Position numbers and translations under genes: made by a program
Origin: Arthrobacter sp. MYb227
GTDB lineage: Bacteria; Actinomycetota; Actinomycetes; Actinomycetales; Micrococcaceae
Direction: 5' to 3'
NCBI RefSeq assembly: GCF_002975435.1
Contig: NZ_PCPT01000002.1
Location: 1-64,000, forward strand
Length of the DNA stretch: 64,000 bases
Shown: positions 1 through 64,000 of the stretch, in pieces
How the letters are laid out: every line of letters begins with the position of its first letter
Numbering within the stretch: position 1 is the first letter of the stretch
Notes under the pieces: generated by a model
Told to the model about the DNA's origin: nothing
What the model saw: the letters and a program-made list of their open reading frames with translations, nothing else
Databases searched by the model: none

Positions 1-1521
1 AAGACGGTTAAGGGTTACGGCCTGGGTCCGCACTTTGAGGCGCGTAACGCAACGCACCAGATGAAGAAGATGACCCTTGATGACTTGAAGGGGTTCCGCG
101 ACTACCTGCGTATCCCGATCACCGACGAACAGCTCGAGGCTGATCCGTATCTGCCTCCGTACTACCGTCCAACCCAGGATTCGGCCGAGTACAAGTACAT
201 GATGGAACGTCGTACGGCGCTGGGCGGTTCAGTACCGGCCCGTCGTACCGAGTCCAAGGAAATCCACCTCCCCGTGGATAAGGCCTATGAGAGCGCATCA
301 CGTGGTTCGGGCAAGCAACAAGCGGCCACCACCATGGCATTTGTCCGCTTGCTCAAGGATTTGATGCGCGATAAGGACTTTGGTCAGCGTGTGGTGCCCA
401 TCGTGCCCGATGAATCGCGCACCTTCGGTATGGATGCGTTCTTCCCGACCGCAAAGATCTACAACCCGGCCGGTCAGAACTACCTCTCGGTGGACCGCGA
501 ACTGGTCCTTGCCTACAAGGAATCACCTGCCGGTCAGCTGATCCATCCGGGCATTAATGAGGCAGGTGCGGTAGCGGCATTCACCGCAGCGGGCACCGCC
601 TATTCCACGCACGACGAGCCGTTGATCCCGATCTACGTGTTCTACTCGATGTTCGGCTTCCAGCGCACCGGCGATGCCTTCTGGGCAGCTGCGGACCAGA
701 TGACCCGCGGGTTCATCATGGGCGCCACCGCCGGGCGGACCACGCTCACCGGCGAGGGCCTGCAACACGCGGATGGTCACTCGCCAATCCTTGCGGCAAC
801 CAATGCGGCAGTTCTTACCTATGATCCTGCGTACGGTTACGAGATCGGACACATCATGCGCGATGGTCTTGAGCGTATGTACGGTGGGGCGCACGAGGAT
901 CCGAACGTGATGTACTACATCACGCTGTACAACGAACCGTACCAGCAGCCCAAGGAACCAGAAAACCTTGATGTTGAGGGAATCATCAAGGGCATCTACA
1001 GGGTCTCGGAAAGCACCATTGAGGGGCCACGCGCCCAGCTCATGGGCTCCGGTGTCTCGGTTCCGTGGGCGCTTGAGGCCCAGCGTATCCTTGCCGAAGA
1101 ATGGGGTGTCTCGGCAGATGTTTGGTCGGTAACCTCCTGGAACGAGCTGCGTCGCGACGGTTTGGAAGCCGAATACGAGAACTTCTCGAACCCGGGTTCC
1201 GAGCCGCGGATTCCATTTGTCACCCAGCAGCTTCAGGGAGCCACGGGACCTGTGGTTGCGGCAACCGATTACATGTCGTTGGTTCCGGATCAGCTGCGCC
1301 AGTTCATCCCCAACGAATTTGCCACCCTAGGCGCCAATGGCTTTGGCTTCTCGGACACCCGTGCCGCCGCACGTCGCTTCTTTAAGATCGATTCTCATTC
1401 GATGGTGGTGCGTACGTTGCAGATGCTTGCAGCACGTGGCGAGGTTGATGCTTCGGCACCCGGTGCCGCATTTGCTAAGTACCAACTCAATGACGTCAAT
1501 GCGGGCACCACTGGCGCATAA
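1..1521 (+). CDS. aceE: Pyruvate dehydrogenase E1 component, C-terminal part (5' truncated by window)
   Basis: These are the last 506 residues of the thiamine-diphosphate-dependent homodimeric E1 of the pyruvate dehydrogenase complex, which decarboxylates pyruvate and hands the acetyl group to lipoyl-E2. The frame is already open at base 1 and runs through [16 protein letters not shown] and then [20 protein letters not shown], so the ATG at 61 is internal and not a start. Segments such as [37 protein letters not shown] and [17 protein letters not shown] are typical of AceE. The N-terminal part is upstream of the window. The gene ends before a strong hairpin terminator and belongs to core metabolism. 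Pyruvate formed by the malic enzyme and the taurine route further along would feed it. The family is certain. Confidence 0.97.
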
Positions 1522-1536
1522 TCCGGCTGTCTAGGG

Positions 1537-1588
1537 CAGAAAGTCCCGCGGGATGGCTTCGTAGAGGCCAACCCGCGGGACTTTTCTG
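1537..1588 (+). terminator. Rho-independent terminator of aceE
   Basis: The inverted repeat has arms CAGAAAGTCCCGCGGG at 1537-1552 and CCCGCGGGACTTTTCTG at 1572-1588. The right arm carries an internal TTTT. It lies 16 bases after the aceE stop and just before the convergent lipoprotein gene, so it may act in both directions. Confidence 0.8.
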
Positions 1589-1595
1589 CTGCTAT

Positions 1596-2132
1596 CTATT
1601 CGGCACCGGAACCTAGGAATAGGCATTCGGCGGGTGAGTGGCCACGAGAAGAGGATTCCTTGAGCGCTCCGCCAGCAATGTTGATTGAGCATGTGAGTTC
1701 GTTGCTAGCCCCGTCAATACTCTTTCCCAGAACAAGCACCTTGGTCAGCTCGCTTCCCGCAGGAAGCACGATGTCCTGACTAAAGGGAAGGTTCTGTCGA
1801 ATCATTTGACCGCCCGCTTTCTTGCCATCGCGCGTCATGACCAAGGTTTTGACCAAGGCAGCGGGTGCTTCACCGGAAACGCTCAGTCTCAGAGTTTTTT
1901 CTTGAGTGTCAGTAGGAGCAGACGAGGATGCGGCGGGGGAAGACGGGCTATCCGAAGGCGTAGTGCTAGTCGCCGGGGTCATACTGGGCCCCTGCGGGGT
2001 GGTTCCAGTGCCCTGGGAGGCCTTGTTCTGAGGTGCGGCACAGGAAGCTGCAGTCAGGCCAAGGGCGAGGACTGCAGCCCCAGCAAGGATGCATGAAAAC
2101 ATCCTTCCACGTGGCTTAGAGAAAGAAGTCAT
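1596..2132 (-). CDS. Putative secreted lipoprotein, unknown function
   Basis: A 178-residue protein whose function I do not recognise. It starts with MTSFSKPRGR, then a hydrophobic segment ending LGLTAASC, which reads as a lipobox-containing signal peptide with the acylated Cys at about residue 31. A low-complexity Ser/Thr/Pro linker follows up to about residue 75, and then a small folded-looking domain with four-residue blocks of hydrophobics and two further Cys residues (ELTCSINIAGG and PAECLFLG). I chose the ATG at 2132; the longer frame to 2183 begins with TTG and would put extra residues before the signal peptide. It converges on aceE and shows no operon partner. Membrane-anchored extracellular location is inferred from the signal. 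Confidence 0.75.
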   Translation of the reverse strand: MTSFSKPRGRMFSCILAGAAVLALGLTAASCAAPQNKASQGTGTTPQGPSMTPATSTTPSDSPSSPAASSSAPTDTQEKTLRLSVSGEAPAALVKTLVMTRDGKKAGGQMIRQNLPFSQDIVLPAGSELTKVLVLGKSIDGASNELTCSINIAGGALKESSSRGHSPAECLFLGSGAE

Positions 2133-2334
2133 CTGCTCATCTTGGGCACAGCGTGTGGGCTGAAAGCAAAAATCTTGGCCCAAGTCACATGCTGGTTATT
2201 GGCTCTTTAGTGAAGGGCCGTGGTGCGTCGAGCACACATATTTTTGTGCATAACAACGAGGAGATGTCATGGCGCCTCCAATGACATCTCCCCGCGAATT
2301 TATGGGACGAATTAATCGTCGTACGAAGAACTTT

Positions 2335-2532
2335 TTAGCTGTGCGACTTGCTTGGCTGGAACCATGACCACCAGGAAACGGATTTCTTGCCCCGTGGGGC
2401 TCCGCCACCAAAGTCTGGGTCAAGGCCCCGAATGGGTTCAAACATTGAAATGCACGGTTTTGTGGGTAGCGCTTTGGCTGCCAATGCCTCATGTCCTGTG
2501 GAAGATCCGGCTGTCGAATCGACGGTGTTCAT
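2335..2532 (-). CDS. Orphan 65-residue small protein
   Basis: Unrecognised small protein. The ATG at 2532 is preceded by GAAGGGGG with a four-base gap (TAAC), one of the best ribosome sites in the window. This selects a 65-residue product over the longer open frame to 2703. The N-terminal half is Ala/Ser-rich, and the C-terminal half is conserved-looking and charged: MFEPIRGLDPDFGGG, then a Lys/Trp tail GKKSVSWWSWFQPSK. There is no signal peptide, transmembrane segment or cysteine pair. It is transcribed divergently from uraD across 319 bases. It could be a regulator-type peptide or a species-restricted protein; no function is claimed. Confidence 0.6.
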   Translation of the reverse strand: MNTVDSTAGSSTGHEALAAKALPTKPCISMFEPIRGLDPDFGGGAPRGKKSVSWWSWFQPSKSHS

Positions 2533-2851
2533 GTTACCCCCTTCGAGGTTTGTAGTTTCGTATGCTGGAATCAAACTATTGTCTGATGGAATAATTATCA
2601 TCACACTTGGGCTGGTTGCACAAGACCCCAGGCGAAAAATGTTGTAACATCCTCCCCTTGGCCGACAGGGCGGGGTGGTGCTCAAAAAGAATTTTCGCAA
2701 CACCCCTTGACGAAAGGTGTGTGATGCGGCTTACATAGATGGAAGAAGAATTCCACGATTCAAGACATCTAGTCGAAGCCGGTACTTCCGGTGGTAAGGG
2801 TGTTCAGCGATTGAGCGTGGCTCACAATGTATCGAAAGAGCTGATCACCCG
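2533..2851. promoter_or_regulatory. Divergent control region between the small protein and the urate operon
   Basis: No gene is visible here. The + strand holds TTGACG at 2707-2712 and TACATA at 2732-2737, with a 19-base gap that is slightly long for a housekeeping promoter. Around the -35 lie nested inverted repeats, ACACC (2700-2704) with GGTGT (2716-2720) and TTTCG (2694-2698) with CGAAA (2711-2715), that could form an operator for the urate genes. This is a by-eye inference with no regulator assigned. Confidence 0.3.
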
Positions 2852-3340
2852 ATGGAACTGTCGCATTTTAATTCCCTTGAAGCAGTAGGCGCTTCAACAG
2901 TGCTTCGTCCCTGCCTTGATGTTGAGCGTTGGATCGATTCCATCGTTGCCAACCGCCCCTACGCCTCGCTTGAGGAATTGGTTGATCACGCAGAAAATGC
3001 CGTAGCCCCTCTGAAAATCGCAGAAATCGATGCGGCGTTGGCCCACCACCCACGTATTGGCGAACGTGCTCAGGGTGGATCTACCGAGGCGACACTCAGC
3101 CGTGACGAACAATCCGGCCTAAACCTTGAAGATTCGATCATGGCCGCGCTCAAGGCCGGAAACAAAAACTACGAAGAACGCTTTGACCGCGTCTTCCTCA
3201 TTCGCGCTGCCGGTCGCAGCAGCGAACAAATCCTGGCGGAGCTAGACCGCCGCCTCGAAAACGATGAAGCCACCGAGATTCGTGAAGTCGGTGAGCAGCT
3301 GCAACAAATTGCTGCACTTCGGCTCAGCGCACTTTTCTAA
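2852..3340 (+). CDS. uraD: 2-oxo-4-hydroxy-4-carboxy-5-ureidoimidazoline (OHCU) decarboxylase
   Basis: This enzyme catalyses the last step from urate to S-allantoin, decarboxylating OHCU stereospecifically. The product is 162 residues, the normal size for stand-alone UraD. The family motif AHHPRIGE lies at residues 64-71 and contains the catalytic His. The downstream SRDEQSGL and the C-terminal helix REVGEQLQQIAALRL are also characteristic. It is the first gene of a co-directional group uraD - uraH - uox - permease, separated from uraH by 68 bases. The ribosome site before 2852 is poor (AAAGAG at a distance), so the exact start is less certain than the function. Confidence 0.93.
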   Translation: MELSHFNSLEAVGASTVLRPCLDVERWIDSIVANRPYASLEELVDHAENAVAPLKIAEIDAALAHHPRIGERAQGGSTEATLSRDEQSGLNLEDSIMAALKAGNKNYEERFDRVFLIRAAGRSSEQILAELDRRLENDEATEIREVGEQLQQIAALRLSALF

Positions 3341-3408
3341 AAAACTTTCTCCCTACGCGCTATTCACCGCGTCCACAATCGAATTTGAGGAGCTCTGAGA
3401 GCACAACT

Positions 3409-3756
3409 ATGACTACTACTCGTAGCCACATCACTACCCATGTACTCGACACCGGGACCGGGAGGCCTTCCTCCGGTGTCAAGGCCACGCTGGAAGCCAA
3501 GACGGCATCCGGTTGGCAAGAAATCGGAACCGGGGTGACCGACGGTGATGGTCGGATCGCAAACCTCGGACCGGTGCAGGTTGAAGCGGGCGAATACCGT
3601 GTCTCGTTCGAGACAGGTGCCTACTTTGGGAGCAAGGGTACGGAAACCTTTTTCCCCGTGGTAACTATCAACTTCGTGGTGAATAACACCGCCGAGCATT
3701 ACCATGTACCCCTTCTTATCAGCCCGTTTGCATTTTCCACGTACCGAGGGAGCTAA
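3409..3756 (+). CDS. uraH: 5-hydroxyisourate hydrolase (transthyretin-like)
   Basis: Hydrolyses 5-hydroxyisourate, the unstable product of urate oxidase, to OHCU. The 115-residue protein begins MTTTRSHITTHVLD, with the N-terminal conserved His motif, and ends with the diagnostic tetrapeptide YRGS. HYHVPLLISPFAFS supplies the other conserved His. I start at the ATG at 3409; an upstream in-frame TTG at 3385 would add eight residues lacking family similarity. It is separated from uox by only four bases (stop at 3756, ATG at 3761), so the two are translated from one message. It is expected to be a cytosolic tetramer. Confidence 0.95.
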   Translation: MTTTRSHITTHVLDTGTGRPSSGVKATLEAKTASGWQEIGTGVTDGDGRIANLGPVQVEAGEYRVSFETGAYFGSKGTETFFPVVTINFVVNNTAEHYHVPLLISPFAFSTYRGS

Positions 3757-3760
3757 TACA

Positions 3761-4687
3761 ATGACTAGCACAATCGCAGACACCGCAGTCTCGACGAAAA
3801 TCGTCCTGGGCAAGAACCAGTACGGCAAAGCAGAAGTCCGCCTCGTCAAGGTCACCCGCGACACCGACCGCCACCAGATCGAGGACCTCAACGTCTCCTC
3901 GCAGCTGCACGGCGACTTCACCAAGGCCCACATCGATGGCAACAACGACCGCGTGGTCCCCACCGATACCCAGAAGAACACCGTCTACGGTCTGGCCCGT
4001 GACGGAGTTGGCGCAGTTGAAGACTTCCTAGTTCGTTTGGGAACCCATTTCACCAGCGAATTCGACTGGATCACCGGCGGCCACTGGTCGGCCGAGCAGT
4101 ACTTCTGGGATCGGATCAATGACCACGATCACGCGTTCTCACGCAATAAGTCAGAGGTCCGTACGGCGGTACTGGAGATTGCCGATGGCAAGAAGTCACT
4201 GCTTGCCGGCATCTCAGACCTCACGGTCCTGAAAACCACGGGCAGCGAGTTCAACGGATTCCCCGTTGACCGTTACACCACGCTGCAGGAAACTTCTGAT
4301 CGCATTCTTGCCACAGATGTCACCGCACGCTGGCGCTACAACGACGAAGCCGTCAATGCCGGTGGCCTAGACTTCGATTCGATCTATACCTCGGTTCGTT
4401 CGCATCTACTCACGGAGTTCGCAAACAACCACTCGTACGCCCTGCAGCAGACGATGTTTGAAATGGGCCGTGCGGTTCTTGAAGCACATCCGGAAATCGA
4501 CGAGATCAAGATGTCGCTTCCCAACAAACACCACTTCCTGGTAGATCTCACCCCGTTTGGCCAGGACAACCCCAATGAGGTCTTCTTCGCGGCGGATCGC
4601 CCATACGGCCTCATCGAAGCAACAATCACGCGTGAGGGAGTTCCTTCCACGCACCCAATCTGGGAAAATACACCCGGCTTTTGCTAG
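3761..4687 (+). CDS. uox: Urate oxidase (uricase)
   Basis: Cofactor-free oxidation of urate by O2 to 5-hydroxyisourate and H2O2. The product has 308 residues, the usual uricase length, and consists of two T-fold halves. Family landmarks are VLGKNQYGKAEVRLVKV near the N terminus (catalytic Lys region), VVPTDTQKNTVYGLAR (catalytic Thr region) and LPNKHHFLVDLTPFGQDN in the second half. The ATG at 3761 is preceded by GAGGGAG. Immediately after the stop comes a perfect 13-base-pair hairpin before the permease gene, which may set lower permease expression. Confidence 0.97.
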   Translation: MTSTIADTAVSTKIVLGKNQYGKAEVRLVKVTRDTDRHQIEDLNVSSQLHGDFTKAHIDGNNDRVVPTDTQKNTVYGLARDGVGAVEDFLVRLGTHFTSEFDWITGGHWSAEQYFWDRINDHDHAFSRNKSEVRTAVLEIADGKKSLLAGISDLTVLKTTGSEFNGFPVDRYTTLQETSDRILATDVTARWRYNDEAVNAGGLDFDSIYTSVRSHLLTEFANNHSYALQQTMFEMGRAVLEAHPEIDEIKMSLPNKHHFLVDLTPFGQDNPNEVFFAADRPYGLIEATITREGVPSTHPIWENTPGFC

Positions 4688-4700
4688 ACGGTGATCTTTT

Positions 4701-4732
4701 GGGTGCGCCGGCGTGCCAGCGCCGGCGCACCC
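4701..4732 (+). terminator. Intercistronic hairpin between uox and the purine permease
   Basis: Arms GGGTGCGCCGGCG (4701-4713) and CGCCGGCGCACCC (4720-4732) are perfectly complementary around a six-base loop. There is no long T-run, so it may act as a partial terminator or as an mRNA-stabilising element between uox and the downstream permease. Confidence 0.55.
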
Positions 4733-4763
4733 TTCATCGCAGCAGCCGACTAGGAGGTCAGTT

Positions 4764-6362
4764 GTGAACGCTACGCAAGTCAAAAGTACCAAACCTAGGC
4801 CAGAGGACGAGAAACTTCCACTGGGCCGGACCATCGCCTACGGACTACAGCATGTACTAACCATGTATGGCGGCATCATTGCACCACCCTTGATCATTGG
4901 TGGCGCGGCCGGACTATCTTCCGAAGCCATCGGCGTACTGATCGCAAGCTGCCTCTTTGTCGGCGGCCTAGCCACCATCCTGCAAACTGTCGGCATCCCA
5001 TTCTTCGGTTGCCAGCTTCCCCTGGTGCAGGGAACATCCTTCGCCTCGGTTGCCACAATGGTTGCCATTATCGACGGGGGAGGGGGCATCCAAGCCGTAT
5101 TTGGCGCGGTACTTGCGGCATCCGTAATTGGCTTCCTCATTGCCCCGTTCTTTGCCAAAATTGTGCGTTTCTTCCCGCCGGTGGTCACCGGCGTGGTGAT
5201 CACCATGATCGGCATTTCGCTGACCCCGGTGGCAGCAAATTGGGCCATGGGCGGGAACGCCAAGGCCGATGACTACGGAAGCCTACAGAATATTGGGCTG
5301 GCCGGGGCAACACTCTTGGTGGCCCTGCTGCTGTCAAAATTGGGCAGCGCAACCATTTCACGCCTAGCCATCCTCTTGGCTATGGTGCTGGGAACCGTTC
5401 TAGCCGTGCTGATGGGCATGGCAGATTTTTCCAAGGTCGGACAGGGAGCAATCTTTGCCTTCCCGCAACCACTAGCCTTCGGCTGGCCGGTATTTGAGCT
5501 TGGCGGCATTATTTCGATGTTCATTGTGGTGATGGTGATCCTCACCGAAACCACCGCAGATATCCTGGCCGTCGGCGAGATTGCAGGAACCCGCGTGGAT
5601 CAGCGCCGCATCGCCGATGGACTACGTGCGGACATGGCTTCGAGCATCCTTGCTCCGTTCTTCAACACCTTCACGCAAAGTGCCTTTGCACAAAATGTTG
5701 GCCTGGTAGCAATCACCGGGGTGAAATCCCGTTTTGTTGTCACCGCCGGTGGCGGCATCTTGGTGCTCTTGGGACTACTGCCAATACTTGGCCGTGTGGT
5801 CGCCGCGGTTCCTACTGCGGTCTTGGGGGGTGCGGGAATCGTGCTCTTCGGAACCGTTGCAGCCTCCGGTATCCGCACGCTGAGCACCGTGAAGTACGAG
5901 GGCAACCTGAATTTGATCATCGTTGCCACCTCGATTTCCTTCGGCTGCCTGCCGATCGTGAAGCCCGACTTCTATGATGCATTCCCAACCTGGTTTGGCA
6001 CAATATTCCACTCGGGAATCAGCTCGGCAGCGGTCATGGCGATCTTGCTCAACCTGCTATTCAACGAACTCAAGTTTGGTACACCCAAGAAGAACGCTGT
6101 GGCGTATACCGCGGCCCCGCCGCGGTTGGTCATTGCCGAGCAATTGCCACGCATTATTAAAGCTTCGGAAGTTCGCGGCCTGATGGAGGGTGACGTCTTC
6201 AAATCCGACAAGGTTATTTCCGCCGACGGGGAGGAAATACCTGTGGTCGATGATGAAGAGTTCCGCGGAATTGTCGATGAATATCGCAAAAAATGCGAGG
6301 AAGCAGGGGTTGAATGCCCCGATGAATCAGAATTTGTGAGAGGAGCGCCAGAGACACACTAA
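4764..6362 (+). CDS. NCS2-family purine (urate/xanthine) permease
   Basis: Proton-coupled importer of the nucleobase/ascorbate NCS2 family with about fourteen hydrophobic segments; 532 residues. The GLQHVLTMYGG segment in the first helix carries the conserved QH, and QNVGLVAITGVKSRF matches the NCS2 signature region. A hydrophilic C-terminal tail of roughly 80 residues ends the protein. The start is GTG at 4764, set by AGGAGG at 4752-4757 with a six-base gap. Directly downstream of urate oxidase, urate or xanthine is the likely substrate, but the substrate cannot be read from sequence alone. It is terminated by a hairpin shared with the convergent IclR gene. Confidence 0.93.
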   Translation: MNATQVKSTKPRPEDEKLPLGRTIAYGLQHVLTMYGGIIAPPLIIGGAAGLSSEAIGVLIASCLFVGGLATILQTVGIPFFGCQLPLVQGTSFASVATMVAIIDGGGGIQAVFGAVLAASVIGFLIAPFFAKIVRFFPPVVTGVVITMIGISLTPVAANWAMGGNAKADDYGSLQNIGLAGATLLVALLLSKLGSATISRLAILLAMVLGTVLAVLMGMADFSKVGQGAIFAFPQPLAFGWPVFELGGIISMFIVVMVILTETTADILAVGEIAGTRVDQRRIADGLRADMASSILAPFFNTFTQSAFAQNVGLVAITGVKSRFVVTAGGGILVLLGLLPILGRVVAAVPTAVLGGAGIVLFGTVAASGIRTLSTVKYEGNLNLIIVATSISFGCLPIVKPDFYDAFPTWFGTIFHSGISSAAVMAILLNLLFNELKFGTPKKNAVAYTAAPPRLVIAEQLPRIIKASEVRGLMEGDVFKSDKVISADGEEIPVVDDEEFRGIVDEYRKKCEEAGVECPDESEFVRGAPETH

Positions 6363-6398
6363 GGGAACAGTCGAAGCGACTGATTGGGAAAACTGCTG

Positions 6399-6444
6399 CG
6401 GGCCCGCAGTTGAATGAAGGAAACTTCATTCAACTACGGGCCCG
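6399..6444. terminator. Bidirectional terminator between permease and IclR genes
   Basis: A near-perfect stem: CGGGCCCGCAGTTGAATGAAG (6399-6419) pairs with CTTCATTCAACTACGGGCCCG (6424-6444) around a four-base loop, with one or two mismatches. It lies between convergent genes. Confidence 0.75.
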
Positions 6445-6476
6445 TTCCCCGTGGTTACCCCCCAGGGGGTAGAAAA

Positions 6477-7241
6477 CTAGTCGTTGGCCACGGCTAGGGC
6501 CGCGGAAAGGGCTGCCGTTGCCACGCGCATGTGCGGGATCGCGCGTGCCGCGAACTCTTCGGTGACGCGGGTAATGGGCCCGGAAATGGAGATTGCCATG
6601 GGCGTTGGTGCGCCGGGGACGGCCATGGCCAGGCAACGCACACCGAGTTCTTGCTCTTCCTCATCGATGGCGAAACCGCGTGCACGAATTGCATCGAGTT
6701 CGATGAAAAGCTGATCCATCGAGGAAATAGTCTTGGGGGTCTGCTGGCGCATGCCTGCCTGATTGACCAGGCGTTGGACCCGCTCATCATCAAGCTCGGC
6801 AAGAATTGCCTTGCCCACCCCGGTGCCGTGGAGCGAGGAACGGCGTCCAACCTCGGTGATCATGCGCATCGAGTGCGGGGACTGTGCCTGCGAAATATAG
6901 GTGACCATATCCCCATCGAGCACTGCGATGTTGGCCGATTCGCCAAGCTCGGTGACAAGTGCCTTGAGTATTGGAGTGGAAAGTGCACCGAGCTGACGGT
7001 TGGCAACTTCGCCCAAGCGGATCAGCCGCGGTCCCAGCGCGTAGCGACGATTGGCCAATTGACGCACATACCCAATGCCAACAAGCGTGCGCAGCAGGCG
7101 GTGAATGGTCGGCAGGGGCAGCGAGGTTTCCGAGGCGATCTCGCTCAGTGCGGCCTCTCCTCCGGCGCGTGCAATGAGTTCTAGGAGTTCAAAGGCACGC
7201 TCAACGGATTGAACGCCGGCAGTGGTTTTAGCTTCAGCCAT
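6477..7241 (-). CDS. IclR-family transcriptional regulator (AllR-like) of the glyoxylate/allantoin genes
   Basis: DNA-binding repressor or activator of 254 residues. The N-terminal winged helix-turn-helix (about residues 8-70: GVQSVERAFELLELIAR, then PLPTIHRLLRTLV) is followed by the IclR effector-binding domain (about 80-250, with LHGTGVGKAILAEL). I chose the ATG at 7241, which has AGGAGT seven bases upstream; the longer open frame to 7349 lacks this. It is divergent from the malic enzyme operon. Two copies of a TCC-N7-GGA motif sit in the shared 200-base region, so control of that operon and of itself is likely. The effector is plausibly glyoxylate or an allantoin intermediate, by analogy with AllR (inference). 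Confidence 0.9.
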   Translation of the reverse strand: MAEAKTTAGVQSVERAFELLELIARAGGEAALSEIASETSLPLPTIHRLLRTLVGIGYVRQLANRRYALGPRLIRLGEVANRQLGALSTPILKALVTELGESANIAVLDGDMVTYISQAQSPHSMRMITEVGRRSSLHGTGVGKAILAELDDERVQRLVNQAGMRQQTPKTISSMDQLFIELDAIRARGFAIDEEEQELGVRCLAMAVPGAPTPMAISISGPITRVTEEFAARAIPHMRVATAALSAALAVAND

Positions 7242-7325
7242 GGAAAAACTCCTGGTAGGTGGTGGGGAAACGAAGCCCGACGCTGGGTCCGTGCTGTTTA
7301 GAATACCGGATTTCACTCGCACTTT

Positions 7326-7340
7326 TCCGCTATCCGGAAC
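7326..7340. promoter_or_regulatory. Candidate IclR operator, copy 1
   Basis: TCCGCTATCCGGAAC, embedded in the inverted repeat TTCCG-N5-CGGAA (7325-7339). It shares the pattern TCC-rCTATmC-GGAA with the copy at 7408-7422. Confidence 0.5.
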
Positions 7341-7407
7341 TTTCGGCAAAAATTCTGTGACTCAATCCACAGTGGGGCCTTGTAATTTCACGTAGTAGAT
7401 AATAGTA

Positions 7408-7422
7408 TCCACTATACGGAAA
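7408..7422. promoter_or_regulatory. Candidate IclR operator, copy 2
   Basis: TCCACTATACGGAAA. It lies nine bases upstream of the AGGAGG ribosome site of the malic enzyme gene, where a bound protein would block transcription start or early elongation. The match to copy 1 and the divergent IclR gene are the basis. Confidence 0.5.
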
Positions 7423-7441
7423 CATTTTCAGGAGGATGAAC

Positions 7442-8833
7442 ATGGCTGTACCAAGCCCCGGATATTCATTGACACTACGAGTGGAAACACCCGTATCAAT
7501 CACCGCAACCAGCGAACTCGCTGCGGCTGTAGGCCGTGCCGGTGGCTCGATTACCGCCCTAGACGTAGCCGAATCCGGCCACGAAACCATGGTCGTAGAC
7601 GTCAGCTGCAACACCACCGACGCGGAACACGGCCAGCTCATCCGCGATTCGCTGAACCAGCTTGAAGGCGTGAACGTCCGTAATATCTCGGACCGCACCT
7701 TCCTCATGCACCTGGGCGGCAAGCTTGAGGTCGTCCCGAAGGTTGCCCTGCGTAACCGCGAAGACCTCTCCCGTGCCTACACCCCGGGCGTTGCTCGCGT
7801 GTGCATGGCCATCGCCGAGAATCCCGAGGATGCCCGCAACCTCACCATTAAGCGCAACACTATTGCGGTTGTCACCGATGGCTCAGCAGTTCTAGGACTT
7901 GGCAATATCGGCCCGGCCGCCGCCCTTCCGGTCATGGAAGGCAAGGCAGCACTGTTCAAGCAGTTCGCAAACGTCGATGCCTGGCCGGTCTGCCTGGACA
8001 CCCAAGACACCGAAGAGATCATCATGATCGTCAAGGCGCTCGCCCCGGTCTACGGTGGCGTGAACCTCGAAGACATCGCCGCCCCGCGTTGCTTCGAGAT
8101 CGAAGCCCGTCTACGCGAAGAACTCGACATCCCGGTCTTCCACGATGACCAGCACGGCACCGCCATCGTTACCCTCGCCGCCCTGACCAACGCACTGCTG
8201 GTGGTCGGCAAACAGATCGATAAGACCCGCATCGTCGTCTCCGGCGTGGGCGCGGCAGGCAACGCAATCATCCAGCTCTTGGCAGCACGCGGCGCAAAGA
8301 ACATCATCGCCTGTGGTCGCAACGGTGCGATCAGCGCGAAAGACACCTCCGATGACCCACACCGCCAGTGGCTCGCCGAAAATACCAACCCGGAACAGTT
8401 CACCGGCACCCTCAAGGAAGCAGTAGTCGGCGCCGATATCTTCATCGGTGTCTCGGCACCCGACGTGCTCGACGAAGCAGACATCAAGGCAATGAACAGT
8501 GACGCAATCGTCTTTGCCATGGCAAACCCGGACCCGGAAGTAGACCCGGCAGCCGCCGGACGCCACGCAGCAGTGGTTGCCACCGGACGCTCGGACTACC
8601 CAAACCAAATCAACAACGTCCTGGCCTTCCCGGGCTTCTTCCGCGGCCTGCTCGATGCCAAGGTCTCAGACATTACCGACTCCATGCTGTTGGCAGCAGC
8701 CGACGCAATCTCCGCCCGCGTTTCACAAGACGAGCTCAACCCGGGATTCATCATCCCCTCGGTCTTTGACCCGCATGTTGCAGCAGACGTCGCCGAAGCC
8801 GTGGCAAACGCGGCAGCCAAGAACAAGAAGTAA
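7442..8833 (+). CDS. Malic enzyme (oxaloacetate-decarboxylating malate dehydrogenase) with N-terminal ACT domain
   Basis: Converts malate plus NAD(P)+ to pyruvate, CO2 and NAD(P)H. The 463-residue protein has an ACT-like ligand-binding domain at about residues 7-85, then the malic N-terminal domain with the catalytic Tyr region SRAYTPGVARV and Lys region MEGKAALFKQF. The metal-binding HDDQHGTA and the Rossmann motif VVSGVGAAGNA follow. I start at the ATG at 7442, six bases after GGAGG; the ATG at 7436 abuts that site. As first gene of the operon before malate synthase, it completes a route glyoxylate -> malate -> pyruvate. The preference for NAD or NADP is not determined. Confidence 0.94.
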   Translation: MAVPSPGYSLTLRVETPVSITATSELAAAVGRAGGSITALDVAESGHETMVVDVSCNTTDAEHGQLIRDSLNQLEGVNVRNISDRTFLMHLGGKLEVVPKVALRNREDLSRAYTPGVARVCMAIAENPEDARNLTIKRNTIAVVTDGSAVLGLGNIGPAAALPVMEGKAALFKQFANVDAWPVCLDTQDTEEIIMIVKALAPVYGGVNLEDIAAPRCFEIEARLREELDIPVFHDDQHGTAIVTLAALTNALLVVGKQIDKTRIVVSGVGAAGNAIIQLLAARGAKNIIACGRNGAISAKDTSDDPHRQWLAENTNPEQFTGTLKEAVVGADIFIGVSAPDVLDEADIKAMNSDAIVFAMANPDPEVDPAAAGRHAAVVATGRSDYPNQINNVLAFPGFFRGLLDAKVSDITDSMLLAAADAISARVSQDELNPGFIIPSVFDPHVAADVAEAVANAAAKNKK

Positions 8834-8848
8834 GAAAAGAGCACCACC

Positions 8849-10477
8849 ATGAGCATCAGCATCACCCACGTCCCAGCCGTAGCCCAGGGCGAAGAAATCC
8901 TCTCCGAGGCAGCACTTGAATTCGTCGAGAAGCTACACACCAAGTTCGCTGCAACCCGCGATGAACTAATCCTCGCCCGCGTCGCCGCCCAGGAATCCGT
9001 CACGGCCACCGGAACCATGGACTTTGACCCAGCCACCGCCGAAATCCGCAACGGCGACTGGAAGGTAGCCCCGGCTCCGGCAGCATTGCAGGATCGCCGC
9101 GTGGAAATCACCGGCCCGGCGTCCCCGGCCAAGATGGCAATCAACGCACTGAACTCCGGTGCCAAGGTCTGGCTCGCGGACCTCGAAGATGCCTCGACGC
9201 CCACCTGGCACAACGTCATTGACGCGATCGCCAACCTGAGCGCCGCGGCCCGTGGCGAACTCACCTTCGATGACCCCTCCAACGGCAAGTCCTACGCACT
9301 GCGCACCGATGCCCCGCTGGCCACCGTCGTGGTCCGTCCGCGTGGCTGGCACCTGCCGGAAGCCAACGTACTGATCAATGGCGAACAGGGCGTCGGCGCA
9401 CTTGTCGACTTCGGTCTGCACTTCTTCCACAATGCCAAGGTACTTTCAGAATCGGGCGCCGGCCCGTTCTACTACCTGCCCAAGATGGAGTCCTACCTCG
9501 AATCCCGCCTGTGGAACGAGATCTTCACCTTCGCCGAGGCAGAACTGGGCATCGAACACGGCACCATCCGCGCCACAATGCTTATCGAAACTATCCCGGC
9601 AGCCTTCCAAATGGATGAGATGCTCTACGAACTGCGCGACTACGCGGCGGGCCTCAACGCCGGCCGCTGGGACTACCTGTTCTCCATCATCAAGTACTTC
9701 AAGGAAGCCGGCGACGCCTTCATCATGCCGGACCGCGCCGATGTTGCCATGACGGCTCCGATGATGCGCGCCTACACCGAGTTGCTGGTGCAGACCTGCC
9801 ACAAGCGTGGCGCCTTCGCCATGGGCGGCATGGCGGCTGTCATCCCCAACCGCCGCGAACCAGAAGTCACCGCGGCAGCCTTCGAGAAGGTCCGGGCCGA
9901 TAAGACCCGCGAAGCAAACGACGGCTTCGACGGCTCCTGGGTGGCCCACCCGGACCTGGTAGAAATCTGTGTCGAGGTCTTCGACTCCGTCCTGGGAGAT
10001 AAGCCAAACCAGCTCGACCGCCAGCGCCCGGAGGTCAACGTGACCGCCGCCCAGCTGCTCGACGTCGCCTCTGCCCCGGGTTCGGTCACCGAGGCCGGGG
10101 TCAACGCCAACCTCTACGTGGCAGTTGCCTACACCGCAGTCTGGCTTTCGGGCTCCGGCGCGGTGGCCATCCACAACCTCATGGAAGATGCCGCAACCGC
10201 GGAAATCTCCCGCTCGCAGATCTGGCAGCAGATCCACAACCAGGTTGTTGCGGCAGACACCGGCAATACCATCACCGCAGAACTAGTTGCCAAGGCCCTT
10301 GAGGTTCAGGTCGCCAAGCTACGCGATGAGGTCAACAACGAGGAAACCTTCAACGCCTACTACGCACCGGCAGCAGACCTGATCGGTCGGCTGGTGTCCG
10401 GCCGCGACGAGGACTTCGAAGAATTCCTCACGCTTCCGGCCTACCGCCTGTTGAGCACCGAGTTGGTGACCAAGTGA
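8849..10477 (+). CDS. aceB: Malate synthase (A type)
   Basis: Condenses glyoxylate with acetyl-CoA to malate. At 542 residues it has the size of the A isoform rather than the ~720-residue G isoform. Landmarks are VWLADLEDASTPTWHN, TVVVRPRGWHLPE, MLIETIPAAFQMDE (catalytic Glu region) and NDGFDGSWVAHPDLV. It follows the malic enzyme by 15 bases and overlaps the next gene by four. No isocitrate lyase is present here, so its glyoxylate is expected to come from allantoin breakdown and not from the glyoxylate shunt. Confidence 0.96.
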   Translation: MSISITHVPAVAQGEEILSEAALEFVEKLHTKFAATRDELILARVAAQESVTATGTMDFDPATAEIRNGDWKVAPAPAALQDRRVEITGPASPAKMAINALNSGAKVWLADLEDASTPTWHNVIDAIANLSAAARGELTFDDPSNGKSYALRTDAPLATVVVRPRGWHLPEANVLINGEQGVGALVDFGLHFFHNAKVLSESGAGPFYYLPKMESYLESRLWNEIFTFAEAELGIEHGTIRATMLIETIPAAFQMDEMLYELRDYAAGLNAGRWDYLFSIIKYFKEAGDAFIMPDRADVAMTAPMMRAYTELLVQTCHKRGAFAMGGMAAVIPNRREPEVTAAAFEKVRADKTREANDGFDGSWVAHPDLVEICVEVFDSVLGDKPNQLDRQRPEVNVTAAQLLDVASAPGSVTEAGVNANLYVAVAYTAVWLSGSGAVAIHNLMEDAATAEISRSQIWQQIHNQVVAADTGNTITAELVAKALEVQVAKLRDEVNNEETFNAYYAPAADLIGRLVSGRDEDFEEFLTLPAYRLLSTELVTK

Positions 10478-11751
10478 CCCGCCGCGCAGCTCTAGACACC
10501 GCAGCTCTTGCGGAAATCGAAACCCGCCTTGCGGCAACCGATGAACTGCTGGCCAACAGCTACCCGGGCGATGACGGGGCTCGTCAGCCCATCCACACCG
10601 CGTACATCCCGGCCGACCGCTACGCACCACGTACCCCGGCAGCTTGGGGCACCGAGGCACTCACTGCTGCGGGCGGAACCGCCGGCCTGAGCGCACTAGC
10701 CGCTACGCTTGGTCTGCAGACTCCCGAGGTTTTGGCAGAACTTGTGGCAGCCAAGCTAACCTCCGAGCCCATCGAAGATCTGCGTCTAGACTTCGAAGAC
10801 GGCTTCGGAAACCGCAGCGATGGAGAAGAAGACGCTGCTGTCATCCAGGCCGCCCGCGAGGTAGCCACCGCCGTGGCCGAGGGCATCGCACCACCATTTA
10901 TCGGCATCCGTTTCAAGTGCTTTGAGGCCCCCACCAGGGACCGCGGCGTGCGCACCCTAGACTTGTTCATTTCCGAACTCGTCGCCATGGGCCCTCTGCC
11001 CCAGGGCCTGGTGCTGACCCTCCCCAAGGTCACCACCATCGCCCAGGTTGAAGCAATGGTGTTCATCTGCGAGAAGCTCGAGGCGGCGCACAACCTGCCA
11101 CATGGCCGTCTGCGCTTTGAAGTACAGATGGAAACCCCGCAGCTGATCCTCTCCCACGAGGGCACGGTGCCCTCCGCGGCGTTGATTCACGCGGGCAGGG
11201 GCCGCGTCACCTCGTTGCACTACGGAACCTACGACTACTCGGCATCCCTGAGCATTGCCGCGGCCTACCAGTCGATGGAACACCCGGCAGCCGACTACGC
11301 CAAGAACGTCATGCAGGTGGCCATCGCCGGCACCGGCGTACACATGTCAGATGGTTCAACCAACATCCTTCCGTTGGGTGAGCCAGCAGCCATGGAAGCA
11401 GCCTGGGCACTCCATGCCCGGCTGGTCCGCCGCCACCTGGAACGCGGCATCTACCAGGGCTGGGATTTGCACCAGAACCAGCTGGTTACCCGCTACCTAG
11501 CAACCTACGCGTTCTACCGCGAAGGATTCGAGGCTGCGGCGACCCGCCTGCGTAACTACGTGCACAAGATCGAGTCCGCCATCATGGATGAACCGGCAAC
11601 CGCTAAGGCACTTGCCAACTTCATCCGCCGCGGTTTGATCTGTGGCGCACTAACCGAAGCGGAAATCACTTCCGCAGCACAGATCGAGATAGCTACCCTT
11701 GAATCAATCGCGCTGGCGCGAACAACCCAAAGTGAGGATTCCCTTGTCTAA
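10474..11751 (+). CDS. DUF6986-type aldolase-like protein of purine-degradation operons
   Basis: A 425-residue protein resembling the HpcH/HpaI citrate-lyase-type TIM barrel. Acidic metal-binding-like motifs are visible in IEDLRLDFEDGFG (about residues 100-112) and LRFEVQMETPQ (about 210-220). I believe it belongs to the family catalogued as DUF6986, often next to allantoin genes in actinobacteria; this is from memory. The start is GTG at 10474, overlapping the malate synthase stop by four bases (GTGA), so translation is coupled. Its position between malate synthase and ureidoglycine aminohydrolase suggests a C2/C3 keto-acid reaction, possibly ureidoglycolate or glyoxylate handling, but no activity can be assigned. 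Confidence 0.75.
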   Translation: MTRRAALDTAALAEIETRLAATDELLANSYPGDDGARQPIHTAYIPADRYAPRTPAAWGTEALTAAGGTAGLSALAATLGLQTPEVLAELVAAKLTSEPIEDLRLDFEDGFGNRSDGEEDAAVIQAAREVATAVAEGIAPPFIGIRFKCFEAPTRDRGVRTLDLFISELVAMGPLPQGLVLTLPKVTTIAQVEAMVFICEKLEAAHNLPHGRLRFEVQMETPQLILSHEGTVPSAALIHAGRGRVTSLHYGTYDYSASLSIAAAYQSMEHPAADYAKNVMQVAIAGTGVHMSDGSTNILPLGEPAAMEAAWALHARLVRRHLERGIYQGWDLHQNQLVTRYLATYAFYREGFEAAATRLRNYVHKIESAIMDEPATAKALANFIRRGLICGALTEAEITSAAQIEIATLESIALARTTQSEDSLV

Positions 11752-12580
11752 GACCCAAACCCGTGCCGACGCAAGCTACTACACCAACTACGGTGGGCAC
11801 CCGCCGCAGACCGATCTGCTGACCGACCGCGCCATCGTCACCGAGGCCTATACCGTGATTCCACGCGGCGTGCTGCGCGACATCGTCACCTCGGTATTCC
11901 CCGAGTGGACAGGAACCCGCTCCTGGGTTCTGAACCGCCCGGTCGCCGGGGGAGCCACCACCTTCGCCCAGTCAATCGTCGAGGTCTCCCCGGGCGGTGG
12001 CTCGAGTAAGCCGGAGCCACAGGCCGAGGTTCAGTCCTTCATCTTCGTCGTCTCCGGCAAGTTGACAGTGACCATCAACGGCAAGACCGAAACCCTGGAA
12101 GAGGGCGGCTTCGCCTTCGCACCTGCGGGTTCTCAATGGCAGGCGCACAACAACGGCGTCGAGGTTGCCACCTTCCACTGGATCCGTAAGCGTTACGAAC
12201 CGCTTGCCGGCGTCGAAGCACCGGGCCCGGTCTTCGGCAACGAGAAGGACATGGAACAGGGCGCCATGCCTGAAACCGATGGCAAATGGCGCACCACGCG
12301 CATGCTCGATCCCGAAGATGTCGCCTTCGACTTCGGCGTGAACATCGTGACCTTCGAACCTGGCGCATCGATTCCGTTCGCCGAAACTCACGTCATGGAG
12401 CACGGCCTGTATGTGCTTGAGGGCAAGGCCGTCTACCGTCTGAACGCCGACTGGGTTGAGGTAGAAGCCGGGGACTACATGTCGCTGCGCGCCTTCTGCC
12501 CGCAGGCTTGCTACGCAGGCGGACCGTCGAACTTCCGTTACCTGCTCTACAAGGATCAGAACCGCCAGGTTGCCTTGTAA
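11744..12580 (+). CDS. allE: (S)-ureidoglycine aminohydrolase (bicupin)
   Basis: Releases ammonia from S-ureidoglycine to give S-ureidoglycolate. The 278-residue protein contains two cupin domains (about residues 55-135 and 185-270). The second keeps the Mn ligands known for the family: Glu, His and His in FAETHVMEHG, and Gln in FCPQACYAGG. The start is TTG at 11744, five bases after GAGGA at 11734-11738 and overlapping the previous stop by eight bases; the upstream TTG at 11699 lacks a ribosome site. It is the last gene of the operon and is followed by a terminator. Its substrate supplier, allantoate amidohydrolase, is not in the window. Confidence 0.93.
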   Translation: MSKTQTRADASYYTNYGGHPPQTDLLTDRAIVTEAYTVIPRGVLRDIVTSVFPEWTGTRSWVLNRPVAGGATTFAQSIVEVSPGGGSSKPEPQAEVQSFIFVVSGKLTVTINGKTETLEEGGFAFAPAGSQWQAHNNGVEVATFHWIRKRYEPLAGVEAPGPVFGNEKDMEQGAMPETDGKWRTTRMLDPEDVAFDFGVNIVTFEPGASIPFAETHVMEHGLYVLEGKAVYRLNADWVEVEAGDYMSLRAFCPQACYAGGPSNFRYLLYKDQNRQVAL

Positions 12581-12620
12581 ATTAGGCGCATAAACTCCGC
12601 TCGTTGGCGGTGCACTAGAC

Positions 12621-12675
12621 AAGGCCGGTCGCATGCCAGTTCCCATCCTCCTGGGGGCACGCGACCGGCCTTTTG
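12621..12675 (+). terminator. Terminator of the malic enzyme - allE operon
   Basis: Arms AAGGCCGGTCGC (12621-12632) and GCGACCGGCCTT (12661-12672) are followed by TT. Confidence 0.8.
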
Positions 12676-12903
12676 CTTCCCTCGGTCCCTGCAGCGGCTT
12701 GAACTGAAAAGCGAGCAAGGCTGGTTGGTGGAACCCGGCGCGACGGGATGACTTATTCAAACAACACACCTCGGCCCGGCGGTGCTGTAGGTCACACGAG
12801 TGTTAGTGTTCCCCTTGTATCTTTGGGGAACTTTTGTAAGTGATATACGGCCGGTTTGGGTGAAATTGCAGGCTTTCTGGTTTTCCGATGAGGAGCTCTA
12901 AGC
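12676..12903. other. Intergenic region before the Usp gene
   Basis: No coding signal. It holds an inverted repeat GTTCCCC (12808-12814) / GGGGAAC (12825-12831) about 75 bases before the usp start that could be a regulatory site or a leader hairpin, and the ribosome site GAGGAG just before 12904. Confidence 0.3.
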
Positions 12904-13800
12904 ATGAAATACGTAGTTGGATGTACCGAGGACAAACGCGGCCGGGAGGCAATTTCCCTGGCCTTGGCTCTTGCGAAATCTCTCGCCGCACCCATGCATG
13001 CAGAAATTGAGCTGGTACATATTATTCGTGGCGCAGAACCAAGCCATGCAATTTCCGCGTCCGAAAGGGCATACCAAGAATTCCAGCAGTTGGCAGCCCA
13101 CAAATGGATGCAGCGAGCCTTAGCTCTGATACCCTCGGCCCTCACGGCTCGAATCCATCTCCGTTTCGCTGACTCAATGGCGCAGGGATTGCTCGAAGCC
13201 GTCACAGACTTCAAAGCTGACATGGTGATTATTGGTGCAGCAAGTACCGGGCCATTCAGACGCTTTACGGTGGGAAGTGTCGCCAACGCACTTTTGCATT
13301 CTTCTCCGATGCCGGTGGCACTTGCCCCATCCGGATATTTGCCGCCACGGGAAATCACACGAATCACCTGTGCCTTGGGTACGCGCACGGGCGCCGAATC
13401 CGTCCTGGAAGTGGCACTGGATTCGGCAGCGATTCGACATGTTCCATTGCGTTTGATCTCCTTGGTGGCATTGGATCGCGATCCGCACCACAGCGATGAT
13501 CCAAACTGGGCGCGCACTCATGCGCAAAGGACACTGGACCATGCCGTGGCAGGAGTTGCCAGCCGAACTATAGTCACAGCCGATATTGCGCAGGGCCGAT
13601 CTATTGAGGCGGCGATCGAGGCACTTGAATGGGATGAGTCCGAAATCGTCATGATTGGTTCCAGCCGGCTTGCCGAACGAAGCAGAATATTCCTTGGCTC
13701 GACAGCGAACAAGATGCTTAGGGCGCTACCGGTTCCGATGATCGTTGTACCCCGTTTCCACGTTCCAGTTCCTGCGGCTTCGAGCCTCGCCCATGGCTAA
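12904..13800 (+). CDS. Tandem universal stress protein (two UspA domains)
   Basis: A cytosolic stress-adaptation protein of 298 residues made of two UspA folds. The first (about 1-145) ends with the ATP-binding pattern GAASTGPFRRFTVGSVANAL and the second (about 155-290) with GSSRLAERSRIFLGSTANKM. Both carry the G-x2-G-x9-G-S/T type glycine loop in slightly altered form. The ATG at 12904 follows GAGGAG by eight bases. The next gene (MocR regulator) begins around its stop codon, so the two may be co-transcribed. The link to taurine metabolism is positional only. Confidence 0.88.
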   Translation: MKYVVGCTEDKRGREAISLALALAKSLAAPMHAEIELVHIIRGAEPSHAISASERAYQEFQQLAAHKWMQRALALIPSALTARIHLRFADSMAQGLLEAVTDFKADMVIIGAASTGPFRRFTVGSVANALLHSSPMPVALAPSGYLPPREITRITCALGTRTGAESVLEVALDSAAIRHVPLRLISLVALDRDPHHSDDPNWARTHAQRTLDHAVAGVASRTIVTADIAQGRSIEAAIEALEWDESEIVMIGSSRLAERSRIFLGSTANKMLRALPVPMIVVPRFHVPVPAASSLAHG

Positions 13801-15340
13801 GGGGCAAGAAAATAGCGTGATGAAATCTGAGTCTGGGCAAGCCAAGCCCGCATTTTTTGCCACGGTAACCACACCAATCGCCGTATCCGAGGAGTCCGGC
13901 GAGCCTCTCTACCGCCAACTTCGCCAGGCACTGGAGCACCAGATTCATTCGGGCAGTCTCGTACCGGGGTTGCCGTTGCCCTCCTCCAGAGAGCTGGCAA
14001 GAGAACTTGGGCTTTCTCGCAACACGGTCAATACTGCATACCAGGAACTGCTGTCCTCTGGGGTGATCGAGTCCCGTGCCCGTCGTGGATATTTCATTAA
14101 TACCCAGATGCTCACGCAAGGAAAACCAGCGAAGGAGTCAGCGCCAGAGAACCAATCAACAATCGATTGGTCAAGGCATATTCGCCCCCGACTCGATGCT
14201 GGAATGCCAGAAATTACCAAGGTGCGAGACTGGGCCAGCTACCCGTATCCATTTGTTGCGGGACAAGTAGACGAAAAGGACTTCCCGCGTCTGGGCTGGT
14301 CGCGTGCTCTGCGCGATGCACTTGATCCGCCACATCTCTTTTATTCATTGCGCGATTCAGTGGACGAGGATGATCCTTACCTGCTCGAAGTCTTGTGCAA
14401 GCGGGTGCTCCCTACCCGCGGGATCCATGCCAAGCCCGAAAATATTCTGGTTACTGCGGGGTCGCAACAAGGCCTTGATCTCTTGGCACAAACCATGATG
14501 GGCCAAGGCACGTGTGTGGGAGTAGAGAATCCGGGGTATGTCGATGCGCGACACACCTTTGTTCGTTCGGGCGCAACGCTAAACCCGCTGGCGGTTGATG
14601 AGCATGGATTGATTCCACCGGACAGCTTGGTGGGAACCGACGTGTTGTATCTGACCCCCAGTCATCACAGCCCCACAAATGTCACATTATCCGGGGCCCG
14701 CCGCAGACTAATACTAGATAACGCACGTAACGCGGGAACGCTGATCATCGAGGATGACTATGACAGCGAGTTCAGATACCGCGGAAAACCAACGCCCGCA
14801 CTCAAAGCCCTCCCCGGCTCCGAATGCGTGATCTATCTTGGATCGTTCACCAAATTTCTAGCACCGGGTCTGCGCATGGGGTATCTCGTTGCGGATGCGG
14901 CGCTTGTTGCCGAACTACGTAATCAGCGTCGCTACAGGATTCGGCATATTGCCGGGCACCCGCAACGAGCCATGGCATTGTTGATTGATTCCGGTCAATA
15001 TCATCGGACCATTTCCCGTCGTCGCACCCAGCTGCAACGCAAATGGCAGGTACTCACCACGGCACTGGAGGAGTTTGTGCCGTGGCCTATCCATTGCCCG
15101 CCCGGTGGTGTGAGTGTTTGGATCGAAGGCCCACGGGGGCTCGACTGCGTGAAACTGGCAGAGAAAGCTCTTGAGGCAGGGGTTGTCATCGAGCGCGGCG
15201 ACGTATTTTTTGACCATCCGGAAGCCAATCGGAACTTTTTTAGGCTTGGTTTTGCTGCAATCAAACTCGACGCCATCAGGAGCGGGGTACAGGTTTTGGC
15301 AGGGGTTATCGAGGAAGTCTTGGCCGAAAACGCGGCTTGA
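13793..15340 (+). CDS. tauR: MocR/PdxR-type regulator, probable TauR of taurine catabolism
   Basis: A GntR-type winged helix (about residues 40-115, with EPLYRQLRQALEHQI and LSRNTVNTAYQELLSSGVIE) is fused to a class I aminotransferase-like domain (about 150-510). The PLP-lysine loop lies in YLGSFTKFLAPGLRMGYL. This is the architecture of TauR, GabR and PdxR. Taurine:pyruvate aminotransferase and Xsc downstream argue for TauR. The start is uncertain: ATG at 13793 overlaps the usp stop, and ATG at 13820 is an alternative giving 506 residues; neither has a strong ribosome site. It probably activates the alr-tpa-pta-permease genes in response to taurine. Confidence 0.82.
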   Translation: MAKGQENSVMKSESGQAKPAFFATVTTPIAVSEESGEPLYRQLRQALEHQIHSGSLVPGLPLPSSRELARELGLSRNTVNTAYQELLSSGVIESRARRGYFINTQMLTQGKPAKESAPENQSTIDWSRHIRPRLDAGMPEITKVRDWASYPYPFVAGQVDEKDFPRLGWSRALRDALDPPHLFYSLRDSVDEDDPYLLEVLCKRVLPTRGIHAKPENILVTAGSQQGLDLLAQTMMGQGTCVGVENPGYVDARHTFVRSGATLNPLAVDEHGLIPPDSLVGTDVLYLTPSHHSPTNVTLSGARRRLILDNARNAGTLIIEDDYDSEFRYRGKPTPALKALPGSECVIYLGSFTKFLAPGLRMGYLVADAALVAELRNQRRYRIRHIAGHPQRAMALLIDSGQYHRTISRRRTQLQRKWQVLTTALEEFVPWPIHCPPGGVSVWIEGPRGLDCVKLAEKALEAGVVIERGDVFFDHPEANRNFFRLGFAAIKLDAIRSGVQVLAGVIEEVLAENAA

Positions 15341-15484
15341 GACGCTTTGCGCAGGCCTGGTCCCCGATATCCGGGACAAAACTGGATCTGTGCTCCGGGC
15401 CCGGGGTAAAGAACAGTTGCTGATAGGGGCATTGGTGTCCTTCCGGTGCCTAGTTCTGCCCGAAAAGCCGACAAAGGAGTCGCA

Positions 15485-16666
15485 ATGAAACAGCCCGAAA
15501 CCACCACACCACGCCGCGGAGTCGGACAGGAAGCGGCGACTAGGCAATTGCCCCAGCGCGCCGCACTCATTGACACCTTGGCCATCACCGCTAACGTCCG
15601 CGCATTACGCACGGTTGCCGGTCCGGCCAAATTACTTGCGGTGCTCAAGGCCGACGGCTACGGCCACGGCATCGTTCCCGCTGCCCAGGCCGCCCTCGCC
15701 GGGGGAGCGGACTATCTGGGGACAGCGGTGTTAGAGGAGGCATTTGCCGTCCGGGAAGCGGGGATCAGTGCACCACTTTTTTCGTGGTTGGCAGCTCCCG
15801 GGGCACCCTACGCCCGAGCCATCGACCTGGATATTGACCTTGCCGCGTATTCGGTAGATCAGCTCGAGGAGATTGCGCGGGCCGGGGTGCACGAGGGGAA
15901 AATTCCCCGCGTGCACCTCAAAATCGACACCGGTATGTGGCGTGGCGGTGCCGCACCCGCCGACTGGCCGCAATTGTGCGTCAGCGCATTGGCTCTTGAA
16001 GCGGCGGAGGAAATCAAGGTCGTGGGAATCTGGTCCCATTTGGCCTGCGCCGACGAACCCGGGCACCCCTCGGTCGCCGCCCAGCTTGCGGAATTCACCC
16101 GGGCCATCGACGTGGCACGGGATCTGGGGCTGGACCCCGAGTTATGCCATATCGCCAATTCCGCTGCCACGCTGGCCAGTCCCGCGGCCCATTTCGACAT
16201 GGTGCGAACCGGCATCTCCGTCTACGGAATCAACCCGTTACCGGAGGAACTTCGAGCCGGACACCCGGAATTACGCCCCGCCATGACCCTGTGCGCAACT
16301 ATCGCACACACCAAACGTGCGCCCGCCGGAGTGGGAGTTTCCTATGGGCACACCGAACACACCCATACCGAAACGACGCTGGCAGTGGTGCCGCTGGGGT
16401 ACGCCGATGGAGTCTTCCGAAGCGCGAGTTCTCGGGGGCAGTTGCAGGTCGCCGGGCAACGCTTCCGGGTGCTGGGGCGGGTTTGCATGGATCAGTTCAC
16501 CATTGACGTTGGCGAGAACCAGATTTCCGCGGGCGACAGAGCGGTGCTTTTTGGTCCGGGTGATTCCGGAGAGCCACACGTGGAGGCGTGGGCGGAGGCC
16601 GCCGACACGATTCCCTATGAGATTCTCACGCGCATTGGGTCCAGGGTGCCACGAATCTATCTCTAG
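15485..16666 (+). CDS. alr: Alanine racemase
   Basis: PLP-dependent interconversion of L- and D-alanine; 393 residues. The PLP lysine is in AVLKADGYGHG (about residue 55) and the second catalytic base Tyr is in VSYGHT (about residue 287). VVPLGYADGVFR and RVCMDQFTIDVG are family signatures. The ATG at 15485 has AAAGGAG six bases upstream. Its place between TauR and taurine aminotransferase suggests a catabolic role: L-alanine made during taurine transamination is racemised so that the DadA-like dehydrogenase at 30726 can return it to pyruvate. A second, housekeeping racemase for cell-wall synthesis would be expected elsewhere. Confidence 0.94.
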   Translation: MKQPETTTPRRGVGQEAATRQLPQRAALIDTLAITANVRALRTVAGPAKLLAVLKADGYGHGIVPAAQAALAGGADYLGTAVLEEAFAVREAGISAPLFSWLAAPGAPYARAIDLDIDLAAYSVDQLEEIARAGVHEGKIPRVHLKIDTGMWRGGAAPADWPQLCVSALALEAAEEIKVVGIWSHLACADEPGHPSVAAQLAEFTRAIDVARDLGLDPELCHIANSAATLASPAAHFDMVRTGISVYGINPLPEELRAGHPELRPAMTLCATIAHTKRAPAGVGVSYGHTEHTHTETTLAVVPLGYADGVFRSASSRGQLQVAGQRFRVLGRVCMDQFTIDVGENQISAGDRAVLFGPGDSGEPHVEAWAEAADTIPYEILTRIGSRVPRIYL

Positions 16667-16824
16667 ACAAACATCTGGTACCAAAAAACACGTGCCAATT
16701 TGGGACTGTTTATGGGCCCAGCTCAAGGGCAGAGTGATATGCACCACACCGATTGATCGGGTTGGTGGGGGCCACGCATAGAACGCTGCGGAGCCCGACT
16801 AGAAAACTTTGAATGGAGGGTCTC

Positions 16825-18216
16825 GTGACCAACTCAGATATCCGCACTCGTGCACAGCGGCACCTCTACCCGCACTTCACCACCGGTCAGGTGTGGAACG
16901 ACCCGAATCTTCCGATCATCGTCAAGGGCGAGGGAAGCTACCTCTTCGACGAGCAAGGCAACAAGTTCCTCGACGGCCTGGCCGGACTCTTCTGCGCCAA
17001 CATCGGGCACGGTCGCCAGGACATTCCGAAGGCAGCGTACGAGCAGATGTCCAAGCTGGCCTACTGGACCAACTGGGGTTCGGCACACCCGGCAGCCGTC
17101 GACGCGGCCACCGCGATCGCAGAGCTGGCCCCCGGCGACCTGGACGTTGTGTTCTTCGTGAACTCGGGTTCCGAGGCAGTGGAATCGGCCATCAAGTTCG
17201 CCCGCCAGTACCACCGTGGTCAGGGTGAGCCCGAACGTACCAAGATCATCGCCCGCAATATGGCCTACCACGGCACCACCCTTGGCGCCCTGGCCGTCAC
17301 CGGCATCCCGGCCTACAAGGAAGCCTTCGGGACCCTGATGCCCGGCGTCTTCCACGTCCCGAACACTCTGGGTGAGGTCATCCCGGAAGGCGGCAGCGCC
17401 GCGGACTTACCCTCCGTACAGGCCATCCGCGAGGTCATCGCCCGCGAAGGCGCACACACCATTGCCGCGCTCTTCGCCGAGCCGGTACAGAACTCCCGCG
17501 GCGCGCTGGTCCCGCCGATTGGCTACTGGCAGGAACTGCGCTCCATCTGCGACGAACACGGCATCCTGCTGGTCGCCGACGAGGTCATTACCGGATTCGG
17601 CCGCTTGGGCGAATGGTTCGGCAGCATCAAGTACGACGTGGTTCCGGACCTGATCACCTTTGCCAAGGGCTCCACCTCCGGTTACGCACCGCTAGGCGGC
17701 GTGATCATCCGCAAGCCGCTGGCCGACGCGATGCTCGCCTCCCCGCTGGCCGGGATCTTCACCCACGGCGCCACCTGGGGCGGGCACCCGGTCTCCACCG
17801 CGGTGGCCGTCGCCAACCTCACGGCGCTGAAGGAAGAGAATGTCGTGGGCAACGTGCGCAGCCTCGAGCCGTACTTCCAAAACGGCCTTGACCGCCTCGT
17901 TTCGGCGCACCCCAGCATCAAGGAATACCGCGGCACGGGCTTCTTCTACGCCATCGAACTCATGGGCAACCGCGAGACCGGCCGCGAGCTGACCGCAGAA
18001 GAATCCAAGTCGTTGCTCACCCAGGTGATGCCCCAGGCCATGCGCGAGGTCAACCTCATTACGCGTCCGGATAACCGCGGCGCCACCATGCTGGTGCTCT
18101 CCCCGCCGCTGGTCGCCGATCAGGATGTGCTCGATGACCTGCTGACCAAGGTTGATCACGTGATGAGCGCGGCCGACAGCTTCCTGAAGTCGCCCGCCGC
18201 CTTGGCGTCGGTCTAA
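16825..18216 (+). CDS. tpa: Taurine:pyruvate aminotransferase (class III)
   Basis: PLP-dependent transfer of the amino group from taurine to pyruvate, giving sulfoacetaldehyde and L-alanine. The 463-residue protein has the class III fold with FVNSGSEAVESAIKFAR (phosphate-binding loop), LLVADEVITGFGRLG (PLP ring Asp) and the Schiff-base Lys in LITFAKGSTSGYAPLG (about residue 282). I start at GTG 16825, which follows GGAGGG by four bases; the ATG at 16813 overlaps that site. Substrate assignment rests on the neighbours Xsc, Pta and TauR. On sequence alone it could be another omega-aminotransferase. Confidence 0.87.
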   Translation: MTNSDIRTRAQRHLYPHFTTGQVWNDPNLPIIVKGEGSYLFDEQGNKFLDGLAGLFCANIGHGRQDIPKAAYEQMSKLAYWTNWGSAHPAAVDAATAIAELAPGDLDVVFFVNSGSEAVESAIKFARQYHRGQGEPERTKIIARNMAYHGTTLGALAVTGIPAYKEAFGTLMPGVFHVPNTLGEVIPEGGSAADLPSVQAIREVIAREGAHTIAALFAEPVQNSRGALVPPIGYWQELRSICDEHGILLVADEVITGFGRLGEWFGSIKYDVVPDLITFAKGSTSGYAPLGGVIIRKPLADAMLASPLAGIFTHGATWGGHPVSTAVAVANLTALKEENVVGNVRSLEPYFQNGLDRLVSAHPSIKEYRGTGFFYAIELMGNRETGRELTAEESKSLLTQVMPQAMREVNLITRPDNRGATMLVLSPPLVADQDVLDDLLTKVDHVMSAADSFLKSPAALASV

Positions 18217-18237
18217 GGCGCGAGGAGCAAGAAAACC

Positions 18238-19251
18238 ATGACCATTGCACCGGTGAGGCCCTCGGGCGTCGATGAAAACATGCTGGCACGCTTTCTTGCT
18301 AGCACCACGGATGGCGCCCGGGGCCGCATCGTGCTGGCCGACGGCGAAGACCAGCGGGCAGTGGAAGCGGCAGTGGTGCTCAATTCCCTCGGGGTGGAGG
18401 TGATCTTGGTGGGGGAGCACGACGCGGTGGCCGCCATGGCGCAGCAACAGGGCATCTCACTCACCGCCGACACCACCATCATGGGTGTTGCCCAGCTGCA
18501 CGACGGTCCCGCCGGAATGCTGCTGGCCGGCACATGCGCCGAGCTGGGTGCGGAAAAAACCGCCGGTTGGTTGGATGATCCGTTGTTCCTTGCCGTGGCC
18601 GCGGTGCCCGCCGGGCTTGCCGATGCTGTGGTGGCCGGGGCGACCCGACCCACCGCAGATGTCCTACGCGCCGCCCTGCGGCTGGTGGGCACCGCACCGG
18701 GCACCACCACGGTCTCCTCCTCGTTTTTGATGCGGCTGGCCGATGGCCGCTACGTGGGATACGGCGATTGCGCCGTCATCCCGGTCCCGGACGCCGGCCA
18801 ACTGGCCGACATCGCGATATCCACCGCCGACACCTTTGCCACGCTCACCGGGCAGGAACCGGCCGTGGCCATGCTGTCCTTCTCCACCGCAGGCAGCGCC
18901 GAACACGAAACCGTTTCGGCGGTTCGCCAGGCAACAGGACTCGCCCGCACCCGGAACCCCGGGCTCAAGGTCGACGGCGAACTTCAGTTCGACGCCGCAC
19001 TTCTTGAATCCGTGGCGGCTTCCAAGGCCCCGGCCTCGACGGTCGCCGGGCATGCCAATGTTTTCATTTTTCCGAACCTGGCAGCGGGCAACATCGGGTA
19101 CAAGATCACCCAACGCCTCGCCGGTGCCCAAGCTTACGGCCCGATCCTCCAAGGATTGGCCGCACCCGTCAACGACCTGTCCCGCGGCGCCTGCGTTGCG
19201 GACATCGTCAACGTTTCACTGATCAGCATGATGCAATCTCAAAAATCTTGA
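18238..19251 (+). CDS. pta: Phosphate acetyltransferase
   Basis: Converts acetyl phosphate plus CoA to acetyl-CoA. It is the short 337-residue form without the DRTGG/AAA N-terminal extension. Typical stretches are GRIVLADGEDQRAVEAA, VAGATRPTADVLRAAL, DGELQFDAALLESVA and ANVFIFPNLAAGNIGYK. It is 21 bases downstream of tpa. In this context it is the partner of Xsc, which releases acetyl phosphate and sulfite from sulfoacetaldehyde. The ribosome site is AGGAG about 12 bases before the ATG. Confidence 0.94.
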   Translation: MTIAPVRPSGVDENMLARFLASTTDGARGRIVLADGEDQRAVEAAVVLNSLGVEVILVGEHDAVAAMAQQQGISLTADTTIMGVAQLHDGPAGMLLAGTCAELGAEKTAGWLDDPLFLAVAAVPAGLADAVVAGATRPTADVLRAALRLVGTAPGTTTVSSSFLMRLADGRYVGYGDCAVIPVPDAGQLADIAISTADTFATLTGQEPAVAMLSFSTAGSAEHETVSAVRQATGLARTRNPGLKVDGELQFDAALLESVAASKAPASTVAGHANVFIFPNLAAGNIGYKITQRLAGAQAYGPILQGLAAPVNDLSRGACVADIVNVSLISMMQSQKS

Positions 19252-19329
19252 CCCAGAGCGGGATTCCCGCCCACGGACATGACTTCACATGGACGACGCA
19301 GACGCCGTCCACCGAGCAACGAGGTTTCA

Positions 19330-20892
19330 ATGAAAGCGACAACAGAACAGTCGGCTTCACCCGCAACGGTGCCAGCCGGCATCGGCGGCGGCGTCGGCGA
19401 GCAGCCCGAACGCATGGCCAAAACCCTCAAGACCCACTGGGTTTGGGCCATTGCCCTCGGCTCGGCGGTGGGCTGGGGAGCCTTTATCCTGCCCACCGAC
19501 TGGCTGGCCATGGGTGGCCCGCTCGGTGCAATCTCGGGCTTCCTGATTGGTGGAGCGTTGATGGTGCTGATCGCCGTCAGCTACGGGTTCTTGATCAAGA
19601 CCTTCCCGGTCTCCGGCGGTGAACTTGCCTTTGCGCTGGTCGGCTTCGGACGGACCCACGCCTTCTTCTGCGGCTGGTTCCTCACCCTTGGCTACACCTG
19701 CATCGTGGCGCTGAATGCCTCGGCACTGGCCCTGCTCTTCCGCAAGCTCATGCCCGACGTGGTGCAGCAAGGCTACCTATATACGGTGGCCGGCTGGGAC
19801 GTGTACATCGTCGAGGTACTTATCTCCATGGTTGCGCTTGCCGTCTTCGCCTACCTGAACATCCGCGGCACCGCGCTCTCCGGACGCATCCAGTTCATCG
19901 CCTGCGTGATCATGCTGATCGCCGTGGCCTGCATCCTGGTGGCAGTCATCGCCAGCCCGCAGGTCGTCTTCGCCAACGCACTGCCGGCCTTCCCCGAGGG
20001 AGTGAACCCGATCGCCGCCATCGCCGCCATCGTTGCCATCGCCCCGTGGGCCTTCATCGGCTTTGACAATGTGCCGCAGGCGGCCGAGGAATTCGACTTC
20101 CCGCCGTCCAAGGCCATGAAACTGATCGTGCTGGCGCTGCTTGCCGCGGCCCTGCTCTACGCGGCAATGATTGCCGCTGTCGCCATGGCCGCACCGTGGC
20201 AGGCGCTGGTCGCCGGGGATTCGGCCTGGGGCACCGCCGATGCGTTGACCGGCGTGATGGGTGGATCGGGCATGCTGCTGCTGACCATCGGCATCACCAT
20301 GGGCGTGAGCACCGGCCTGAACGGTTTCTATGTCTCGGCCAGCCGCATCCTGCTGGGTATGGGCCGGGCGCAGATGGTTCCCAAGATGTTTGCTCGACTG
20401 CACCCGAAGTACAAGACCCCATACGTTGGCGTCATCTTTGTCGGCGCGGTCTGCCTGATCAGCCCGTGGTTCGGCCGTGCGGCACTGACTTGGGTGGTGG
20501 ACATGAGCGCGGTCGGCGTGACGGTTGCCTACCTGTACACCTGCCTGTGTGCGTTCAAGATCTTCCGCACCACCAACTCCCCGGAGATTGCCGGCGACCT
20601 CGAGGGCACCCGTTCGACGTCCAAGAAGATCCTGAGCGCTCTGGGCGCGGTGACGGCACTGGTCTTCATGGCACTACTGCTGATTCCGGGTTCCCCGGGT
20701 GTGCTGGGCAAGGAATCGATGACGGCACTGGCCGTGTGGACCCTGCTGGGAGTCGTCTTCTTCCTGATGCGTCGCAAGCACAATAAGACGCTCTCCGACG
20801 AACAAGTAGACTTCCTGGTCTTGGGCGGTTCCCGCCCGGTGGAAACCAACTTCAAGGCGGCCCGCACCGCGGCGTCGCAGGCGACCAAGTGA
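19330..20892 (+). CDS. APC-superfamily permease, probable taurine or amino acid importer
   Basis: Integral membrane protein of 520 residues with about twelve helices. The first helix region, WVWAIALGSAVGWGAFILP, has the GxG-type substrate-binding loop of amino acid/polyamine/organocation transporters, and APWAFIGFDNVPQAAEEF is typical of helix 6. I start at the ATG at 19330, preceded by GAGG; the ATG at 19279 would add an Arg-rich stretch not expected for the family. It is the last gene of the alr-tpa-pta run and ends in a hairpin. Taurine as substrate is inferred from position, and many taurine degraders use ABC or TRAP importers instead. Confidence 0.85.
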   Translation: MKATTEQSASPATVPAGIGGGVGEQPERMAKTLKTHWVWAIALGSAVGWGAFILPTDWLAMGGPLGAISGFLIGGALMVLIAVSYGFLIKTFPVSGGELAFALVGFGRTHAFFCGWFLTLGYTCIVALNASALALLFRKLMPDVVQQGYLYTVAGWDVYIVEVLISMVALAVFAYLNIRGTALSGRIQFIACVIMLIAVACILVAVIASPQVVFANALPAFPEGVNPIAAIAAIVAIAPWAFIGFDNVPQAAEEFDFPPSKAMKLIVLALLAAALLYAAMIAAVAMAAPWQALVAGDSAWGTADALTGVMGGSGMLLLTIGITMGVSTGLNGFYVSASRILLGMGRAQMVPKMFARLHPKYKTPYVGVIFVGAVCLISPWFGRAALTWVVDMSAVGVTVAYLYTCLCAFKIFRTTNSPEIAGDLEGTRSTSKKILSALGAVTALVFMALLLIPGSPGVLGKESMTALAVWTLLGVVFFLMRRKHNKTLSDEQVDFLVLGGSRPVETNFKAARTAASQATK

Positions 20893-20898
20893 TAATCG

Positions 20899-20940
20899 AG
20901 GCTAGATAAAACATCTAGCACGTGTGGTGCATCTAGCCTT
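20899..20940 (+). terminator. Terminator-like hairpin after the taurine operon permease
   Basis: Arms AGGCTAGAT (20899-20907) and ATCTAGCCT (20931-20939); an internal second copy ATCTAGC (20913-20919) allows alternative pairing. Confidence 0.55.
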
Positions 20941-21350
20941 CAAATGCGGGCCGGATGCACCATGCTTTTTGTCACGCAGTCAAGCCAGGGCACCTCTGCT
21001 GAGGGTTGTATCGAGCCAGAATGGGCGTGGAACGCTCAAGATGTGAATTGTTCGGCCCGGCCCCCTCAACAGTAATTGCATTGTTGTTGAGGGGGCTAGT
21101 GTCATGCAAGAAGTTGTCCCCTGCAAGGTCAGTTAATCTGTTGGGTGCCATCCCCGCCCTAAAATCCGGCAACCAGCACCCGGCCGGGTCAATATCGGCC
21201 GACGAATTGATGATTCAGCGTCAGGAACGGGTAGCGGAATCTAGCAAACGTTCAGATGATGCCACATACTGGGGCTACGGCCTCACGTTGTTCGTAGCCG
21301 AGCGCGGGGTGTGTCTCGTCCGATCGTGATTGATGGAGAATATGCATGTC
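20941..21350. other. Intergenic region without supported gene
   Basis: It contains a perfect 12-base-pair hairpin, GCCCCCTCAACA (21060-21071) with TGTTGAGGGGGC (21085-21096), without a T-run. A 107-codon open frame at 21006-21329 has no ribosome site, no recognisable domain and poor coding character, so I do not call it. Confidence 0.4.
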
Positions 21351-22271
21351 ATGAAGGCATTCGTTATCCCTCGGCCCGGTGCGCCCACAGTTGAACTGGC
21401 CGAAGTGCCGGTTCCAAAGATCGACGATGCGGAATTGCTTGTGCGGATACGCGCAGTCGGCGTGGGGATCCACGATTCTTATTTCCTGCCTACCAATGCG
21501 ACTTACCCCTATCCAATCGGCATTGAAGGCGCTGGCGTGATCGAACAGACTGGCCGCGGCGTCTTAGGCTATCGGCCGGGCGACCGGGTGACATTTGTCA
21601 GTTCAATGCAATCGAAGGGGGGCACCTGGGCTCAGTTCGTCGCTGTCAATGCCGACTCACTGATCATTCCGATTCCCGATGGTATTGACTTTCCTGAGGC
21701 CGCTGCCGTACCCGTTGCGGGAAACACGATTTTGCGGGCCTTTCGTGCGCTTGAGTTGATGCCGTCAGGCGGAACGCTGTTTATCGCCGGGGCCTCGGGG
21801 GCCATTGGCACGCTCGCCATTCAGATTGCGCGCAGGCGAGGTTGGCGGGTCGTGGCCTCGGCTTCGGCGCCCAACCATGCCTATCTGCTGTCGCTGGGTG
21901 CCGAAAAAGCTGTCGATTATCATGACCCGAATTGGGTCGAGCAGGTCCTTCAATGGATGCCAGACGGCTTCGATGCGGTTGTTGCGGTACAGCCCGGGAC
22001 ATCAAGCCAGAGCATGCAGCTGCTGAAGGACGCCGGCGCGCTGGTCACGATCTCAGGCGATGCCCTGATCTCCGAGCGAGGCGTGCGCATGAGCGGCGTT
22101 CCTTATCCGATGGACGTCCGTGATGAACTGGCGCAACTCCTGACCGATATCGCCGAAGGGGAGCTGCACGTGGAGCTCGAACGGGTATATCCGTTTGAGC
22201 AGGGCTTAGCCGCCTTGGCGAAGGTGCAGACGCGGCGCGCACGCGGTAAGCATGTCCTGCGACTTGAATGA
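21351..22271 (+). CDS. Zinc-independent MDR oxidoreductase (quinone oxidoreductase-like)
   Basis: NADPH-dependent oxidoreductase of the medium-chain dehydrogenase/reductase superfamily, about 306 residues. The N-terminal GroES-like domain (MKAFVIPRPG, then YPIGIEGAGVIEQTG and YRPGDRVTFV) is followed by a Rossmann domain with FIAGASGAIGTLAIQIA. The structural and catalytic zinc cysteines of alcohol dehydrogenases are absent. The start is uncertain between ATGs at 21333, 21342 and 21351; GGAG at 21335 is at a poor distance to each. It is flanked by hairpins and has no obvious operon partner. The substrate is unknown. Confidence 0.8.
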   Translation: MKAFVIPRPGAPTVELAEVPVPKIDDAELLVRIRAVGVGIHDSYFLPTNATYPYPIGIEGAGVIEQTGRGVLGYRPGDRVTFVSSMQSKGGTWAQFVAVNADSLIIPIPDGIDFPEAAAVPVAGNTILRAFRALELMPSGGTLFIAGASGAIGTLAIQIARRRGWRVVASASAPNHAYLLSLGAEKAVDYHDPNWVEQVLQWMPDGFDAVVAVQPGTSSQSMQLLKDAGALVTISGDALISERGVRMSGVPYPMDVRDELAQLLTDIAEGELHVELERVYPFEQGLAALAKVQTRRARGKHVLRLE

Positions 22272-22454
22272 GGCATCGCAGTGGAGCCGGTGTTTTCATC
22301 ATCGACGCGGTAGTACCCCCCTGAGACCAGCAGGTGCAGAGGTTCGCTGGTTCGCTCGCCGACACGGTGCCCCGCGAATGCAGTGCGGATGCATTAACTG
22401 CTGACAGGTTCATGTTCTGCTTCCGGTATCTGATGTGGTGCTATGGTGTGCCTA

Positions 22455-22541
22455 GGACTCGACACGGGGTGCCGCTTGGCGGCTGAGAGATAGACCCGTT
22501 GAACCTGATCTCGATAATCCGAGCGAAGGGATGCCGGTCCG
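22455..22541 (+). ncRNA. TPP riboswitch (THI element)
   Basis: The conserved core is plain on the + strand: CGGGGTGCC, GGCTGAGAGATAGACCCG, TTGAACCTGATCT, GATAATCCGAGCGAAGGGA. These match the pyrimidine and pyrophosphate sensor helices of TPP riboswitches. It lies about 80 bases upstream of an SDR/flavin monooxygenase pair. Directly before the SDR a hairpin can mask the ribosome site, so control is most likely at translation initiation. Confidence 0.95.
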
Positions 22542-22591
22542 GCGTCAAGGTGTATCCACGTGTGGGTGCGTGTTTGATGGCGTTTTGGCAT

Positions 22592-22611
22592 CCTTTCGCT
22601 TAACCGAAAGG
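22592..22611 (+). promoter_or_regulatory. Shine-Dalgarno-sequestering hairpin (riboswitch expression platform)
   Basis: CCTTTCG (22592-22598) pairs perfectly with CGAAAGG (22605-22611), and the latter contains the AAAGG ribosome site of the gene starting at 22620. The hairpin would hide the site when TPP is bound. Confidence 0.65.
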
Positions 22612-22619
22612 TGCAGTAA

Positions 22620-23384
22620 ATGCGTATCAAAGACCAGATTGTATTGATTACCGGTGCCGGACGAGGGCTGGGCTCGGAGATTGCCCGCTCGTTTGCCGGT
22701 GAGAGTGCCCGCGTGGTGCTGAACTATCGTGCGAGTGAAGAAGCCGCTCGCCAGCTTGCCGAGGAACTCGGCTCGGACCGTGTCTTGGCACTCCAAGCAG
22801 ATGTCACCAACGCCGGCGAGGTGGCCGCCTTGGTGAAGGCCGCTACCGAACATTTCGGGTCTCCCATCACCACGTTGATTAATAATGCGCTGCCTGACTT
22901 CTCCTTCAATGGCGATTTGCGCTCCCGGGCGGAAGAGATTCACTTTGCGGAGTTCAATGCACAGTTCACCGGCGTGATTGGCGGAGCACTGAACACCATT
23001 CAGGCAGTGGTACCAGGAATGAAAGACGCCGGATTCGGGTCGATCGTGAATGTCGGTACCAACCTCTTCCAGCATCCGGTGGTCCCGTACCACGACTACA
23101 CGGCGGCCAAGGCGGCATTGTTGGCGCTGACACGTACCTTTGCCAGCGATCTTGGTCCGGCGAACATCCGCGTGAATATGGTTTCCGGTGGATTGTTGCG
23201 CACCACGGATGCCTCGGCGGCAACCCCCGAAGCGGTCTTTGACCTGATCGCCAGCGGAACGCCACTACGCAAGGTCACCACTCCGGAAGAATTCGCCGAC
23301 GCGGCGTTGTTCTTTGCCTCCACCTGGTCGCGGGCGGTGACGGGGCAAAACCTCGTCGTTGACGGCGGCCTGGTGATGAACTAG
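22620..23384 (+). CDS. SDR-family oxidoreductase under TPP riboswitch control
   Basis: A 254-residue classical short-chain dehydrogenase, similar to 3-oxoacyl-ACP reductases. It has the cofactor motif TGAGRGLGSEIA (residues 11-22), the active-site YTAAKAALLALTR (Tyr-x3-Lys, from about residue 160), and a C-terminal TGQNLVVDGGLVM. At the NNA position the sequence reads LINNALPDF. The ATG at 22620 follows AAAGGTGCAG. It is 17 bases upstream of the flavin monooxygenase, forming a two-gene unit governed by the riboswitch. A role in salvage or breakdown of a thiamine-related compound is suggested by the riboswitch. The substrate is unknown. Confidence 0.88.
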   Translation: MRIKDQIVLITGAGRGLGSEIARSFAGESARVVLNYRASEEAARQLAEELGSDRVLALQADVTNAGEVAALVKAATEHFGSPITTLINNALPDFSFNGDLRSRAEEIHFAEFNAQFTGVIGGALNTIQAVVPGMKDAGFGSIVNVGTNLFQHPVVPYHDYTAAKAALLALTRTFASDLGPANIRVNMVSGGLLRTTDASAATPEAVFDLIASGTPLRKVTTPEEFADAALFFASTWSRAVTGQNLVVDGGLVMN

Positions 23385-23401
23385 CGGCGAGGAGAGCCCA
23401 C

Positions 23402-24733
23402 ATGAGCATGCAGCGAACAATGCATATTAACGCCTTCCTTTTCGGGGCGGGACACCACACCATGGGATGGCGGCATCCCGATTCAAGCGCCCAACGCGTC
23501 GGCGAGATCTCCTATTACGAGGAACTGGCGGTGCTGGCCGAGAGCGGGTGCCTGGATGCGATCTTTTTTGCCGACGGGCACAGCATCAACAGGGACTATT
23601 CGGCCGGCATCCCCTGGCTGCTCGAACCGATCACCATGCTTAGCGCCATTGCCCGCAGCACCACGCATATTGGGCTGGTCACCACCGTCTCCTCAAGCTT
23701 CTATACGCCCTTTCACGCAGCCAGACTGGTGGCCTCATTGGACCAGATCAGTGGCGGACGCGCCGGAATCAACGTGGTGACCTCCATGTTCGACGCCGAG
23801 GCTAGAAATCACGGATTCTCGGCGTTGCCCGCGCATGCTCAACGCTATGAACGGGCCGAAGAATTTGTGGAGGTCATCAAGCAACTCTGGGATTCGTGGT
23901 CCGATGAGGCCCTGCCCATGGACAAGGAACGAGGCTGTTTCCTTGACCCCGAGCAAATTCGACCCATCAACCATGCCGGCAAGTACTTCTCGGTCGACGG
24001 GCCGTTGACGGTACCCCGCTCTGTGCAGGGCCAACCGGTGCTCTTTCAAGCGGGTTCCTCGGAAACGGGCAGGGCCTTTGCCGCCAAATATGCCGAAGCC
24101 ATCTATTCGGTCGCATGGGATCGCGAATCTGCCCTCGAATTTGCGGCGGACATGCGCAGGCGGGCGCGCGCCTCGGGCAGGGCGGAGTCACCGATGCCGA
24201 TCCTGCCCGGTCTGGTGACCTATGTGGCGCCCACGCGGGCCGCGGCCTTCGAGAAGAAGCGTGCCCTCGATGCGTACCTGGATATCGATGCGGCAATTGC
24301 CCAGCTGAACATCTTTACGGGACAGGACTACCGTGGCCACGGGCTGGATGAACCGGTCCAGGAGCTGCCCCCGGCCACTACCTTTGCCGGACCGCAGGGG
24401 CGGTACCAGACGGTGCAACGTATCATCGGGACGATGCAACCGACGCTGCGTGAACTTCTCGGATTCCTGGCAGCCGGGGGAGGACACGCAACGATGATTG
24501 GCACTCCCACCGAAGTTGCCGATGAAATTCAACAATGGTTTGAATCCGGTGCCTGTGACGGGTTCAACCTGATGTGCCCGAGCTATCCGCACTCGCTACA
24601 AGACTTTGTGGAGCTTGTGGTTCCGATCCTGCAAGAACGTGGACTCTTCCGTAGCGAATACCCGGGCACCACCTTGCGCGAAAGCTTGGGATTGATTCGT
24701 CCAACGATCAAGGAATCGGTGGCGGCACAGTAA
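23402..24733 (+). CDS. FMN-dependent monooxygenase, NtaA/SnaA/DszA (bacterial luciferase-like) family
   Basis: A 443-residue flavin monooxygenase of the class that uses FMNH2 from a separate reductase. Family signs are MHINAFLFGAGHHTMGWRHP at the N terminus, YYEELAVLAESGCLDAIFFADG, LDQISGGRAGINVVTSMFDA and GSSETGRAFAAKYAEAIYS. GAGGAGAG precedes the ATG at 23402 by about eight bases. No flavin reductase is adjacent. Relatives attack C-N or C-S bonds in heterocycles and chelators (NTA, EDTA, dibenzothiophene sulfone). Combined with the TPP riboswitch, a heterocyclic thiamine breakdown product is a reasonable but unproven substrate. Confidence 0.86.
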   Translation: MSMQRTMHINAFLFGAGHHTMGWRHPDSSAQRVGEISYYEELAVLAESGCLDAIFFADGHSINRDYSAGIPWLLEPITMLSAIARSTTHIGLVTTVSSSFYTPFHAARLVASLDQISGGRAGINVVTSMFDAEARNHGFSALPAHAQRYERAEEFVEVIKQLWDSWSDEALPMDKERGCFLDPEQIRPINHAGKYFSVDGPLTVPRSVQGQPVLFQAGSSETGRAFAAKYAEAIYSVAWDRESALEFAADMRRRARASGRAESPMPILPGLVTYVAPTRAAAFEKKRALDAYLDIDAAIAQLNIFTGQDYRGHGLDEPVQELPPATTFAGPQGRYQTVQRIIGTMQPTLRELLGFLAAGGGHATMIGTPTEVADEIQQWFESGACDGFNLMCPSYPHSLQDFVELVVPILQERGLFRSEYPGTTLRESLGLIRPTIKESVAAQ

Positions 24734-24742
24734 CGCGGACGT

Positions 24743-24778
24743 GGAAGGGGGGGCAAAGATTGCATTGGCTCCCCTTCC
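24743..24778 (+). terminator. Terminator-like hairpin after the riboswitch operon
   Basis: GGAAGGGG (24743-24750) pairs with CCCCTTCC (24771-24778), 10 bases after the monooxygenase stop. No T-run. Confidence 0.5.
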
Positions 24779-24981
24779 AGATACTGACGCATTCTGGGTT
24801 CTACTTCCGGTTACTCGTTTGGTCGCTGGGGGCCGCTAGAGTCGAATCAGACGATTGCGTTGCTTCGTCGTTCTGCTCCAACTGATGGCCTTCCTCATCG
24901 TGACGCTGGTGCCAGCAAGTGATTTCTGGCCCATTGGATCTCGAACCGCGGGACACCAAAAATTTCAGTGTCAATGCGCAC

Positions 24982-26709
24982 TTAGCGGCGGCCACGCAGC
25001 GATCGTTCAAGCAATCCCAATAGGTCGCGGACGGATTCCGAACCGCCCAAGCGGTCCTTGTTGAGGATCAGGTTGCGTCCGAAATACGGGCTCATGTCCA
25101 GCCCCAATCCCAAGCCGGCGATGCCGATTTCTCCCGCGGCCTCGATGCCTCGAACCACCTGTCCGAGGTCGTGCTGCAGGTAGTTTTCATCGTTTGCGGT
25201 GGCCGTTGCCCCGTCGGCTGGGCTGCCATCGGAAATGACTATGAGGATCTTGCGTTCTTCCTCGCGCTTGGCCAAACGGGACATGGCCCAGCGCACGGCC
25301 TCTCCGTCAACGCCCTCCCGGTACAGGGTCTGTTTCAGCATGGCGGACAGGCCAGCGCGGCCGGTGCGCCAGGAAGTTTCGGCGTCCTTGAAGATCAGAT
25401 GGTTTAACTCGTTGAGCCGTCCGGGATTTGCTGGTGTGCCGGAGCGTCTCCAGTCCTTCAGCGCGCGTCCGCCGTTCCATGCCCCGGTGGTGTAGCCCAG
25501 GACCTCGCAGGGAACCTCGATGCGTTCGAGCGCCCGCACCAACACGTCGAGGAAGGCGGCGAGCCCCTCGGAGTGCTGTTTCATGGAGCCCGAGCAATCA
25601 ACCAGAAACGTGAGTGTTGCCGCTGCCCGGGGCTCGAATCGTCGGGTCTTGAAGAGCCGGCGTTCGACGGGGGAAGCGATAAGTTGGGTCAGCCGAGAGC
25701 CATCTAGGATGCCCTCCTCGGCGCCGGAATCGAAGCCGGAGTCCTCGGGTACGCAGAGTAGTGCCTGCAGACGCTTGGCCAACAACTGCACATTGACGGC
25801 TTCGGTATGCACGCGTTCGGCAATACGTTGACGGTATCCGGGTAGCAAGTCCTTGCGCACCAACGAGGCAGCCGTACGTTCCTTGTCGTAGGCCCTGGTG
25901 AAAACCTTGTAGCCCTGGGTGGAATTGGTGAGCGAGGTGCTGGTTCCGGAGGTCGCGGTGCCAATCATCGAGGCCTCGTTCTCCACATCTAACAGAAGAT
26001 CGAAGGCCGCTTCCCTGAGCTTGTCCGTTTTCGGTTTTGCCGCGGGCTTGTACCGGGATTCGAGCGCCTGAACATTTTGGGCCGCAAGCTCGGCCACCTC
26101 CAGGGCTGCCACGGCAAAAGCGGCCTGGTCCTGCCGGTTCCGACGCAGTGCTGGAAGCAACTGCCCGAGCGACCCGGCGAGGTTGGCCCGGGCGGATTCG
26201 ATCATGTCTTCGGATTCTTCAACGACCGGTTCGCCGGTGATCCGCGAGCGGGTGACCTGGATGATGGTGTAGATCAGCATGCCCAGCGCGGTCTCGGTGA
26301 GTCCGGAAGCTAGGTATTCCTTGGACCAGGTTTCGTGGCGCAAGCGCAGGTTGGCGCACACCCCGGGCAGCTCGGCCAGGGATTCGCACCGGAATTGTTC
26401 GAGCACCTCGAATACCAGCCGGGCGCTGGGGGAATCCGGCATGGCGGCGCGGTGCGCCGCGGCGTCGGAGTGCAGTACGCGCAGCGCCATGCCGTCGCTG
26501 GCGCCCCTGAAGGATTCGAAGGAAGCCGATTCGGCGGGCGGGTAGAGGTGCGGTGCGTTCAGTGGCAGGATGCCGGTTCCGCGGTACACGTGCTTGCCCA
26601 ACAGGTCCAGGCCCGGGTCCCGGCTCAGCGCGCGCAGGCTTGCGGCGCACAGCTGGCGGATTTCCTGGACCCGGCGCTCGGAGGCGACTTGCGCACCGGT
26701 GGCGCCCAT
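24982..26709 (-). CDS. CobT-like von Willebrand factor A protein
   Basis: A 575-residue protein resembling CobT of aerobic cobaltochelatase. It has an N-terminal helical region (about 1-330), a linker that is not strongly acidic, and a C-terminal VWA domain (about 350-575). The VWA domain carries the metal-ion-dependent adhesion motif in LVDCSGSMKQHSEGLAAFL and VISDGSPADGA. It starts five bases after the CobS-like gene and is translated with it. In the known complex CobT and CobS form an AAA+ chaperone that drives CobN to insert cobalt, but no CobN or other cobalamin gene is nearby. It may act on a different target, possibly a metalloenzyme or Xsc-related protein (inference). Confidence 0.82.
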   Translation of the reverse strand: MGATGAQVASERRVQEIRQLCAASLRALSRDPGLDLLGKHVYRGTGILPLNAPHLYPPAESASFESFRGASDGMALRVLHSDAAAHRAAMPDSPSARLVFEVLEQFRCESLAELPGVCANLRLRHETWSKEYLASGLTETALGMLIYTIIQVTRSRITGEPVVEESEDMIESARANLAGSLGQLLPALRRNRQDQAAFAVAALEVAELAAQNVQALESRYKPAAKPKTDKLREAAFDLLLDVENEASMIGTATSGTSTSLTNSTQGYKVFTRAYDKERTAASLVRKDLLPGYRQRIAERVHTEAVNVQLLAKRLQALLCVPEDSGFDSGAEEGILDGSRLTQLIASPVERRLFKTRRFEPRAAATLTFLVDCSGSMKQHSEGLAAFLDVLVRALERIEVPCEVLGYTTGAWNGGRALKDWRRSGTPANPGRLNELNHLIFKDAETSWRTGRAGLSAMLKQTLYREGVDGEAVRWAMSRLAKREEERKILIVISDGSPADGATATANDENYLQHDLGQVVRGIEAAGEIGIAGLGLGLDMSPYFGRNLILNKDRLGGSESVRDLLGLLERSLRGRR

Positions 26710-26714
26710 GTCCG

Positions 26715-27719
26715 CTAGACCCCGGCCGGAACGAGCGCAAACGACTCGTCAAGTTCGGCGGCGAAGCAGCGCTGGTAGTACTCGGAGATGGTGAAGCGTT
26801 CGGCCTCGTCGCATTTGTTGACAAAGGAAAGCCTGAAGGCCAGCCCCGGGTCACGGAAGATGGAGATGTTTTCCGCCCAGGTGATGACCGTGCGCGGAGA
26901 CATCAGCGTGGAAATGTCCCCTGCGGCAAAGCCGTCGCGGGTCAGCGTGGCCACCTGCACCATGGACCGGATTAGCTCAAGGCCCCGGGCGTCGGCCAGG
27001 GCGGGGACCCGGGCCGCGATGATCTTGATTTCCTCCTCCAGCGGGAGGTAGTTCAGCGAGGCGACGATGTTCCAGCGGTCCAGCTGGGCGTGGTTCAGCC
27101 GCTGCACCCCGTGGTAAAGCCCGTTGAGGTTGCCCAGCCCCACGGTGTTGGAGGTGGCGAACAGCCTGAAATGCGGGTGCGGGCGGATGACTCGGTTCTG
27201 ATCGGTCAGCGTGAAGCTGCCCTCGCGCTCGAGCAGACGCTGGATGACGAACATTACGTCCGGGCGCCCGGCATCGTATTCGTCGAAGATCAGCGCCATG
27301 GGCTGGACCATGGCCCACGGAACCACACCTTCTTGGAACCGGGTGGCGGGGGCTCCGTCCTGGATTACCACGGTGTCCTTGCCGACCAGATCTAGCCGGC
27401 TGATGTGCCCGTCGAGGTTCACACGCAGCACCGGCCAGTTCAGCCGGGCGGCGACCTGTTCAATGTGGGTGGACTTTCCGGTGCCGTGCAGCCCCTGGAT
27501 CATGACGCGGCTATTGTGCGTGAAGCCGGCCAAGATGGCCAAGGTGGTGTCCGGGTCGAAACGGTAGGCCGGATCGATGGCGGGCACATGCTCGGTGGGT
27601 TCGGCGAACCTGGCGACGCGTAGATCGCTGTCGATGCCAAAGACCTCGCGCACCGATACGAGTTCCTGGCTCATGAGCTCCGGGTTTGAGGCTGAAAGAT
27701 TTTCCATGCTTGTCACCAT
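26715..27719 (-). CDS. CobS-like MoxR-family AAA+ ATPase
   Basis: A 334-residue ATPase closely resembling the CobS subunit of cobaltochelatase. The segments VREVFGIDSDLRV and YRFDPDTTLAILAGFTHN lie before the Walker A motif GLHGTGKST (residues 76-84). Then come the Walker B LIFDEYDAGRPD, sensor 1 LFATSNTVGLGN and the arginine-finger region. The ATG at 27719 overlaps the stop of the upstream IclR gene (ATGGTGA); an in-frame ATG at 27707 is an alternative. The order iclR - cobS-like - cobT-like, with overlaps, is one operon divergent from xsc. The partner substrate protein is unknown. Confidence 0.87.
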   Translation of the reverse strand: MVTSMENLSASNPELMSQELVSVREVFGIDSDLRVARFAEPTEHVPAIDPAYRFDPDTTLAILAGFTHNSRVMIQGLHGTGKSTHIEQVAARLNWPVLRVNLDGHISRLDLVGKDTVVIQDGAPATRFQEGVVPWAMVQPMALIFDEYDAGRPDVMFVIQRLLEREGSFTLTDQNRVIRPHPHFRLFATSNTVGLGNLNGLYHGVQRLNHAQLDRWNIVASLNYLPLEEEIKIIAARVPALADARGLELIRSMVQVATLTRDGFAAGDISTLMSPRTVITWAENISIFRDPGLAFRLSFVNKCDEAERFTISEYYQRCFAAELDESFALVPAGV

Positions 27720-28552
27720 CCCGCAGCTACAGGTTCGGCCTTCGGGGAACCGAGATCTGAGTGGTCTTCAAGGCGGGCAATGGATTCGGCGGCCAGGCGC
27801 AGGGCTGGAAGTAACTTGAGCAAGTCCTCAATGCTCTTGCGCATCATCGGGGCTTGCACGGCGACACAAAGGTTTGAACGCCCCGAGGTATTCGGGACCA
27901 ACACGGCCAGGCAGACGAGACCATCAAGGAATTCCTGACGGTCAAGGGCGTAGCCGTGCAGGCGAATCTGGGCCAATTCGGCCTCGATCTGGGTCTTGTC
28001 GGTCAGCGTGTGGGCGGTGAAGCGTTGCAATTCCCCGGTGGCGAGCACCCGTTCGCGCTGGGTGGGACCGAATTGGGAAAGGATGAGTTTGCCGCTGGCC
28101 GAGCAATGCACCGGAACCCTGGATCCTGGGCCCAGGTGCACGCGGATCGGCTCGTTGGTTTCCACACGATCAAGGTAGATCACCTCGTTGCCTGACAACG
28201 AGGTGATGTTGCAACTTTCGCCGATTTCGTCGACCAGCCGGCGCAGGATTGCGTGCCGGGTGCCGTGCCGGGTGTCGTTGAGTAGCACGTCCTCGGCCAT
28301 GCGGCGCATGCGTGCACCTGTTCCGTAGTGCCGGCCATCGGATTGCCGGGTTAGCAAGTTGGCACCCTCTAGCTGTTGCAGCATGCGGTGCAGCGTGGGC
28401 TTGGGTAGGCCGGTCTGGTCAACGAGCGATTGCAAGGTAAAGAGCTGGTCGCGGGTGGTGATGAGTTCTAGGAGTGCGAACAGTCGCAGGGCCGGGGTTT
28501 CCCCCTCGACGGCGCCTACGGGTCCCAGCTCCGGTTCCGTGAGATTTTCCAT
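27713..28552 (-). CDS. IclR-family regulator divergent from xsc
   Basis: A 279-residue regulator with an N-terminal winged helix (about 20-85: ALRLFALLELI and LPKPTLHRMLQQLEGANLL) and an IclR effector domain (about 95-265, with VPVHCSASGKLILSQFG). The stop overlaps the CobS-like start. It shares a 192-base intergenic region with xsc, which contains a promoter-like TTGACG/CATAGT pair and an inverted repeat, so it likely regulates xsc-dadA and its own operon. The taurine locus therefore seems to have two regulators, this one and TauR. The effector may be sulfoacetaldehyde or alanine, but that is speculation. Confidence 0.88.
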   Translation of the reverse strand: MENLTEPELGPVGAVEGETPALRLFALLELITTRDQLFTLQSLVDQTGLPKPTLHRMLQQLEGANLLTRQSDGRHYGTGARMRRMAEDVLLNDTRHGTRHAILRRLVDEIGESCNITSLSGNEVIYLDRVETNEPIRVHLGPGSRVPVHCSASGKLILSQFGPTQRERVLATGELQRFTAHTLTDKTQIEAELAQIRLHGYALDRQEFLDGLVCLAVLVPNTSGRSNLCVAVQAPMMRKSIEDLLKLLPALRLAAESIARLEDHSDLGSPKAEPVAAGW

Positions 28553-28624
28553 GATTTGTCCAATCTGCCAATGTGCGAAGTTTCATTAAATAGTATCAGT
28601 GAGAAGAATAAATGGAATAGGGGG

Positions 28625-28652
28625 TTGACGGATGTGACCTGAGTCGCATAGT
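28625..28652 (+). promoter_or_regulatory. Putative sigma-70-type promoter of xsc
   Basis: TTGACG (28625-28630), a 16-base spacer and CATAGT (28647-28652; 4 of 6 to TATAAT). Overlapping its downstream edge is an inverted repeat GTTTTGT (28651-28657) / ACAAAAC (28678-28684), a possible operator. Confidence 0.4.
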
Positions 28653-28744
28653 TTTGTCACTAATCCCGCTTTTGGGAACAAAACGAACCATTTTTTGAGA
28701 CTTTGCTTGTTTGTGAGGTTTCGATACCCCGAAGGAGAGTTGTT

Positions 28745-30550
28745 ATGACCGAAAAGGCCACTTCCCGCGAAGTAACCAAGGGCGCACAGAAGATGACGTC
28801 GTCGGAAGCCTTCGTTGAGACCCTCGTGTCCAACGATGTCACCGACATCTTCGGCATTATGGGCTCGGCGTTCATGGACGCCATGGACATCTTCGCCCCG
28901 GCCGGCATCCGACTGGTCCCGGTGGTCCACGAACAGGGCGCCGCCCACATGGCCGACGGCTATGCACGGGCCTCCGGTCGCCACGGCGTGGTCATCGGCC
29001 AGAACGGCCCGGGCATCTCCAACTGCGTCACCGGCATCGCCGCCGCCTACTGGGCGCACAGCCCGGTCGTCATCATCACCCCGGAGGCCGGAACCAACAC
29101 CATCGGCCTGGGCGGGTTCCAGGAAGCCAACCAGCTCCCGATGTTCCAAGAATTCACCAAGTACCAGGGTCACGTGACCCACCCGAACCGCATGGCCGAA
29201 TTCACCGCACGCTGCTTCGACCGCGCCATGAGCGAAAACGGCCCGACCCAGCTGAACATCCCGCGCGACTACTTCTACGGCGAATCCATCACCGAGATCC
29301 CGGCCCCGCGCCGCGTGGACCGCGGTGCCGGCGGCACCAAGTCACTCGAGGAGGCCATCGAACTGCTCAAGACCGCCAAGAACCCGGTCATCGTCTCCGG
29401 CGGCGGCGTGGTCATGGCCGATGGTGTCGAGGAAGCCAAAGCCCTGGCCGAGCGCCTCGGCGCACCGGTGGTCAACAGCTACCAGCACAACGACTCCTTC
29501 CCCGCCAGCCACCCGCTCTGGGCCGGCCCGCTGGGCTACCAGGGTTCCAAGGCCGGCATGAAGCTGATCTCCGAGGCCGACGTCGTGATCGCCCTAGGCA
29601 CCCGGCTTGGCCCGTTCGGTACCCTGCCACAGTACGGCCAGGCCTACTGGCCCACCGAGGCCAAGATCATCCAGATCGACGCGGACCACACCAAGCTCGG
29701 ACTGGTCAAGAAGATCTCCGTGGGCATCACCGGTGACGCCAAGGCCGTGGCCATCGAACTGGTCAAGCGCCTCGAAGGCACCGAGCTGGCCTCGGATGCC
29801 ACCAAGGCCGAGCGTGCCGCGAACATCAAGGCCGAAAAGGATGCCTGGGAGCAGGAGCTCGCCGCATGGACGCACGAATTGGACGAATACTCCCTGGATG
29901 TCATCGCCGAGGCCGAAGGCGAGGAAGGCAACTGGCTGCACCCGCGCCAGGTGCTGCGTGAACTGGAAAACGCCATGCCGGAAGATGTCATGATCTCCAC
30001 CGACATCGGCAACATCAACTCCGTGGCCCACAGCTACCTGCGCTTCGAGAAGCCGCGCAGCTTCTTCGCCCCGATGTCCTTCGGCAACTGCGGCTACGCG
30101 CTGCCGACCATCATCGGCGCCAAGGCCGCTGCCCCGCACCGTCCGGCGGTTGCCTACGCCGGCGACGGCGCCTGGGCCATGAGCATGGGCGAGGTACTCA
30201 CCGCGGTGCGCCACGACCTGCCGGTCACCGCTGTCGTCTTCCGCAACCGCCAGTGGGGCGCGGAAAAGAAAAACCAGGTCGAGTTCTACAACCGCCGCTT
30301 CATCGCCGGGGAGCTGGACAACGGCGAATCCTTCGCCGAAATGGCCCGTTCCATGGGTGCCGAGGGCATTGTGGTGGACAAGCTGGAGAACGTCGGCGCG
30401 GCCCTGAAGCACGCGCTCAACGCCCAGATGGTCGACGGCAAGACCACCGTCATCGAGGTCATGTGCACCCGCGAACTGGGCGACCCGTTCCGCCGCGATG
30501 CACTCTCCACCCCGGTCCGCCACCTGGAAAAGTACAAGGACTACGTCTAA
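28745..30550 (+). CDS. xsc: Sulfoacetaldehyde acetyltransferase
   Basis: ThDP-dependent desulfonating enzyme: sulfoacetaldehyde plus phosphate gives acetyl phosphate and sulfite. It is 601 residues and has the acetolactate-synthase-like three-domain fold. The catalytic Glu region is VVHEQGAAHMADGYA (Glu about residue 62), and the ThDP-binding motif starts GDGAWAMSMGE at about residue 474 and ends in FRNRQWGAEKKNQ. NQLPMFQEFTKYQGHV and the C-terminal tail LGDPFRRDALSTPVR distinguish Xsc from acetolactate synthases. The ATG at 28745 has AGGAG six to eight bases upstream. It feeds Pta with acetyl phosphate; a sulfite oxidase or exporter is not in the window. Confidence 0.94.
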   Translation: MTEKATSREVTKGAQKMTSSEAFVETLVSNDVTDIFGIMGSAFMDAMDIFAPAGIRLVPVVHEQGAAHMADGYARASGRHGVVIGQNGPGISNCVTGIAAAYWAHSPVVIITPEAGTNTIGLGGFQEANQLPMFQEFTKYQGHVTHPNRMAEFTARCFDRAMSENGPTQLNIPRDYFYGESITEIPAPRRVDRGAGGTKSLEEAIELLKTAKNPVIVSGGGVVMADGVEEAKALAERLGAPVVNSYQHNDSFPASHPLWAGPLGYQGSKAGMKLISEADVVIALGTRLGPFGTLPQYGQAYWPTEAKIIQIDADHTKLGLVKKISVGITGDAKAVAIELVKRLEGTELASDATKAERAANIKAEKDAWEQELAAWTHELDEYSLDVIAEAEGEEGNWLHPRQVLRELENAMPEDVMISTDIGNINSVAHSYLRFEKPRSFFAPMSFGNCGYALPTIIGAKAAAPHRPAVAYAGDGAWAMSMGEVLTAVRHDLPVTAVVFRNRQWGAEKKNQVEFYNRRFIAGELDNGESFAEMARSMGAEGIVVDKLENVGAALKHALNAQMVDGKTTVIEVMCTRELGDPFRRDALSTPVRHLEKYKDYV

Positions 30551-30581
30551 ACCCCTGACGTATTCCAGCAAGATCCGTAAT

Positions 30582-30619
30582 GGGGGCCGCCCGGCCAGAG
30601 TGGGGACCGGACGGCCCCC
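30582..30619 (+). terminator. Hairpin after xsc
   Basis: GGGGGCCGCCCGG (30582-30594) pairs with CCGGACGGCCCCC (30607-30619) with a single mismatch. No T-run. Confidence 0.6.
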
Positions 30620-30725
30620 CGTTACGAACCCGCAGATGTAGTTTCCCCCTGCTTGCCCGGCTGCTGGATGCACGGTTGAGGTGCCAGCGCGGCCGCAAAC
30701 ACGAACTTTCCGATAGGAGCGAAGA

Positions 30726-32063
30726 ATGGTCAACACGCAGACCCCGGAGCATGTTGTAGTCATCGGTGCCGGCATGGTGGGTCTTTCCACCGCCTGGTAC
30801 CTGCAGGAACGCGGCGTCAAGGTCACCATCGTGGACCGCGAAGGAGTGGCCGCGGGTTCCTCCTGGGGCAACGCGGGCTGGCTTACCCCGGCGCTCACAC
30901 TTCCGCTGAGCGAACCCTCGGTGCTGACCTATGGGCTGAAGACCATGTTCGACCCTGCCTCGCCGCTGTATATCCCACTGTCCGCCAAGCCCTCGCTGAT
31001 CCGCTTCCTGCTGGGCTTCGCGCGGCACTGCACGCCCGGAAAATGGCGCGAGGCCATGGCGGTCTTCAGCGAAATCGGGGCCACCGGACTCGACGCCTTC
31101 GACGAGCTTGCCGAGGGCAGCAGCATCACTAAATCCGCACACACCACCTCGAAAATGCAGGCCAGCGACGGATCCGACGCAGGGTCGGTGGCGTTGGCCA
31201 CGGGCATGAGCGAAAAAACCAAGCCGGCCGAACCTTTCCTCACGGGGTTCAAGAACCTCAAGGACCGCGACGCGCTGCTGCACGAGTTCGAGGGCATCCG
31301 CGCCTCCGGCGGCAAGGTCGAGTTCGACCTGCTCAGTGCCGATGAGATCCGCTCCATGGAACCAACCCTTGGCGACGGCGTCAAGGCCGGCGTGCAGATC
31401 CACGACCAGCGCTTCATTAACCCACCAAAATTCATGGATTCACTGGCCGACTCGGTGCTGGCCCGCGGTGCGCAGATCGTCACCGACTTCGACGTGGTTG
31501 ACATCCGCGAGCACGCCAACGGCGTCGAGGTCATCGATGCGCAGGGCCGGATCCAGCATGCCGACTCGGTGGTCATCGCCTCCGGAGCCTGGTTGGGGCA
31601 GCTTGCCAAGAAGTTCGGCGTCAAGCGCGTGGTCCAGGCCGGGCGCGGGTACTCCTTCACCGTTCTTCCCGAGGTCATGCCGACCCACCCGATCTACTTC
31701 CCGTCCCAGCGCGTGGCCTGCACCCCATTGGGGGACCGCTTCCGGGTCGCCGGCACCATGGAATTCCGCGATGCCGACCACCCACTGGAGCCCAAACGCA
31801 TTGAGGCGATCGTTGCCGCAGCCTCCCCGCTGTTCACCGGCATCAACTGGGAAGACCGCCAGGAGGAGTGGGTCGGGTCCCGCCCCTGCACCACCGACGG
31901 CCTGCCGTTGATCGGGGCAACTCGTTCATCCCGCGTGCATGTGGCCGGCGGCCACGGCATGTGGGGCGTGGCACTGGGCCCGCTGACCGGAAAGATGCTT
32001 GCCGCCTCGATCACCGGAGAATCGGTGCCTGCCATCATGCGGCATTTCAACCCGTTGCGCTGA
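30726..32063 (+). CDS. dadA: FAD-dependent D-amino acid dehydrogenase (DadA-like)
   Basis: A 445-residue DAO-family flavoprotein that would oxidise D-alanine to pyruvate and ammonia and pass electrons to the respiratory chain. The N-terminal dinucleotide motif is VVIGAGMVGLSTAWYLQERG, and the C-terminal family block reads IGATRSSRVHVAGGHGMWG. The ATG at 30726 follows AGGAG by seven bases. It is 175 bases after xsc on the same strand and is closed by its own terminator. With alanine racemase at 15485 it forms a complete L-Ala -> D-Ala -> pyruvate loop that regenerates the amino acceptor for taurine aminotransferase. Confidence 0.88.
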   Translation: MVNTQTPEHVVVIGAGMVGLSTAWYLQERGVKVTIVDREGVAAGSSWGNAGWLTPALTLPLSEPSVLTYGLKTMFDPASPLYIPLSAKPSLIRFLLGFARHCTPGKWREAMAVFSEIGATGLDAFDELAEGSSITKSAHTTSKMQASDGSDAGSVALATGMSEKTKPAEPFLTGFKNLKDRDALLHEFEGIRASGGKVEFDLLSADEIRSMEPTLGDGVKAGVQIHDQRFINPPKFMDSLADSVLARGAQIVTDFDVVDIREHANGVEVIDAQGRIQHADSVVIASGAWLGQLAKKFGVKRVVQAGRGYSFTVLPEVMPTHPIYFPSQRVACTPLGDRFRVAGTMEFRDADHPLEPKRIEAIVAAASPLFTGINWEDRQEEWVGSRPCTTDGLPLIGATRSSRVHVAGGHGMWGVALGPLTGKMLAASITGESVPAIMRHFNPLR

Positions 32064-32087
32064 TCGCCGTTTGGCGTAACGAGGAAA

Positions 32088-32133
32088 GGTGCGTGTGGTG
32101 TGGTGCTTTTGCGGGCATCGCTCCACACGCACC
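32088..32133 (+). terminator. Hairpin after dadA
   Basis: GGTGCGTGTGG (32088-32098) pairs perfectly with CCACACGCACC (32123-32133), followed by GAAAA. Confidence 0.6.
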
Positions 32134-32274
32134 GAAAACCCGCACTTGGTGGCAAGAGACCGCGGTACAAATTCCATGAGTGCCTCCTACCGGCCATCAT
32201 CTAATAGTGACTCCGTGGCCACCGGGCTAGGATCGGAACCAAGCTATTGAAACTGGTGTGAATCGGGGGAGCAC

Positions 32275-33534
32275 ATGACACAGGGATATTTTGCCGTGAT
32301 CGATACGGAAACCACGGGACTATTCCCCGGGAACCATGATCGCATTGCGGAGATTGCGGTGGTCACCCTGGATAGATCCGGCACGGTGCTAGACCGTTGG
32401 GAGACTCTGGTAAACCCCGAGCGGGACCTTGGCAAGCAATCCATCCACGGCATCCGGGCCAAAGACATTCTTGATGCACCGCGCTTTGTCGACATCGCCG
32501 ACGAGCTCGACTGGCGATTATCCGGAACCATTATCGTGGGACACAACCTAAGCTTTGATGCACGTTTTCTAGGATCCGAATTCCAGCGTGCGGGACTGGC
32601 CCTGCCGGATTACTACCTGCCCCGCGGCTTGTGCACCATGCAGATGGCCCACGAATACCTGCCCGGCGCCGGACGCTCCCTGCAGGACTGTTGCGATTCC
32701 TTCAGCATCGAGCTGCGCCATGCGCACAGTGCCGGAGACGATGCGCAAGCCACAGCGGTGCTCCTATCCCGTTATATAGACCTTGACCCAGACCTCGATG
32801 ACTGGGATTACTTGCTGGCCCAAGCCGCGGCAACCAGCTGGCATGAGACTCCGCCAGACACGCTGCGTTCACCGGTGCACCGTTCTTCCGCCGAATCCGC
32901 TCAAACGCATTTTGTTGATCGGATCGTGGTGCGCCTGCCGGAGATCACCGGTCCGGCAGCACATCAGGAATACCTCGCATTGCTCGACCGCGCGCTGCTC
33001 GATAGATATCTGTCGGCCCATGAACAATCGGCGCTGGTACGGCTGGCCGAAGAATTGGAACTGAGTAAAACCACGGTGATGGAATTGCACGGCCAATACT
33101 TCTCCTCGGTTGCCGATACTGCCTGGGCCGATGGTGTGCTTACCGCCGAAGAATTACAGGATCTCGCCACCATGGCCGAGCTGTTGCAAATTCCAGCCGA
33201 TCAGCTCGCATCTGCATCGCTTGCCCGTGAACTCTCTCCTAGTTCCGGACCATCACCGACCGGAGCTGCCGCATCATTCTTTGAACCCGGGGATCTGATT
33301 GTGCTCACCGGAGATATGACGAGGAGTCGTAGCCTGATAGAGGCCGAACTTGAATCCGCTGGTTACCTCGCCCACCCCGCGGTAACGAAGAAGGTGAAAT
33401 TACTGGTGGCAGCCGATCCAGACAGTCTCTCCGGCAAAGCTCGCAAGGCGCGATCCTATGGCATCCCGGTGGTGGGGGAGGAATACCTCTGGAATCAGGT
33501 CCTGAATCCGCTAACCCCCTCACGCCAAGGTTGA
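32275..33534 (+). CDS. DnaQ-like 3'-5' exonuclease with C-terminal BRCT domain
   Basis: A 419-residue protein with a DEDDh exonuclease domain (about 1-170). ExoI is FAVIDTETTGLFPG (Asp and Glu), ExoII is IVGHNLSFDARFLG, and ExoIII is in RHAHSAGDDAQATAVLL. The middle part (about 215-315) resembles a TerB-like helical domain (LTAEELQDLATMAELL). The C-terminal BRCT domain (about 335-415) begins DLIVLTGDMTRSRSLIEAEL. Such proteins serve in repair or editing as stand-alone epsilon-like factors. It marks the boundary between the taurine and steroid regions and has no operon partner. Confidence 0.88.
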   Translation: MTQGYFAVIDTETTGLFPGNHDRIAEIAVVTLDRSGTVLDRWETLVNPERDLGKQSIHGIRAKDILDAPRFVDIADELDWRLSGTIIVGHNLSFDARFLGSEFQRAGLALPDYYLPRGLCTMQMAHEYLPGAGRSLQDCCDSFSIELRHAHSAGDDAQATAVLLSRYIDLDPDLDDWDYLLAQAAATSWHETPPDTLRSPVHRSSAESAQTHFVDRIVVRLPEITGPAAHQEYLALLDRALLDRYLSAHEQSALVRLAEELELSKTTVMELHGQYFSSVADTAWADGVLTAEELQDLATMAELLQIPADQLASASLARELSPSSGPSPTGAAASFFEPGDLIVLTGDMTRSRSLIEAELESAGYLAHPAVTKKVKLLVAADPDSLSGKARKARSYGIPVVGEEYLWNQVLNPLTPSRQG

Positions 33535-33647
33535 GTCCGGGCTAACGGTACCATCGGTTTCGGCCCGCTAGTATGCTCGAATCATCAGCGGAGGTACCCC
33601 CCCCGCAAAACGTGCCATCTTGAAGGCTCACCCAACGCGGAGTGCTG

Positions 33648-34139
33648 ATGTCTGACAAAGACCCCGACGCCGGAAATCCCGATAAAATGGATCCCCATGA
33701 GCTGAACCCCAACGTTGTTGGCATCGGTGAGCGTCGGTTGCGCTGTCAGCTACCGTACCTGTGAACTGATGCAGAACGAGGAAATCAACCACACCCGGTG
33801 CGCGAGCTAGATGATTTCGACCCACGAGGAGACCGCACCATCATCGAGTACTCCTGAAATCGGCTTGAACGGCTACAGGATGAGGAACTGGTGTCCATCA
33901 AGGCAAAACTTGGCATTTCGCCGACCCTGCGCAAACGCCTCGTGCGTGAACTCGCACCTGGCCCCGAGATCGAGTACCGGTTCCTAGATCCCGCCGACGA
34001 GGAAATAGAACTGTTGAATCGCCCTGGGCCTGAATATGGCACCTTTGCTCGGTGCAACAAGGATTTCTGGCAAAGCCGCAATAATGTGAAAATTAGCCTC
34101 CGATGTCCGGAAAGTTCAAAGTACTCCTTTTCCCCGTGA
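33648..34139 (+). pseudogene. Decayed reading frame interrupted by two in-frame TGA codons
   Basis: An ATG at 33648 with GGAG at 33639-33642 opens a frame that reads MSDKDPDAGNPDKMDPHELN up to TGA at 33762-33764. The same frame then continues with coding-like, GC-third-rich sequence (HPVRELDDFDPRGDRTIIEY) to a second TGA at 33855-33857. It goes on again (NRLERLQDEELVSIKAKLGI, then SPTLRKRLVRELAPGPEIEY) to a stop at 34137-34139. All three pieces share one frame, total 163 sense-or-TGA codons. I do not recognise the protein. Nonsense decay is the simplest reading; the last third has lower GC3 and may have drifted. Confidence 0.5.
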
Positions 34140-34444
34140 CAAAGAGCGCTCCATACGGGTGGCTCGACTACTGCGTTAAAAGGATGAAGCTGTCGAATAC
34201 AGTCCACGAGGTGAACTTTGCTCCGTGAGTTTGGGATATCTAGTGGGGGGACAAACGTTGGCTTGGTGGGTGGTGAAGGTAAGCGGGAACGACTATTGGA
34301 TAGTCACCAAAAGAGCCTCATAGCCTGTTACGGGAGGGGCTCCGGGAACTGGAAACCAAGAATTCCCCGGACGAGTGAGCACGAGCGGCTCGCCATCCGG
34401 GGAAAACTGTATGGGATTTTCTAGCTGCGCAAAGGCACGTGGAA
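34140..34444. other. Intergenic, no supported gene
   Basis: Only a hairpin TTCCCCGGA (34363-34371) / TCCGGGGAA (34396-34404) is visible. A 68-codon open frame at 34218 shows no ribosome site or family likeness. Confidence 0.4.
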
Positions 34445-35371
34445 CTATACGGCTGCTGTAACTACCGATGATTCGAATGCAGCCAGTGGTTCGGCACCTT
34501 CGTGGGAGTGCCCCCAGTAGCTTTCGGCGGTGATTTCCTCGGAGGTGTAGTACTTCTCATCGACAATCATGCCATCGGTGCCATACTCGATGTCCCAGCC
34601 GCCCGGAGCCCGGACGTAGAAGGAAACCATGTGGTCGTTCGTGTGGCGGCCCAGGGACGCGGTGATGTTAAAGTCCATCTGGCGGACCTTGTCGTAGGCG
34701 CGGCCCACGGTGTCCAGATCTTCGACCTCAACCATCAGGTGCACAAGGCCCGGTGCCTCGCCGTGCGGGGCCGGTCCCATGGCCAGCGAGTGGTGGCGCT
34801 CATTACAGCCGTAGAAGCGGAAACGGGTAGCCGGGCGCTGCGGGCCAAGACGGACGGCGCCGCGCGGCAGGAAGCCGAGTACCTCGGTGTAAAACGAGGT
34901 GGTCTCCTCCATCTTGGTGGTTGGCAGTACCACGTGGCCCATGCCCTGCGCTCCGGTGATGAATTTCTGTGCGTATCCGGTTTTCAGCGGGGTGTGGTCC
35001 ATGCGCGGACCAAAGAAAATTTCCACAGGGGTGCCGGCCGGGTCCGTGAAGGTAATGACCTGTTCTAGACCGCGCTCGTCGTTCTGTTCCTCATTCAGCC
35101 AGGTCACCTCGACGCCGGAGGCCTCTACGTCCTTGGCCACGGCTGCCAGAGCAAAGTGGTCGCGAACTTCCCAGCCCACGGCCACTACACGGTCGGAATC
35201 GCCGGGAAGTACGATGAGGCGAGCCTCGCGCTCATCCATGCGTAGGTAGATTCCATCCGGGTTCGGCCCGATGGTCTCGGCAAATCCTAGTGCCTCAACC
35301 GTCAGCTCGCGCCAGCGTGCGATGTGTTGTGTCTGGACCTTCAGGTAGCCCAGGCCTCGAATGTGAGTCAT
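34445..35371 (-). CDS. hsaC: Extradiol dioxygenase, 3,4-DHSA type (HsaC)
   Basis: Fe(II)-dependent meta-cleavage of the catecholic secosteroid 3,4-DHSA to 4,9-DSHA. It is 308 residues with two vicinal-oxygen-chelate domain pairs. The 2-His-1-carboxylate triad is visible: His146 in GMGHVVLP, His211 in GLVHLMVE and Glu262 in WDIEYGTDG. It resembles biphenyl-2,3-diol 1,2-dioxygenases; the adjacent HsaA and the KstD/Ksh genes favour the steroid substrate. GAGGA lies four to five bases before the ATG at 35371. It is co-directional with the 71-residue protein and HsaA, being last in that unit. Confidence 0.9.
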   Translation of the reverse strand: MTHIRGLGYLKVQTQHIARWRELTVEALGFAETIGPNPDGIYLRMDEREARLIVLPGDSDRVVAVGWEVRDHFALAAVAKDVEASGVEVTWLNEEQNDERGLEQVITFTDPAGTPVEIFFGPRMDHTPLKTGYAQKFITGAQGMGHVVLPTTKMEETTSFYTEVLGFLPRGAVRLGPQRPATRFRFYGCNERHHSLAMGPAPHGEAPGLVHLMVEVEDLDTVGRAYDKVRQMDFNITASLGRHTNDHMVSFYVRAPGGWDIEYGTDGMIVDEKYYTSEEITAESYWGHSHEGAEPLAAFESSVVTAAV

Positions 35372-35479
35372 TGTTCCTCGCTTAAGGGTTAAGTGTGAAT
35401 TGGTGATGGTGGTTGTGCTGATGCCGCAAGGTGCGGTTAGTGCAGGGCACTAAGCATCCTGGATGCAGTGCCCGGGGTT

Positions 35480-35695
35480 TCAGGACTGGTGCGCGATGGT
35501 GCGTTGTATGGGCTGAATTGTGTAGCCCATCGCTTTCTCGAAAAGCGCACGCTGATGATTTCCTTCGGCTTCAATCCATAAGATGTCGGCAGACTTCATG
35601 ACGTCTAGGACATAGCCGGTCCGGACGAGTTTTCCATCTTTCTGCACCTTGACATGTTCTCCAACCAGAGACTTCCAATCAGGGTTTCCGCGCAT
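35480..35695 (-). CDS. 71-residue small protein between hsaC and hsaA
   Basis: Not recognised. The ATG at 35695 has AAAGGA six bases upstream. The sequence (SLVGEHVKVQKDGKLVRTGY, VLDVMKSADILWIEAEGNHQ, RALFEKAMGYTIQP) looks like a small beta-rich, SH3-like fold, with no Cys and no signal peptide. It lies 51 bases downstream of the hsaA stop and 108 bases upstream of the hsaC start on the same strand, so it should be co-expressed with both. It is far too short for the flavin reductase HsaB, which the HsaA monooxygenase needs and which is absent here. Confidence 0.75.
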   Translation of the reverse strand: MRGNPDWKSLVGEHVKVQKDGKLVRTGYVLDVMKSADILWIEAEGNHQRALFEKAMGYTIQPIQRTIAHQS

Positions 35696-35746
35696 CGCTT
35701 TCCTTTCCGACGAATGATTTGATAGTGCTCTGCCGAATCGAACGTC

Positions 35747-36931
35747 TTAGACCGCGGCTGCCAGGTTTACCGGTGGCTCGAGTCCCAGCTCGGTCAGCAC
35801 CGCTGCATGGTAGGAAGGGCCCGGAACGTGAATCGCGTGAGCGGTACCCATGTGGGCGTCGCGCCAGAAACGCTGGATCGGGTTGTTCATGCGCAAGCCG
35901 TTGCCACCCGAACGGGCAAGAATGGTATCGATTGCTGCGGTAGCGCGCCATGCGGCCTGAATCTGGGTGCGGCGGCCCACGGCACGCTGCTCCATGGAGA
36001 TTTCCTTCCCGGCTGCCACCGTGTCGTAGAGCCGGTTGATGTTATCTAGCAGGGAGACTCGGGAAGCCCGGATTTCTCCGGCAGCCTCACTGACCGCGTA
36101 CATGGTGTACGGATCCTCGACACTCTTGAAGCCATTGATCTGTACGCGACTGCTCTGGTAATCAAGATGTGCCTGCAAAGCGCCTTCGGCGATGCCGACG
36201 ACCGCGGCGGTCAGGCCCTGCGGGAAGATACTGTAGAACGGTAGACGGTGGATCGGTTCGGTCTTGCCGGCATCGCGGGCAACCTTGCCGGAGAACAAAT
36301 CTGTTTGGTCAACGACGCGATATTCGGGAACAAATACATCATTGATGATGACGTCCTTGCTTCCGGTGCCCTTGAGCCCAACCACGTCCCATGAGTCATC
36401 CACGATCGTGTAATCGGAGCGTGGAACTACCACGTGGAGGAAACGCGGAGGCATGATCTTTTCGCCGGAACGGTCTGCGAGGAACGCGCCGAGGATGACC
36501 CAGTCCGCGTGATCGGTGCCGGTAGAGAACTGCCAATGGCCGGTGAACTTATAACCGCCATCAACCGGGGTAGCAACACCCATTGGAGCGTACGGGGAAG
36601 AAACCCAGGTTTCGTTATCCAGGCCCCAAATTTCTTCCTGAAGCCTCGGAGACATGAGTTCAAGTTCCCACGGGTGTACACCCACGACGCCGGCAACCCA
36701 GCCGGCAGAGCCATCGAGGCTTGCCATTTTCATGACCATCTCGGCGAATTCTGCAGGATGCGCGCGGGTTCCGCCGTATTCCGGCGGAGCCAGAAGCTTC
36801 ATAACCCCGGACTGCCGCATGATCTCAACTGACTTCTCACTTAGTTTTCCAAGGCGCTCATTGACCTCGCCTTCGGCACGAAGCTCTGCTCCGCGTTCGG
36901 TGAGCACATCGGTGGTGGCAATGGTGGTCAT
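35747..36931 (-). CDS. hsaA: 3-HSA monooxygenase oxygenase subunit (HsaA)
   Basis: Flavin-dependent hydroxylase of the acyl-CoA-dehydrogenase fold that hydroxylates 3-HSA to the catechol 3,4-DHSA using reduced flavin from HsaB. The 394-residue protein shows VMKLLAPPEYGGTRAHPAEF, SLDGSAGWVAGVVGVHPWEL, YKFTGHWQFSTGTDHADWVI and VVGLKGTGSKDVIINDVFVP, all typical. The start is ambiguous: ATG at 36931, or GTG at 36946 directly after GAGGAA. It is first of the hsaA - small protein - hsaC unit and divergent from hsaD-kshB. Confidence 0.92.
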   Translation of the reverse strand: MTTIATTDVLTERGAELRAEGEVNERLGKLSEKSVEIMRQSGVMKLLAPPEYGGTRAHPAEFAEMVMKMASLDGSAGWVAGVVGVHPWELELMSPRLQEEIWGLDNETWVSSPYAPMGVATPVDGGYKFTGHWQFSTGTDHADWVILGAFLADRSGEKIMPPRFLHVVVPRSDYTIVDDSWDVVGLKGTGSKDVIINDVFVPEYRVVDQTDLFSGKVARDAGKTEPIHRLPFYSIFPQGLTAAVVGIAEGALQAHLDYQSSRVQINGFKSVEDPYTMYAVSEAAGEIRASRVSLLDNINRLYDTVAAGKEISMEQRAVGRRTQIQAAWRATAAIDTILARSGGNGLRMNNPIQRFWRDAHMGTAHAIHVPGPSYHAAVLTELGLEPPVNLAAAV

Positions 36932-37191
36932 GGGGTTATTTCTCACTTCCTCATAAGGCGTCTACACGCCGCTGTTATGTATGAATCTAAATGCCCCACG
37001 CCCTGGGGAGTGATCCATGTCTCACCTATTGGGATCATTGATTTTGGCGTTTGCCAGAGACGTTTCTCGCGCCTATCTGAGTGCGCCCGCCCGCGCATCC
37101 CGGTCATCGGGACCACTGCGGATTCTCGTCGCCTTGCGGATTAAGGTTCACAAAAGACCGTTGAGACCTACGCCACGAGGAGATGCGAGAA
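36932..37191. promoter_or_regulatory. Divergent hsaA / hsaD control region
   Basis: 260 bases without a gene. It contains an imperfect palindrome GAGACGTTTCTC (37058-37069) and the ribosome site GAGGAG (37177-37182) of hsaD. I found no good match to the KstR or KstR2 consensus, so the controlling protein is unknown. Confidence 0.3.
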
Positions 37192-38097
37192 ATGACTGTC
37201 GACCTTCGCCACAAACCGGGCTCATTGCCTAGCCTCAGTGCTGAATCAACCCTGCGTGAGCTGCAGACCGAACGTGGCGTACTTCGCTACCACGAAGCCG
37301 GAGAGGGCCCGCCGTTGGTCTTCCTCCATGGCTCCGGTCCTGGAGTCACGGGATGGAGGAATTTCGGGGGAGTCCTCGAGGCCTTTGCCGAACACTTCCA
37401 CTGCTACATCCTGGAATTCCCCGGCTTTGGGGTGAGTGATCCTACCGATCTTCACCCCATGCCGGCCGGCGTCCAGGCGGTTACCGACCTGCTTGACGGC
37501 CTGGGCCTAGAGCAGGTGGACATCATTGGTAACTCCATGGGCGGGTTTGTTGGGACTCAGTTCTCCATTGAGAACCCAACACGCGTACGCCGGTTTGTCA
37601 CAATTGGCGGTGTGGGACTTGGCATCTTTGGTGCGTTCCCGGCCGAAGGCATCAACCTCTTGGTTGAATTCACCGAGGATCCGACCCGAGAACGACTGAT
37701 CCAGTGGCTGCGCTCCATGGTGTTTGACCCAAAGATGGTCACCGAGGAATTGATTGAGGAGCGCTGGGCTCAGGCAACCGATCCGCAGACGCTAGAAAGC
37801 GCTCGCCGGATGTACAGCAGGGCTGCCATGAAGGCAATGATTGAGGCAACCGCGACCTCCGATGCTCCACCGGCCTGGGCCACCTTGCACCGGCTCAAGG
37901 CCAAGACCCTGATTGTCTGGGGACGAGATGACCGGGTGTCGCCCGTAGATGGTGCTTTGGTGCCGATGCGCACCATCCCAGATGTTGAGTTGCACATTTT
38001 CCCCAAGTGCGGACACTGGGCCATGATCGAGCAAAAAGAAGCCTTTGAAAGCACTGTGTTGAGCTTCCTGCGCCGCGGTGAGGGGACTGCATCATGA
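37192..38097 (+). CDS. hsaD: 4,9-DSHA hydrolase (meta-cleavage product hydrolase, HsaD)
   Basis: An alpha/beta-hydrolase that splits the C-C bond of 4,9-DSHA to give HIP (the CD-ring propionate) and a hydroxyhexadienoate. It has 301 residues from ATG 37192 (the ATG at 37183 abuts the GAGGAG site). The oxyanion-loop motif is FLHGSGPGVTGW, the nucleophile Ser is in IIGNSMGGF (about residue 115), the acid is in IVWGRDDRVSPVDG, and the His is in KCGHWAMIEQ. It overlaps kshB by four bases (ATGA), so the two are coupled. Confidence 0.93.
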   Translation: MTVDLRHKPGSLPSLSAESTLRELQTERGVLRYHEAGEGPPLVFLHGSGPGVTGWRNFGGVLEAFAEHFHCYILEFPGFGVSDPTDLHPMPAGVQAVTDLLDGLGLEQVDIIGNSMGGFVGTQFSIENPTRVRRFVTIGGVGLGIFGAFPAEGINLLVEFTEDPTRERLIQWLRSMVFDPKMVTEELIEERWAQATDPQTLESARRMYSRAAMKAMIEATATSDAPPAWATLHRLKAKTLIVWGRDDRVSPVDGALVPMRTIPDVELHIFPKCGHWAMIEQKEAFESTVLSFLRRGEGTAS

Positions 38098-39149
38098 CAA
38101 GCACGCTGAGCGCCCCACGAATCACCGGATTGCAGGCGCGTGTGGTCGAAGTGATCCGAGAAACCTCGGACGCACACACGCTGATTCTAGAACCAGGGGA
38201 AGGTTTCGAAGAAAACTTCAACTACAAGCCCGGACAGTTTCTGACGTTGCGAATTCCCAGCGATTGGGAAGGTGGAGCGGCTCGCTGCTACTCACTGTGC
38301 AGTTCTCCACAGCAGGACGAGAAGCTCAAGATCACTATCAAGCGCACCCGCGACGGATACGGTTCAAACTGGATTTGTGACAATGTCCAGGCCGGGCATC
38401 TTCTTGAAGTGCTCAAGCCAGCGGGAACCTTCGTACCTAGCTCACTAGATAGCGACTTCCTGCTTTTTGCTGGCGGCAGCGGGGTGACCCCGGTAATGTC
38501 CATCCTGAAGTCGGCGCTCATTGCCGGCTCGGGGCTAGTCACCATGATTTATGCAAACCGTGATGAACAAAATGTCATCTTCAAGGATGAATTAATCGCC
38601 TTGACGAAAGAATACCCGGGACGGGTCAATGTTATTCACTGGCTCGAAAGTGTCCAGGGCATTCCGGACCGTGCTTCGCTCACCGCGTTGGCCAGTCCTT
38701 ATCTGGACCGGGAGGCATTTATCTGCGGCCCGGGTCCGTTCATGGATGCCATTGAGCAGGTATTGCTCGGTGCTGGCATGCCACATGAACGCATTCATAT
38801 TGAACGTTTCAGCTCATTAACCACTGATCCCTTTGCGCCGATCGACATCGAAGTTGACGAGAATGCAACTGATAACAAGGTTGTTGAAGTTCAGATCAAT
38901 GGCGAGACCAGCACCGTGCTTTGGCCGCCAAAGAACAAGCTGCTTGAGGTTCTGCTCAACGCCGGAATCGATGCTCCCTTCTCTTGCCGTGAAGGCTCTT
39001 GTAGCGCCTGTACCTGCATTCTCGTTGAGGGTGAAGTTACCCTGGATCGCAATGAGGTCTTGGAACCGGAAGACCTGGAAGATGGCTACATCCTTGCTTG
39101 TCAGGCCAGACCCGTCAGTGACAAACTGAAGATCACGTACGACGAGTAA
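38094..39149 (+). CDS. kshB: 3-ketosteroid-9alpha-hydroxylase reductase (KshB)
   Basis: Electron-transfer partner of KshA, moving electrons from NAD(P)H via FAD and a plant-type [2Fe-2S] cluster. The 351-residue protein has an FAD-binding domain (about 10-110: ARCYSLCSSPQQD), an NAD domain (about 120-230: LLFAGGSGVTPVMSILK and FICGPGPFMDAIE) and a C-terminal ferredoxin domain. The ferredoxin domain carries Cys ligands in CREGSCSACTCILVEGE and YILACQARP. It is translationally coupled to hsaD. It can serve KshA at 49846; the degenerate KshA-like protein at 39813 lacks the ligands to accept its electrons in the normal way. Confidence 0.93.
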   Translation: MTSTLSAPRITGLQARVVEVIRETSDAHTLILEPGEGFEENFNYKPGQFLTLRIPSDWEGGAARCYSLCSSPQQDEKLKITIKRTRDGYGSNWICDNVQAGHLLEVLKPAGTFVPSSLDSDFLLFAGGSGVTPVMSILKSALIAGSGLVTMIYANRDEQNVIFKDELIALTKEYPGRVNVIHWLESVQGIPDRASLTALASPYLDREAFICGPGPFMDAIEQVLLGAGMPHERIHIERFSSLTTDPFAPIDIEVDENATDNKVVEVQINGETSTVLWPPKNKLLEVLLNAGIDAPFSCREGSCSACTCILVEGEVTLDRNEVLEPEDLEDGYILACQARPVSDKLKITYDE

Positions 39150-39165
39150 TAACTCGAAATTGGTT

Positions 39166-39227
39166 CTGGCCCGTCCCCAGTACCCTCCTAGCGGCTAAAG
39201 CTTGGGGGGTGTTTGGGTCCGGGCCAG
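39166..39227 (+). terminator. Hairpin after kshB
   Basis: CTGGCCCG (39166-39173) pairs perfectly with CGGGCCAG (39220-39227); the interior also allows a CCCC/GGGG helix. No T-run. Confidence 0.5.
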
Positions 39228-39507
39228 TGCTCTTTATCTGGTACCGAGGCGGGTATGAATTGATTCCCCGCGTGCGCGCGCAAACTTGTGTGGTGTCACT
39301 TGAGGCCTAGCTCTTGCCATCGGGGTACACCGGGAGAAAGCCCTCGATAGGGCATGGCCGGGAGAGCCGCTCAGGCAGCATTACGCAAGGGTTCTGGTAT
39401 CCGTCAGGTAGTGCTTAATTCTCTCGCTGGGGGGCACTAAGCGGAGGCAAGGCCGCGGTGTAAAAGCTATTGCACTGTACCTTCTCGGGGCAGCTCGCTC
39501 GACCGTG
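39228..39507. other. Intergenic, no supported gene
   Basis: Convergent gap between kshB (+) and the small Cys protein (-). No coding sequence or regulatory motif I can support. Confidence 0.4.
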
Positions 39508-39813
39508 TTAGCTAACCGTGGGTCGGTCGGGCTCGGTTTCCGAGTCGGTTCGATACACCACGTTGAGCCGCCCGTCGTTAGTTGCTTCGCGGATCTCATG
39601 ACGCAACGATTCGCAGCCAATGAATCTATCCTTGGGCCGCTCGCCACACCTAGTGGCAGGACGCTCTCGGCAGGCCTCGAGGGCTTCTTCCGTCCATTGG
39701 ATGCTGGTTTGCTGCCAGGTTGATTTCCGAACCAGAACGCGTGCTACACACTCTGTGCAGTCCAACGACTGGAGTGGAATTTCAATGAGTCGGGCATCGC
39801 TTTGTTGATCCAT
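39508..39813 (-). CDS. Small four-cysteine protein paired with the KshA-like gene (copy A)
   Basis: A 101-residue protein homologous to the 87-residue one at 49365. The shared core is D-C-x2-E-C (here DCTECVARVLVRK), then T-S-[IV]-Q-W, then an AC (about residue 48), and later a Cys followed by SLR and a GR near the end (CESLRHEIREATNDGRLNV). A CxxC-like pair plus two further cysteines suggests a metal or Fe-S site, though none is proven. The start overlaps the KshA-like stop by one base (TGATG), so it is translated with it. The same kshA-then-small-protein order recurs at 49365-51027, pointing to duplication of the pair. Its function is unknown. Confidence 0.75.
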   Translation of the reverse strand: MDQQSDARLIEIPLQSLDCTECVARVLVRKSTWQQTSIQWTEEALEACRERPATRCGERPKDRFIGCESLRHEIREATNDGRLNVVYRTDSETEPDRPTVS

Positions 39814-40928
39814 CAGACCGGCTGCTTTCCTGTGGTTTTACTGGAGACGGGGGTGCGGGCCAGTGATCGCTTCCACATGTCCAATGGCATTGTCGTATCC
39901 ATTTCGTATTCGAACCGGTCGGTCATCCGCGGCTCAATGTCGGCGGCATCGCAAAAGAACTGCTCATACCAGCGGCGCATCTGATAGACAGGGCCGTCTT
40001 CCTCGCACAGCAAAGGATTATCAACGCGGGTTTTTTGCTGCCAGGGTTCGGCGTCCGTACCAAACCCATGCAGCATGCGGGCCGATTGGTCGGCGGCAAA
40101 TTCTTGTGGATCGCTGCCAAGTTCCTTGCTGTGTTTAACGCTTACCCCGCAGAATAACACCAGGGTGTGTTCGTCAATCGGATAATGGGCGGTAACTAGG
40201 ATGGCGTTGATGTCGTATCGATCATGAACATAATCCAGTTCATCGATCATGAATGAGGGCCCAAAGTATGAAGCTACGGAGTTGGTCCAAATCAGCTTCT
40301 CCGGAGCGGCTTCGGCTGCGTGGTGGGAGTATTCTCTGCGCATGGGTCCATCAAAATATTGGGTGGCAACGTGATTTTCGAAGACGTTCTTAAAGAATGT
40401 CGGACGGTTGGAGCTCTCATAGAAGAACGTTGCGGTATCTACCAAGTGTTCTACAACATCGCGCGGATCGGCCTTGAGAGTTATTTCGTTCCAGACAAGA
40501 TCGGTCCACTGTTCCGGACTGGTGCCGTGGACGCGTGGAATTGACTGGCCCGCACGCGGGGGAGCCCCTTCTGCATCATGCCAGATAAAGAGGAGGCCAT
40601 CTTGCTGGAGTACCGGCCAGCAAGGTGCCAGCGTCGTCGGCATGGAGTGCTCTGCGCCGTGGACGTTGCAGAAAGGCTCGATAGTTTCGCTTTGCGCTCC
40701 GGGATCCTGACCGAGACTTAGAGAGCAACGCTCGTTAGATGCGACGCAGTGACCATCGGCCAAAACCTCGATTGCTAAGTCCTGTCCAAAGGCCCTCAAC
40801 TGGGTCGGATTTTGGGCTAGAAATTTTTGAACTGGTCCCAAGCAGTGCCAACCCCGGGCAAACCGGGTGGGCGCCCCGTTGTTAACGATGTGGCGGATTT
40901 CGTCCGGTCCGGTTGCAACGTTATCCAT
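39813..40928 (-). CDS. Degenerate KshA paralogue lacking iron and Rieske histidines
   Basis: A 371-residue homologue of KshA (49846-51027) alignable along nearly its whole length: TRFARGWHCLG, LLFIWHDAEGAPP, PTFFKNVFENHVATQY, EEDGPVYQMRRWYEQFF. The Rieske motif C-x-H...C-x2-H reads C68-S-L70...C87-N-V-H90, so the first His is lost. The two mononuclear-iron histidines of KshA (HFFYVH) are replaced in TFFYES (Thr167, Ser172). The Asp region EDGPVY is kept. The frame is intact, so this is not simple decay. It cannot be an ordinary Rieske oxygenase; a regulatory, binding or heteromeric partner role for KshA is possible (inference). The ATG at 40928 follows GAAGGG by ten bases. Confidence 0.85.
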   Translation of the reverse strand: MDNVATGPDEIRHIVNNGAPTRFARGWHCLGPVQKFLAQNPTQLRAFGQDLAIEVLADGHCVASNERCSLSLGQDPGAQSETIEPFCNVHGAEHSMPTTLAPCWPVLQQDGLLFIWHDAEGAPPRAGQSIPRVHGTSPEQWTDLVWNEITLKADPRDVVEHLVDTATFFYESSNRPTFFKNVFENHVATQYFDGPMRREYSHHAAEAAPEKLIWTNSVASYFGPSFMIDELDYVHDRYDINAILVTAHYPIDEHTLVLFCGVSVKHSKELGSDPQEFAADQSARMLHGFGTDAEPWQQKTRVDNPLLCEEDGPVYQMRRWYEQFFCDAADIEPRMTDRFEYEMDTTMPLDMWKRSLARTPVSSKTTGKQPV

Positions 40929-41155
40929 GCGGATTTTGCCCTTCCCAAAGCCGCTACGCGGCACCCTGTTGATCACATTCCCGAACACACATTTAGCCAC
41001 AGGAGTGTGACGTGCCGCACGTCCTGTCTCGCTGTGTGGGATAAGTAGGTTTCTTCTCGAGGAAAATCCTGCTGGGTGGGACACGGAGCAAGCCAAATTC
41101 CCTGGTTCTGATTGTGTATCCCACACATGTCTGTGCAAGAAGTAAAGGAGATGGA
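40929..41155. promoter_or_regulatory. Divergent control region of the KshA-like gene and kstD with palindromes
   Basis: It holds a perfect palindrome GACGTGC-C-GCACGTC (41009-41023). It also holds a widely spaced perfect inverted repeat TGTGTGGGATA (41033-41043) / TATCCCACACA (41117-41127). A related GGTGGGACA lies at 41074-41082. These are candidate operators for a steroid-responsive regulator; which one is unknown. Confidence 0.45.
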
Positions 41156-42706
41156 ATGTCCAAAAATCAGGTTTGGGACGGTGAATTTGACGTCATCGTT
41201 GTCGGCTCCGGTGCAGGTGCCATGGCGGGCGCCTATAGTGCCGCGAAGCGGGGTCTGAAGACCGTCGTGGTGGAAAAGACCAAGCTGCTTGGCGGTGCTT
41301 CGGCTTATGCCGGTGCTTCCTGCTGGTTGCCGGCCTCTCAGGTCCAGGAGCGATTTGCGGTGGAGGACTCCTCGACCGAGGCGCTGACCTACCTCACCTC
41401 GCTCTTGGGTGACCATGAAGTTGAACGCCGCGAAGCCTTCGTGAAAACAGCACCGGAGTTTGTTGCCGAATTCGAAGAAGACCCGGCCATTGAGTTCAAG
41501 TTCATTGCTTTCCCAGACTACTTTGCCGGGCCTGGTCGTAAGGACGTGGGGCGTTCGGTTATGCCGGAGGATCTGCCGCGTGAGCAGATCGGCGACCTGG
41601 CCGATATTGTGCGTCCGCGTGTCGAAGAAGACCGCCACGGCAATGGACACGAGGATGGCCCGCTGACCGCCGGCCAGGCGTTGATTGGCCGTCTGCTGCT
41701 TGCCTACACCAACACCGGCAATGGTGCCGTGTGTTTGGAAACGGCATTGACCGAACTTATTACCGAAAACGACAAGGTCGTGGGCATCGTGGTCCAGGGT
41801 CCAGAAGGCGTTCAGCGTCTACACGCCGAAGTTGGTGTGATCCTCGGGGCCGGAGGGTTCGAGGCAAACAATGAAATGCGCCAGGAGTTTGGGGCACCGG
41901 GCGCTGCAGAATGGACCATGGCGCCGGATGGCGCGAACATCGGCACCGGCATCCGGGCCGCGGAAGCCGTTGGTGGCGTGGTTGATTTGATGGATGAAGC
42001 CTGGTGGGCTCCGGGAAGCGTGCAGCCCTCCGGCCAGACAGCCTTTGCCTTGGGTTTCCGTGGCGGCATCTGGGTAGACACCAATGGTCAGCGCTTTGCC
42101 AACGAGTCCCTTCCCTACGATCAAATGGGCCGTGTTCTAGCCAACGCTGCGGCGCAGCGTATTCCTTCATGGTTTATTTTCGATTCCAAATTCGGTGGCG
42201 ATATGCCGGGCATCCAGCGGCCCATGAATACCAGCCCCGAGGAGCACCTTGCCGCAGGTACCTGGGTGAAGGCCGATACACTTGCCGAGCTTTCCGAGCT
42301 GACTAATCTTCCTGCCGATGCACTGAATGCTAGCGTTGAGCGTTTTAACGGGTTTGCTGCCTCCGGCGTCGACGTCGACTTTCACCGTGGTGAGGACGCC
42401 TACGACCTGTTCTTTGCCGATCCAAGTTACGGACCTAACCCGGCCTTGGTAGCTATCGAGCAGGGTCCATACTATGCGGCTCGCATGGTGCTGGCCGATC
42501 TAGGAACTAAGGGCGGGTTGCGCGTGGACAAGGACTCTCGCGTGCTGACCAAGGACGGTAACGCCATCGAAGGTCTCTACGCGGTAGGTAATACCAGCGC
42601 TTCCTTCTCCGGCCGTTTCTACCCAGGTCCCGGTACTCCGCTGGGCTCGGCCATGGTTTTTGCATACCGTGCGGTCAAGAGCATGATTCCTGCAAAGGTT
42701 AGCTAA
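41156..42706 (+). CDS. kstD: 3-ketosteroid delta1-dehydrogenase (KstD)
   Basis: FAD enzyme introducing the 1,2-double bond in the steroid A-ring. It is 516 residues with the N-terminal Rossmann motif VIVVGSGAGAMAGAYSAA. Regions corresponding to the catalytic tyrosines are FPDYFAGPGRKDV (Tyr about 122), NESLPYDQMGRVL, and the C-terminal GRFYPGPGTPLGSAMVFAYRA with Tyr and Gly. The ATG at 41156 has AAAGGAG five bases upstream; the frame open from 41114 lacks a ribosome site. It is divergent from the KshA-like gene and ends at a very strong terminator. Other FAD-dependent delta-dehydrogenases (KsdI/Kst4D-like) are the main alternative. Confidence 0.9.
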   Translation: MSKNQVWDGEFDVIVVGSGAGAMAGAYSAAKRGLKTVVVEKTKLLGGASAYAGASCWLPASQVQERFAVEDSSTEALTYLTSLLGDHEVERREAFVKTAPEFVAEFEEDPAIEFKFIAFPDYFAGPGRKDVGRSVMPEDLPREQIGDLADIVRPRVEEDRHGNGHEDGPLTAGQALIGRLLLAYTNTGNGAVCLETALTELITENDKVVGIVVQGPEGVQRLHAEVGVILGAGGFEANNEMRQEFGAPGAAEWTMAPDGANIGTGIRAAEAVGGVVDLMDEAWWAPGSVQPSGQTAFALGFRGGIWVDTNGQRFANESLPYDQMGRVLANAAAQRIPSWFIFDSKFGGDMPGIQRPMNTSPEEHLAAGTWVKADTLAELSELTNLPADALNASVERFNGFAASGVDVDFHRGEDAYDLFFADPSYGPNPALVAIEQGPYYAARMVLADLGTKGGLRVDKDSRVLTKDGNAIEGLYAVGNTSASFSGRFYPGPGTPLGSAMVFAYRAVKSMIPAKVS

Positions 42707-42730
42707 TCCCGCGAGTTCTCTACTTGCGTG

Positions 42731-42783
42731 AAAGCCGCGGGCGGGTTTCTTCTAACAAGAAGAAACCCGCCCGCGGCTTTTCA
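42731..42783. terminator. Strong terminator after kstD
   Basis: A perfect 22-base-pair stem, 42731-42752 with 42759-42780, around a six-base loop and ending TTTT. The opposite strand also carries a T-run (AAA before the left arm), so it should work for the convergent echA message as well. Confidence 0.9.
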
Positions 42784-42916
42784 GTTGCTGTGCTGCTTCG
42801 CCGGCACAGCCCTACGTGTAGGGTGACCGATTCCAATATTTTGGGGTGACAAAGAAATGAGAGTGGCGATCGGCTCGTTCCACTCTCATTTCTCATGGGA
42901 TATTGCTCTGGAAACG

Positions 42917-43606
42917 CTAGCTGAGCACTCGTAATTGTGGCGTTTGCTGACGGTGGGGCAGCTGAAGCGCGCTGAGTGCATCTGCATACATTACCGACTT
43001 CACGGTGCCCAAGGTCCCGGGGTGAGCCGGAACGTGTGTGATGGCCAGCGCGGTGGCGTGGGCCAGGAGGCTTCCAGCATCTACCGCAGCGTCGACGAGA
43101 CCCGCCTGTACGGATTCGGCACCACCGGTGCGACGGCCGGTAAGCATTGCATCGCGCGCGCTGCGTGGGTCAAGCTTGCATTGGATAAGGGCTGCCATGC
43201 CAGGGGTGAAAGGAATACCGATATTGACCTCCGGGAAACAGAAATACCCGCGGTCTTCGCGCATGATCCGGTAGTCATGGGCCATGGCGAGCAAGGCACC
43301 GCCACCAAAGGCATGACCATTGATGGCTGCCACCGTTGGCATGGGGAGGGCCAGGATACGGCGGAACAACCGATGAATCTGATAGACGTAGCCGGCCTCC
43401 AACTCCGTGGTAACTTGCGATTCATCGACGTCCAGCCCGTTTGAATAGAACTTGCCCGAACCCGTGGTCACCAGGGCTCGCGGAGGGTCAAGTAGCAACC
43501 AGTCGAGCAACTGATCCACTTCTTCTAGCCAGGCTGGCGTAAACCGATTCTCGCCCGCACCCAAATCCAGAATTGCTACATCGTTTACGGTTTTGATACT
43601 AGGCAC
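42917..43606 (-). CDS. Enoyl-CoA hydratase/isomerase family protein
   Basis: A 229-residue crotonase-fold enzyme. The oxyanion-hole strands are FYSNGLDVDE and GHAFGGGALLAMAHDYRIM, and the later PEVNIGIPFTPGMAALI supplies the usual helix. The length is slightly short for the family (~255). The start is GTG at 43606, five bases after AGGAGG and overlapping the fadD3 stop by eight bases, so it is translated with FadD3. In this context it is a candidate EchA20-like ring-opening hydrolase or a hydratase of HIP-CoA breakdown; the exact reaction is not settled by sequence. Confidence 0.85.
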   Translation of the reverse strand: MPSIKTVNDVAILDLGAGENRFTPAWLEEVDQLLDWLLLDPPRALVTTGSGKFYSNGLDVDESQVTTELEAGYVYQIHRLFRRILALPMPTVAAINGHAFGGGALLAMAHDYRIMREDRGYFCFPEVNIGIPFTPGMAALIQCKLDPRSARDAMLTGRRTGGAESVQAGLVDAAVDAGSLLAHATALAITHVPAHPGTLGTVKSVMYADALSALQLPHRQQTPQLRVLS

Positions 43607-45260
43607 GGGTTCCTCCTACGGGTACTGCCTCGGGGCGTAGCTCGCGCTTTAAAATTTTGCCCATGGCGTTGCGCGGCAAGCTGTCAGTGATTTCAACGGT
43701 GCGGGGAACCTTGAAATTTGCAAGCCAACGCTTGCAATGAGCGATGATTTGTTCCGCGCTTAGCTCGGTGTTTGGCAGTACCTCAACATAGGCGCGGGCC
43801 ACCTCGCCCATCCGATCATCGGGTTCACCTACTACGGCACAGGCCACTACCCCTTCTAATGAAGAAATGGTCTTTTCGACCTCGGCCGGATAAACATTGA
43901 ATCCACCTACGGTAAACATGTCCTTGATTCGGTCAACGATCGATAGGTAGTTTTGTTCATTGAACATTCCCATATCGCCGGTGTGTAGCCATCCGTCCGA
44001 ATCAATGGCCTTGCTTGTTGCCTCGGGATCGTCAAGGTAGCCAATCATGACATTTTGCCCGCGGACCAAGATCTCTCCGGCAGTTCCTGCGGGGACCGGG
44101 CTTCCTGCGGAGTCCACTATACGAACCTCAAAGCCAGCGGTGGGGGCACCACAGGTGGTGCTGATGGTTTCATGGCTGTCGTCGAGCTTGCACATGCTCA
44201 CCACCACTGCCTCACTCAGGCCGTAGGCGGTGGTCACCTGCTTGACCTTTACCTCTTCACGCAGGCGTTCGAGTAAGCGCGCCGGCACCATGGCCGAGCC
44301 CACGACGGCCAAACGCCAGCTTAATTCGGAAGCATCGGGACGCTGTGGGTGATCAAGAATTGATTGGTGGATGGTGGGTGCCCCGGGAAGCACCGTGATG
44401 CGTTCCTCGCGCAGCAAGCGCACAGTTTCATCAAGATCGAAGGTTGCCATCGGATAGATGGTGGCACCGGTGGACAGACAGACCAAAATCCCCACTTTGT
44501 AGCCGAAAGTGTGTGAGAACGGGCTGACGATCAGGTAGCGATCCTCGGAACCTACCTGTGCTCCCTGTGCCCAGGCATTGGCCACGCCAAGTGTTTGCCT
44601 GTGGGCAGAAACAACTCCCTTGCTGCGTCCGGTAGTTCCCGAGGTAAAGACAATGTCGGCCACATCGTCCGTCTCAACAAAATTGGCACGCAGCTGAACT
44701 TCTATTGCCTCAATGGTGGTTCCCAGGTGCAGTAGTTCGTCCCAGCTCAGTATGTGAAGGGCGGCTGAGCTTGCTCCACGTGTTGTTGTTGACTCGCTGC
44801 TGGGTAGGCCAATGATGCTCTCAAGCTCCGGGAGACCAGGGACCAACGGGGCGTCTTGGGTAAAGCTTAATTGCGTGGCGCCTTCGAGAAGCATTGCCGG
44901 GTAATCGGTGTTCAAGAATCCTTCGGCGGCAAAGAGCGCTTTGACCTTGGCGCGGCGGAGAATTTCGTGTGCTTCGATGCCGCGGTAACGCGAGTTAAGC
45001 GGAACCATGGGGGCACCAATGGTGGTGGCTGCCAACGCGGAAATGACCCAGCGGTAGTTGTTTGGTGCCCAGATAGCAACGCTATCTCCATGCTGGATGC
45101 CGCGGGCAATCAGCCCGGCGGCTACGCTGCGCACCTGATCTGCGAGTTCGGCGAAAGTAATCCGGATGTCACCATCGACAACCGCCTCGCGCTCGGGGAA
45201 CCGCTCGGCGGCGTAGGCCAGCAAGGCAGGTATTGTCTGCGGCTGCTCATCGTCTTGCAT
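43599..45260 (-). CDS. fadD3: Acyl-CoA synthetase, probable HIP-CoA ligase (FadD3-like)
   Basis: ATP-dependent adenylating ligase of 553 residues. Core motif A3 is DIVFTSGTTGRSKGVV, A5 is TTAYGLSEAV, A7 is WLHTGDMGMF, A8 is RIKDMFTVGGFNVYPAEVE, and the A10 Lys is in LPRNAMGKILKREL. Placed with HsaD (which releases HIP), a KstR2-like repressor and an enoyl-CoA hydratase, it fits the 3aα-H-4α(3'-propanoate)-7aβ-methylhexahydro-1,5-indanedione (HIP) CoA ligase FadD3. The ATG at 45260 has AAGGGAG nine bases upstream; the longer frame to 45347 has none. Other acid substrates cannot be excluded. Confidence 0.82.
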   Translation of the reverse strand: MQDDEQPQTIPALLAYAAERFPEREAVVDGDIRITFAELADQVRSVAAGLIARGIQHGDSVAIWAPNNYRWVISALAATTIGAPMVPLNSRYRGIEAHEILRRAKVKALFAAEGFLNTDYPAMLLEGATQLSFTQDAPLVPGLPELESIIGLPSSESTTTRGASSAALHILSWDELLHLGTTIEAIEVQLRANFVETDDVADIVFTSGTTGRSKGVVSAHRQTLGVANAWAQGAQVGSEDRYLIVSPFSHTFGYKVGILVCLSTGATIYPMATFDLDETVRLLREERITVLPGAPTIHQSILDHPQRPDASELSWRLAVVGSAMVPARLLERLREEVKVKQVTTAYGLSEAVVVSMCKLDDSHETISTTCGAPTAGFEVRIVDSAGSPVPAGTAGEILVRGQNVMIGYLDDPEATSKAIDSDGWLHTGDMGMFNEQNYLSIVDRIKDMFTVGGFNVYPAEVEKTISSLEGVVACAVVGEPDDRMGEVARAYVEVLPNTELSAEQIIAHCKRWLANFKVPRTVEITDSLPRNAMGKILKRELRPEAVPVGGTRA

Positions 45261-45663
45261 GCAAAGTGCTCCCTTGAATCCTCTGAGGGGAAACCCACTC
45301 ATCGCGGGTCCCAATGTCTCGTTAGTTGCCCCGGCCGGTGTCTTCACCTAGACAACGACTTACACCAAGCCACTTATGCCCCCACGTGCCCATGCCGAGA
45401 AGTTCGCGGTATGGGCAATGAATTGGAAGTGGAGGGAGTTGTTCCTACCGTATGGAGGGTGTTGTTGGTTGTCCTTCTCCGGGGAAATAATTTGAGACTA
45501 CAGCTGGATTTCGTGTGCCGTCCGAGCGGTCTCGCTGGCCGGGAACGAGGGGCAGAGCGTTGCCTTTGGGCCTTAACGTCCCATGCCACCCAAAGGATTC
45601 GGTGGCATGGGTGGGATGAGTGGGAAAGGAGCTTCCGCTGCTCAAAGTTTCGAGAAACGACGC
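45261..45663. other. fadD3 upstream region with hairpin
   Basis: No gene. CCCATGCCACC (45580-45590) pairs with GGTGGCATGGG (45601-45611) and could terminate the upstream kstR2 message on the minus strand. A GTGGGATGAG word (45611-45620) matches words in other steroid-gene leaders. ACCAAGCCACTT at 45373 only partly resembles a KstR2 box. Confidence 0.4.
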
Positions 45664-46251
45664 CTAGGCGATTAGCCCGTCAAGGAAAAGTGCAGTGCAG
45701 TCATCGCCGAGCTTTTCTCGCGAGTAGGTCGGTGAAGGTGCGAACCAGCGAGCGGTAAGCCACAAAGAATCGCGGAGCAAACGGTGTACAACATTTGCGT
45801 CTAGATCCTTCTTGAACAAGCCGCTGGCAATGCCGCTTTCAATGACATCGACCCATATTTTGGCAATTTCGCTGCTGATGGCACGGGCACCGGTAGTCTT
45901 CGGCAACTTCTGAATGTAGGCTACTTCGTTTTGATAAATCTGCGTCGCGTACGGGTAGTCGCGAATAATTTCTAGGGTGACGCGCATCAGGCGCTCCAGG
46001 GTATCGCGTGGCCCGACGCCCTCCTCGAGGGCAGCTCGATAGCGCCCCTGTAGATCGTCGAGGAACCCTTTGAGGATTTCCTCGACCATTTCATCTTTGG
46101 AGACAAAGTGGTGGTAGAGGCTGCCCGAAAGCATTCCCACGGAGGCGGAGATTTCTCGAACCGAGGTCGATCCGATGCCCTGTTCCGCGAAGAGACGTGC
46201 AGCGTTATCTAAGATGTCTGTCCGCCGGTCCGGTGAGGTCTTTTCGGCCAT
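45664..46251 (-). CDS. kstR2: TetR-family repressor, KstR2-like
   Basis: A 195-residue regulator with a TetR N-terminal helix-turn-helix: RTDILDNAARLFAEQGIGST, SVREISASVGMLSGSLYHHF. The C-terminal ligand-binding domain (about 55-195) is the size of KstR2, which senses HIP-CoA and represses CD-ring genes. I take the ATG at 46251; the frame extends to 46335 without a better start. A near-consensus KstR2-type box (ACCAAGCGCTAGCT) lies 80 bases upstream at 46331-46344 and would allow autorepression. It is divergent from the epoxide-hydrolase-like gene. KstR2 identity is inferred from family and context. Confidence 0.78.
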   Translation of the reverse strand: MAEKTSPDRRTDILDNAARLFAEQGIGSTSVREISASVGMLSGSLYHHFVSKDEMVEEILKGFLDDLQGRYRAALEEGVGPRDTLERLMRVTLEIIRDYPYATQIYQNEVAYIQKLPKTTGARAISSEIAKIWVDVIESGIASGLFKKDLDANVVHRLLRDSLWLTARWFAPSPTYSREKLGDDCTALFLDGLIA

Positions 46252-46330
46252 GATCACTCTTTTCGGGTTTGGTTTAGCGAGCGCACCAAGTGTGGTTTGC
46301 TCACGTAGCAATGATCTATCGTAGCAACAA

Positions 46331-46344
46331 ACCAAGCGCTAGCT
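46331..46344. promoter_or_regulatory. KstR2-type box upstream of kstR2
   Basis: ACCAAGCGCTAGCT compared with the known A-N-CAAG-N2-CTTG-N-T consensus: one mismatch in the second half-site. Confidence 0.45.
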
Positions 46345-46465
46345 ATGTTGGTGATGAGGATTTGTGCGTGGAACAGGGACCGACAGCGCCACTAGTAACT
46401 GAGTTTAGCCCTTTACACAGGAGCAAGTAGGTGCCGTACGGAGCGCCGAAACGGCTCATATGGTG

Positions 46466-46484
46466 CATCCCGTCTAGCGGGATG
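46466..46484. promoter_or_regulatory. Palindrome CATCCCG-N5-CGGGATG upstream of the epoxide-hydrolase-like gene
   Basis: Perfect seven-base arms (46466-46472 and 46478-46484) 126 bases before the TTG start at 46610. Candidate operator; its core resembles the GGGATG words in other steroid-gene leaders. Confidence 0.35.
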
Positions 46485-46609
46485 GAACACGAAACCTCCG
46501 GGTTCCTGCGCTGTAATTAGGCGAAAATGAGGCATCCTGTGGGCACCCTGAGCAGCCTTTCGGAGGCCTGCGGCGGTCATGCAAATTTGCCATCCCGAGG
46601 AGGAAAAAA

Positions 46610-47626
46610 TTGAGAAATTGGACCCATCACCAGGCCCGGATCAATGGGTTGGATATGCACTATGTGGAAGAAGGCGAGGGGCCACTGGTGGTTCTGCTGC
46701 ACGGATTTCCACACACATGGTTTAGCTGGCGGCATCAGATTACTGCCCTGGCCGAGGCCGGCTACCGGGTGGTGGCACCGGATCTGCGGGGTATGGGGCA
46801 GACCGAAGCACCCCTGCGGAGCGCAGATTATCGGTGCGATGAAATCACCAAGGATGTCTGTGCTTTGCTTGACCATCTGGGTGAATCCGAAGCTGTACTT
46901 TCGGGTATGGATTTTGGCATGTTTGTCGCATACGATATGGCCTGCGAACACCCCGAACGGGTACGCGGGCTATTGGGGCTGCAGTACTCGGGATTTCCGG
47001 CCTATGACCGTTTGCCATCGGAAGTGGAACGCGAGCGAGGGCGGGAAAACTTCAACCATATGTCCTACTATGCGCAGGATCCTGCGGGAGCACGTGCCGA
47101 CTATGAGGCGCATCCGCGGGAAATCATCACCAAAATCTTCAGTATCCTCTCCTCCACAGGGGACTTTTCTCGGCTTGATGCGCACGCACCGGGCACCGCA
47201 TACCGTGATGCCCTGCCGGAGCCACCGCTGCTTCCTTGGTCATGGATTGATGAATGGGAGATCGAGTCCTATGTTTTGGACTATTCACGCAGTGGTTTTC
47301 GGGGCGGGATCAACTGGTACCTGGCAGCTGACAACAATTGGGAATACCGCAGGCAACGCGGCACTAACATGACGGCCGTTCCCATGTACTTCACGGCCTC
47401 TGAGGCCGATGTTCAGCTGGCCGAACAGTATGGGGCGGGGCTTGCCGCGCAACTTGCCCAAAGTCATGCTGACGTTCGGGCATTGCGCACGATTCCGGGT
47501 GGTGGTTACCTGCTGGCGATGGAACGGGCCAAGGAAGTCAGCGAAACCTTCATTGAGTTCTTGCGTGAGCTTGATTCGTCTCATCCGGCGGGAACTTCTG
47601 AGCTTACGAACGCTACTGCACGATAG
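46610..47626 (+). CDS. Epoxide hydrolase-family alpha/beta hydrolase lacking the catalytic His
   Basis: A 338-residue protein of the epoxide hydrolase / haloacid dehalogenase-like alpha/beta fold. It has the oxyanion motif VVLLHGFPHTWFSWRHQ (about 27-43) and the nucleophile elbow with Asp in LSGMDFGMFVAYD (about residue 101). The conserved C-terminal G-H-F/W-L motif reads GGGYLLAMERAKEV, so Tyr stands where the catalytic His is expected. The start is TTG at 46610 with a perfect AGGAGG (46598-46603) six bases upstream. It is divergent from kstR2 and followed by a strong terminator. Either the mechanism differs or the protein binds without hydrolysing. Confidence 0.82.
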   Translation: MRNWTHHQARINGLDMHYVEEGEGPLVVLLHGFPHTWFSWRHQITALAEAGYRVVAPDLRGMGQTEAPLRSADYRCDEITKDVCALLDHLGESEAVLSGMDFGMFVAYDMACEHPERVRGLLGLQYSGFPAYDRLPSEVERERGRENFNHMSYYAQDPAGARADYEAHPREIITKIFSILSSTGDFSRLDAHAPGTAYRDALPEPPLLPWSWIDEWEIESYVLDYSRSGFRGGINWYLAADNNWEYRRQRGTNMTAVPMYFTASEADVQLAEQYGAGLAAQLAQSHADVRALRTIPGGGYLLAMERAKEVSETFIEFLRELDSSHPAGTSELTNATAR

Positions 47627-47649
47627 TTCGGTCTTGACCCAGCTAAAGC

Positions 47650-47712
47650 TGTAGCCGGTGTCGGGTAGCCCCTTCAAAAGTGAAGGAGCGAAACGACACC
47701 GGCTACATTGTT
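47650..47712 (+). terminator. Terminator of the epoxide-hydrolase-like gene
   Basis: TGTAGCCGGTGTCG (47650-47663) pairs perfectly with CGACACCGGCTACA (47694-47707), followed by TTGTTTTG. Confidence 0.8.
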
Positions 47713-47792
47713 TTGCTGTTGCGGAATTTATGGCCCCAAGCTCCCGGGGAGTCTAGGCAAGAAAAAGCGTGAGCACCTGGCCCTTGTTAAAC

Positions 47793-49076
47793 TTAGACAG
47801 GGGTGACCGAGAGACGGTATTCCTCTGGGACCGAATAGGCTGAGACTGAGTCGTCAAGCGGTGAGAAGTGGCTGTCGGGTTCCAGCACACAGTGTGTGCG
47901 GGCATAGACGGTGTACATGCACTTATTGCAATGAACGCAGCGGCTAGTTACGTTTCCGTCTTCCTTGATTCGGTTGATCAAGTCCGGTTCACGAAGCAAA
48001 CTACGGCCCATGGCAATAAAATCAAAGCCTTCCTGCATTCCCGTGTTCATATGTTCGAGATTGTTGATGCCACCGAGCAAGATCAATTTGGTGTTCTTCA
48101 TGACCGGAACAAATTGACGGGCAGCCTCAAGCATGTACAGGTCTTTATAAGGGAAGTTGCCCAGCGCGAACTTACCAAATAGCCGGACACCGGTCTTCAT
48201 GGGTTCCTTCACGACCGCGGCGAAATCTGCGACTGGGACATCCCCACGGAACAGGTACATCTGACGAATGATTGAGGAGCCCTGGGTTAACTCGAGGGCA
48301 TCCAGCGTGCGGTCCTGATCCAAGAGCTGCGCGGTACGGATGGATTCGGTCAGCCAGATGCTTCCCGGCAGTCCATCATCCATACTGATTTTGGCAATTA
48401 CGGCGACCTTGTTACCCACAACTTCGCGCACTCGTTGGGCAATTTCACGCACGAGGCGTGAGCGATTCTCGATGCTTCCGCCATATTCGTCCTTGCGGCG
48501 GTTGAGCAGCGGGCTGAGGAATGAGCTGGGTAGATAGTTGTGGCCAAAATGTAGCTCTACCGCATCGAATCCTGCTTCGACGGCGATCTTGGCGGCCTCA
48601 CCGAATTGGTCGATGACCATGGGAATTTCCTCGCGTCGCATGGCGCGGCAGTATTCCATTGACGAGGGGTTAACGAAGCGGCTGGGACCCATGGAGGTGA
48701 CCCCGGTGATTTTCTTCGAAGCGACCATTCCCGCATGACCGAGTTGGGCAGAAATAGCGCCACCTTCGGAATGAACCGCATCGGTGAGTCGGCGCAGACC
48801 CGGCAGAGCCTTTTCGCTCATCAGGATTTGGCCCGGAGCCGAAGCGCCTTCGGGGGAGACGCAGCAGTAGGCAACGGTGGTCAGGCCCGCCCCACCACGG
48901 ACAAAATCGAGGTGGAAGTCAATCAGATCGTCGGTGACGAGTCCCTCGGGAGAACGGCCCTCGGAGGTGGCCGCCTTGATAATGCGGTTGCGTAGCTGCA
49001 CTGGGCCCAGCGCTATCGGTGCAAACAGGTCTGGATGCGGCTGCAAGGCCTGAGGCTGGGTACTTGTCAGGGACAT
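47793..49076 (-). CDS. NADH:flavin oxidoreductase (Old Yellow Enzyme / dienoyl-CoA reductase barrel) with Cys cluster
   Basis: An FMN-binding TIM-barrel oxidoreductase of 427 residues. Barrel landmarks are LFAPIALGPVQLRNRIIKAA, AISAQLGHAGM, GFDAVELHFGHNYLPSSFLS and FDFIAMGRSLLREPDL. After the barrel, SRCVHCNKCMYTVYARTHC gives C-x2-C-x2-C-x9-C, reminiscent of the 4Fe-4S site of 2,4-dienoyl-CoA reductases. The protein ends about 45 residues later, without their FAD/NAD domain. I start at ATG 49076 (AAAGGA upstream); the frame extends to 49280 without a better start. It is last in the kshA - small Cys protein - OYE row. Reduction of a steroid-derived enone or enoyl-CoA is plausible. Confidence 0.85.
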   Translation of the reverse strand: MSLTSTQPQALQPHPDLFAPIALGPVQLRNRIIKAATSEGRSPEGLVTDDLIDFHLDFVRGGAGLTTVAYCCVSPEGASAPGQILMSEKALPGLRRLTDAVHSEGGAISAQLGHAGMVASKKITGVTSMGPSRFVNPSSMEYCRAMRREEIPMVIDQFGEAAKIAVEAGFDAVELHFGHNYLPSSFLSPLLNRRKDEYGGSIENRSRLVREIAQRVREVVGNKVAVIAKISMDDGLPGSIWLTESIRTAQLLDQDRTLDALELTQGSSIIRQMYLFRGDVPVADFAAVVKEPMKTGVRLFGKFALGNFPYKDLYMLEAARQFVPVMKNTKLILLGGINNLEHMNTGMQEGFDFIAMGRSLLREPDLINRIKEDGNVTSRCVHCNKCMYTVYARTHCVLEPDSHFSPLDDSVSAYSVPEEYRLSVTPV

Positions 49077-49364
49077 GGAGTTCCTTTCACGAAAATGGGC
49101 CGCAGCGAAGATACGGGTCTTCGTAGTTGGACGGCTTACCTGGGTTTCGAATCCGTATAGGGGACAGCTGTAATTCAAGAGTCGCAAGCGCTGTAGAGTC
49201 TGCCCGGCACTAGCTCGGGCAGCACAATATTGAGTTTCAATCGATGCGGTGGGAAAGCACTGAGGGACCCACGTCAGCATGTAGCTGTGATGACGGGATC
49301 CCTCGGGGTGATTCTTCTGCTGGATGTGGCCGAGGGACAGTGATCCGTTGGAAGCAGAGAATAT

Positions 49365-49628
49365 TTAGCCAAGCTGGCCGATGACGGGTTCCACCCGGCC
49401 ACCGATTTCGATGCGCCCCTGACGCACTGCCTCATCAATGGTGCTGCGCAGTGAGGAGCAAGACAGCCCGGTGGTGCCACACAATCCGCCTTCACCGTTA
49501 GCATTTGCCTGTGAGATCCGAGGGCATGCAGAGGCCGAATCGCTGAGCCACTGAACACTGGTGTGTGGGACTGAGAATTTCTCTACCAAGACGGCGGTGC
49601 CACACTCGTGACAATCGATCGGTTGCAT
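49365..49628 (-). CDS. Small four-cysteine protein paired with kshA (copy B)
   Basis: An 87-residue protein starting at ATG 49628, five bases after AGGAG. Its sequence (DCHECGTAVLVEK, TSVQW, ASAC, LSCSSLRSTIDEAVRQGRIE) aligns with copy A at 39508, conserving the DCxEC pair, the VLV-x-K stretch, the TS-[IV]-QW block, AC, C-x-SLR and GR. No known domain is recognised; four shared cysteines hint at a metal or Fe-S site or a redox role. It sits 217 bases downstream of kshA on the same strand and 288 bases upstream of the OYE gene. The recurring neighbourhood suggests it assists KshA, for example in cluster assembly or electron transfer (inference). Confidence 0.8.
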   Translation of the reverse strand: MQPIDCHECGTAVLVEKFSVPHTSVQWLSDSASACPRISQANANGEGGLCGTTGLSCSSLRSTIDEAVRQGRIEIGGRVEPVIGQLG

Positions 49629-49754
49629 TCTTGCTCCTAGAAGTTCTTGAACCTGGCTGCTACGGAATTTTGTGGGACAGCAGCGCAGGGAATGTGTAGC
49701 TATTGCGTTTGATCCGGCAGAGCCCGGATGGATTTAGTGTTTGACTACCGGTGC

Positions 49755-49802
49755 GCCGACGCTCCTCAGGAATTTCTCGAAGAATTCTCGGGGAGCGCCG
49801 GC
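49755..49802 (-). terminator. Hairpin after kshA
   Basis: GCCGACGCTCC (49755-49765) pairs with GGAGCGCCGGC (49792-49802) with one mismatch, and a nested GAATT (49769-49774 region) / AATTC continues the stem. Confidence 0.45.
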
Positions 49803-49845
49803 ATGGTCATCTCGGACCCGAATGAACAGGTTCCGGATTCGGTGG

Positions 49846-51027
49846 TTACTCGGCTGCTGAGGCAGCCTTTTCGATGTTGTCTTGAACCTCGACGGCCCAG
49901 CTTTCCAAGGCCTTGGTCGTATCCACCTCGAACTCGAAGCGTGCAACCATGTCCTCGGTGATGTCCTCGACATCAACGTAGAACTGCTCGTACCAGCGGC
50001 GAAGCTGGTAAACAGGGCCGTCTTCGGCCGTCAACAGAGGGTTCTCGATGCGGGTCTTGTGTTTCCAGATGGCCACGTCCTGCTTGAACTGGGTCTCCAC
50101 ACCCTCGGTGAACAAAGCAGCCATTTCGGCGGCCTTTTCCGGAGTCACACCGTCAACGGTCTTAACGCTGGTACCGAACTGGAGCACGAAGGAATCCGGA
50201 GAGATCGGGTAGTGGCAGTTAACCAGCTTGGTTTCAACCGTGGTGTCACCGGCGACGGTGTAGACGGTATCAAGCATGAAGGACGGACCATAGTAGGCCG
50301 CATCGGAGATAGTTTCGGAATCCGGGAGGTCAAACTGAACGCCGGTCTTGATATCTTCGCGGCCGGTTGAACGCATGTGCTGGGCCGCTACGTGACCTTC
50401 AAAAATATTCTTGAAGAACTGTGGCATCTGGTAGTGCACGTAGAAGAAGTGAGCCATGTCGACAACGTTGTCGACGATCTCGCGGCAGTTTGAACCCTTC
50501 ACCACGAAGGTGTTCCAGGTCCATTCGCTCCACTGATCGGTGCCGTAGCCTGGGATTTCCGGGATCGTGATGTCGGCCGGTGGCGGGTTGCCCTGCGGGT
50601 CATTCCAGATAAAGAACAGACCATTCTGCTCCATGGTCTCCCAACGTGCGGTGCGGGCACGCATTGGTACACGCTGCGCGTATGGCACGGCCTTGCACTT
50701 GCCGTCGCCACCCCAACGCCAGTCATGGAATGGGCAGGAGATCTCGTCACCCTTGACGAGTCCCTGCGAGAGATCTCCACCCATGTGGCGGCAGAATGCG
50801 TCGAGCGCGTTGAGCTTGCCCTTGGTGTCTGCCCACACGACGATCTTGGTGCCAAAAACCTCAATCGAGTGCGGCTTGCCATCACGGAAGGTCTTGGCCA
50901 AGCCCAAGCAGTGCCAGCCACGTGCATAACGCGTGGGGTTCTTGCCCGAATCGATCAGACGTACTTCGTCGGAATCATCAAGATCGATCTCAACGACGTC
51001 CTTCTGGGCAGTCATTTCGGTGGTCAT
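49846..51027 (-). CDS. kshA: 3-ketosteroid-9alpha-hydroxylase oxygenase (KshA)
   Basis: Rieske non-haem iron monooxygenase that hydroxylates C9 of 3-ketosteroids and opens ring B together with KstD. It is 393 residues. The Rieske cluster ligands are Cys79-R-His81 and Cys98-P-F-His101, and the mononuclear iron ligands are His193 and His198 in DMAHFFYVHYQ plus the Asp in AEDGPVYQL. Everything needed for activity is present. GGAG precedes the ATG at 51027 by five bases. Electrons come from KshB. It is followed on the same strand by the small Cys protein and an OYE gene, and preceded by an SDR gene 150 bases upstream. Confidence 0.95.
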   Translation of the reverse strand: MTTEMTAQKDVVEIDLDDSDEVRLIDSGKNPTRYARGWHCLGLAKTFRDGKPHSIEVFGTKIVVWADTKGKLNALDAFCRHMGGDLSQGLVKGDEISCPFHDWRWGGDGKCKAVPYAQRVPMRARTARWETMEQNGLFFIWNDPQGNPPPADITIPEIPGYGTDQWSEWTWNTFVVKGSNCREIVDNVVDMAHFFYVHYQMPQFFKNIFEGHVAAQHMRSTGREDIKTGVQFDLPDSETISDAAYYGPSFMLDTVYTVAGDTTVETKLVNCHYPISPDSFVLQFGTSVKTVDGVTPEKAAEMAALFTEGVETQFKQDVAIWKHKTRIENPLLTAEDGPVYQLRRWYEQFYVDVEDITEDMVARFEFEVDTTKALESWAVEVQDNIEKAASAAE

Positions 51028-51177
51028 GACTTCTCCAATCTATGGTGGTTTGTTTTATTTTTTCGTTGCTTTGGTGCGAGTGAATGTTTTGGGTCCAGCT
51101 GATGGCTTCAACGGAATGAGAAAACGGTTCGTAAGTTGCAAGTCACTTCACGGTGCTTGATACGTTTGGCGGCGTGC

Positions 51178-51933
51178 TTAGCGCATCAGTACTTGACCGC
51201 CATCGACCGGAAGCGAATGCCCGGTGATGTAACGCGAGCTTTCAGAGCAGAGGAATACCACGGCCGGCCCAATGTCGGTTTCGCTGTCTCCTAGCCGACC
51301 AAGCGGAATGGTAGTCATGTACTCGGCAGATTCTTCCGGGTTGATCTTGGCCCAGTCTTCGAGCGCCGGTGAGTTTGCCAAGGGCAGGATTGCATTGACG
51401 CGAATACCATCTGCGGCCCATTCGCAGGCTGCGGTTCGGGTTAGTACGCGAATAGCTTCCTTTGCTGCCGCATAGCCGCCATAGCCGGACGGGTTCCACC
51501 GCACGCCAGCTGCCGAGCCGAGGTTGACGACGGTTCCATGGCCCCGCATATGCGGGTGGGAAGCGCGCATGAGTCGCCAGGTGGCCAGCGGCCCCGACTC
51601 CATGCCGCGGAAGTATTCCATTTCCGAGAGGTCCAACAGTTCGCCATGAACCGTGCTCTGCGCATTGTTTACCAGGATTGAGAGGCTGCCGAAATGTTCA
51701 ACAACGTCCGTCACGAGCTGTTCGATCTGTTCTGGAATCAGCACGTCGCACGTGAATGCATGTGCCTCACCGCCTTCACTACGAATCTCCGCAGCGACGT
51801 CTTCTATTTTTTGCGAGGTCCGACCGACTATGGCCAAGCGAGCTCCCTCAGCAGCGAGGGCGCGGGCAATGCCACGTCCCACTCCTTGGCCCGCGCCGGT
51901 TACCAGCGCCACGCGGCCTGTTAGTACACCCAT
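51178..51933 (-). CDS. SDR-family oxidoreductase
   Basis: A 251-residue classical SDR: TGAGQGVGRGIARALA (residues 12-27) binds NAD(P), ILVNNAQST replaces the usual NNAG with NNAQ, and YAAAKEAIRVLTR has the Tyr-x3-Lys active site (from about residue 154). The C-terminal YITGHSLPVDGGQVLMR is standard. The ribosome site AAAGGGAG precedes the ATG. It heads the kshA row and may be co-transcribed with kshA. A hydroxysteroid dehydrogenase or a CD-ring beta-oxidation dehydrogenase is possible; the substrate is not readable. Confidence 0.85.
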   Translation of the reverse strand: MGVLTGRVALVTGAGQGVGRGIARALAAEGARLAIVGRTSQKIEDVAAEIRSEGGEAHAFTCDVLIPEQIEQLVTDVVEHFGSLSILVNNAQSTVHGELLDLSEMEYFRGMESGPLATWRLMRASHPHMRGHGTVVNLGSAAGVRWNPSGYGGYAAAKEAIRVLTRTAACEWAADGIRVNAILPLANSPALEDWAKINPEESAEYMTTIPLGRLGDSETDIGPAVVFLCSESSRYITGHSLPVDGGQVLMR

Positions 51934-52325
51934 GTTTAGTGCTCCCTTTCGTCAAGGTATTAGGACACAGTTTGCACAGTAACGATGGGCAAAATCTTTG
52001 TTCATCCCACTCTCCGGGACTCCAAAGCCATGCTAGATGTGATCCGCAACATACTATTTTCGGACCGTTTGGCGGGAGAAAACACACTCCTTGTTGACAT
52101 CACTAGTAAGCGGTAATAACAACCGGTTTGTCGTGATGCAGCAAGACGAGAATCCCGCAAAAACAGTGGGTCTAACCACGACTGCTTCGAGTAGATCGCC
52201 TGCAGAACTTGTAGAACTGCGCTCGAGAGTAGTCCAAATACATGTTTTTGAAGGACCAAGAATCTTCCCCTGGAACTGCAGGACAAATCTTGGATCCAAT
52301 GATTTTTTAGCAGATAGGACACACC
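51934..52325. other. Divergent region between SDR and MFS genes
   Basis: No supported gene. The minus strand carries GTGGGATGAA (52001-52010) about 70 bases upstream of the SDR start, a word shared with other steroid-gene leaders. Overlapping open frames here have no ribosome sites. Confidence 0.35.
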
Positions 52326-53792
52326 ATGGCGTTGACTCGTCAACCACACGAAACGTCGAAGGCGAGTATGCCTGGCTATGCCAAAGTCATTGCTGTTTTA
52401 CTAGTTGCGGAGTTTGTCGGCACCTTTGAATCGGCGATGATCTTCATTGCGCTTCCAAGCCTGATGCAAGATTTTCAGGCTGATGCCGCAGCGGTTGGCT
52501 GGGCCGTAACCGCGTTTCTTTTGGTCGCCGCCGCATCGGCAGCAATCTGTGGTCGCCTCGGTGATATCTATGGACGCAAGAAACTCTTGGTGATTGTCCT
52601 GCTGATCTCGGTAGTCGGCTCGATTATCAGCTTCAGCTTTGGTTCGTTGGAGGGCGTCATTATTGGACGTGCCCTGCAGGGCGCCGCCGGTGCCACATTG
52701 CCGCTGTGTTTGGGGCTGGCTCGGGAATCTCTTCCAAAAGCGAAAGTCCCCGGTGTCATTGCACTTATCGCGGGTTCATCATTTCTTGCGGGTGCCGGCG
52801 GAAATCTCATTGCCGGTATTTTGCTTGAAGTTGGAAACTGGCCGGCATTGTTCTTGGTTTCCGGAACCATGGGTGTCATTGCTGCAGCCTTGGTCCTATT
52901 CCTGCTCAACAACACTCACGTTTCACAGGGTACGAACCAAAAAATTGACTACATCGGCGGTATTTTGTTTGCCCCGGCGATTGCGTTGGTCCTATACGGG
53001 CTGACCAACTCCACGGCGTGGGGACTCTTCAGCGGCCGAACCATGGCCTTTGTCCTGGGTGGGCTTGCCGTGGCAGCACTGTGGTGCTGGTGGGAACTGC
53101 GTATTACAAACCCGATGATTAACCTACGGTTGATGCGCGCAAACAAAATGGCTCTGACACAGCTGTGCACGGCAATTCTTGGCATCGGTCCACTCGTTGC
53201 TGTGGGCGTATTGACGCCAATCATCTTGCTTTCACCAAGCACAGATCCGGTGGGCCTAGGGGTCTCACCATCGGTTGGTGGCATGATCATTTTTAGCGCT
53301 GCTGCATTATGCTTTATCGGATCGCCATTTAGTGGCCGGGTTGCTGCCGCAGTGGGGGCTCGCAGAGCCCTACTAGTGGGAATCGTGATCAGCCTTGTTG
53401 GATATGCGGTGATGTTCTGGGCACAACATAATGTCATCACGTTTGTGATTGCCACATACGTGATCTCGATTGGCACGATGTTTGCGTACACCGCATTCCC
53501 GAACCTTGTCGCTGAGGCTGTTCCGGTGCAGAACACCAGTGAGGGAATGGGTATTAATACGGTGACCCGAACCATTTTCATGGCAGTGGGTACCACCGTC
53601 ATCACCATGGCGCTTGCCTCATCGACTGTCGCCGGCAGCACGGTACCAACAGAATCATCGTTCCTTCTGGCGTACATCATCATCGCTTCGACCTGCGTGG
53701 TGAGCTTCTTCTTGGCACTTCGTATCAAGGATGAAGCTGCGGATACAGCTCAAAGCACTGACCTAGCAGAGAAGGTTGCCGCGCTGGATTAA
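52326..53792 (+). CDS. MFS transporter, DHA2-like (tandem copy 1)
   Basis: A 488-residue proton-driven transporter with about fourteen membrane segments. It has the MFS loop 2-3 motif GRLGDIYGRKK and GRALQGAAGATLPLCLGLARE of drug:H+ antiporter family 2. It is closely similar over its whole length to the next gene and identical in length, so the two arose by tandem duplication. In a steroid island it may import steroid or export a catabolic intermediate. The ribosome site is weak (AGGACAC). No substrate can be assigned from sequence. Confidence 0.87.
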   Translation: MALTRQPHETSKASMPGYAKVIAVLLVAEFVGTFESAMIFIALPSLMQDFQADAAAVGWAVTAFLLVAAASAAICGRLGDIYGRKKLLVIVLLISVVGSIISFSFGSLEGVIIGRALQGAAGATLPLCLGLARESLPKAKVPGVIALIAGSSFLAGAGGNLIAGILLEVGNWPALFLVSGTMGVIAAALVLFLLNNTHVSQGTNQKIDYIGGILFAPAIALVLYGLTNSTAWGLFSGRTMAFVLGGLAVAALWCWWELRITNPMINLRLMRANKMALTQLCTAILGIGPLVAVGVLTPIILLSPSTDPVGLGVSPSVGGMIIFSAAALCFIGSPFSGRVAAAVGARRALLVGIVISLVGYAVMFWAQHNVITFVIATYVISIGTMFAYTAFPNLVAEAVPVQNTSEGMGINTVTRTIFMAVGTTVITMALASSTVAGSTVPTESSFLLAYIIIASTCVVSFFLALRIKDEAADTAQSTDLAEKVAALD

Positions 53793-54187
53793 TAGATTTG
53801 CTAGTGCCGGTGGTGAATGTCGTTGCCGTCGGTATTGGCTTGTAGGGAACCACCTCGCACTAGTGCTGGGGGGCCCTCGAATAACGCACAGCACGGAGAA
53901 ATCTGTAGCTGAGCATCTGGGGCGCGAGGTTTAGAGCCATCCCCTCGCGCCACCACGTTACTGGGCCATCTGATAGCTGGGCTCGCCCAGTGACGTGGGC
54001 TAGAAAGCACCAACGCGTAGTGCGTCCCGTCCTTGGAAGGACGCCTATGCTGCCGGTGTTGTCCGTTGCCGGAGCCGCTGCGAACGCGCGAAACCGATTC
54101 GGACTGCTTCTTCTGTACGCATCAAATCAGCACCTGCATTTTGGGGACTGCTTTTCACTCATGCACCAATAACAGATTGGAAACACA
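53793..54187. other. Intergenic between the tandem MFS genes
   Basis: 395 bases with no gene I can support. Two short palindromic patches (around 53940-54000 with CTGGGC/GCCCAG) may mark a terminator of copy 1 and a promoter of copy 2; nothing conclusive. Confidence 0.3.
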
Positions 54188-55654
54188 ATGGCGTCGTTTC
54201 TCCAGAAACAAAACCCGACGACGGTCAAAGCCGCAAGCTATGCCACCATCATCACTGTCCTGATCGCCACGGAACTTGTCGGCACCTTCGAATCGGCAAT
54301 GATCTTCATCGCGATTCCCAGCCTCATGGCCGAATTCAACGCTGATGCTGCAACTGCAGGATGGGCTGCAACCTCATTCTTGCTAGTTGCGGCGGCCTCG
54401 GCTGCCATCTGCGGTCGACTCGGTGACGTGTATGGGCGTAAGCGCATGCTGATCATCGTCATGTCTATCTCGATTGTCGGGTCGATTATCAGCTTCTCTT
54501 CCGGCACCTTGGCCGGCGTGATCATCGGACGTGCCTTCCAGGGTGCAGCCGGTGCGACACTTCCGCTGGGACTGGGCATCGCCCGAGAGTCGCTGCCAAA
54601 GGAAAAGGTTCCCGGAGCGATTGCTCTGGTAGCGGCGGTATCCTTTATTGCCGGTGCCGGTGGTGCCTTGGCGGCCGGAATCTTGCTTGACCTCGGGAAC
54701 TGGAAAGCGCTCTTCTTGGTGTCGGGTGTCTTGGCGTTGATTGCCACGGTCATGGCAGTGTTTATGCTGCGCCCATCGACCGGGCTACCCGAGGTACGCA
54801 AGAAGATTGACTACATTGGTGGGCTGCTGTTTGCTCCGGCCATCGCTTTGATCCTCTACGGACTAACGAACTCCTCGGCCTGGGGCATTACCGACAGCCG
54901 CACGCTTCAGTTCATCTTCGGTGGGCTCGCGGTAGCCGCAATTTGGTGCTGGTGGGAACTGCGTGTCGAAAACCCGATGATCAATTTGCGTCTCTTAAAG
55001 TCAAACAAGATGGCCTTGACTCAGCTGTGTACGGCAATCTTGGGCATTGGCCCGCTAGTTGCGGCATCGATTATCGGTCCAATGATCATGCTCTCACCGG
55101 TTGGCTCACCCGTTGGTCTGGGACTCACCGCTACCATGGGTGGTCTCATTATCTTTGGTGCGTCGTCAATCGCCTTTATCAGCTCGCCGATTAGCGGAAA
55201 GATCGCCGCAGTGTTGGGCGCACGTCAGGCACTTTTGATTGGCATTGTGACCATTACCGTCGGGTTTATTTTCCTCTTCTGGGCCCAGCACGGCCTCGTG
55301 ACCTTCATTATCGCCAAGACCATCATCTTCATTGGCTCGATGTTCGCTTACACCGCGTTCCCGAACCTGGTCGCAGAATCGGTGCCTATGGAAAACACCA
55401 GTGAAGGAATGGGCATCAATACCGTTACCCGAACAATCTTCATGGCCGTGGGCACCACCGTTACGACGATGGCGCTGGCGTCATCGACAGTTCCAGAGAC
55501 TCAGGTTCCCACAGAGGCAGCCTACAGTTTGGCTTACGCGATTATCCTCGGCACCTGTGTTGTCGGCTTCATTTTGGCTTTGCTTATCAAAGACAAAAAG
55601 GTAGAAGCTGCGGCGCCAGAAAATCCGGAGTTGGTATCTTCGCTTGAAGGATAA
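54188..55654 (+). CDS. MFS transporter, DHA2-like (tandem copy 2)
   Basis: A 488-residue paralogue of the gene at 52326. It keeps ELVGTFESAMIFIAIPSLM, GRLGDVYGRKR, TLPLGLGIARESLP and the near-identical TAFPNLVAESVPMENTSEGM block, with changes concentrated in loops and the C-terminal tail. Divergence of the copies may reflect different but related substrates, for example two steroids, or uptake versus efflux. The ribosome site GGAAACACA precedes the ATG. It ends before a strong hairpin. Confidence 0.87.
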   Translation: MASFLQKQNPTTVKAASYATIITVLIATELVGTFESAMIFIAIPSLMAEFNADAATAGWAATSFLLVAAASAAICGRLGDVYGRKRMLIIVMSISIVGSIISFSSGTLAGVIIGRAFQGAAGATLPLGLGIARESLPKEKVPGAIALVAAVSFIAGAGGALAAGILLDLGNWKALFLVSGVLALIATVMAVFMLRPSTGLPEVRKKIDYIGGLLFAPAIALILYGLTNSSAWGITDSRTLQFIFGGLAVAAIWCWWELRVENPMINLRLLKSNKMALTQLCTAILGIGPLVAASIIGPMIMLSPVGSPVGLGLTATMGGLIIFGASSIAFISSPISGKIAAVLGARQALLIGIVTITVGFIFLFWAQHGLVTFIIAKTIIFIGSMFAYTAFPNLVAESVPMENTSEGMGINTVTRTIFMAVGTTVTTMALASSTVPETQVPTEAAYSLAYAIILGTCVVGFILALLIKDKKVEAAAPENPELVSSLEG

Positions 55655-55754
55655 GGCGCCGGACTAGGGGGGTGCTAGCTGGGGAGCTCTTTTCCGTTGG
55701 TAGCTTGCATACGTAGCGGAAGATAGAACTTCATAGTATTACCTCTAGAACACC

Positions 55755-55792
55755 TAGGAGGGCTCCTGCGACAATGCGCGGGAGCCCTCCTA
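55755..55792 (+). terminator. Terminator after the second MFS gene
   Basis: TAGGAGGGCTCC (55755-55766) pairs perfectly with GGAGCCCTCCTA (55781-55792). Confidence 0.75.
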
Positions 55793-55867
55793 TGATGTAA
55801 AAACTGTCTATTTTTGTAATCTCGGTGAAGAGCTGAAGGAAGACTGAAATCCTCTTAGCTTCCTCGG

Positions 55868-57052
55868 CTAACCGTCAAAGCGTTTGATCAAAGCAGCCAA
55901 TGCCTGTCCGCCTCCGATACACATCGTGACAACCCCATATTCAAGGTTTCGGCGTTTGAGGTCTTTTGCCGCACGTAACAGCAAAATGGCACCGGTTGCC
56001 CCAATCGGATGCCCCAATGCGATGGCTCCACCGTAGGGATTGGTTCGTTCGGGATCTAACCTGGCATCACGGATAACCGCAAGCGCCTGAGAGGCAAAAG
56101 CCTCATTGAGTTCGATGGTATCGATGTCTTTGGGACTCAACCCGGTTTCGGCAAAAAGCTTGTGCAGGGCCAATGCCGGGGCAAATCCCATGATGCTGGG
56201 ATCCAACGCGGCCGTGGTGACATGTTCCAAGGTAGCTAATCCAGTGAGACCCTGCTCGCGAACCAGACTCTGGGACATGAGGACTACCGCGGCAGCTCCG
56301 TCGTTGATACCCGAGGCATTGCCTGCGGTGACCGTGCCGTCGGCCCGAAATGCTGGACGTAGCGACGAGAGGCTTTCAATGGTTGTCTCGGCACGTGGAT
56401 GCTCATCAAAGCTCACGGTAATCGGCTTGCCGCCCTCAATAGTGAACTCCGCAATTTCCTCGGAAAACGCGGATTTTGCCTCAGGTGTCGCTGCCCGTCG
56501 TTGGCTTTCGGCAGCAAACTCATCTTGGTCATGGCGTGAAACACCGTACTTTGATGCCACATTTTCAGCGGTAATACCCATATGCTGGCTGCTAAAAGGA
56601 TCGGTCAACATGGCAAGGGTGCCATCGAGTAACTTCCTGTCACCCAACCGGGAGTTATTTCGAGCATTGAAGTCCAAGAACGGCATGCGAGACATTGATT
56701 CGGTGCCACCGGCAACGATTGCTTGAGCCGAGCCCCACGCTAGCTGCTGGGCACCGGACCAGATTGCCTGTAAGCCGCTACCGCAGAGTCGATTTACCGT
56801 GAATGCGGGAGTCGACACGGGTAGACCCGCTCCCAACGCGACCCGGCGGGCAATATAAGCATCGGCACCTACCTGCCCGACACATCCCATCACCACCTCA
56901 TCAATGCTCTCGGGGCTAACACCGCTACGAGCCATTGCTTCACGAGCTGCAAAGGCGCCTAACTCATGGGCGGGAACAGATTTGAGGCTTCCGCCGTATC
57001 GACCCACCGGTGTTCGTGCTCCGTTGACAATGACAATTTTTTCTTTGAGCAA
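55868..57052 (-). CDS. Thiolase (acetyl-CoA acyltransferase)
   Basis: A 394-residue degradative-type thiolase that removes acetyl-CoA from a beta-ketoacyl-CoA. The acylated Cys is in VNRLCGSGLQAIWSG (about residue 89). The His region is GGAIALGHPIGATGAILLLR, and the second Cys is in VTMCIGGGQA. The start is TTG at 57052, with AAAGGA seven bases upstream. A palindrome-like element TTTAG-N11-CTAAA (57076-57096) lies upstream. In this island it may act in side-chain or CD-ring breakdown (FadA5/FadA6 type); the thiolase at 63154 is a second candidate for the same role. Confidence 0.9.
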   Translation of the reverse strand: MLKEKIVIVNGARTPVGRYGGSLKSVPAHELGAFAAREAMARSGVSPESIDEVVMGCVGQVGADAYIARRVALGAGLPVSTPAFTVNRLCGSGLQAIWSGAQQLAWGSAQAIVAGGTESMSRMPFLDFNARNNSRLGDRKLLDGTLAMLTDPFSSQHMGITAENVASKYGVSRHDQDEFAAESQRRAATPEAKSAFSEEIAEFTIEGGKPITVSFDEHPRAETTIESLSSLRPAFRADGTVTAGNASGINDGAAAVVLMSQSLVREQGLTGLATLEHVTTAALDPSIMGFAPALALHKLFAETGLSPKDIDTIELNEAFASQALAVIRDARLDPERTNPYGGAIALGHPIGATGAILLLRAAKDLKRRNLEYGVVTMCIGGGQALAALIKRFDG

Positions 57053-57075
57053 GGAGCTTTCCTTTGGCTAGCTGG

Positions 57076-57096
57076 GTTTAAAGTTTAGACAGGCAC
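57076..57096. promoter_or_regulatory. Imperfect palindrome upstream of thiolase
   Basis: TTTAGACAGG-C-ACTGCCTAAA reads as an inverted repeat with few mismatches, 24 bases before the TTG start. Candidate operator for an unidentified regulator. Confidence 0.35.
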
Positions 57097-57313
57097 TGCC
57101 TAAATGCAGAGCCCAGAACATAGAGCGCTATCCGTTGTATCGATAGACCGCCCTTCTTATCTGGGCACGCTACGAAATTGGCGGGGATTGGTGTGTGGGT
57201 GATCCCGCTGTTTGGGATTCTTCCCCCGTAACTGGCCATGTCCGGTGACTATTGAAACTAAACATCAGTAGGTGTCATTGCCCTGCGAGGGGAATACAAA
57301 AGACCGGAATTAC

Positions 57314-58084
57314 ATGCTTTCTGAACTTGCTTTTTTCTCATTTGTTGAACTTGCCGATGCGTCCTTGCACGGCGAGTACAACCGTTGGCATCAACTTGAT
57401 CACCGCCCGGAAAATCTTGCCCTGCCAGGGGTCGCCTGGGGGGATCGCTGGCAACGTGTTCAGGAGCCGGGTCTAGGGCTGAAACATGATCCGGTCTTTG
57501 CCGGTACGGACTTTGTGGCAATGTATTGGTTCCGGTCTCCAATTCGGGAAAGCGTCGCGGAATGGGACAAGCTGGGAGAAGCTTCGTTCCAATGGGGCCG
57601 CGGACCGATTATTCCCGGGGTTGAACGTCGCCTGCTGGCATTTTTCCGTCCGGTTAAGGGTTATGTAGCACCGCGGGTTTTGGTCAATGCCGATGTTCTT
57701 CCCTACCGGCCTAACCGCGGAATGCATATAACGCTGACTCGTTATGAGGAGCCACACGGATTGGCCGCTCATGAGTGCTTTGGTTGGGAAGACCGTCGAG
57801 TCATGCCGGGGTTGCTTGAGGTCGATGGTGTTGCCGGTGGGTGGACCTTTTCCTTTAGTCACGCGCAACAGCACACTACCTTGCCGTTTGCCGAAACAGT
57901 GACGCATCAGCCAGGGGAACTGCGCATCCGCTTGCTGTACTTGGATGGTGAACCTGAAGAAACCGGTGCGGCAATACGAGAAGCCGAACAGCGGATAACC
58001 GGGGAAGCTGCTGCACCAACTCAGGCGGGCGAGGTACTCTTTGCCTCGACGCTCAGCACAATTACTCCTTGGAGGGACTGGTGA
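57314..58084 (+). CDS. Unrecognised protein with two dimeric alpha-beta-barrel-like halves
   Basis: 256 residues from the ATG at 57314 (ribosome site poor; an upstream TTG frame begins at 57272). It is not a family I can name. The N-terminal EYNRWHQLDHRPENLALPG and the later FECFGWEDRRVM-like part resemble EthD/dimeric alpha-beta barrel proteins, and LVNADVLPYRPNRGMHITLT could begin a second repeat (about residues 120-210). There are no transmembrane segments or signal peptide. Its stop overlaps the next start (GTGA), so it forms a coupled pair with a SnoaL-like protein, a pairing seen for isomerases or small-substrate-binding proteins. A steroid intermediate is a possible ligand (inference). 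Confidence 0.7.
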   Translation: MLSELAFFSFVELADASLHGEYNRWHQLDHRPENLALPGVAWGDRWQRVQEPGLGLKHDPVFAGTDFVAMYWFRSPIRESVAEWDKLGEASFQWGRGPIIPGVERRLLAFFRPVKGYVAPRVLVNADVLPYRPNRGMHITLTRYEEPHGLAAHECFGWEDRRVMPGLLEVDGVAGGWTFSFSHAQQHTTLPFAETVTHQPGELRIRLLYLDGEPEETGAAIREAEQRITGEAAAPTQAGEVLFASTLSTITPWRDW

Positions 58085-58527
58085 AAAGCGTTGAAGAGCG
58101 TTTGCGAGCGTTAGAAGATCGCGCCGAAATCGTCGACCTGATTGCCAGCTACGGGCCACATGCGGACTCCGGAAACGGACGGGCAATTGAGGAGATGTGG
58201 GATGCGCAGGGCACTTACAGCTTTGACACCACGACCCTTGAGCATTCGCAGCTTGCCGGGTTGGTTGATTTTGAAACGCACCAAAACTATATGGCCGCGG
58301 GCTGCGCCCATATTCTCACGCCTCCCACGGTTCGAGTTGATGGTGATTGTGCGGTGGCGATTAACTACTCTTTAGTCTTTGTTAACCGTGAGGAACCGTG
58401 GCTTGCCGAACGCGTTAGTTCAAACCGCTGGCACTTGGTTCGCACCGAGGTGGGTTGGCGCGTCGCAAAACGTGAGAACCGGTTATTGACCGGAAATCCA
58501 AAAGCCTGGGAACTTCTGTCCAGATAA
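58081..58527 (+). CDS. SnoaL-like / NTF2-fold protein
   Basis: 148 residues starting at GTG 58081, a few bases after TTGGAGGGA and overlapping the upstream stop by four bases. The pattern RLRALEDRAEIVDLIASYGP near the N terminus, followed by an HADSGNGRAIEEMW segment and a C-terminal TEVGWRVAKRENRLLTGNP, fits the SnoaL-like polyketide cyclase/dehydratase fold of the NTF2 superfamily, which includes ketosteroid isomerases. No catalytic residue can be assigned safely. It is coupled to the unknown protein at 57314 in the steroid island. Confidence 0.75.
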   Translation: MKSVEERLRALEDRAEIVDLIASYGPHADSGNGRAIEEMWDAQGTYSFDTTTLEHSQLAGLVDFETHQNYMAAGCAHILTPPTVRVDGDCAVAINYSLVFVNREEPWLAERVSSNRWHLVRTEVGWRVAKRENRLLTGNPKAWELLSR

Positions 58528-58579
58528 CAGCTGGTCTATGAAGGGTTCCTGAGCCAATCCTGATAAGGCTGAGCTCAGT

Positions 58580-58635
58580 AAATGATTGATGGGTTGCTTC
58601 CCGCCTTGTAGGGGGAGACAACCCATCAATCATTT
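58580..58635. terminator. Bidirectional terminator between SnoaL-like and OYE genes
   Basis: AAATGATTGATGGGTTG (58580-58596) pairs perfectly with CAACCCATCAATCATTT (58619-58635), between convergent genes. Confidence 0.85.
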
Positions 58636-58653
58636 GGTAGGGGAGTTCTCTGA

Positions 58654-59868
58654 CTAGATTCCCGAATACTGGTTAAAGCGGCTCAGTGGGGTCTCTCCGG
58701 ACTCGGCCAGCTTTTCTAAGGAGTGCAGCCGCGGTCCTAGTGCACTGCCGTAGCGCTGGTGCCAGTGATCAAATTCGTCGGTGGCGTGGCTGCGGCGCGC
58801 ATGATGAACCCAATTGGGGTTATCAAGCATTTCTCGTCCGAGTAACACAATGTCCGTGTAGCCTTCCTCGATCAGGAGGCTAGCCTGTTCCGGGTCGACA
58901 ATGAACCCAACACAGGCAACTACCGCACCGGTTTGCTTCTTGAGCTCGCGTGCAAAATCGGCATGGAATGAGAACCCGCGACGCACGCGGGTGTCGGTTG
59001 AACGATCCGCGCTGATCCCGCCTGATGAGGTGTCGATGACATCGACGCCGGCAGCTACCGCACACCGTGCAAATTCGACCACGTCGTGCAGTCCCATGCC
59101 GCCTTCGGTCGCGCCGTCAACCGCAGAAACGCGATAGGAAAGAATCGTTTCATCGCCAAGTGCCTCACGTACGGCGCGAATTACTTCCAAGGGATAACGC
59201 ATGCGCCTTTCGGCGTCCCCACCATAGGCATCGGTTCGTTGATTGGAAATCGGAGAGAGGAAAGAGTGTAGTAAGTATCCGTGGGCACCGTGCAACTCGA
59301 TGAATCGGAAACCTGCACTGCGGGCCCGACGTGCGGCATCCGCCCATTGTTCGATGGACGCGGCAATCTCATCCGCGGTGAGTTCATGAGGTATCTGCCA
59401 ACCCTCGGGACCCGCTGGTATTGATGAAGGACCGATAACCGGCCAGGGAGGTAACCCCATCGCCGCATCCGTATCGTCTAAGGGCGCGCCGGCAAACCAG
59501 GGCTCACGCACAGCGGCGCGACGCCCCGCATGACTGAGTTGGATCCCGGGGACCGAACCATTCGATTCGAGGAGGGACGCAATTCGGCGCATGCCCTCAA
59601 GCTGTTCATCCTTCCACAGCCCCAAATCGTGATGGGAGATGCGTCCTCGGGGCTCGATGGCTGTGGCCTCGACGATGACCAGGCCGGCCCCGCCCAGGGC
59701 AAAACGACCCAGATGTGCCAGATGGAAGTCGGAGACCATTCCGTCAACGGAACCATACATACACATGGGTGAGACCCCAGCACGCAACGGAAGGGTAGTG
59801 CCACGAATTGTTAGTGGCGCAAAGAGCGCCCGGGCACGGGGTTCTACGGAGTCCACGTCATTGTTCAT
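58654..59868 (-). CDS. Old Yellow Enzyme (YqjM-like NADPH:flavin oxidoreductase)
   Basis: A 404-residue FMN ene-reductase. Barrel landmarks are LFAPLTIRGTTLPLRAGVSP with MCMYG (the Cys region that tunes FMN in YqjM-type enzymes), GIQLSHAGRRAAV, GFRFIELHGAHGYLLHSFLS with the substrate-binding His pair, and SNQRTDAYGGDAERRMRYP. No C-terminal Fe-S cluster, unlike the homologue at 47793. I chose ATG 59868 because family similarity begins just after it; the ribosome site is weak. A GTGGGATGAA word lies 51 bases upstream (59919-59928). Likely reduces an unsaturated steroid or enone. Confidence 0.88.
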   Translation of the reverse strand: MNNDVDSVEPRARALFAPLTIRGTTLPLRAGVSPMCMYGSVDGMVSDFHLAHLGRFALGGAGLVIVEATAIEPRGRISHHDLGLWKDEQLEGMRRIASLLESNGSVPGIQLSHAGRRAAVREPWFAGAPLDDTDAAMGLPPWPVIGPSSIPAGPEGWQIPHELTADEIAASIEQWADAARRARSAGFRFIELHGAHGYLLHSFLSPISNQRTDAYGGDAERRMRYPLEVIRAVREALGDETILSYRVSAVDGATEGGMGLHDVVEFARCAVAAGVDVIDTSSGGISADRSTDTRVRRGFSFHADFARELKKQTGAVVACVGFIVDPEQASLLIEEGYTDIVLLGREMLDNPNWVHHARRSHATDEFDHWHQRYGSALGPRLHSLEKLAESGETPLSRFNQYSGI

Positions 59869-59944
59869 GATGACACTGTACGAATCATCGAGATTTCTTT
59901 TTCGGCTAGGCCCGGTGGGTGGGATGAACCTATTCGCACCATGT

Positions 59945-61372
59945 TTATGCCTTAACTTGGGCGAGGGGTTTGGGTTCAGAGACGTGTGAATTCGCGGGCA
60001 GCAGTAAGGCAAGCAAAGCGGCCAAGGCGCAACTTGAAGCCAGTGCTGCGAAGGCAATAGACAGTCCTACCTCACCGATATGCTCGGTACCAGCGGAGCT
60101 GATAGCAAATGTTGAGACTACTAACCCGAACACGGCGCTGGCCACCGCACCGGAAAGCGTGCGAAGTAAAGAATTGATTCCATTGGCCGCAGCGGCCTGA
60201 GCTCGCGGAACATAACTCATGATCAATGCCGGCATTGCGGCAAAACTGAGCGCCGTCCCGACCCCCACCAATGTTGCACCAACAATGATTCCGGTCAGAC
60301 TGTCGCGGACGAAGAATCGGAAAATAAATGCCAGAGCCATCACCGCGGAGCCCAGCGCAAGTACCATCCGCCCCTCGAATCGATTCAGTAGCATGCCGGC
60401 AACTGGGGAAAGCGAAGCCATTGCAAGCGCCGCAGGCACCATGGTGAGTCCGGCGACCGCAGGGCCAAGAGCCAGCCCCGCGCCGATCCCTTGTGGGGCC
60501 TGAACTTCATGAACGGTCAGTAGATGATTGCCAAACATGCCGAGGGCCGCAAAAAAAGTTGCCAGATTAGTTTGAAAAACTGGCCGTCGAAACGCTGTCC
60601 GAAGGTCGATCACCGCTTGTGGATGCCGTAACTGGTGAGGAACCCAGACGAGGAATGCCAGTAAGCCAAGTACCGCCAGGGAGAGCACCGCGGTGCTGGA
60701 CCAACCCCAGGCTCCTCCCTTGGAAATCATCAGCAGTGCGCTGGCCAGCACCACTGCCAATAGCATTGCCCCGATGAAATCGAATCTTCCACCGGCGTAT
60801 TGATTAGTCTCATGGACAATAAAGAACATGCAGGTACCGGCAAGCAAGCCGGCGCACACCGTGAACCAAAACAACGCTGCAACCCCAAAGGATTCACTAA
60901 GTGCGCCGGAGAGTAAAAGCCCGGCTGCCGACCCAACACCCAGAGTCCCGCTCATCAGCCCGACCGCTGAACCTGCGCGTTGCGGTGGCAAGATCTCGCG
61001 AAGCAGAGACATTCCGATGGGGACGATGGAACTTGCAAAACCCTGTAAGGCCCGTCCCACTAATACCCATGCAAAAGTCATTCCGCAGGCAGCGATCAGC
61101 GCACCGGAAACAAGTAGGCCGATAGATAGTAAAAGCAGGCGACGCCTGCCGTACATGTCGGCCATGCGGGTCAGTACCGGGGTGGCAACGGTGCCGGTAA
61201 GCAAGGTGATAGTGACGATCCACGTCGCATCGTTTGCTGAGATTTCTAAGGTCTCGGCCATGATGCCCAAAGACGGCACAAAGAGCGTGAATTGCAAGGA
61301 AGTGAGCATTCCGCTTGCCGCAAGGATTGCCACGGTAAGCCGGTGCGCACGGGTGGTCTGGCTTTGGTGCAT
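59945..61372 (-). CDS. MFS transporter (DHA2-like)
   Basis: About 475 residues with twelve to fourteen membrane helices. The antiporter motifs TRMADMYGRRRLLLLSIG and GRALQGFASSIVPIGMSLLRE are present. It differs clearly from the tandem MFS pair at 52326-55654. The start at ATG 61372 has no clear ribosome site, and the open frame runs upstream into the thioesterase gene, so the true start may be elsewhere by up to about 25 codons. It lies 74 bases downstream of the thioesterase stop and is probably co-transcribed with it. The substrate is unknown; steroid or acid transport is plausible. Confidence 0.84.
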   Translation of the reverse strand: MHQSQTTRAHRLTVAILAASGMLTSLQFTLFVPSLGIMAETLEISANDATWIVTITLLTGTVATPVLTRMADMYGRRRLLLLSIGLLVSGALIAACGMTFAWVLVGRALQGFASSIVPIGMSLLREILPPQRAGSAVGLMSGTLGVGSAAGLLLSGALSESFGVAALFWFTVCAGLLAGTCMFFIVHETNQYAGGRFDFIGAMLLAVVLASALLMISKGGAWGWSSTAVLSLAVLGLLAFLVWVPHQLRHPQAVIDLRTAFRRPVFQTNLATFFAALGMFGNHLLTVHEVQAPQGIGAGLALGPAVAGLTMVPAALAMASLSPVAGMLLNRFEGRMVLALGSAVMALAFIFRFFVRDSLTGIIVGATLVGVGTALSFAAMPALIMSYVPRAQAAAANGINSLLRTLSGAVASAVFGLVVSTFAISSAGTEHIGEVGLSIAFAALASSCALAALLALLLPANSHVSEPKPLAQVKA

Positions 61373-61446
61373 CTGGAGGGTTGGTCCAATCGTTAAGTCG
61401 TGTTCAAGGCCTGCGCTCGCCGGGGTGGGTTGGGATTCTTTGTGGG

Positions 61447-61884
61447 TCAGTGAGCGCCAGCAGTGAGAACTTTCCGAAAGTTCTCCGGAATTCTGATTGA
61501 TCGCTGATCCGGTGAAACCGTAACCAGCCAGTTTGATGCGGTAGCCACAAGGGTCGAATCGGCATGGCGCCACATTTCAAAGTCGAAGCGCACAGATGAG
61601 GTTCCAATTTCTCCGATACGCAGTTCAATGGTGATTTCTTCAAAGAGCCGCGCTGCTTGCAGATAGTCGCAATGTGTTGCTCGTGAAACCGTCCACCAAC
61701 CAAAACGTTCAAGCAGAGTGTCCTGCCGAAAATCATTGAGGAACAACCATTCGGTTTGCAATGCCTCCATGCGGGGGAACCACGTTGCGTAATAGAGAAT
61801 TCCGGCAGGATCCGTGTCTGCATAGCTGAGCCGCTGAGTGTGTTGATGGACAGGTGGTAAGCGCTGCGGGTCCTGTGTCGGCAT
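61447..61884 (-). CDS. Acyl-CoA thioesterase, 4-hydroxybenzoyl-CoA thioesterase-like (hotdog fold)
   Basis: 145 residues with the hotdog signature RLSYADTDPAGILYYATWF. The Asp in DTDPAG is the catalytic residue in 4HBT-type enzymes. It would release free acid from an acyl-CoA, for instance to prevent CoA sequestration during steroid catabolism. AAGGA precedes the ATG at 61884 by seven bases. It is divergent from the SDR/thiolase operon, and the 454-base gap between them contains KstR2-type boxes, so it may share KstR2 control. Confidence 0.88.
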   Translation of the reverse strand: MPTQDPQRLPPVHQHTQRLSYADTDPAGILYYATWFPRMEALQTEWLFLNDFRQDTLLERFGWWTVSRATHCDYLQAARLFEEITIELRIGEIGTSSVRFDFEMWRHADSTLVATASNWLVTVSPDQRSIRIPENFRKVLTAGAH

Positions 61885-62338
61885 CGTGCGTCCTTAGAAA
61901 AGTGGAGTTCGAGCGTGCAAGGTGACTGCCTAAAGCTTGAGACGGGTTGAGACCCGTGCCTAGATGTTCCCCGAGAAATAGTGAGAGATCGCCTCTTGCA
62001 GGTGGTTCGGCAAAATATACCAAACAAGTGCATGCTTGGTAATGGCAGGCAAAAGGCCTTATGCTCAATGTAGCAAGCGTTAGGTTGAGGATCTAGGGCG
62101 GTGGATACAGTGACGCTGAGGTCAGCTGCGGCCCCGGCCTTAGATCCCGCGAAGTCACACGGCGAGTTTTTGCGTTTTCGAGCGTGGCACCTACTCCGGG
62201 GTGGTGACTGAGTCGTTGGTGCGCGATTGGTGGCGCAGCCTAGGCGTACCCTTGCGGATAGGTTTCATCAACATAAAACAAGCGTTTGATTGGCTTGCGA
62301 AGGCTAAAGCAACGCATTGAAGGAAGGGCAGGGAAACG
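61885..62338. promoter_or_regulatory. Divergent promoter region with KstR2-type boxes
   Basis: No gene. Three candidate sites are visible against A-N-CAAG-N2-CTTG-N-T: AACAAGCGTTTGAT (62277-62290, one mismatch, 49 bases before the SDR start); AGCAAGCGTTAGGT (62072-62085, two mismatches); and a looser palindrome with arms ACCAA (62019-62023) and TTGGT (62036-62040) enclosing CAAG...CTTG. Confidence 0.5.
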
Positions 62339-63154
62339 ATGTCGATCGTCATTGACTATAAAGATCGGGTAGTGCTCGTTACAGGTGGCGCTCGTGGCGT
62401 GGGCGCAGGGATCGTGCAGGCGTTCCTTGACGCCGGCGCAGTTGTGGAGATCTGTGGACGCAGTCTGCCCGAAGTTGGGCACCCCGCTGGCAGCGATGCC
62501 GTGCATTTCACCGTTGTGGACGTGCGCAAGGCCGAACAAGTCCAAGAGTGGGTTGCGGATATTGAACGCCGCCGGGGACGTATTGATGTGGTGGTAAACA
62601 ATGCTGGCGGTTCACCGTTCGGCCGCTTCGAAGAAGGTTCCGCGCGTTACCACCAGGCAATCACGGAACTGAACTTCTTGTCCGCGGCTCATGTAGCAAA
62701 TGCGGTGCAACCGATCATGTTGCGACAGCCCGAAAAGGGTTCAATCGTGAACATTACCTCCATCAGTGCTCGCCGACCCAGCCCAGGGACGGCGGTTTAT
62801 GGCGCTGCCAAGGCCGCATTGGAGAGCCTCACGGCCAGCCTTGCCGTTGAATGGGCTCCGCATATTCGTGTGAATGCCGTGAGCTGCGGATTAGTTGCGA
62901 CGGAGGGCGCCGTGGATCACTACGGCGATGAAGAAAGCTTCGCTAAGGTCGCAGCAACTATCCCACGCGGTCAACTGGCCACCCCGAGTGATATTGGGGC
63001 AGCCTGCGTCATGCTGGCCTCGGATTTGTCCGCGCATATCACCGGCGCAGTACTTGATGTTGATGGCGGTGGTGAATGGCCGGCGTTCTTGGCCCACACC
63101 CCCAATGCCGATGTTTTGAAACCACTTGAACTAGCAGTAGAAGGAGCACACTGA
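62339..63154 (+). CDS. SDR-family oxidoreductase, IpdF-like candidate
   Basis: A 271-residue classical SDR with TGGARGVGAGIVQAFL (residues 15-30), VVNNAGGSPFGRFEE, VNITSISARRP (Ser) and VYGAAKAALESLTASLA (Tyr-x3-Lys), ending ITGAVLDVDGGGEW. AGGG precedes the ATG. Its stop overlaps the following thiolase start (TGATG region), so both are translated together. The SDR-thiolase pairing and the KstR2-type box 49 bases upstream resemble the actinobacterial ipdF/fadA6 neighbourhood of HIP degradation, so a 3-hydroxyacyl- or 5-hydroxy-HIP-CoA dehydrogenase is my best guess. Confidence 0.82.
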   Translation: MSIVIDYKDRVVLVTGGARGVGAGIVQAFLDAGAVVEICGRSLPEVGHPAGSDAVHFTVVDVRKAEQVQEWVADIERRRGRIDVVVNNAGGSPFGRFEEGSARYHQAITELNFLSAAHVANAVQPIMLRQPEKGSIVNITSISARRPSPGTAVYGAAKAALESLTASLAVEWAPHIRVNAVSCGLVATEGAVDHYGDEESFAKVAATIPRGQLATPSDIGAACVMLASDLSAHITGAVLDVDGGGEWPAFLAHTPNADVLKPLELAVEGAH

Positions 63155-64000
63155 TGGCTGAGGCAGTAATCGTTTCCACGGCGCGTTCGCCGATCGGACG
63201 GGCATTTAAGGGATCCCTGCGTGAAATGCGCGGTGACGATCTTGCGGCACAGATGGTGCAGGCAGCACTTGCCGCGGTACCCGAACTTGACGCCAACACC
63301 ATCGATGACTTGATGATGGGCTGCGCTCAGCCCGCCGGCGAGCAAGGCTACAATATTGCTCGCATGGTCGCGATGCAGCTCGGGCTCGATTCGGTGCCGG
63401 GAACCACGGTGCATCGCTATTGCTCATCTTCCCTGCAGACCACCCGCATGGCGTTCCATGCAATCAAGGCCGGCGAGGGAGATGCCTTTATTTCTGCCGG
63501 TGTCGAAACCGTTTCCCGCTTTGGTGCAGGAAAATCCGACGGAATGCCGGATACCAAGAACCCGGCATTCCTTGCCGCGATGGAACGCACCGCAGCGCTG
63601 ACCGCGGACCCCACCTTGAGCTGGAGCGATCCTCGGCTCAAGGGAGAGCTGTCGGATATCTATATCGCGATGGGGGATACCGCCGAGAATGTTGCACAGT
63701 TGCGCAACGTTTCACGTGCGGCACAGGATGAATGGGCGGTGCTCAGCCACCACAAGGCAGAGGCAGCGGCGGCCCGGGGGTTCTGGGCCAAGGACATTAC
63801 CCCGGTAACACTTGCCGATGGAACAGTTGTTTCAACGGATGACGGGCCGCGTGCCGGAGTGCAGCTGGAGAAGCTAGCCGGAATGCAGCCGGTGTTCCGT
63901 GAGCACGGAACCGTGACCGCGGCGAATTGCTGCCCGTTGAACGATGGAGCGGCGGCACTGGTGATCATGAGTGACACCAAGGCCAACGAATTAGGTCTCA
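63154..64000 (+). CDS. fadA6: Thiolase, FadA6-like (3' truncated by window)
   Basis: The first 282 codons of a thiolase, open to the end of the window. The nucleophile Cys is in TTVHRYCSSSLQTTRMAFHA (about residue 91), and SAGVETVSRF and TAANCCPLNDGAAALVIMS are family blocks. The ATG at 63154 has AAGGAG (63141-63146) seven bases upstream. It is coupled to the preceding SDR. In KstR2 regulons the thiolase FadA6 accompanies IpdF in the first beta-oxidation round of HIP-CoA; the specific assignment is by context. Confidence 0.85.
   Translation, partial: MAEAVIVSTARSPIGRAFKGSLREMRGDDLAAQMVQAALAAVPELDANTIDDLMMGCAQPAGEQGYNIARMVAMQLGLDSVPGTTVHRYCSSSLQTTRMAFHAIKAGEGDAFISAGVETVSRFGAGKSDGMPDTKNPAFLAAMERTAALTADPTLSWSDPRLKGELSDIYIAMGDTAENVAQLRNVSRAAQDEWAVLSHHKAEAAAARGFWAKDITPVTLADGTVVSTDDGPRAGVQLEKLAGMQPVFREHGTVTAANCCPLNDGAAALVIMSDTKANELGL

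Follow-up and report, generated by a model that had tools for sequence, protein, structure and literature searches.

Pseudoenzymes retained beside an active homologue form a general class; among the literature matches listed, none was an example from the Rieske oxygenases and none was a paper on a dead KshA. The closest described system for the locus studied here is KshA itself, the oxygenase of 3-ketosteroid 9alpha-hydroxylase, with structures from R. rhodochrous (PDB 4QDC and 4QDF) and M. tuberculosis (2ZYL). As described in PMC4064121, Rieske oxygenases pass electrons from the Rieske cluster of one subunit to the iron of the next, the KshA catalytic domain is a helix-grip domain of the START superfamily, and the pocket of M. 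tuberculosis KshA comprises V176, Q204, Y232, M238, N240, N257, F301 and W308. A second comparison is offered by NdmC of the caffeine NdmCDE complex, a Rieske-family protein that lost its own cluster and has a helper protein; it is described as a monooxygenase with non-heme iron whose additional Rieske cluster is carried by NdmD (PMC4408171).

We analysed a window of 64,000 nucleotides (the whole stretch of DNA considered here) that contains a KshA homologue lacking metal ligands, termed pseudo-KshA, and a second, ligand-complete KshA, termed KshA2. The features referred to below are as follows.

34445–35371, minus strand, hsaC-like extradiol dioxygenase (domain match)
35747–36946, minus strand, hsaA-like flavin monooxygenase (Acyl-CoA_dh_2)
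37183–38097, plus strand, hsaD-like alpha/beta hydrolase (domain match)
38094–39149, plus strand, kshB-like reductase (Fer2, FAD and NAD domains; named from domains and pathway order)
39508–39813, minus strand, four-cysteine (Cys4) protein, 101 aa, with C19, C22, C48 and C67 conserved
39813–40928, minus strand, pseudo-KshA (type A), 371 aa, KshA homologue (ligand alignment and Pfam)
41027–41041, no strand, TCTCGCTGTGTGGGA, operator-like palindrome TCCC-N7-GGGA with one mismatch (conservation by alignment)
41067–41081, no strand, TCCTGCTGGGTGGGA, second operator-like copy with one mismatch (motif scan)
41156–42706, plus strand, kstD-like 3-ketosteroid dehydrogenase, divergent neighbour of pseudo-kshA (FAD_binding_2, synteny)
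45664–46335, minus strand, TetR-family regulator (domain match)
49365–49628, minus strand, Cys4 homologue of 87 aa downstream of KshA2, homologous to 39508–39813
49846–51027, minus strand, KshA2, second KshA with all metal ligands intact (Pfam and ligand alignment)

The kstD-like gene was listed as an ORF at 41114–42706; its start at 41156 is a judgement, and its name comes from the first-pass annotation and pathway order. The names hsaD-like, hsaA-like and hsaC-like are our assumption, based on pathway order.

The first-pass annotation had placed a KshA paralogue with an intact scaffold and stripped metal sites at 39813–40928, with no strand stated. On the plus strand this interval contained nine stops; on the minus strand it was open for 371 codons from an ATG at 40928, confirming the open frame. 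Pfam analysis of pseudo-KshA gave KshA_C at 233.5 bits (E 3.4e-69; cut-off 23.3), whereas the Rieske domain fell below its cut-off (13.7 vs 20.3); in KshA2 both domains were above cut-off. The best solved relative of pseudo-KshA by sequence was chain B of 4QDF; the title of this R. rhodochrous entry names both KshA5 and KshA1. Alignment bore out the reported substitutions: C68-S69-L70 stands in place of C-x-H, with Leu70 for the first Rieske His, and the iron-His positions are T167 and S172. C87 and H90 were retained, as were the third iron ligand (D292, equivalent to Asp304 in M. tuberculosis KshA) and the inter-subunit electron-transfer Asp (D164, equivalent to Asp178). The second Rieske loop carried a 14-residue deletion. 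All seven metal ligands were present in each of the 111 other full-length KshAs checked.

A search of 395 genomes of the family revealed a strong KshA match in 11; a twelfth genome (G182) had a weak match of 95 residues only and was not counted as having KshA. Pseudo-KshA occurred together with KshA2 in six of the 11, and within the genomes searched it was found only in that company (6/6); the other five had one canonical KshA at the same syntenic place. The carriers were the window genome (G000), G050, G022 and G111 in one genus of the Micrococcaceae and G023 and G051 in another. Whole-genus searches gave KshA matches in 4/15, 2/18 and, for the third genus, 5/29 genomes; the steroid cluster is patchily distributed across these genera. 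At order level 3/396 genomes matched, two of them in the same family and one weakly, and a plasmid search returned 35 records, each below 60% identity. In the class sample 69/394 genomes had a KshA match. The 99 loci examined there (29 + 70), with a second G833 row of identical scores and weak rows (about E 1e-11 and above) excluded, gave 101 ORFs, of which five fragments shorter than 300 aa were removed (three pieces of L149; L150 and L151 at contig edges). None of the remaining 96 full-length class-wide KshAs was ligand-less. These 96, the five third-genus KshAs, the six KshA2 proteins and four of the nine canonical loci from the contig search make up the 111 canonical KshAs; L005, L007, L008, L011 and L012 are absent from the ligand count and the tree. 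At L149 (G1067), kshA is fragmented over several frames and adjoins a Cys4 frame that is open; this looks like true decay.

The six pseudo-KshAs fell into two types. Type A comprises the window protein and an orthologue in Arthrobacter sp. AQ5-05 (L003, taken to be G050 and counted once), which has 79% identity to the window protein, the same ligand losses and the same position beside kstD. The first-pass annotation had proposed a search for just such an orthologue, and four further-reduced ones were found at the same place. A sequencing error or frameshift was ruled out by the identical residues in another species' assembly. Type B comprises these four proteins, from two genera; they are 348 aa long, have 37–42% identity to the window protein, and lack the stretch with all four Rieske ligands. 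For two of the four, the KshA_C scores were 135.8 and 122.7 bits. The Rieske ligands are C-H-C-H in 111/111 canonical KshAs, C-L-C-H in type A and deleted in type B. The 2-His-1-carboxylate site reads T, S, D in type A and N/D, T, A in type B, where the column of the Asp depends on the alignment; both iron His are absent from 6/6 pseudo-KshAs. The equivalent of Asp178 is retained in type A (2/2) and lost in type B (4/4). The loss is graded: type A is without one Rieske ligand and both iron His, type B without the Rieske cluster region and, by alignment, without any iron ligand.

We scored 103 positions that are invariant in at least 95% of the 111 canonical KshAs, leaving aside those at which the window protein has a gap. 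Retained in all six pseudo-KshAs were 8/9 of them in residues 1–31, 2/25 in 32–105, 4/5 in 106–150, 6/19 in 151–215, 10/13 in 216–270 and 14/21 in 311–371. The value of 0/11 in residues 271–310 is due to type B, which retained none; type A retained nine. In residues 32–105 the window protein by itself kept 5/25. Its AlphaFold model (12 rows) had a mean pLDDT of 63.6, with most of the catalytic sheet at about 69–88, residues 161–200 at about 50–63 (161–180 about 50) and residues 67–101 below 50. Foldseek ranked KshA structures first (TM 0.62–0.65, rmsd about 9); the predicted fold is a medium-confidence model and is taken as supportive only. The scaffold described as intact is mainly kept in the catalytic half, but the Rieske half is not intact, in view of its deletion, its few retained invariants and its low pLDDT.

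Selection was estimated in three pairs of pseudo-KshAs (G000-G050, G022-G111 and G023-G051, in this order throughout). Maximum-likelihood dN/dS was 0.171, 0.201 and 0.074, and likelihood-ratio tests (LRT) against dN/dS = 1 gave 118.7, 55.1 and 91.1. When the proteins were split at residue 105 (type A) or 80 (type B), the N part gave 0.340, 0.642 and 0.201 and the C part 0.111, 0.138 and 0.042; the value of 0.642 was indistinguishable from 1 (LRT 0.9), and the bootstrap was likewise compatible with 1. A counting method with bootstrap gave 0.334, 0.737 and 0.244 for the N part and 0.090, 0.213 and 0.082 for the C part. By the same method, three canonical pairs of the third genus gave 0.110–0.211, with N and C parts alike. 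The steroid-pocket half is under much the same constraint as in active-type orthologues, whereas the redox half has been released. Ordinary decay of pseudo-KshA was ruled out by dN/dS with bootstrap intervals, except for the N part of G022-G111.

As in conserved pseudoenzymes generally, catalytic residues are lost in the orthologues, the frame is intact and selection is purifying. The window gene is very probably a conserved pseudo-oxygenase, as the first-pass annotation had suggested; orthologues at the same place, dN/dS of 0.07–0.20 (well below 1, in answer to the check it had proposed) and an open, coupled operon all favour this view. Catalytic activity has probably been lost, judging from the missing ligands. 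The protein is unlikely to act in redox chemistry as known Rieske oxygenases do, because ligands are missing at both ends in type A and the cluster region is absent from type B.

The proposed coupling to a downstream gene was verified. The stop of pseudo-kshA overlaps the start of the 101-aa Cys4 ORF by TGATG, with an embedded Shine-Dalgarno-like GGAAAG. A TRATG overlap (TGATG or TAATG) between (pseudo-)kshA and the Cys4 gene was present in 11/11 genomes, with a Shine-Dalgarno-like sequence in the last codons. The DNA at 39822–39830 (minus strand), GGAAAGCAG, near the end of pseudo-kshA, was identical in 6/6 genomes; it encodes the GKQ tail, whose codons GGA AAG CAG are invariant at the DNA level. 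This tail is probably the Shine-Dalgarno site of the coupled gene, not a protein motif. Such invariance, expected of an embedded Shine-Dalgarno site, would also suit a slowly dying relic, its frame kept only to drive translation of the Cys4 protein, and the eroding Rieske half, including the G022-G111 N part, would agree with this. The C part, however, has dN/dS of 0.042–0.138 and by counting resembles active-type orthologues, and there was no frameshift in the six genomes, whereas kshA of G1067 is broken into pieces. We consider a relic very improbable.

Homologues of the Cys4 protein lie 3′ of 75/96 sampled class-wide kshA genes (L053–L148), and also of KshA2; at the 21 class-wide loci without one, 1.06–1.52 kb of downstream sequence was searched. 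In the three pairs, dN/dS of the Cys4 protein was 0.065, 0.651 and 0.259 (100, 96 and 90 codons); selection was uneven, and the value of 0.651 was indistinguishable from 1 (LRT 1.1). The 101-aa protein matched no Pfam or NCBIfam family at cut-off, and its weak AlphaFold model (pLDDT 63.9) gave no fold match at E 0.001. No PDB relative was found for the KshA2-linked homologue. From the gene number only, we suspect that the Cys4 protein corresponds to Rv3527, beside M. tuberculosis kshA (Rv3526). Rv3527 is listed as hypothetical in PMC6429209. A purely metal-loading or electron-donating role, reducing the metals of KshA, is unlikely for the Cys4 protein, given that it has been retained next to a KshA lacking metal sites.

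Synteny and phylogeny agreed on the origin of pseudo-KshA. The gene order hsaC-like, hsaA-like, hsaD-like, kshB-like, Cys4 gene, (pseudo-)kshA and divergent kstD-like was found in 5/6 pseudo-KshA genomes; in G050 the contig ends past the Cys4 gene, with the kshB side unseen. Pseudo-kshA adjoins kstD divergently in all six. The five third-genus genomes have the same order with a canonical kshA encoding all ligands, and a second kshA was not found in them. In an IQ-TREE tree of 117 proteins, with supports read after re-rooting on a Pseudomonas protein, the six pseudo-KshAs grouped together (UFBoot 100), with the canonical KshA of G278 as their sister (UFBoot 100), inside a clade holding the five third-genus KshAs (99). 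Long branches may exaggerate this grouping; synteny agrees with it independently. Because of these two lines of evidence, we read pseudo-KshA as the positional orthologue of the active-type KshA of the third genus, that is, as the old locus gone dead. KshA2 was remote from pseudo-KshA in the tree, at a poorly supported position (UFBoot 53), and the two are about 40% identical. A recent duplication of KshA2 was ruled out by tree and synteny. The term paralogue used in the first-pass annotation is thus right only in part. The region 45664–61573 contains KshA2 with two FMN oxidoreductases, an SDR, three MFS transporters, a thiolase and a SnoaL-like protein. This block may be a later acquisition, because no second kshA match was found in the third genus. 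The oxygenase at work in these genomes is presumably KshA2.

The constant company of KshA2 raises the question of whether the dead subunits are built into the KshA2 trimer and so modulate how active or stable it is, or which substrates it takes. KshA C-terminal features help trimer formation, as described in PMC4064121, and the C-terminal block of pseudo-KshA is well kept in all six (the 14/21 noted above); type A also retains the inter-subunit Asp. In type B, however, loss of this Asp and of the Rieske region would make KshA-like head-to-tail contacts and electron hand-over impossible. KshA2, moreover, is only about 40% identical to its would-be partner and has a lower dN in the three pairs (0.009, 0.020 and 0.016 vs 0.128, 0.065 and 0.023), although the third gap is small. 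For the G023-G051 pair of KshA2, 423 codons entered the comparison, some of which probably belong to an N-terminal over-extension; the counting method puts its dN/dS at 0.181, above the 0.124 of pseudo-KshA and contrary to the general trend. A mixed oligomer is, in our view, unlikely. The heterotrimer with KshA put forward in the first-pass annotation is weakened in any electron-sharing form, since type B has lost both elements and is still kept at the locus; for type B at least, a heterotrimer that transfers electrons is unlikely. The protein may instead be a sensor, a carrier or an inhibitor.

Comparison of the steroid pocket showed which residues had been kept. The pocket Q, Y and M (window Gln190, Tyr221 and Met227) were retained in 6/6 pseudo-KshAs. 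Type A also retained F and W, with N240 changed to D, V176 to L and N257 to T; Asp at the N240 position also occurs in 43/111 canonical KshAs. Type B kept V176 in two of four members and lost F289 and W296. Its pocket may be open or different, because of these two losses and the 0/11 invariants in residues 271–310. Asn257 is present in 110/111 canonical KshAs and is Thr (window T246) in 6/6 pseudo-KshAs, and because of this shared change the ligand may differ from that of KshA. D160-N161 (window numbering), present in essentially all 111 canonical KshAs (1.00), is E-H in 6/6. The pseudo-specific invariants include E160, H161, T246, R354 and R358; codons at E160, T246, R354 and R358 showed synonymous change, and that of H161 was identical in all six. 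Shared across types of such low identity, these changes look kept, not drifting.

A remodelled pocket with Glu160, His161 and Thr246 could serve a new non-redox steroid enzyme, such as an isomerase or hydratase. The E-H pair is common to all six although type B is only 37–42% identical to the window protein, E160 and T246 changed codons synonymously, and window residue 162 is the counterpart of pocket residue Val176. On the other hand, the three residues could have a structural role, types A and B are strongly different in the pocket around them, and the single H161 codon gives no synonymous evidence. We regard a new enzyme as improbable.

The first-pass annotation had also described a divergent promoter region with palindromes. 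Inverted repeats were present in the divergent kstD intergenic region of the window; a sigma-70 scan found no promoter-like site in the kstD/pseudo-kshA intergenic region, its three hits lying inside a gene. Exact TCCC-N7-GGGA occurred in the kstD/(pseudo-)kshA intergenic region in 10/11 genomes; the window instead has the two one-mismatch copies listed above. Exact copies align at the 41027 site in G050, G022, G111, G023, G051, G223 and G299. Elsewhere in the window, exact copies lie between main genes at 37098, 46468, 52005 and 57203 and inside genes at 14409 and 38255; that at 46468 is intergenic, upstream of the TetR gene. The motif was not enriched in the window, either as GTCCC-N7-GGGAC (2 found vs 3.4 expected) or as TCCC-N7-GGGA with one mismatch (45 vs 37.7). 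It is an operator-like candidate by position and conservation, and it differs from the KstR motif. Because this palindrome is shared by the intergenic region common to kstD and the region upstream of the TetR gene, pseudo-KshA might be a steroid-responsive regulator or sensor that acts on transcription or on the TetR regulator. No DNA-binding domain was found, however, among the Pfam matches of pseudo-KshA or the Cys4 protein, and Cys4 homologues also stand beside ordinary kshA genes; such a regulator has little probability.

Set against the described systems, pseudo-KshA has its best match in fold and sequence, through KshA_C, in KshA, and shares with it a cluster of kstD-, kshB- and hsa-like genes and the downstream Cys4 protein; unlike KshA, it is expected neither to transfer electrons nor to bind iron in the established manner. 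It resembles NdmC in having lost its cluster, but its iron ligands are gone too, with neither iron His left in any member, and the retained iron site of NdmC is not seen. The retained domain, which keeps part of the steroid pocket, is of the type described for START-superfamily helix-grip lipid-binding proteins (PMC4064121); unlike these, pseudo-KshA derives from an oxygenase and is still recognised by KshA_C. Lacking ligands, under purifying selection and next to an intact homologue, it fits the general pseudoenzyme class.

The reading that we tentatively prefer, at a little under even chances, is that pseudo-KshA is a non-redox steroid-binding accessory protein working with the Cys4 protein; binding, complex and accessory role are all putative. 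We place it ahead of the mixed oligomer, which in turn precedes the new enzyme and the regulator, with the relic last. An active-type KshA would have lost catalysis in a lineage also carrying the distantly related KshA2 in the same cluster. Selection has kept the KshA_C helix-grip (START-superfamily) domain with Gln190, Tyr221, Met227 and the C-terminal helices, and also, close to where the iron site was, a new Glu160-His161 pair and Thr246. Pseudo-KshA would bind a 3-ketosteroid intermediate with no conversion and, together with its coupled Cys4 partner, may serve ring cleavage between KstD, KshB and KshA2 as a carrier, buffer or sensor.

If so, and here we are slightly more reserved, a Rieske oxygenase may have been turned stepwise, within one family, into a non-redox protein devoted to steroid binding: its redox half would have been broken and then excised, the START-like half would have stayed constrained as in active-type orthologues, and the product would form a unit with the Cys4 partner. 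An active-type orthologue, a site-dead form and a Rieske-excised form constitute a natural series at one locus, which makes testable both the passage from oxygenase to binding protein and the function of the KshA catalytic domain beyond chemistry. The locus also brings to light an uncharacterised Cys4 protein next to the majority of the sampled actinobacterial kshA genes. For annotation and for strains used in steroid biotechnology, domain searches could call such copies active KshA.
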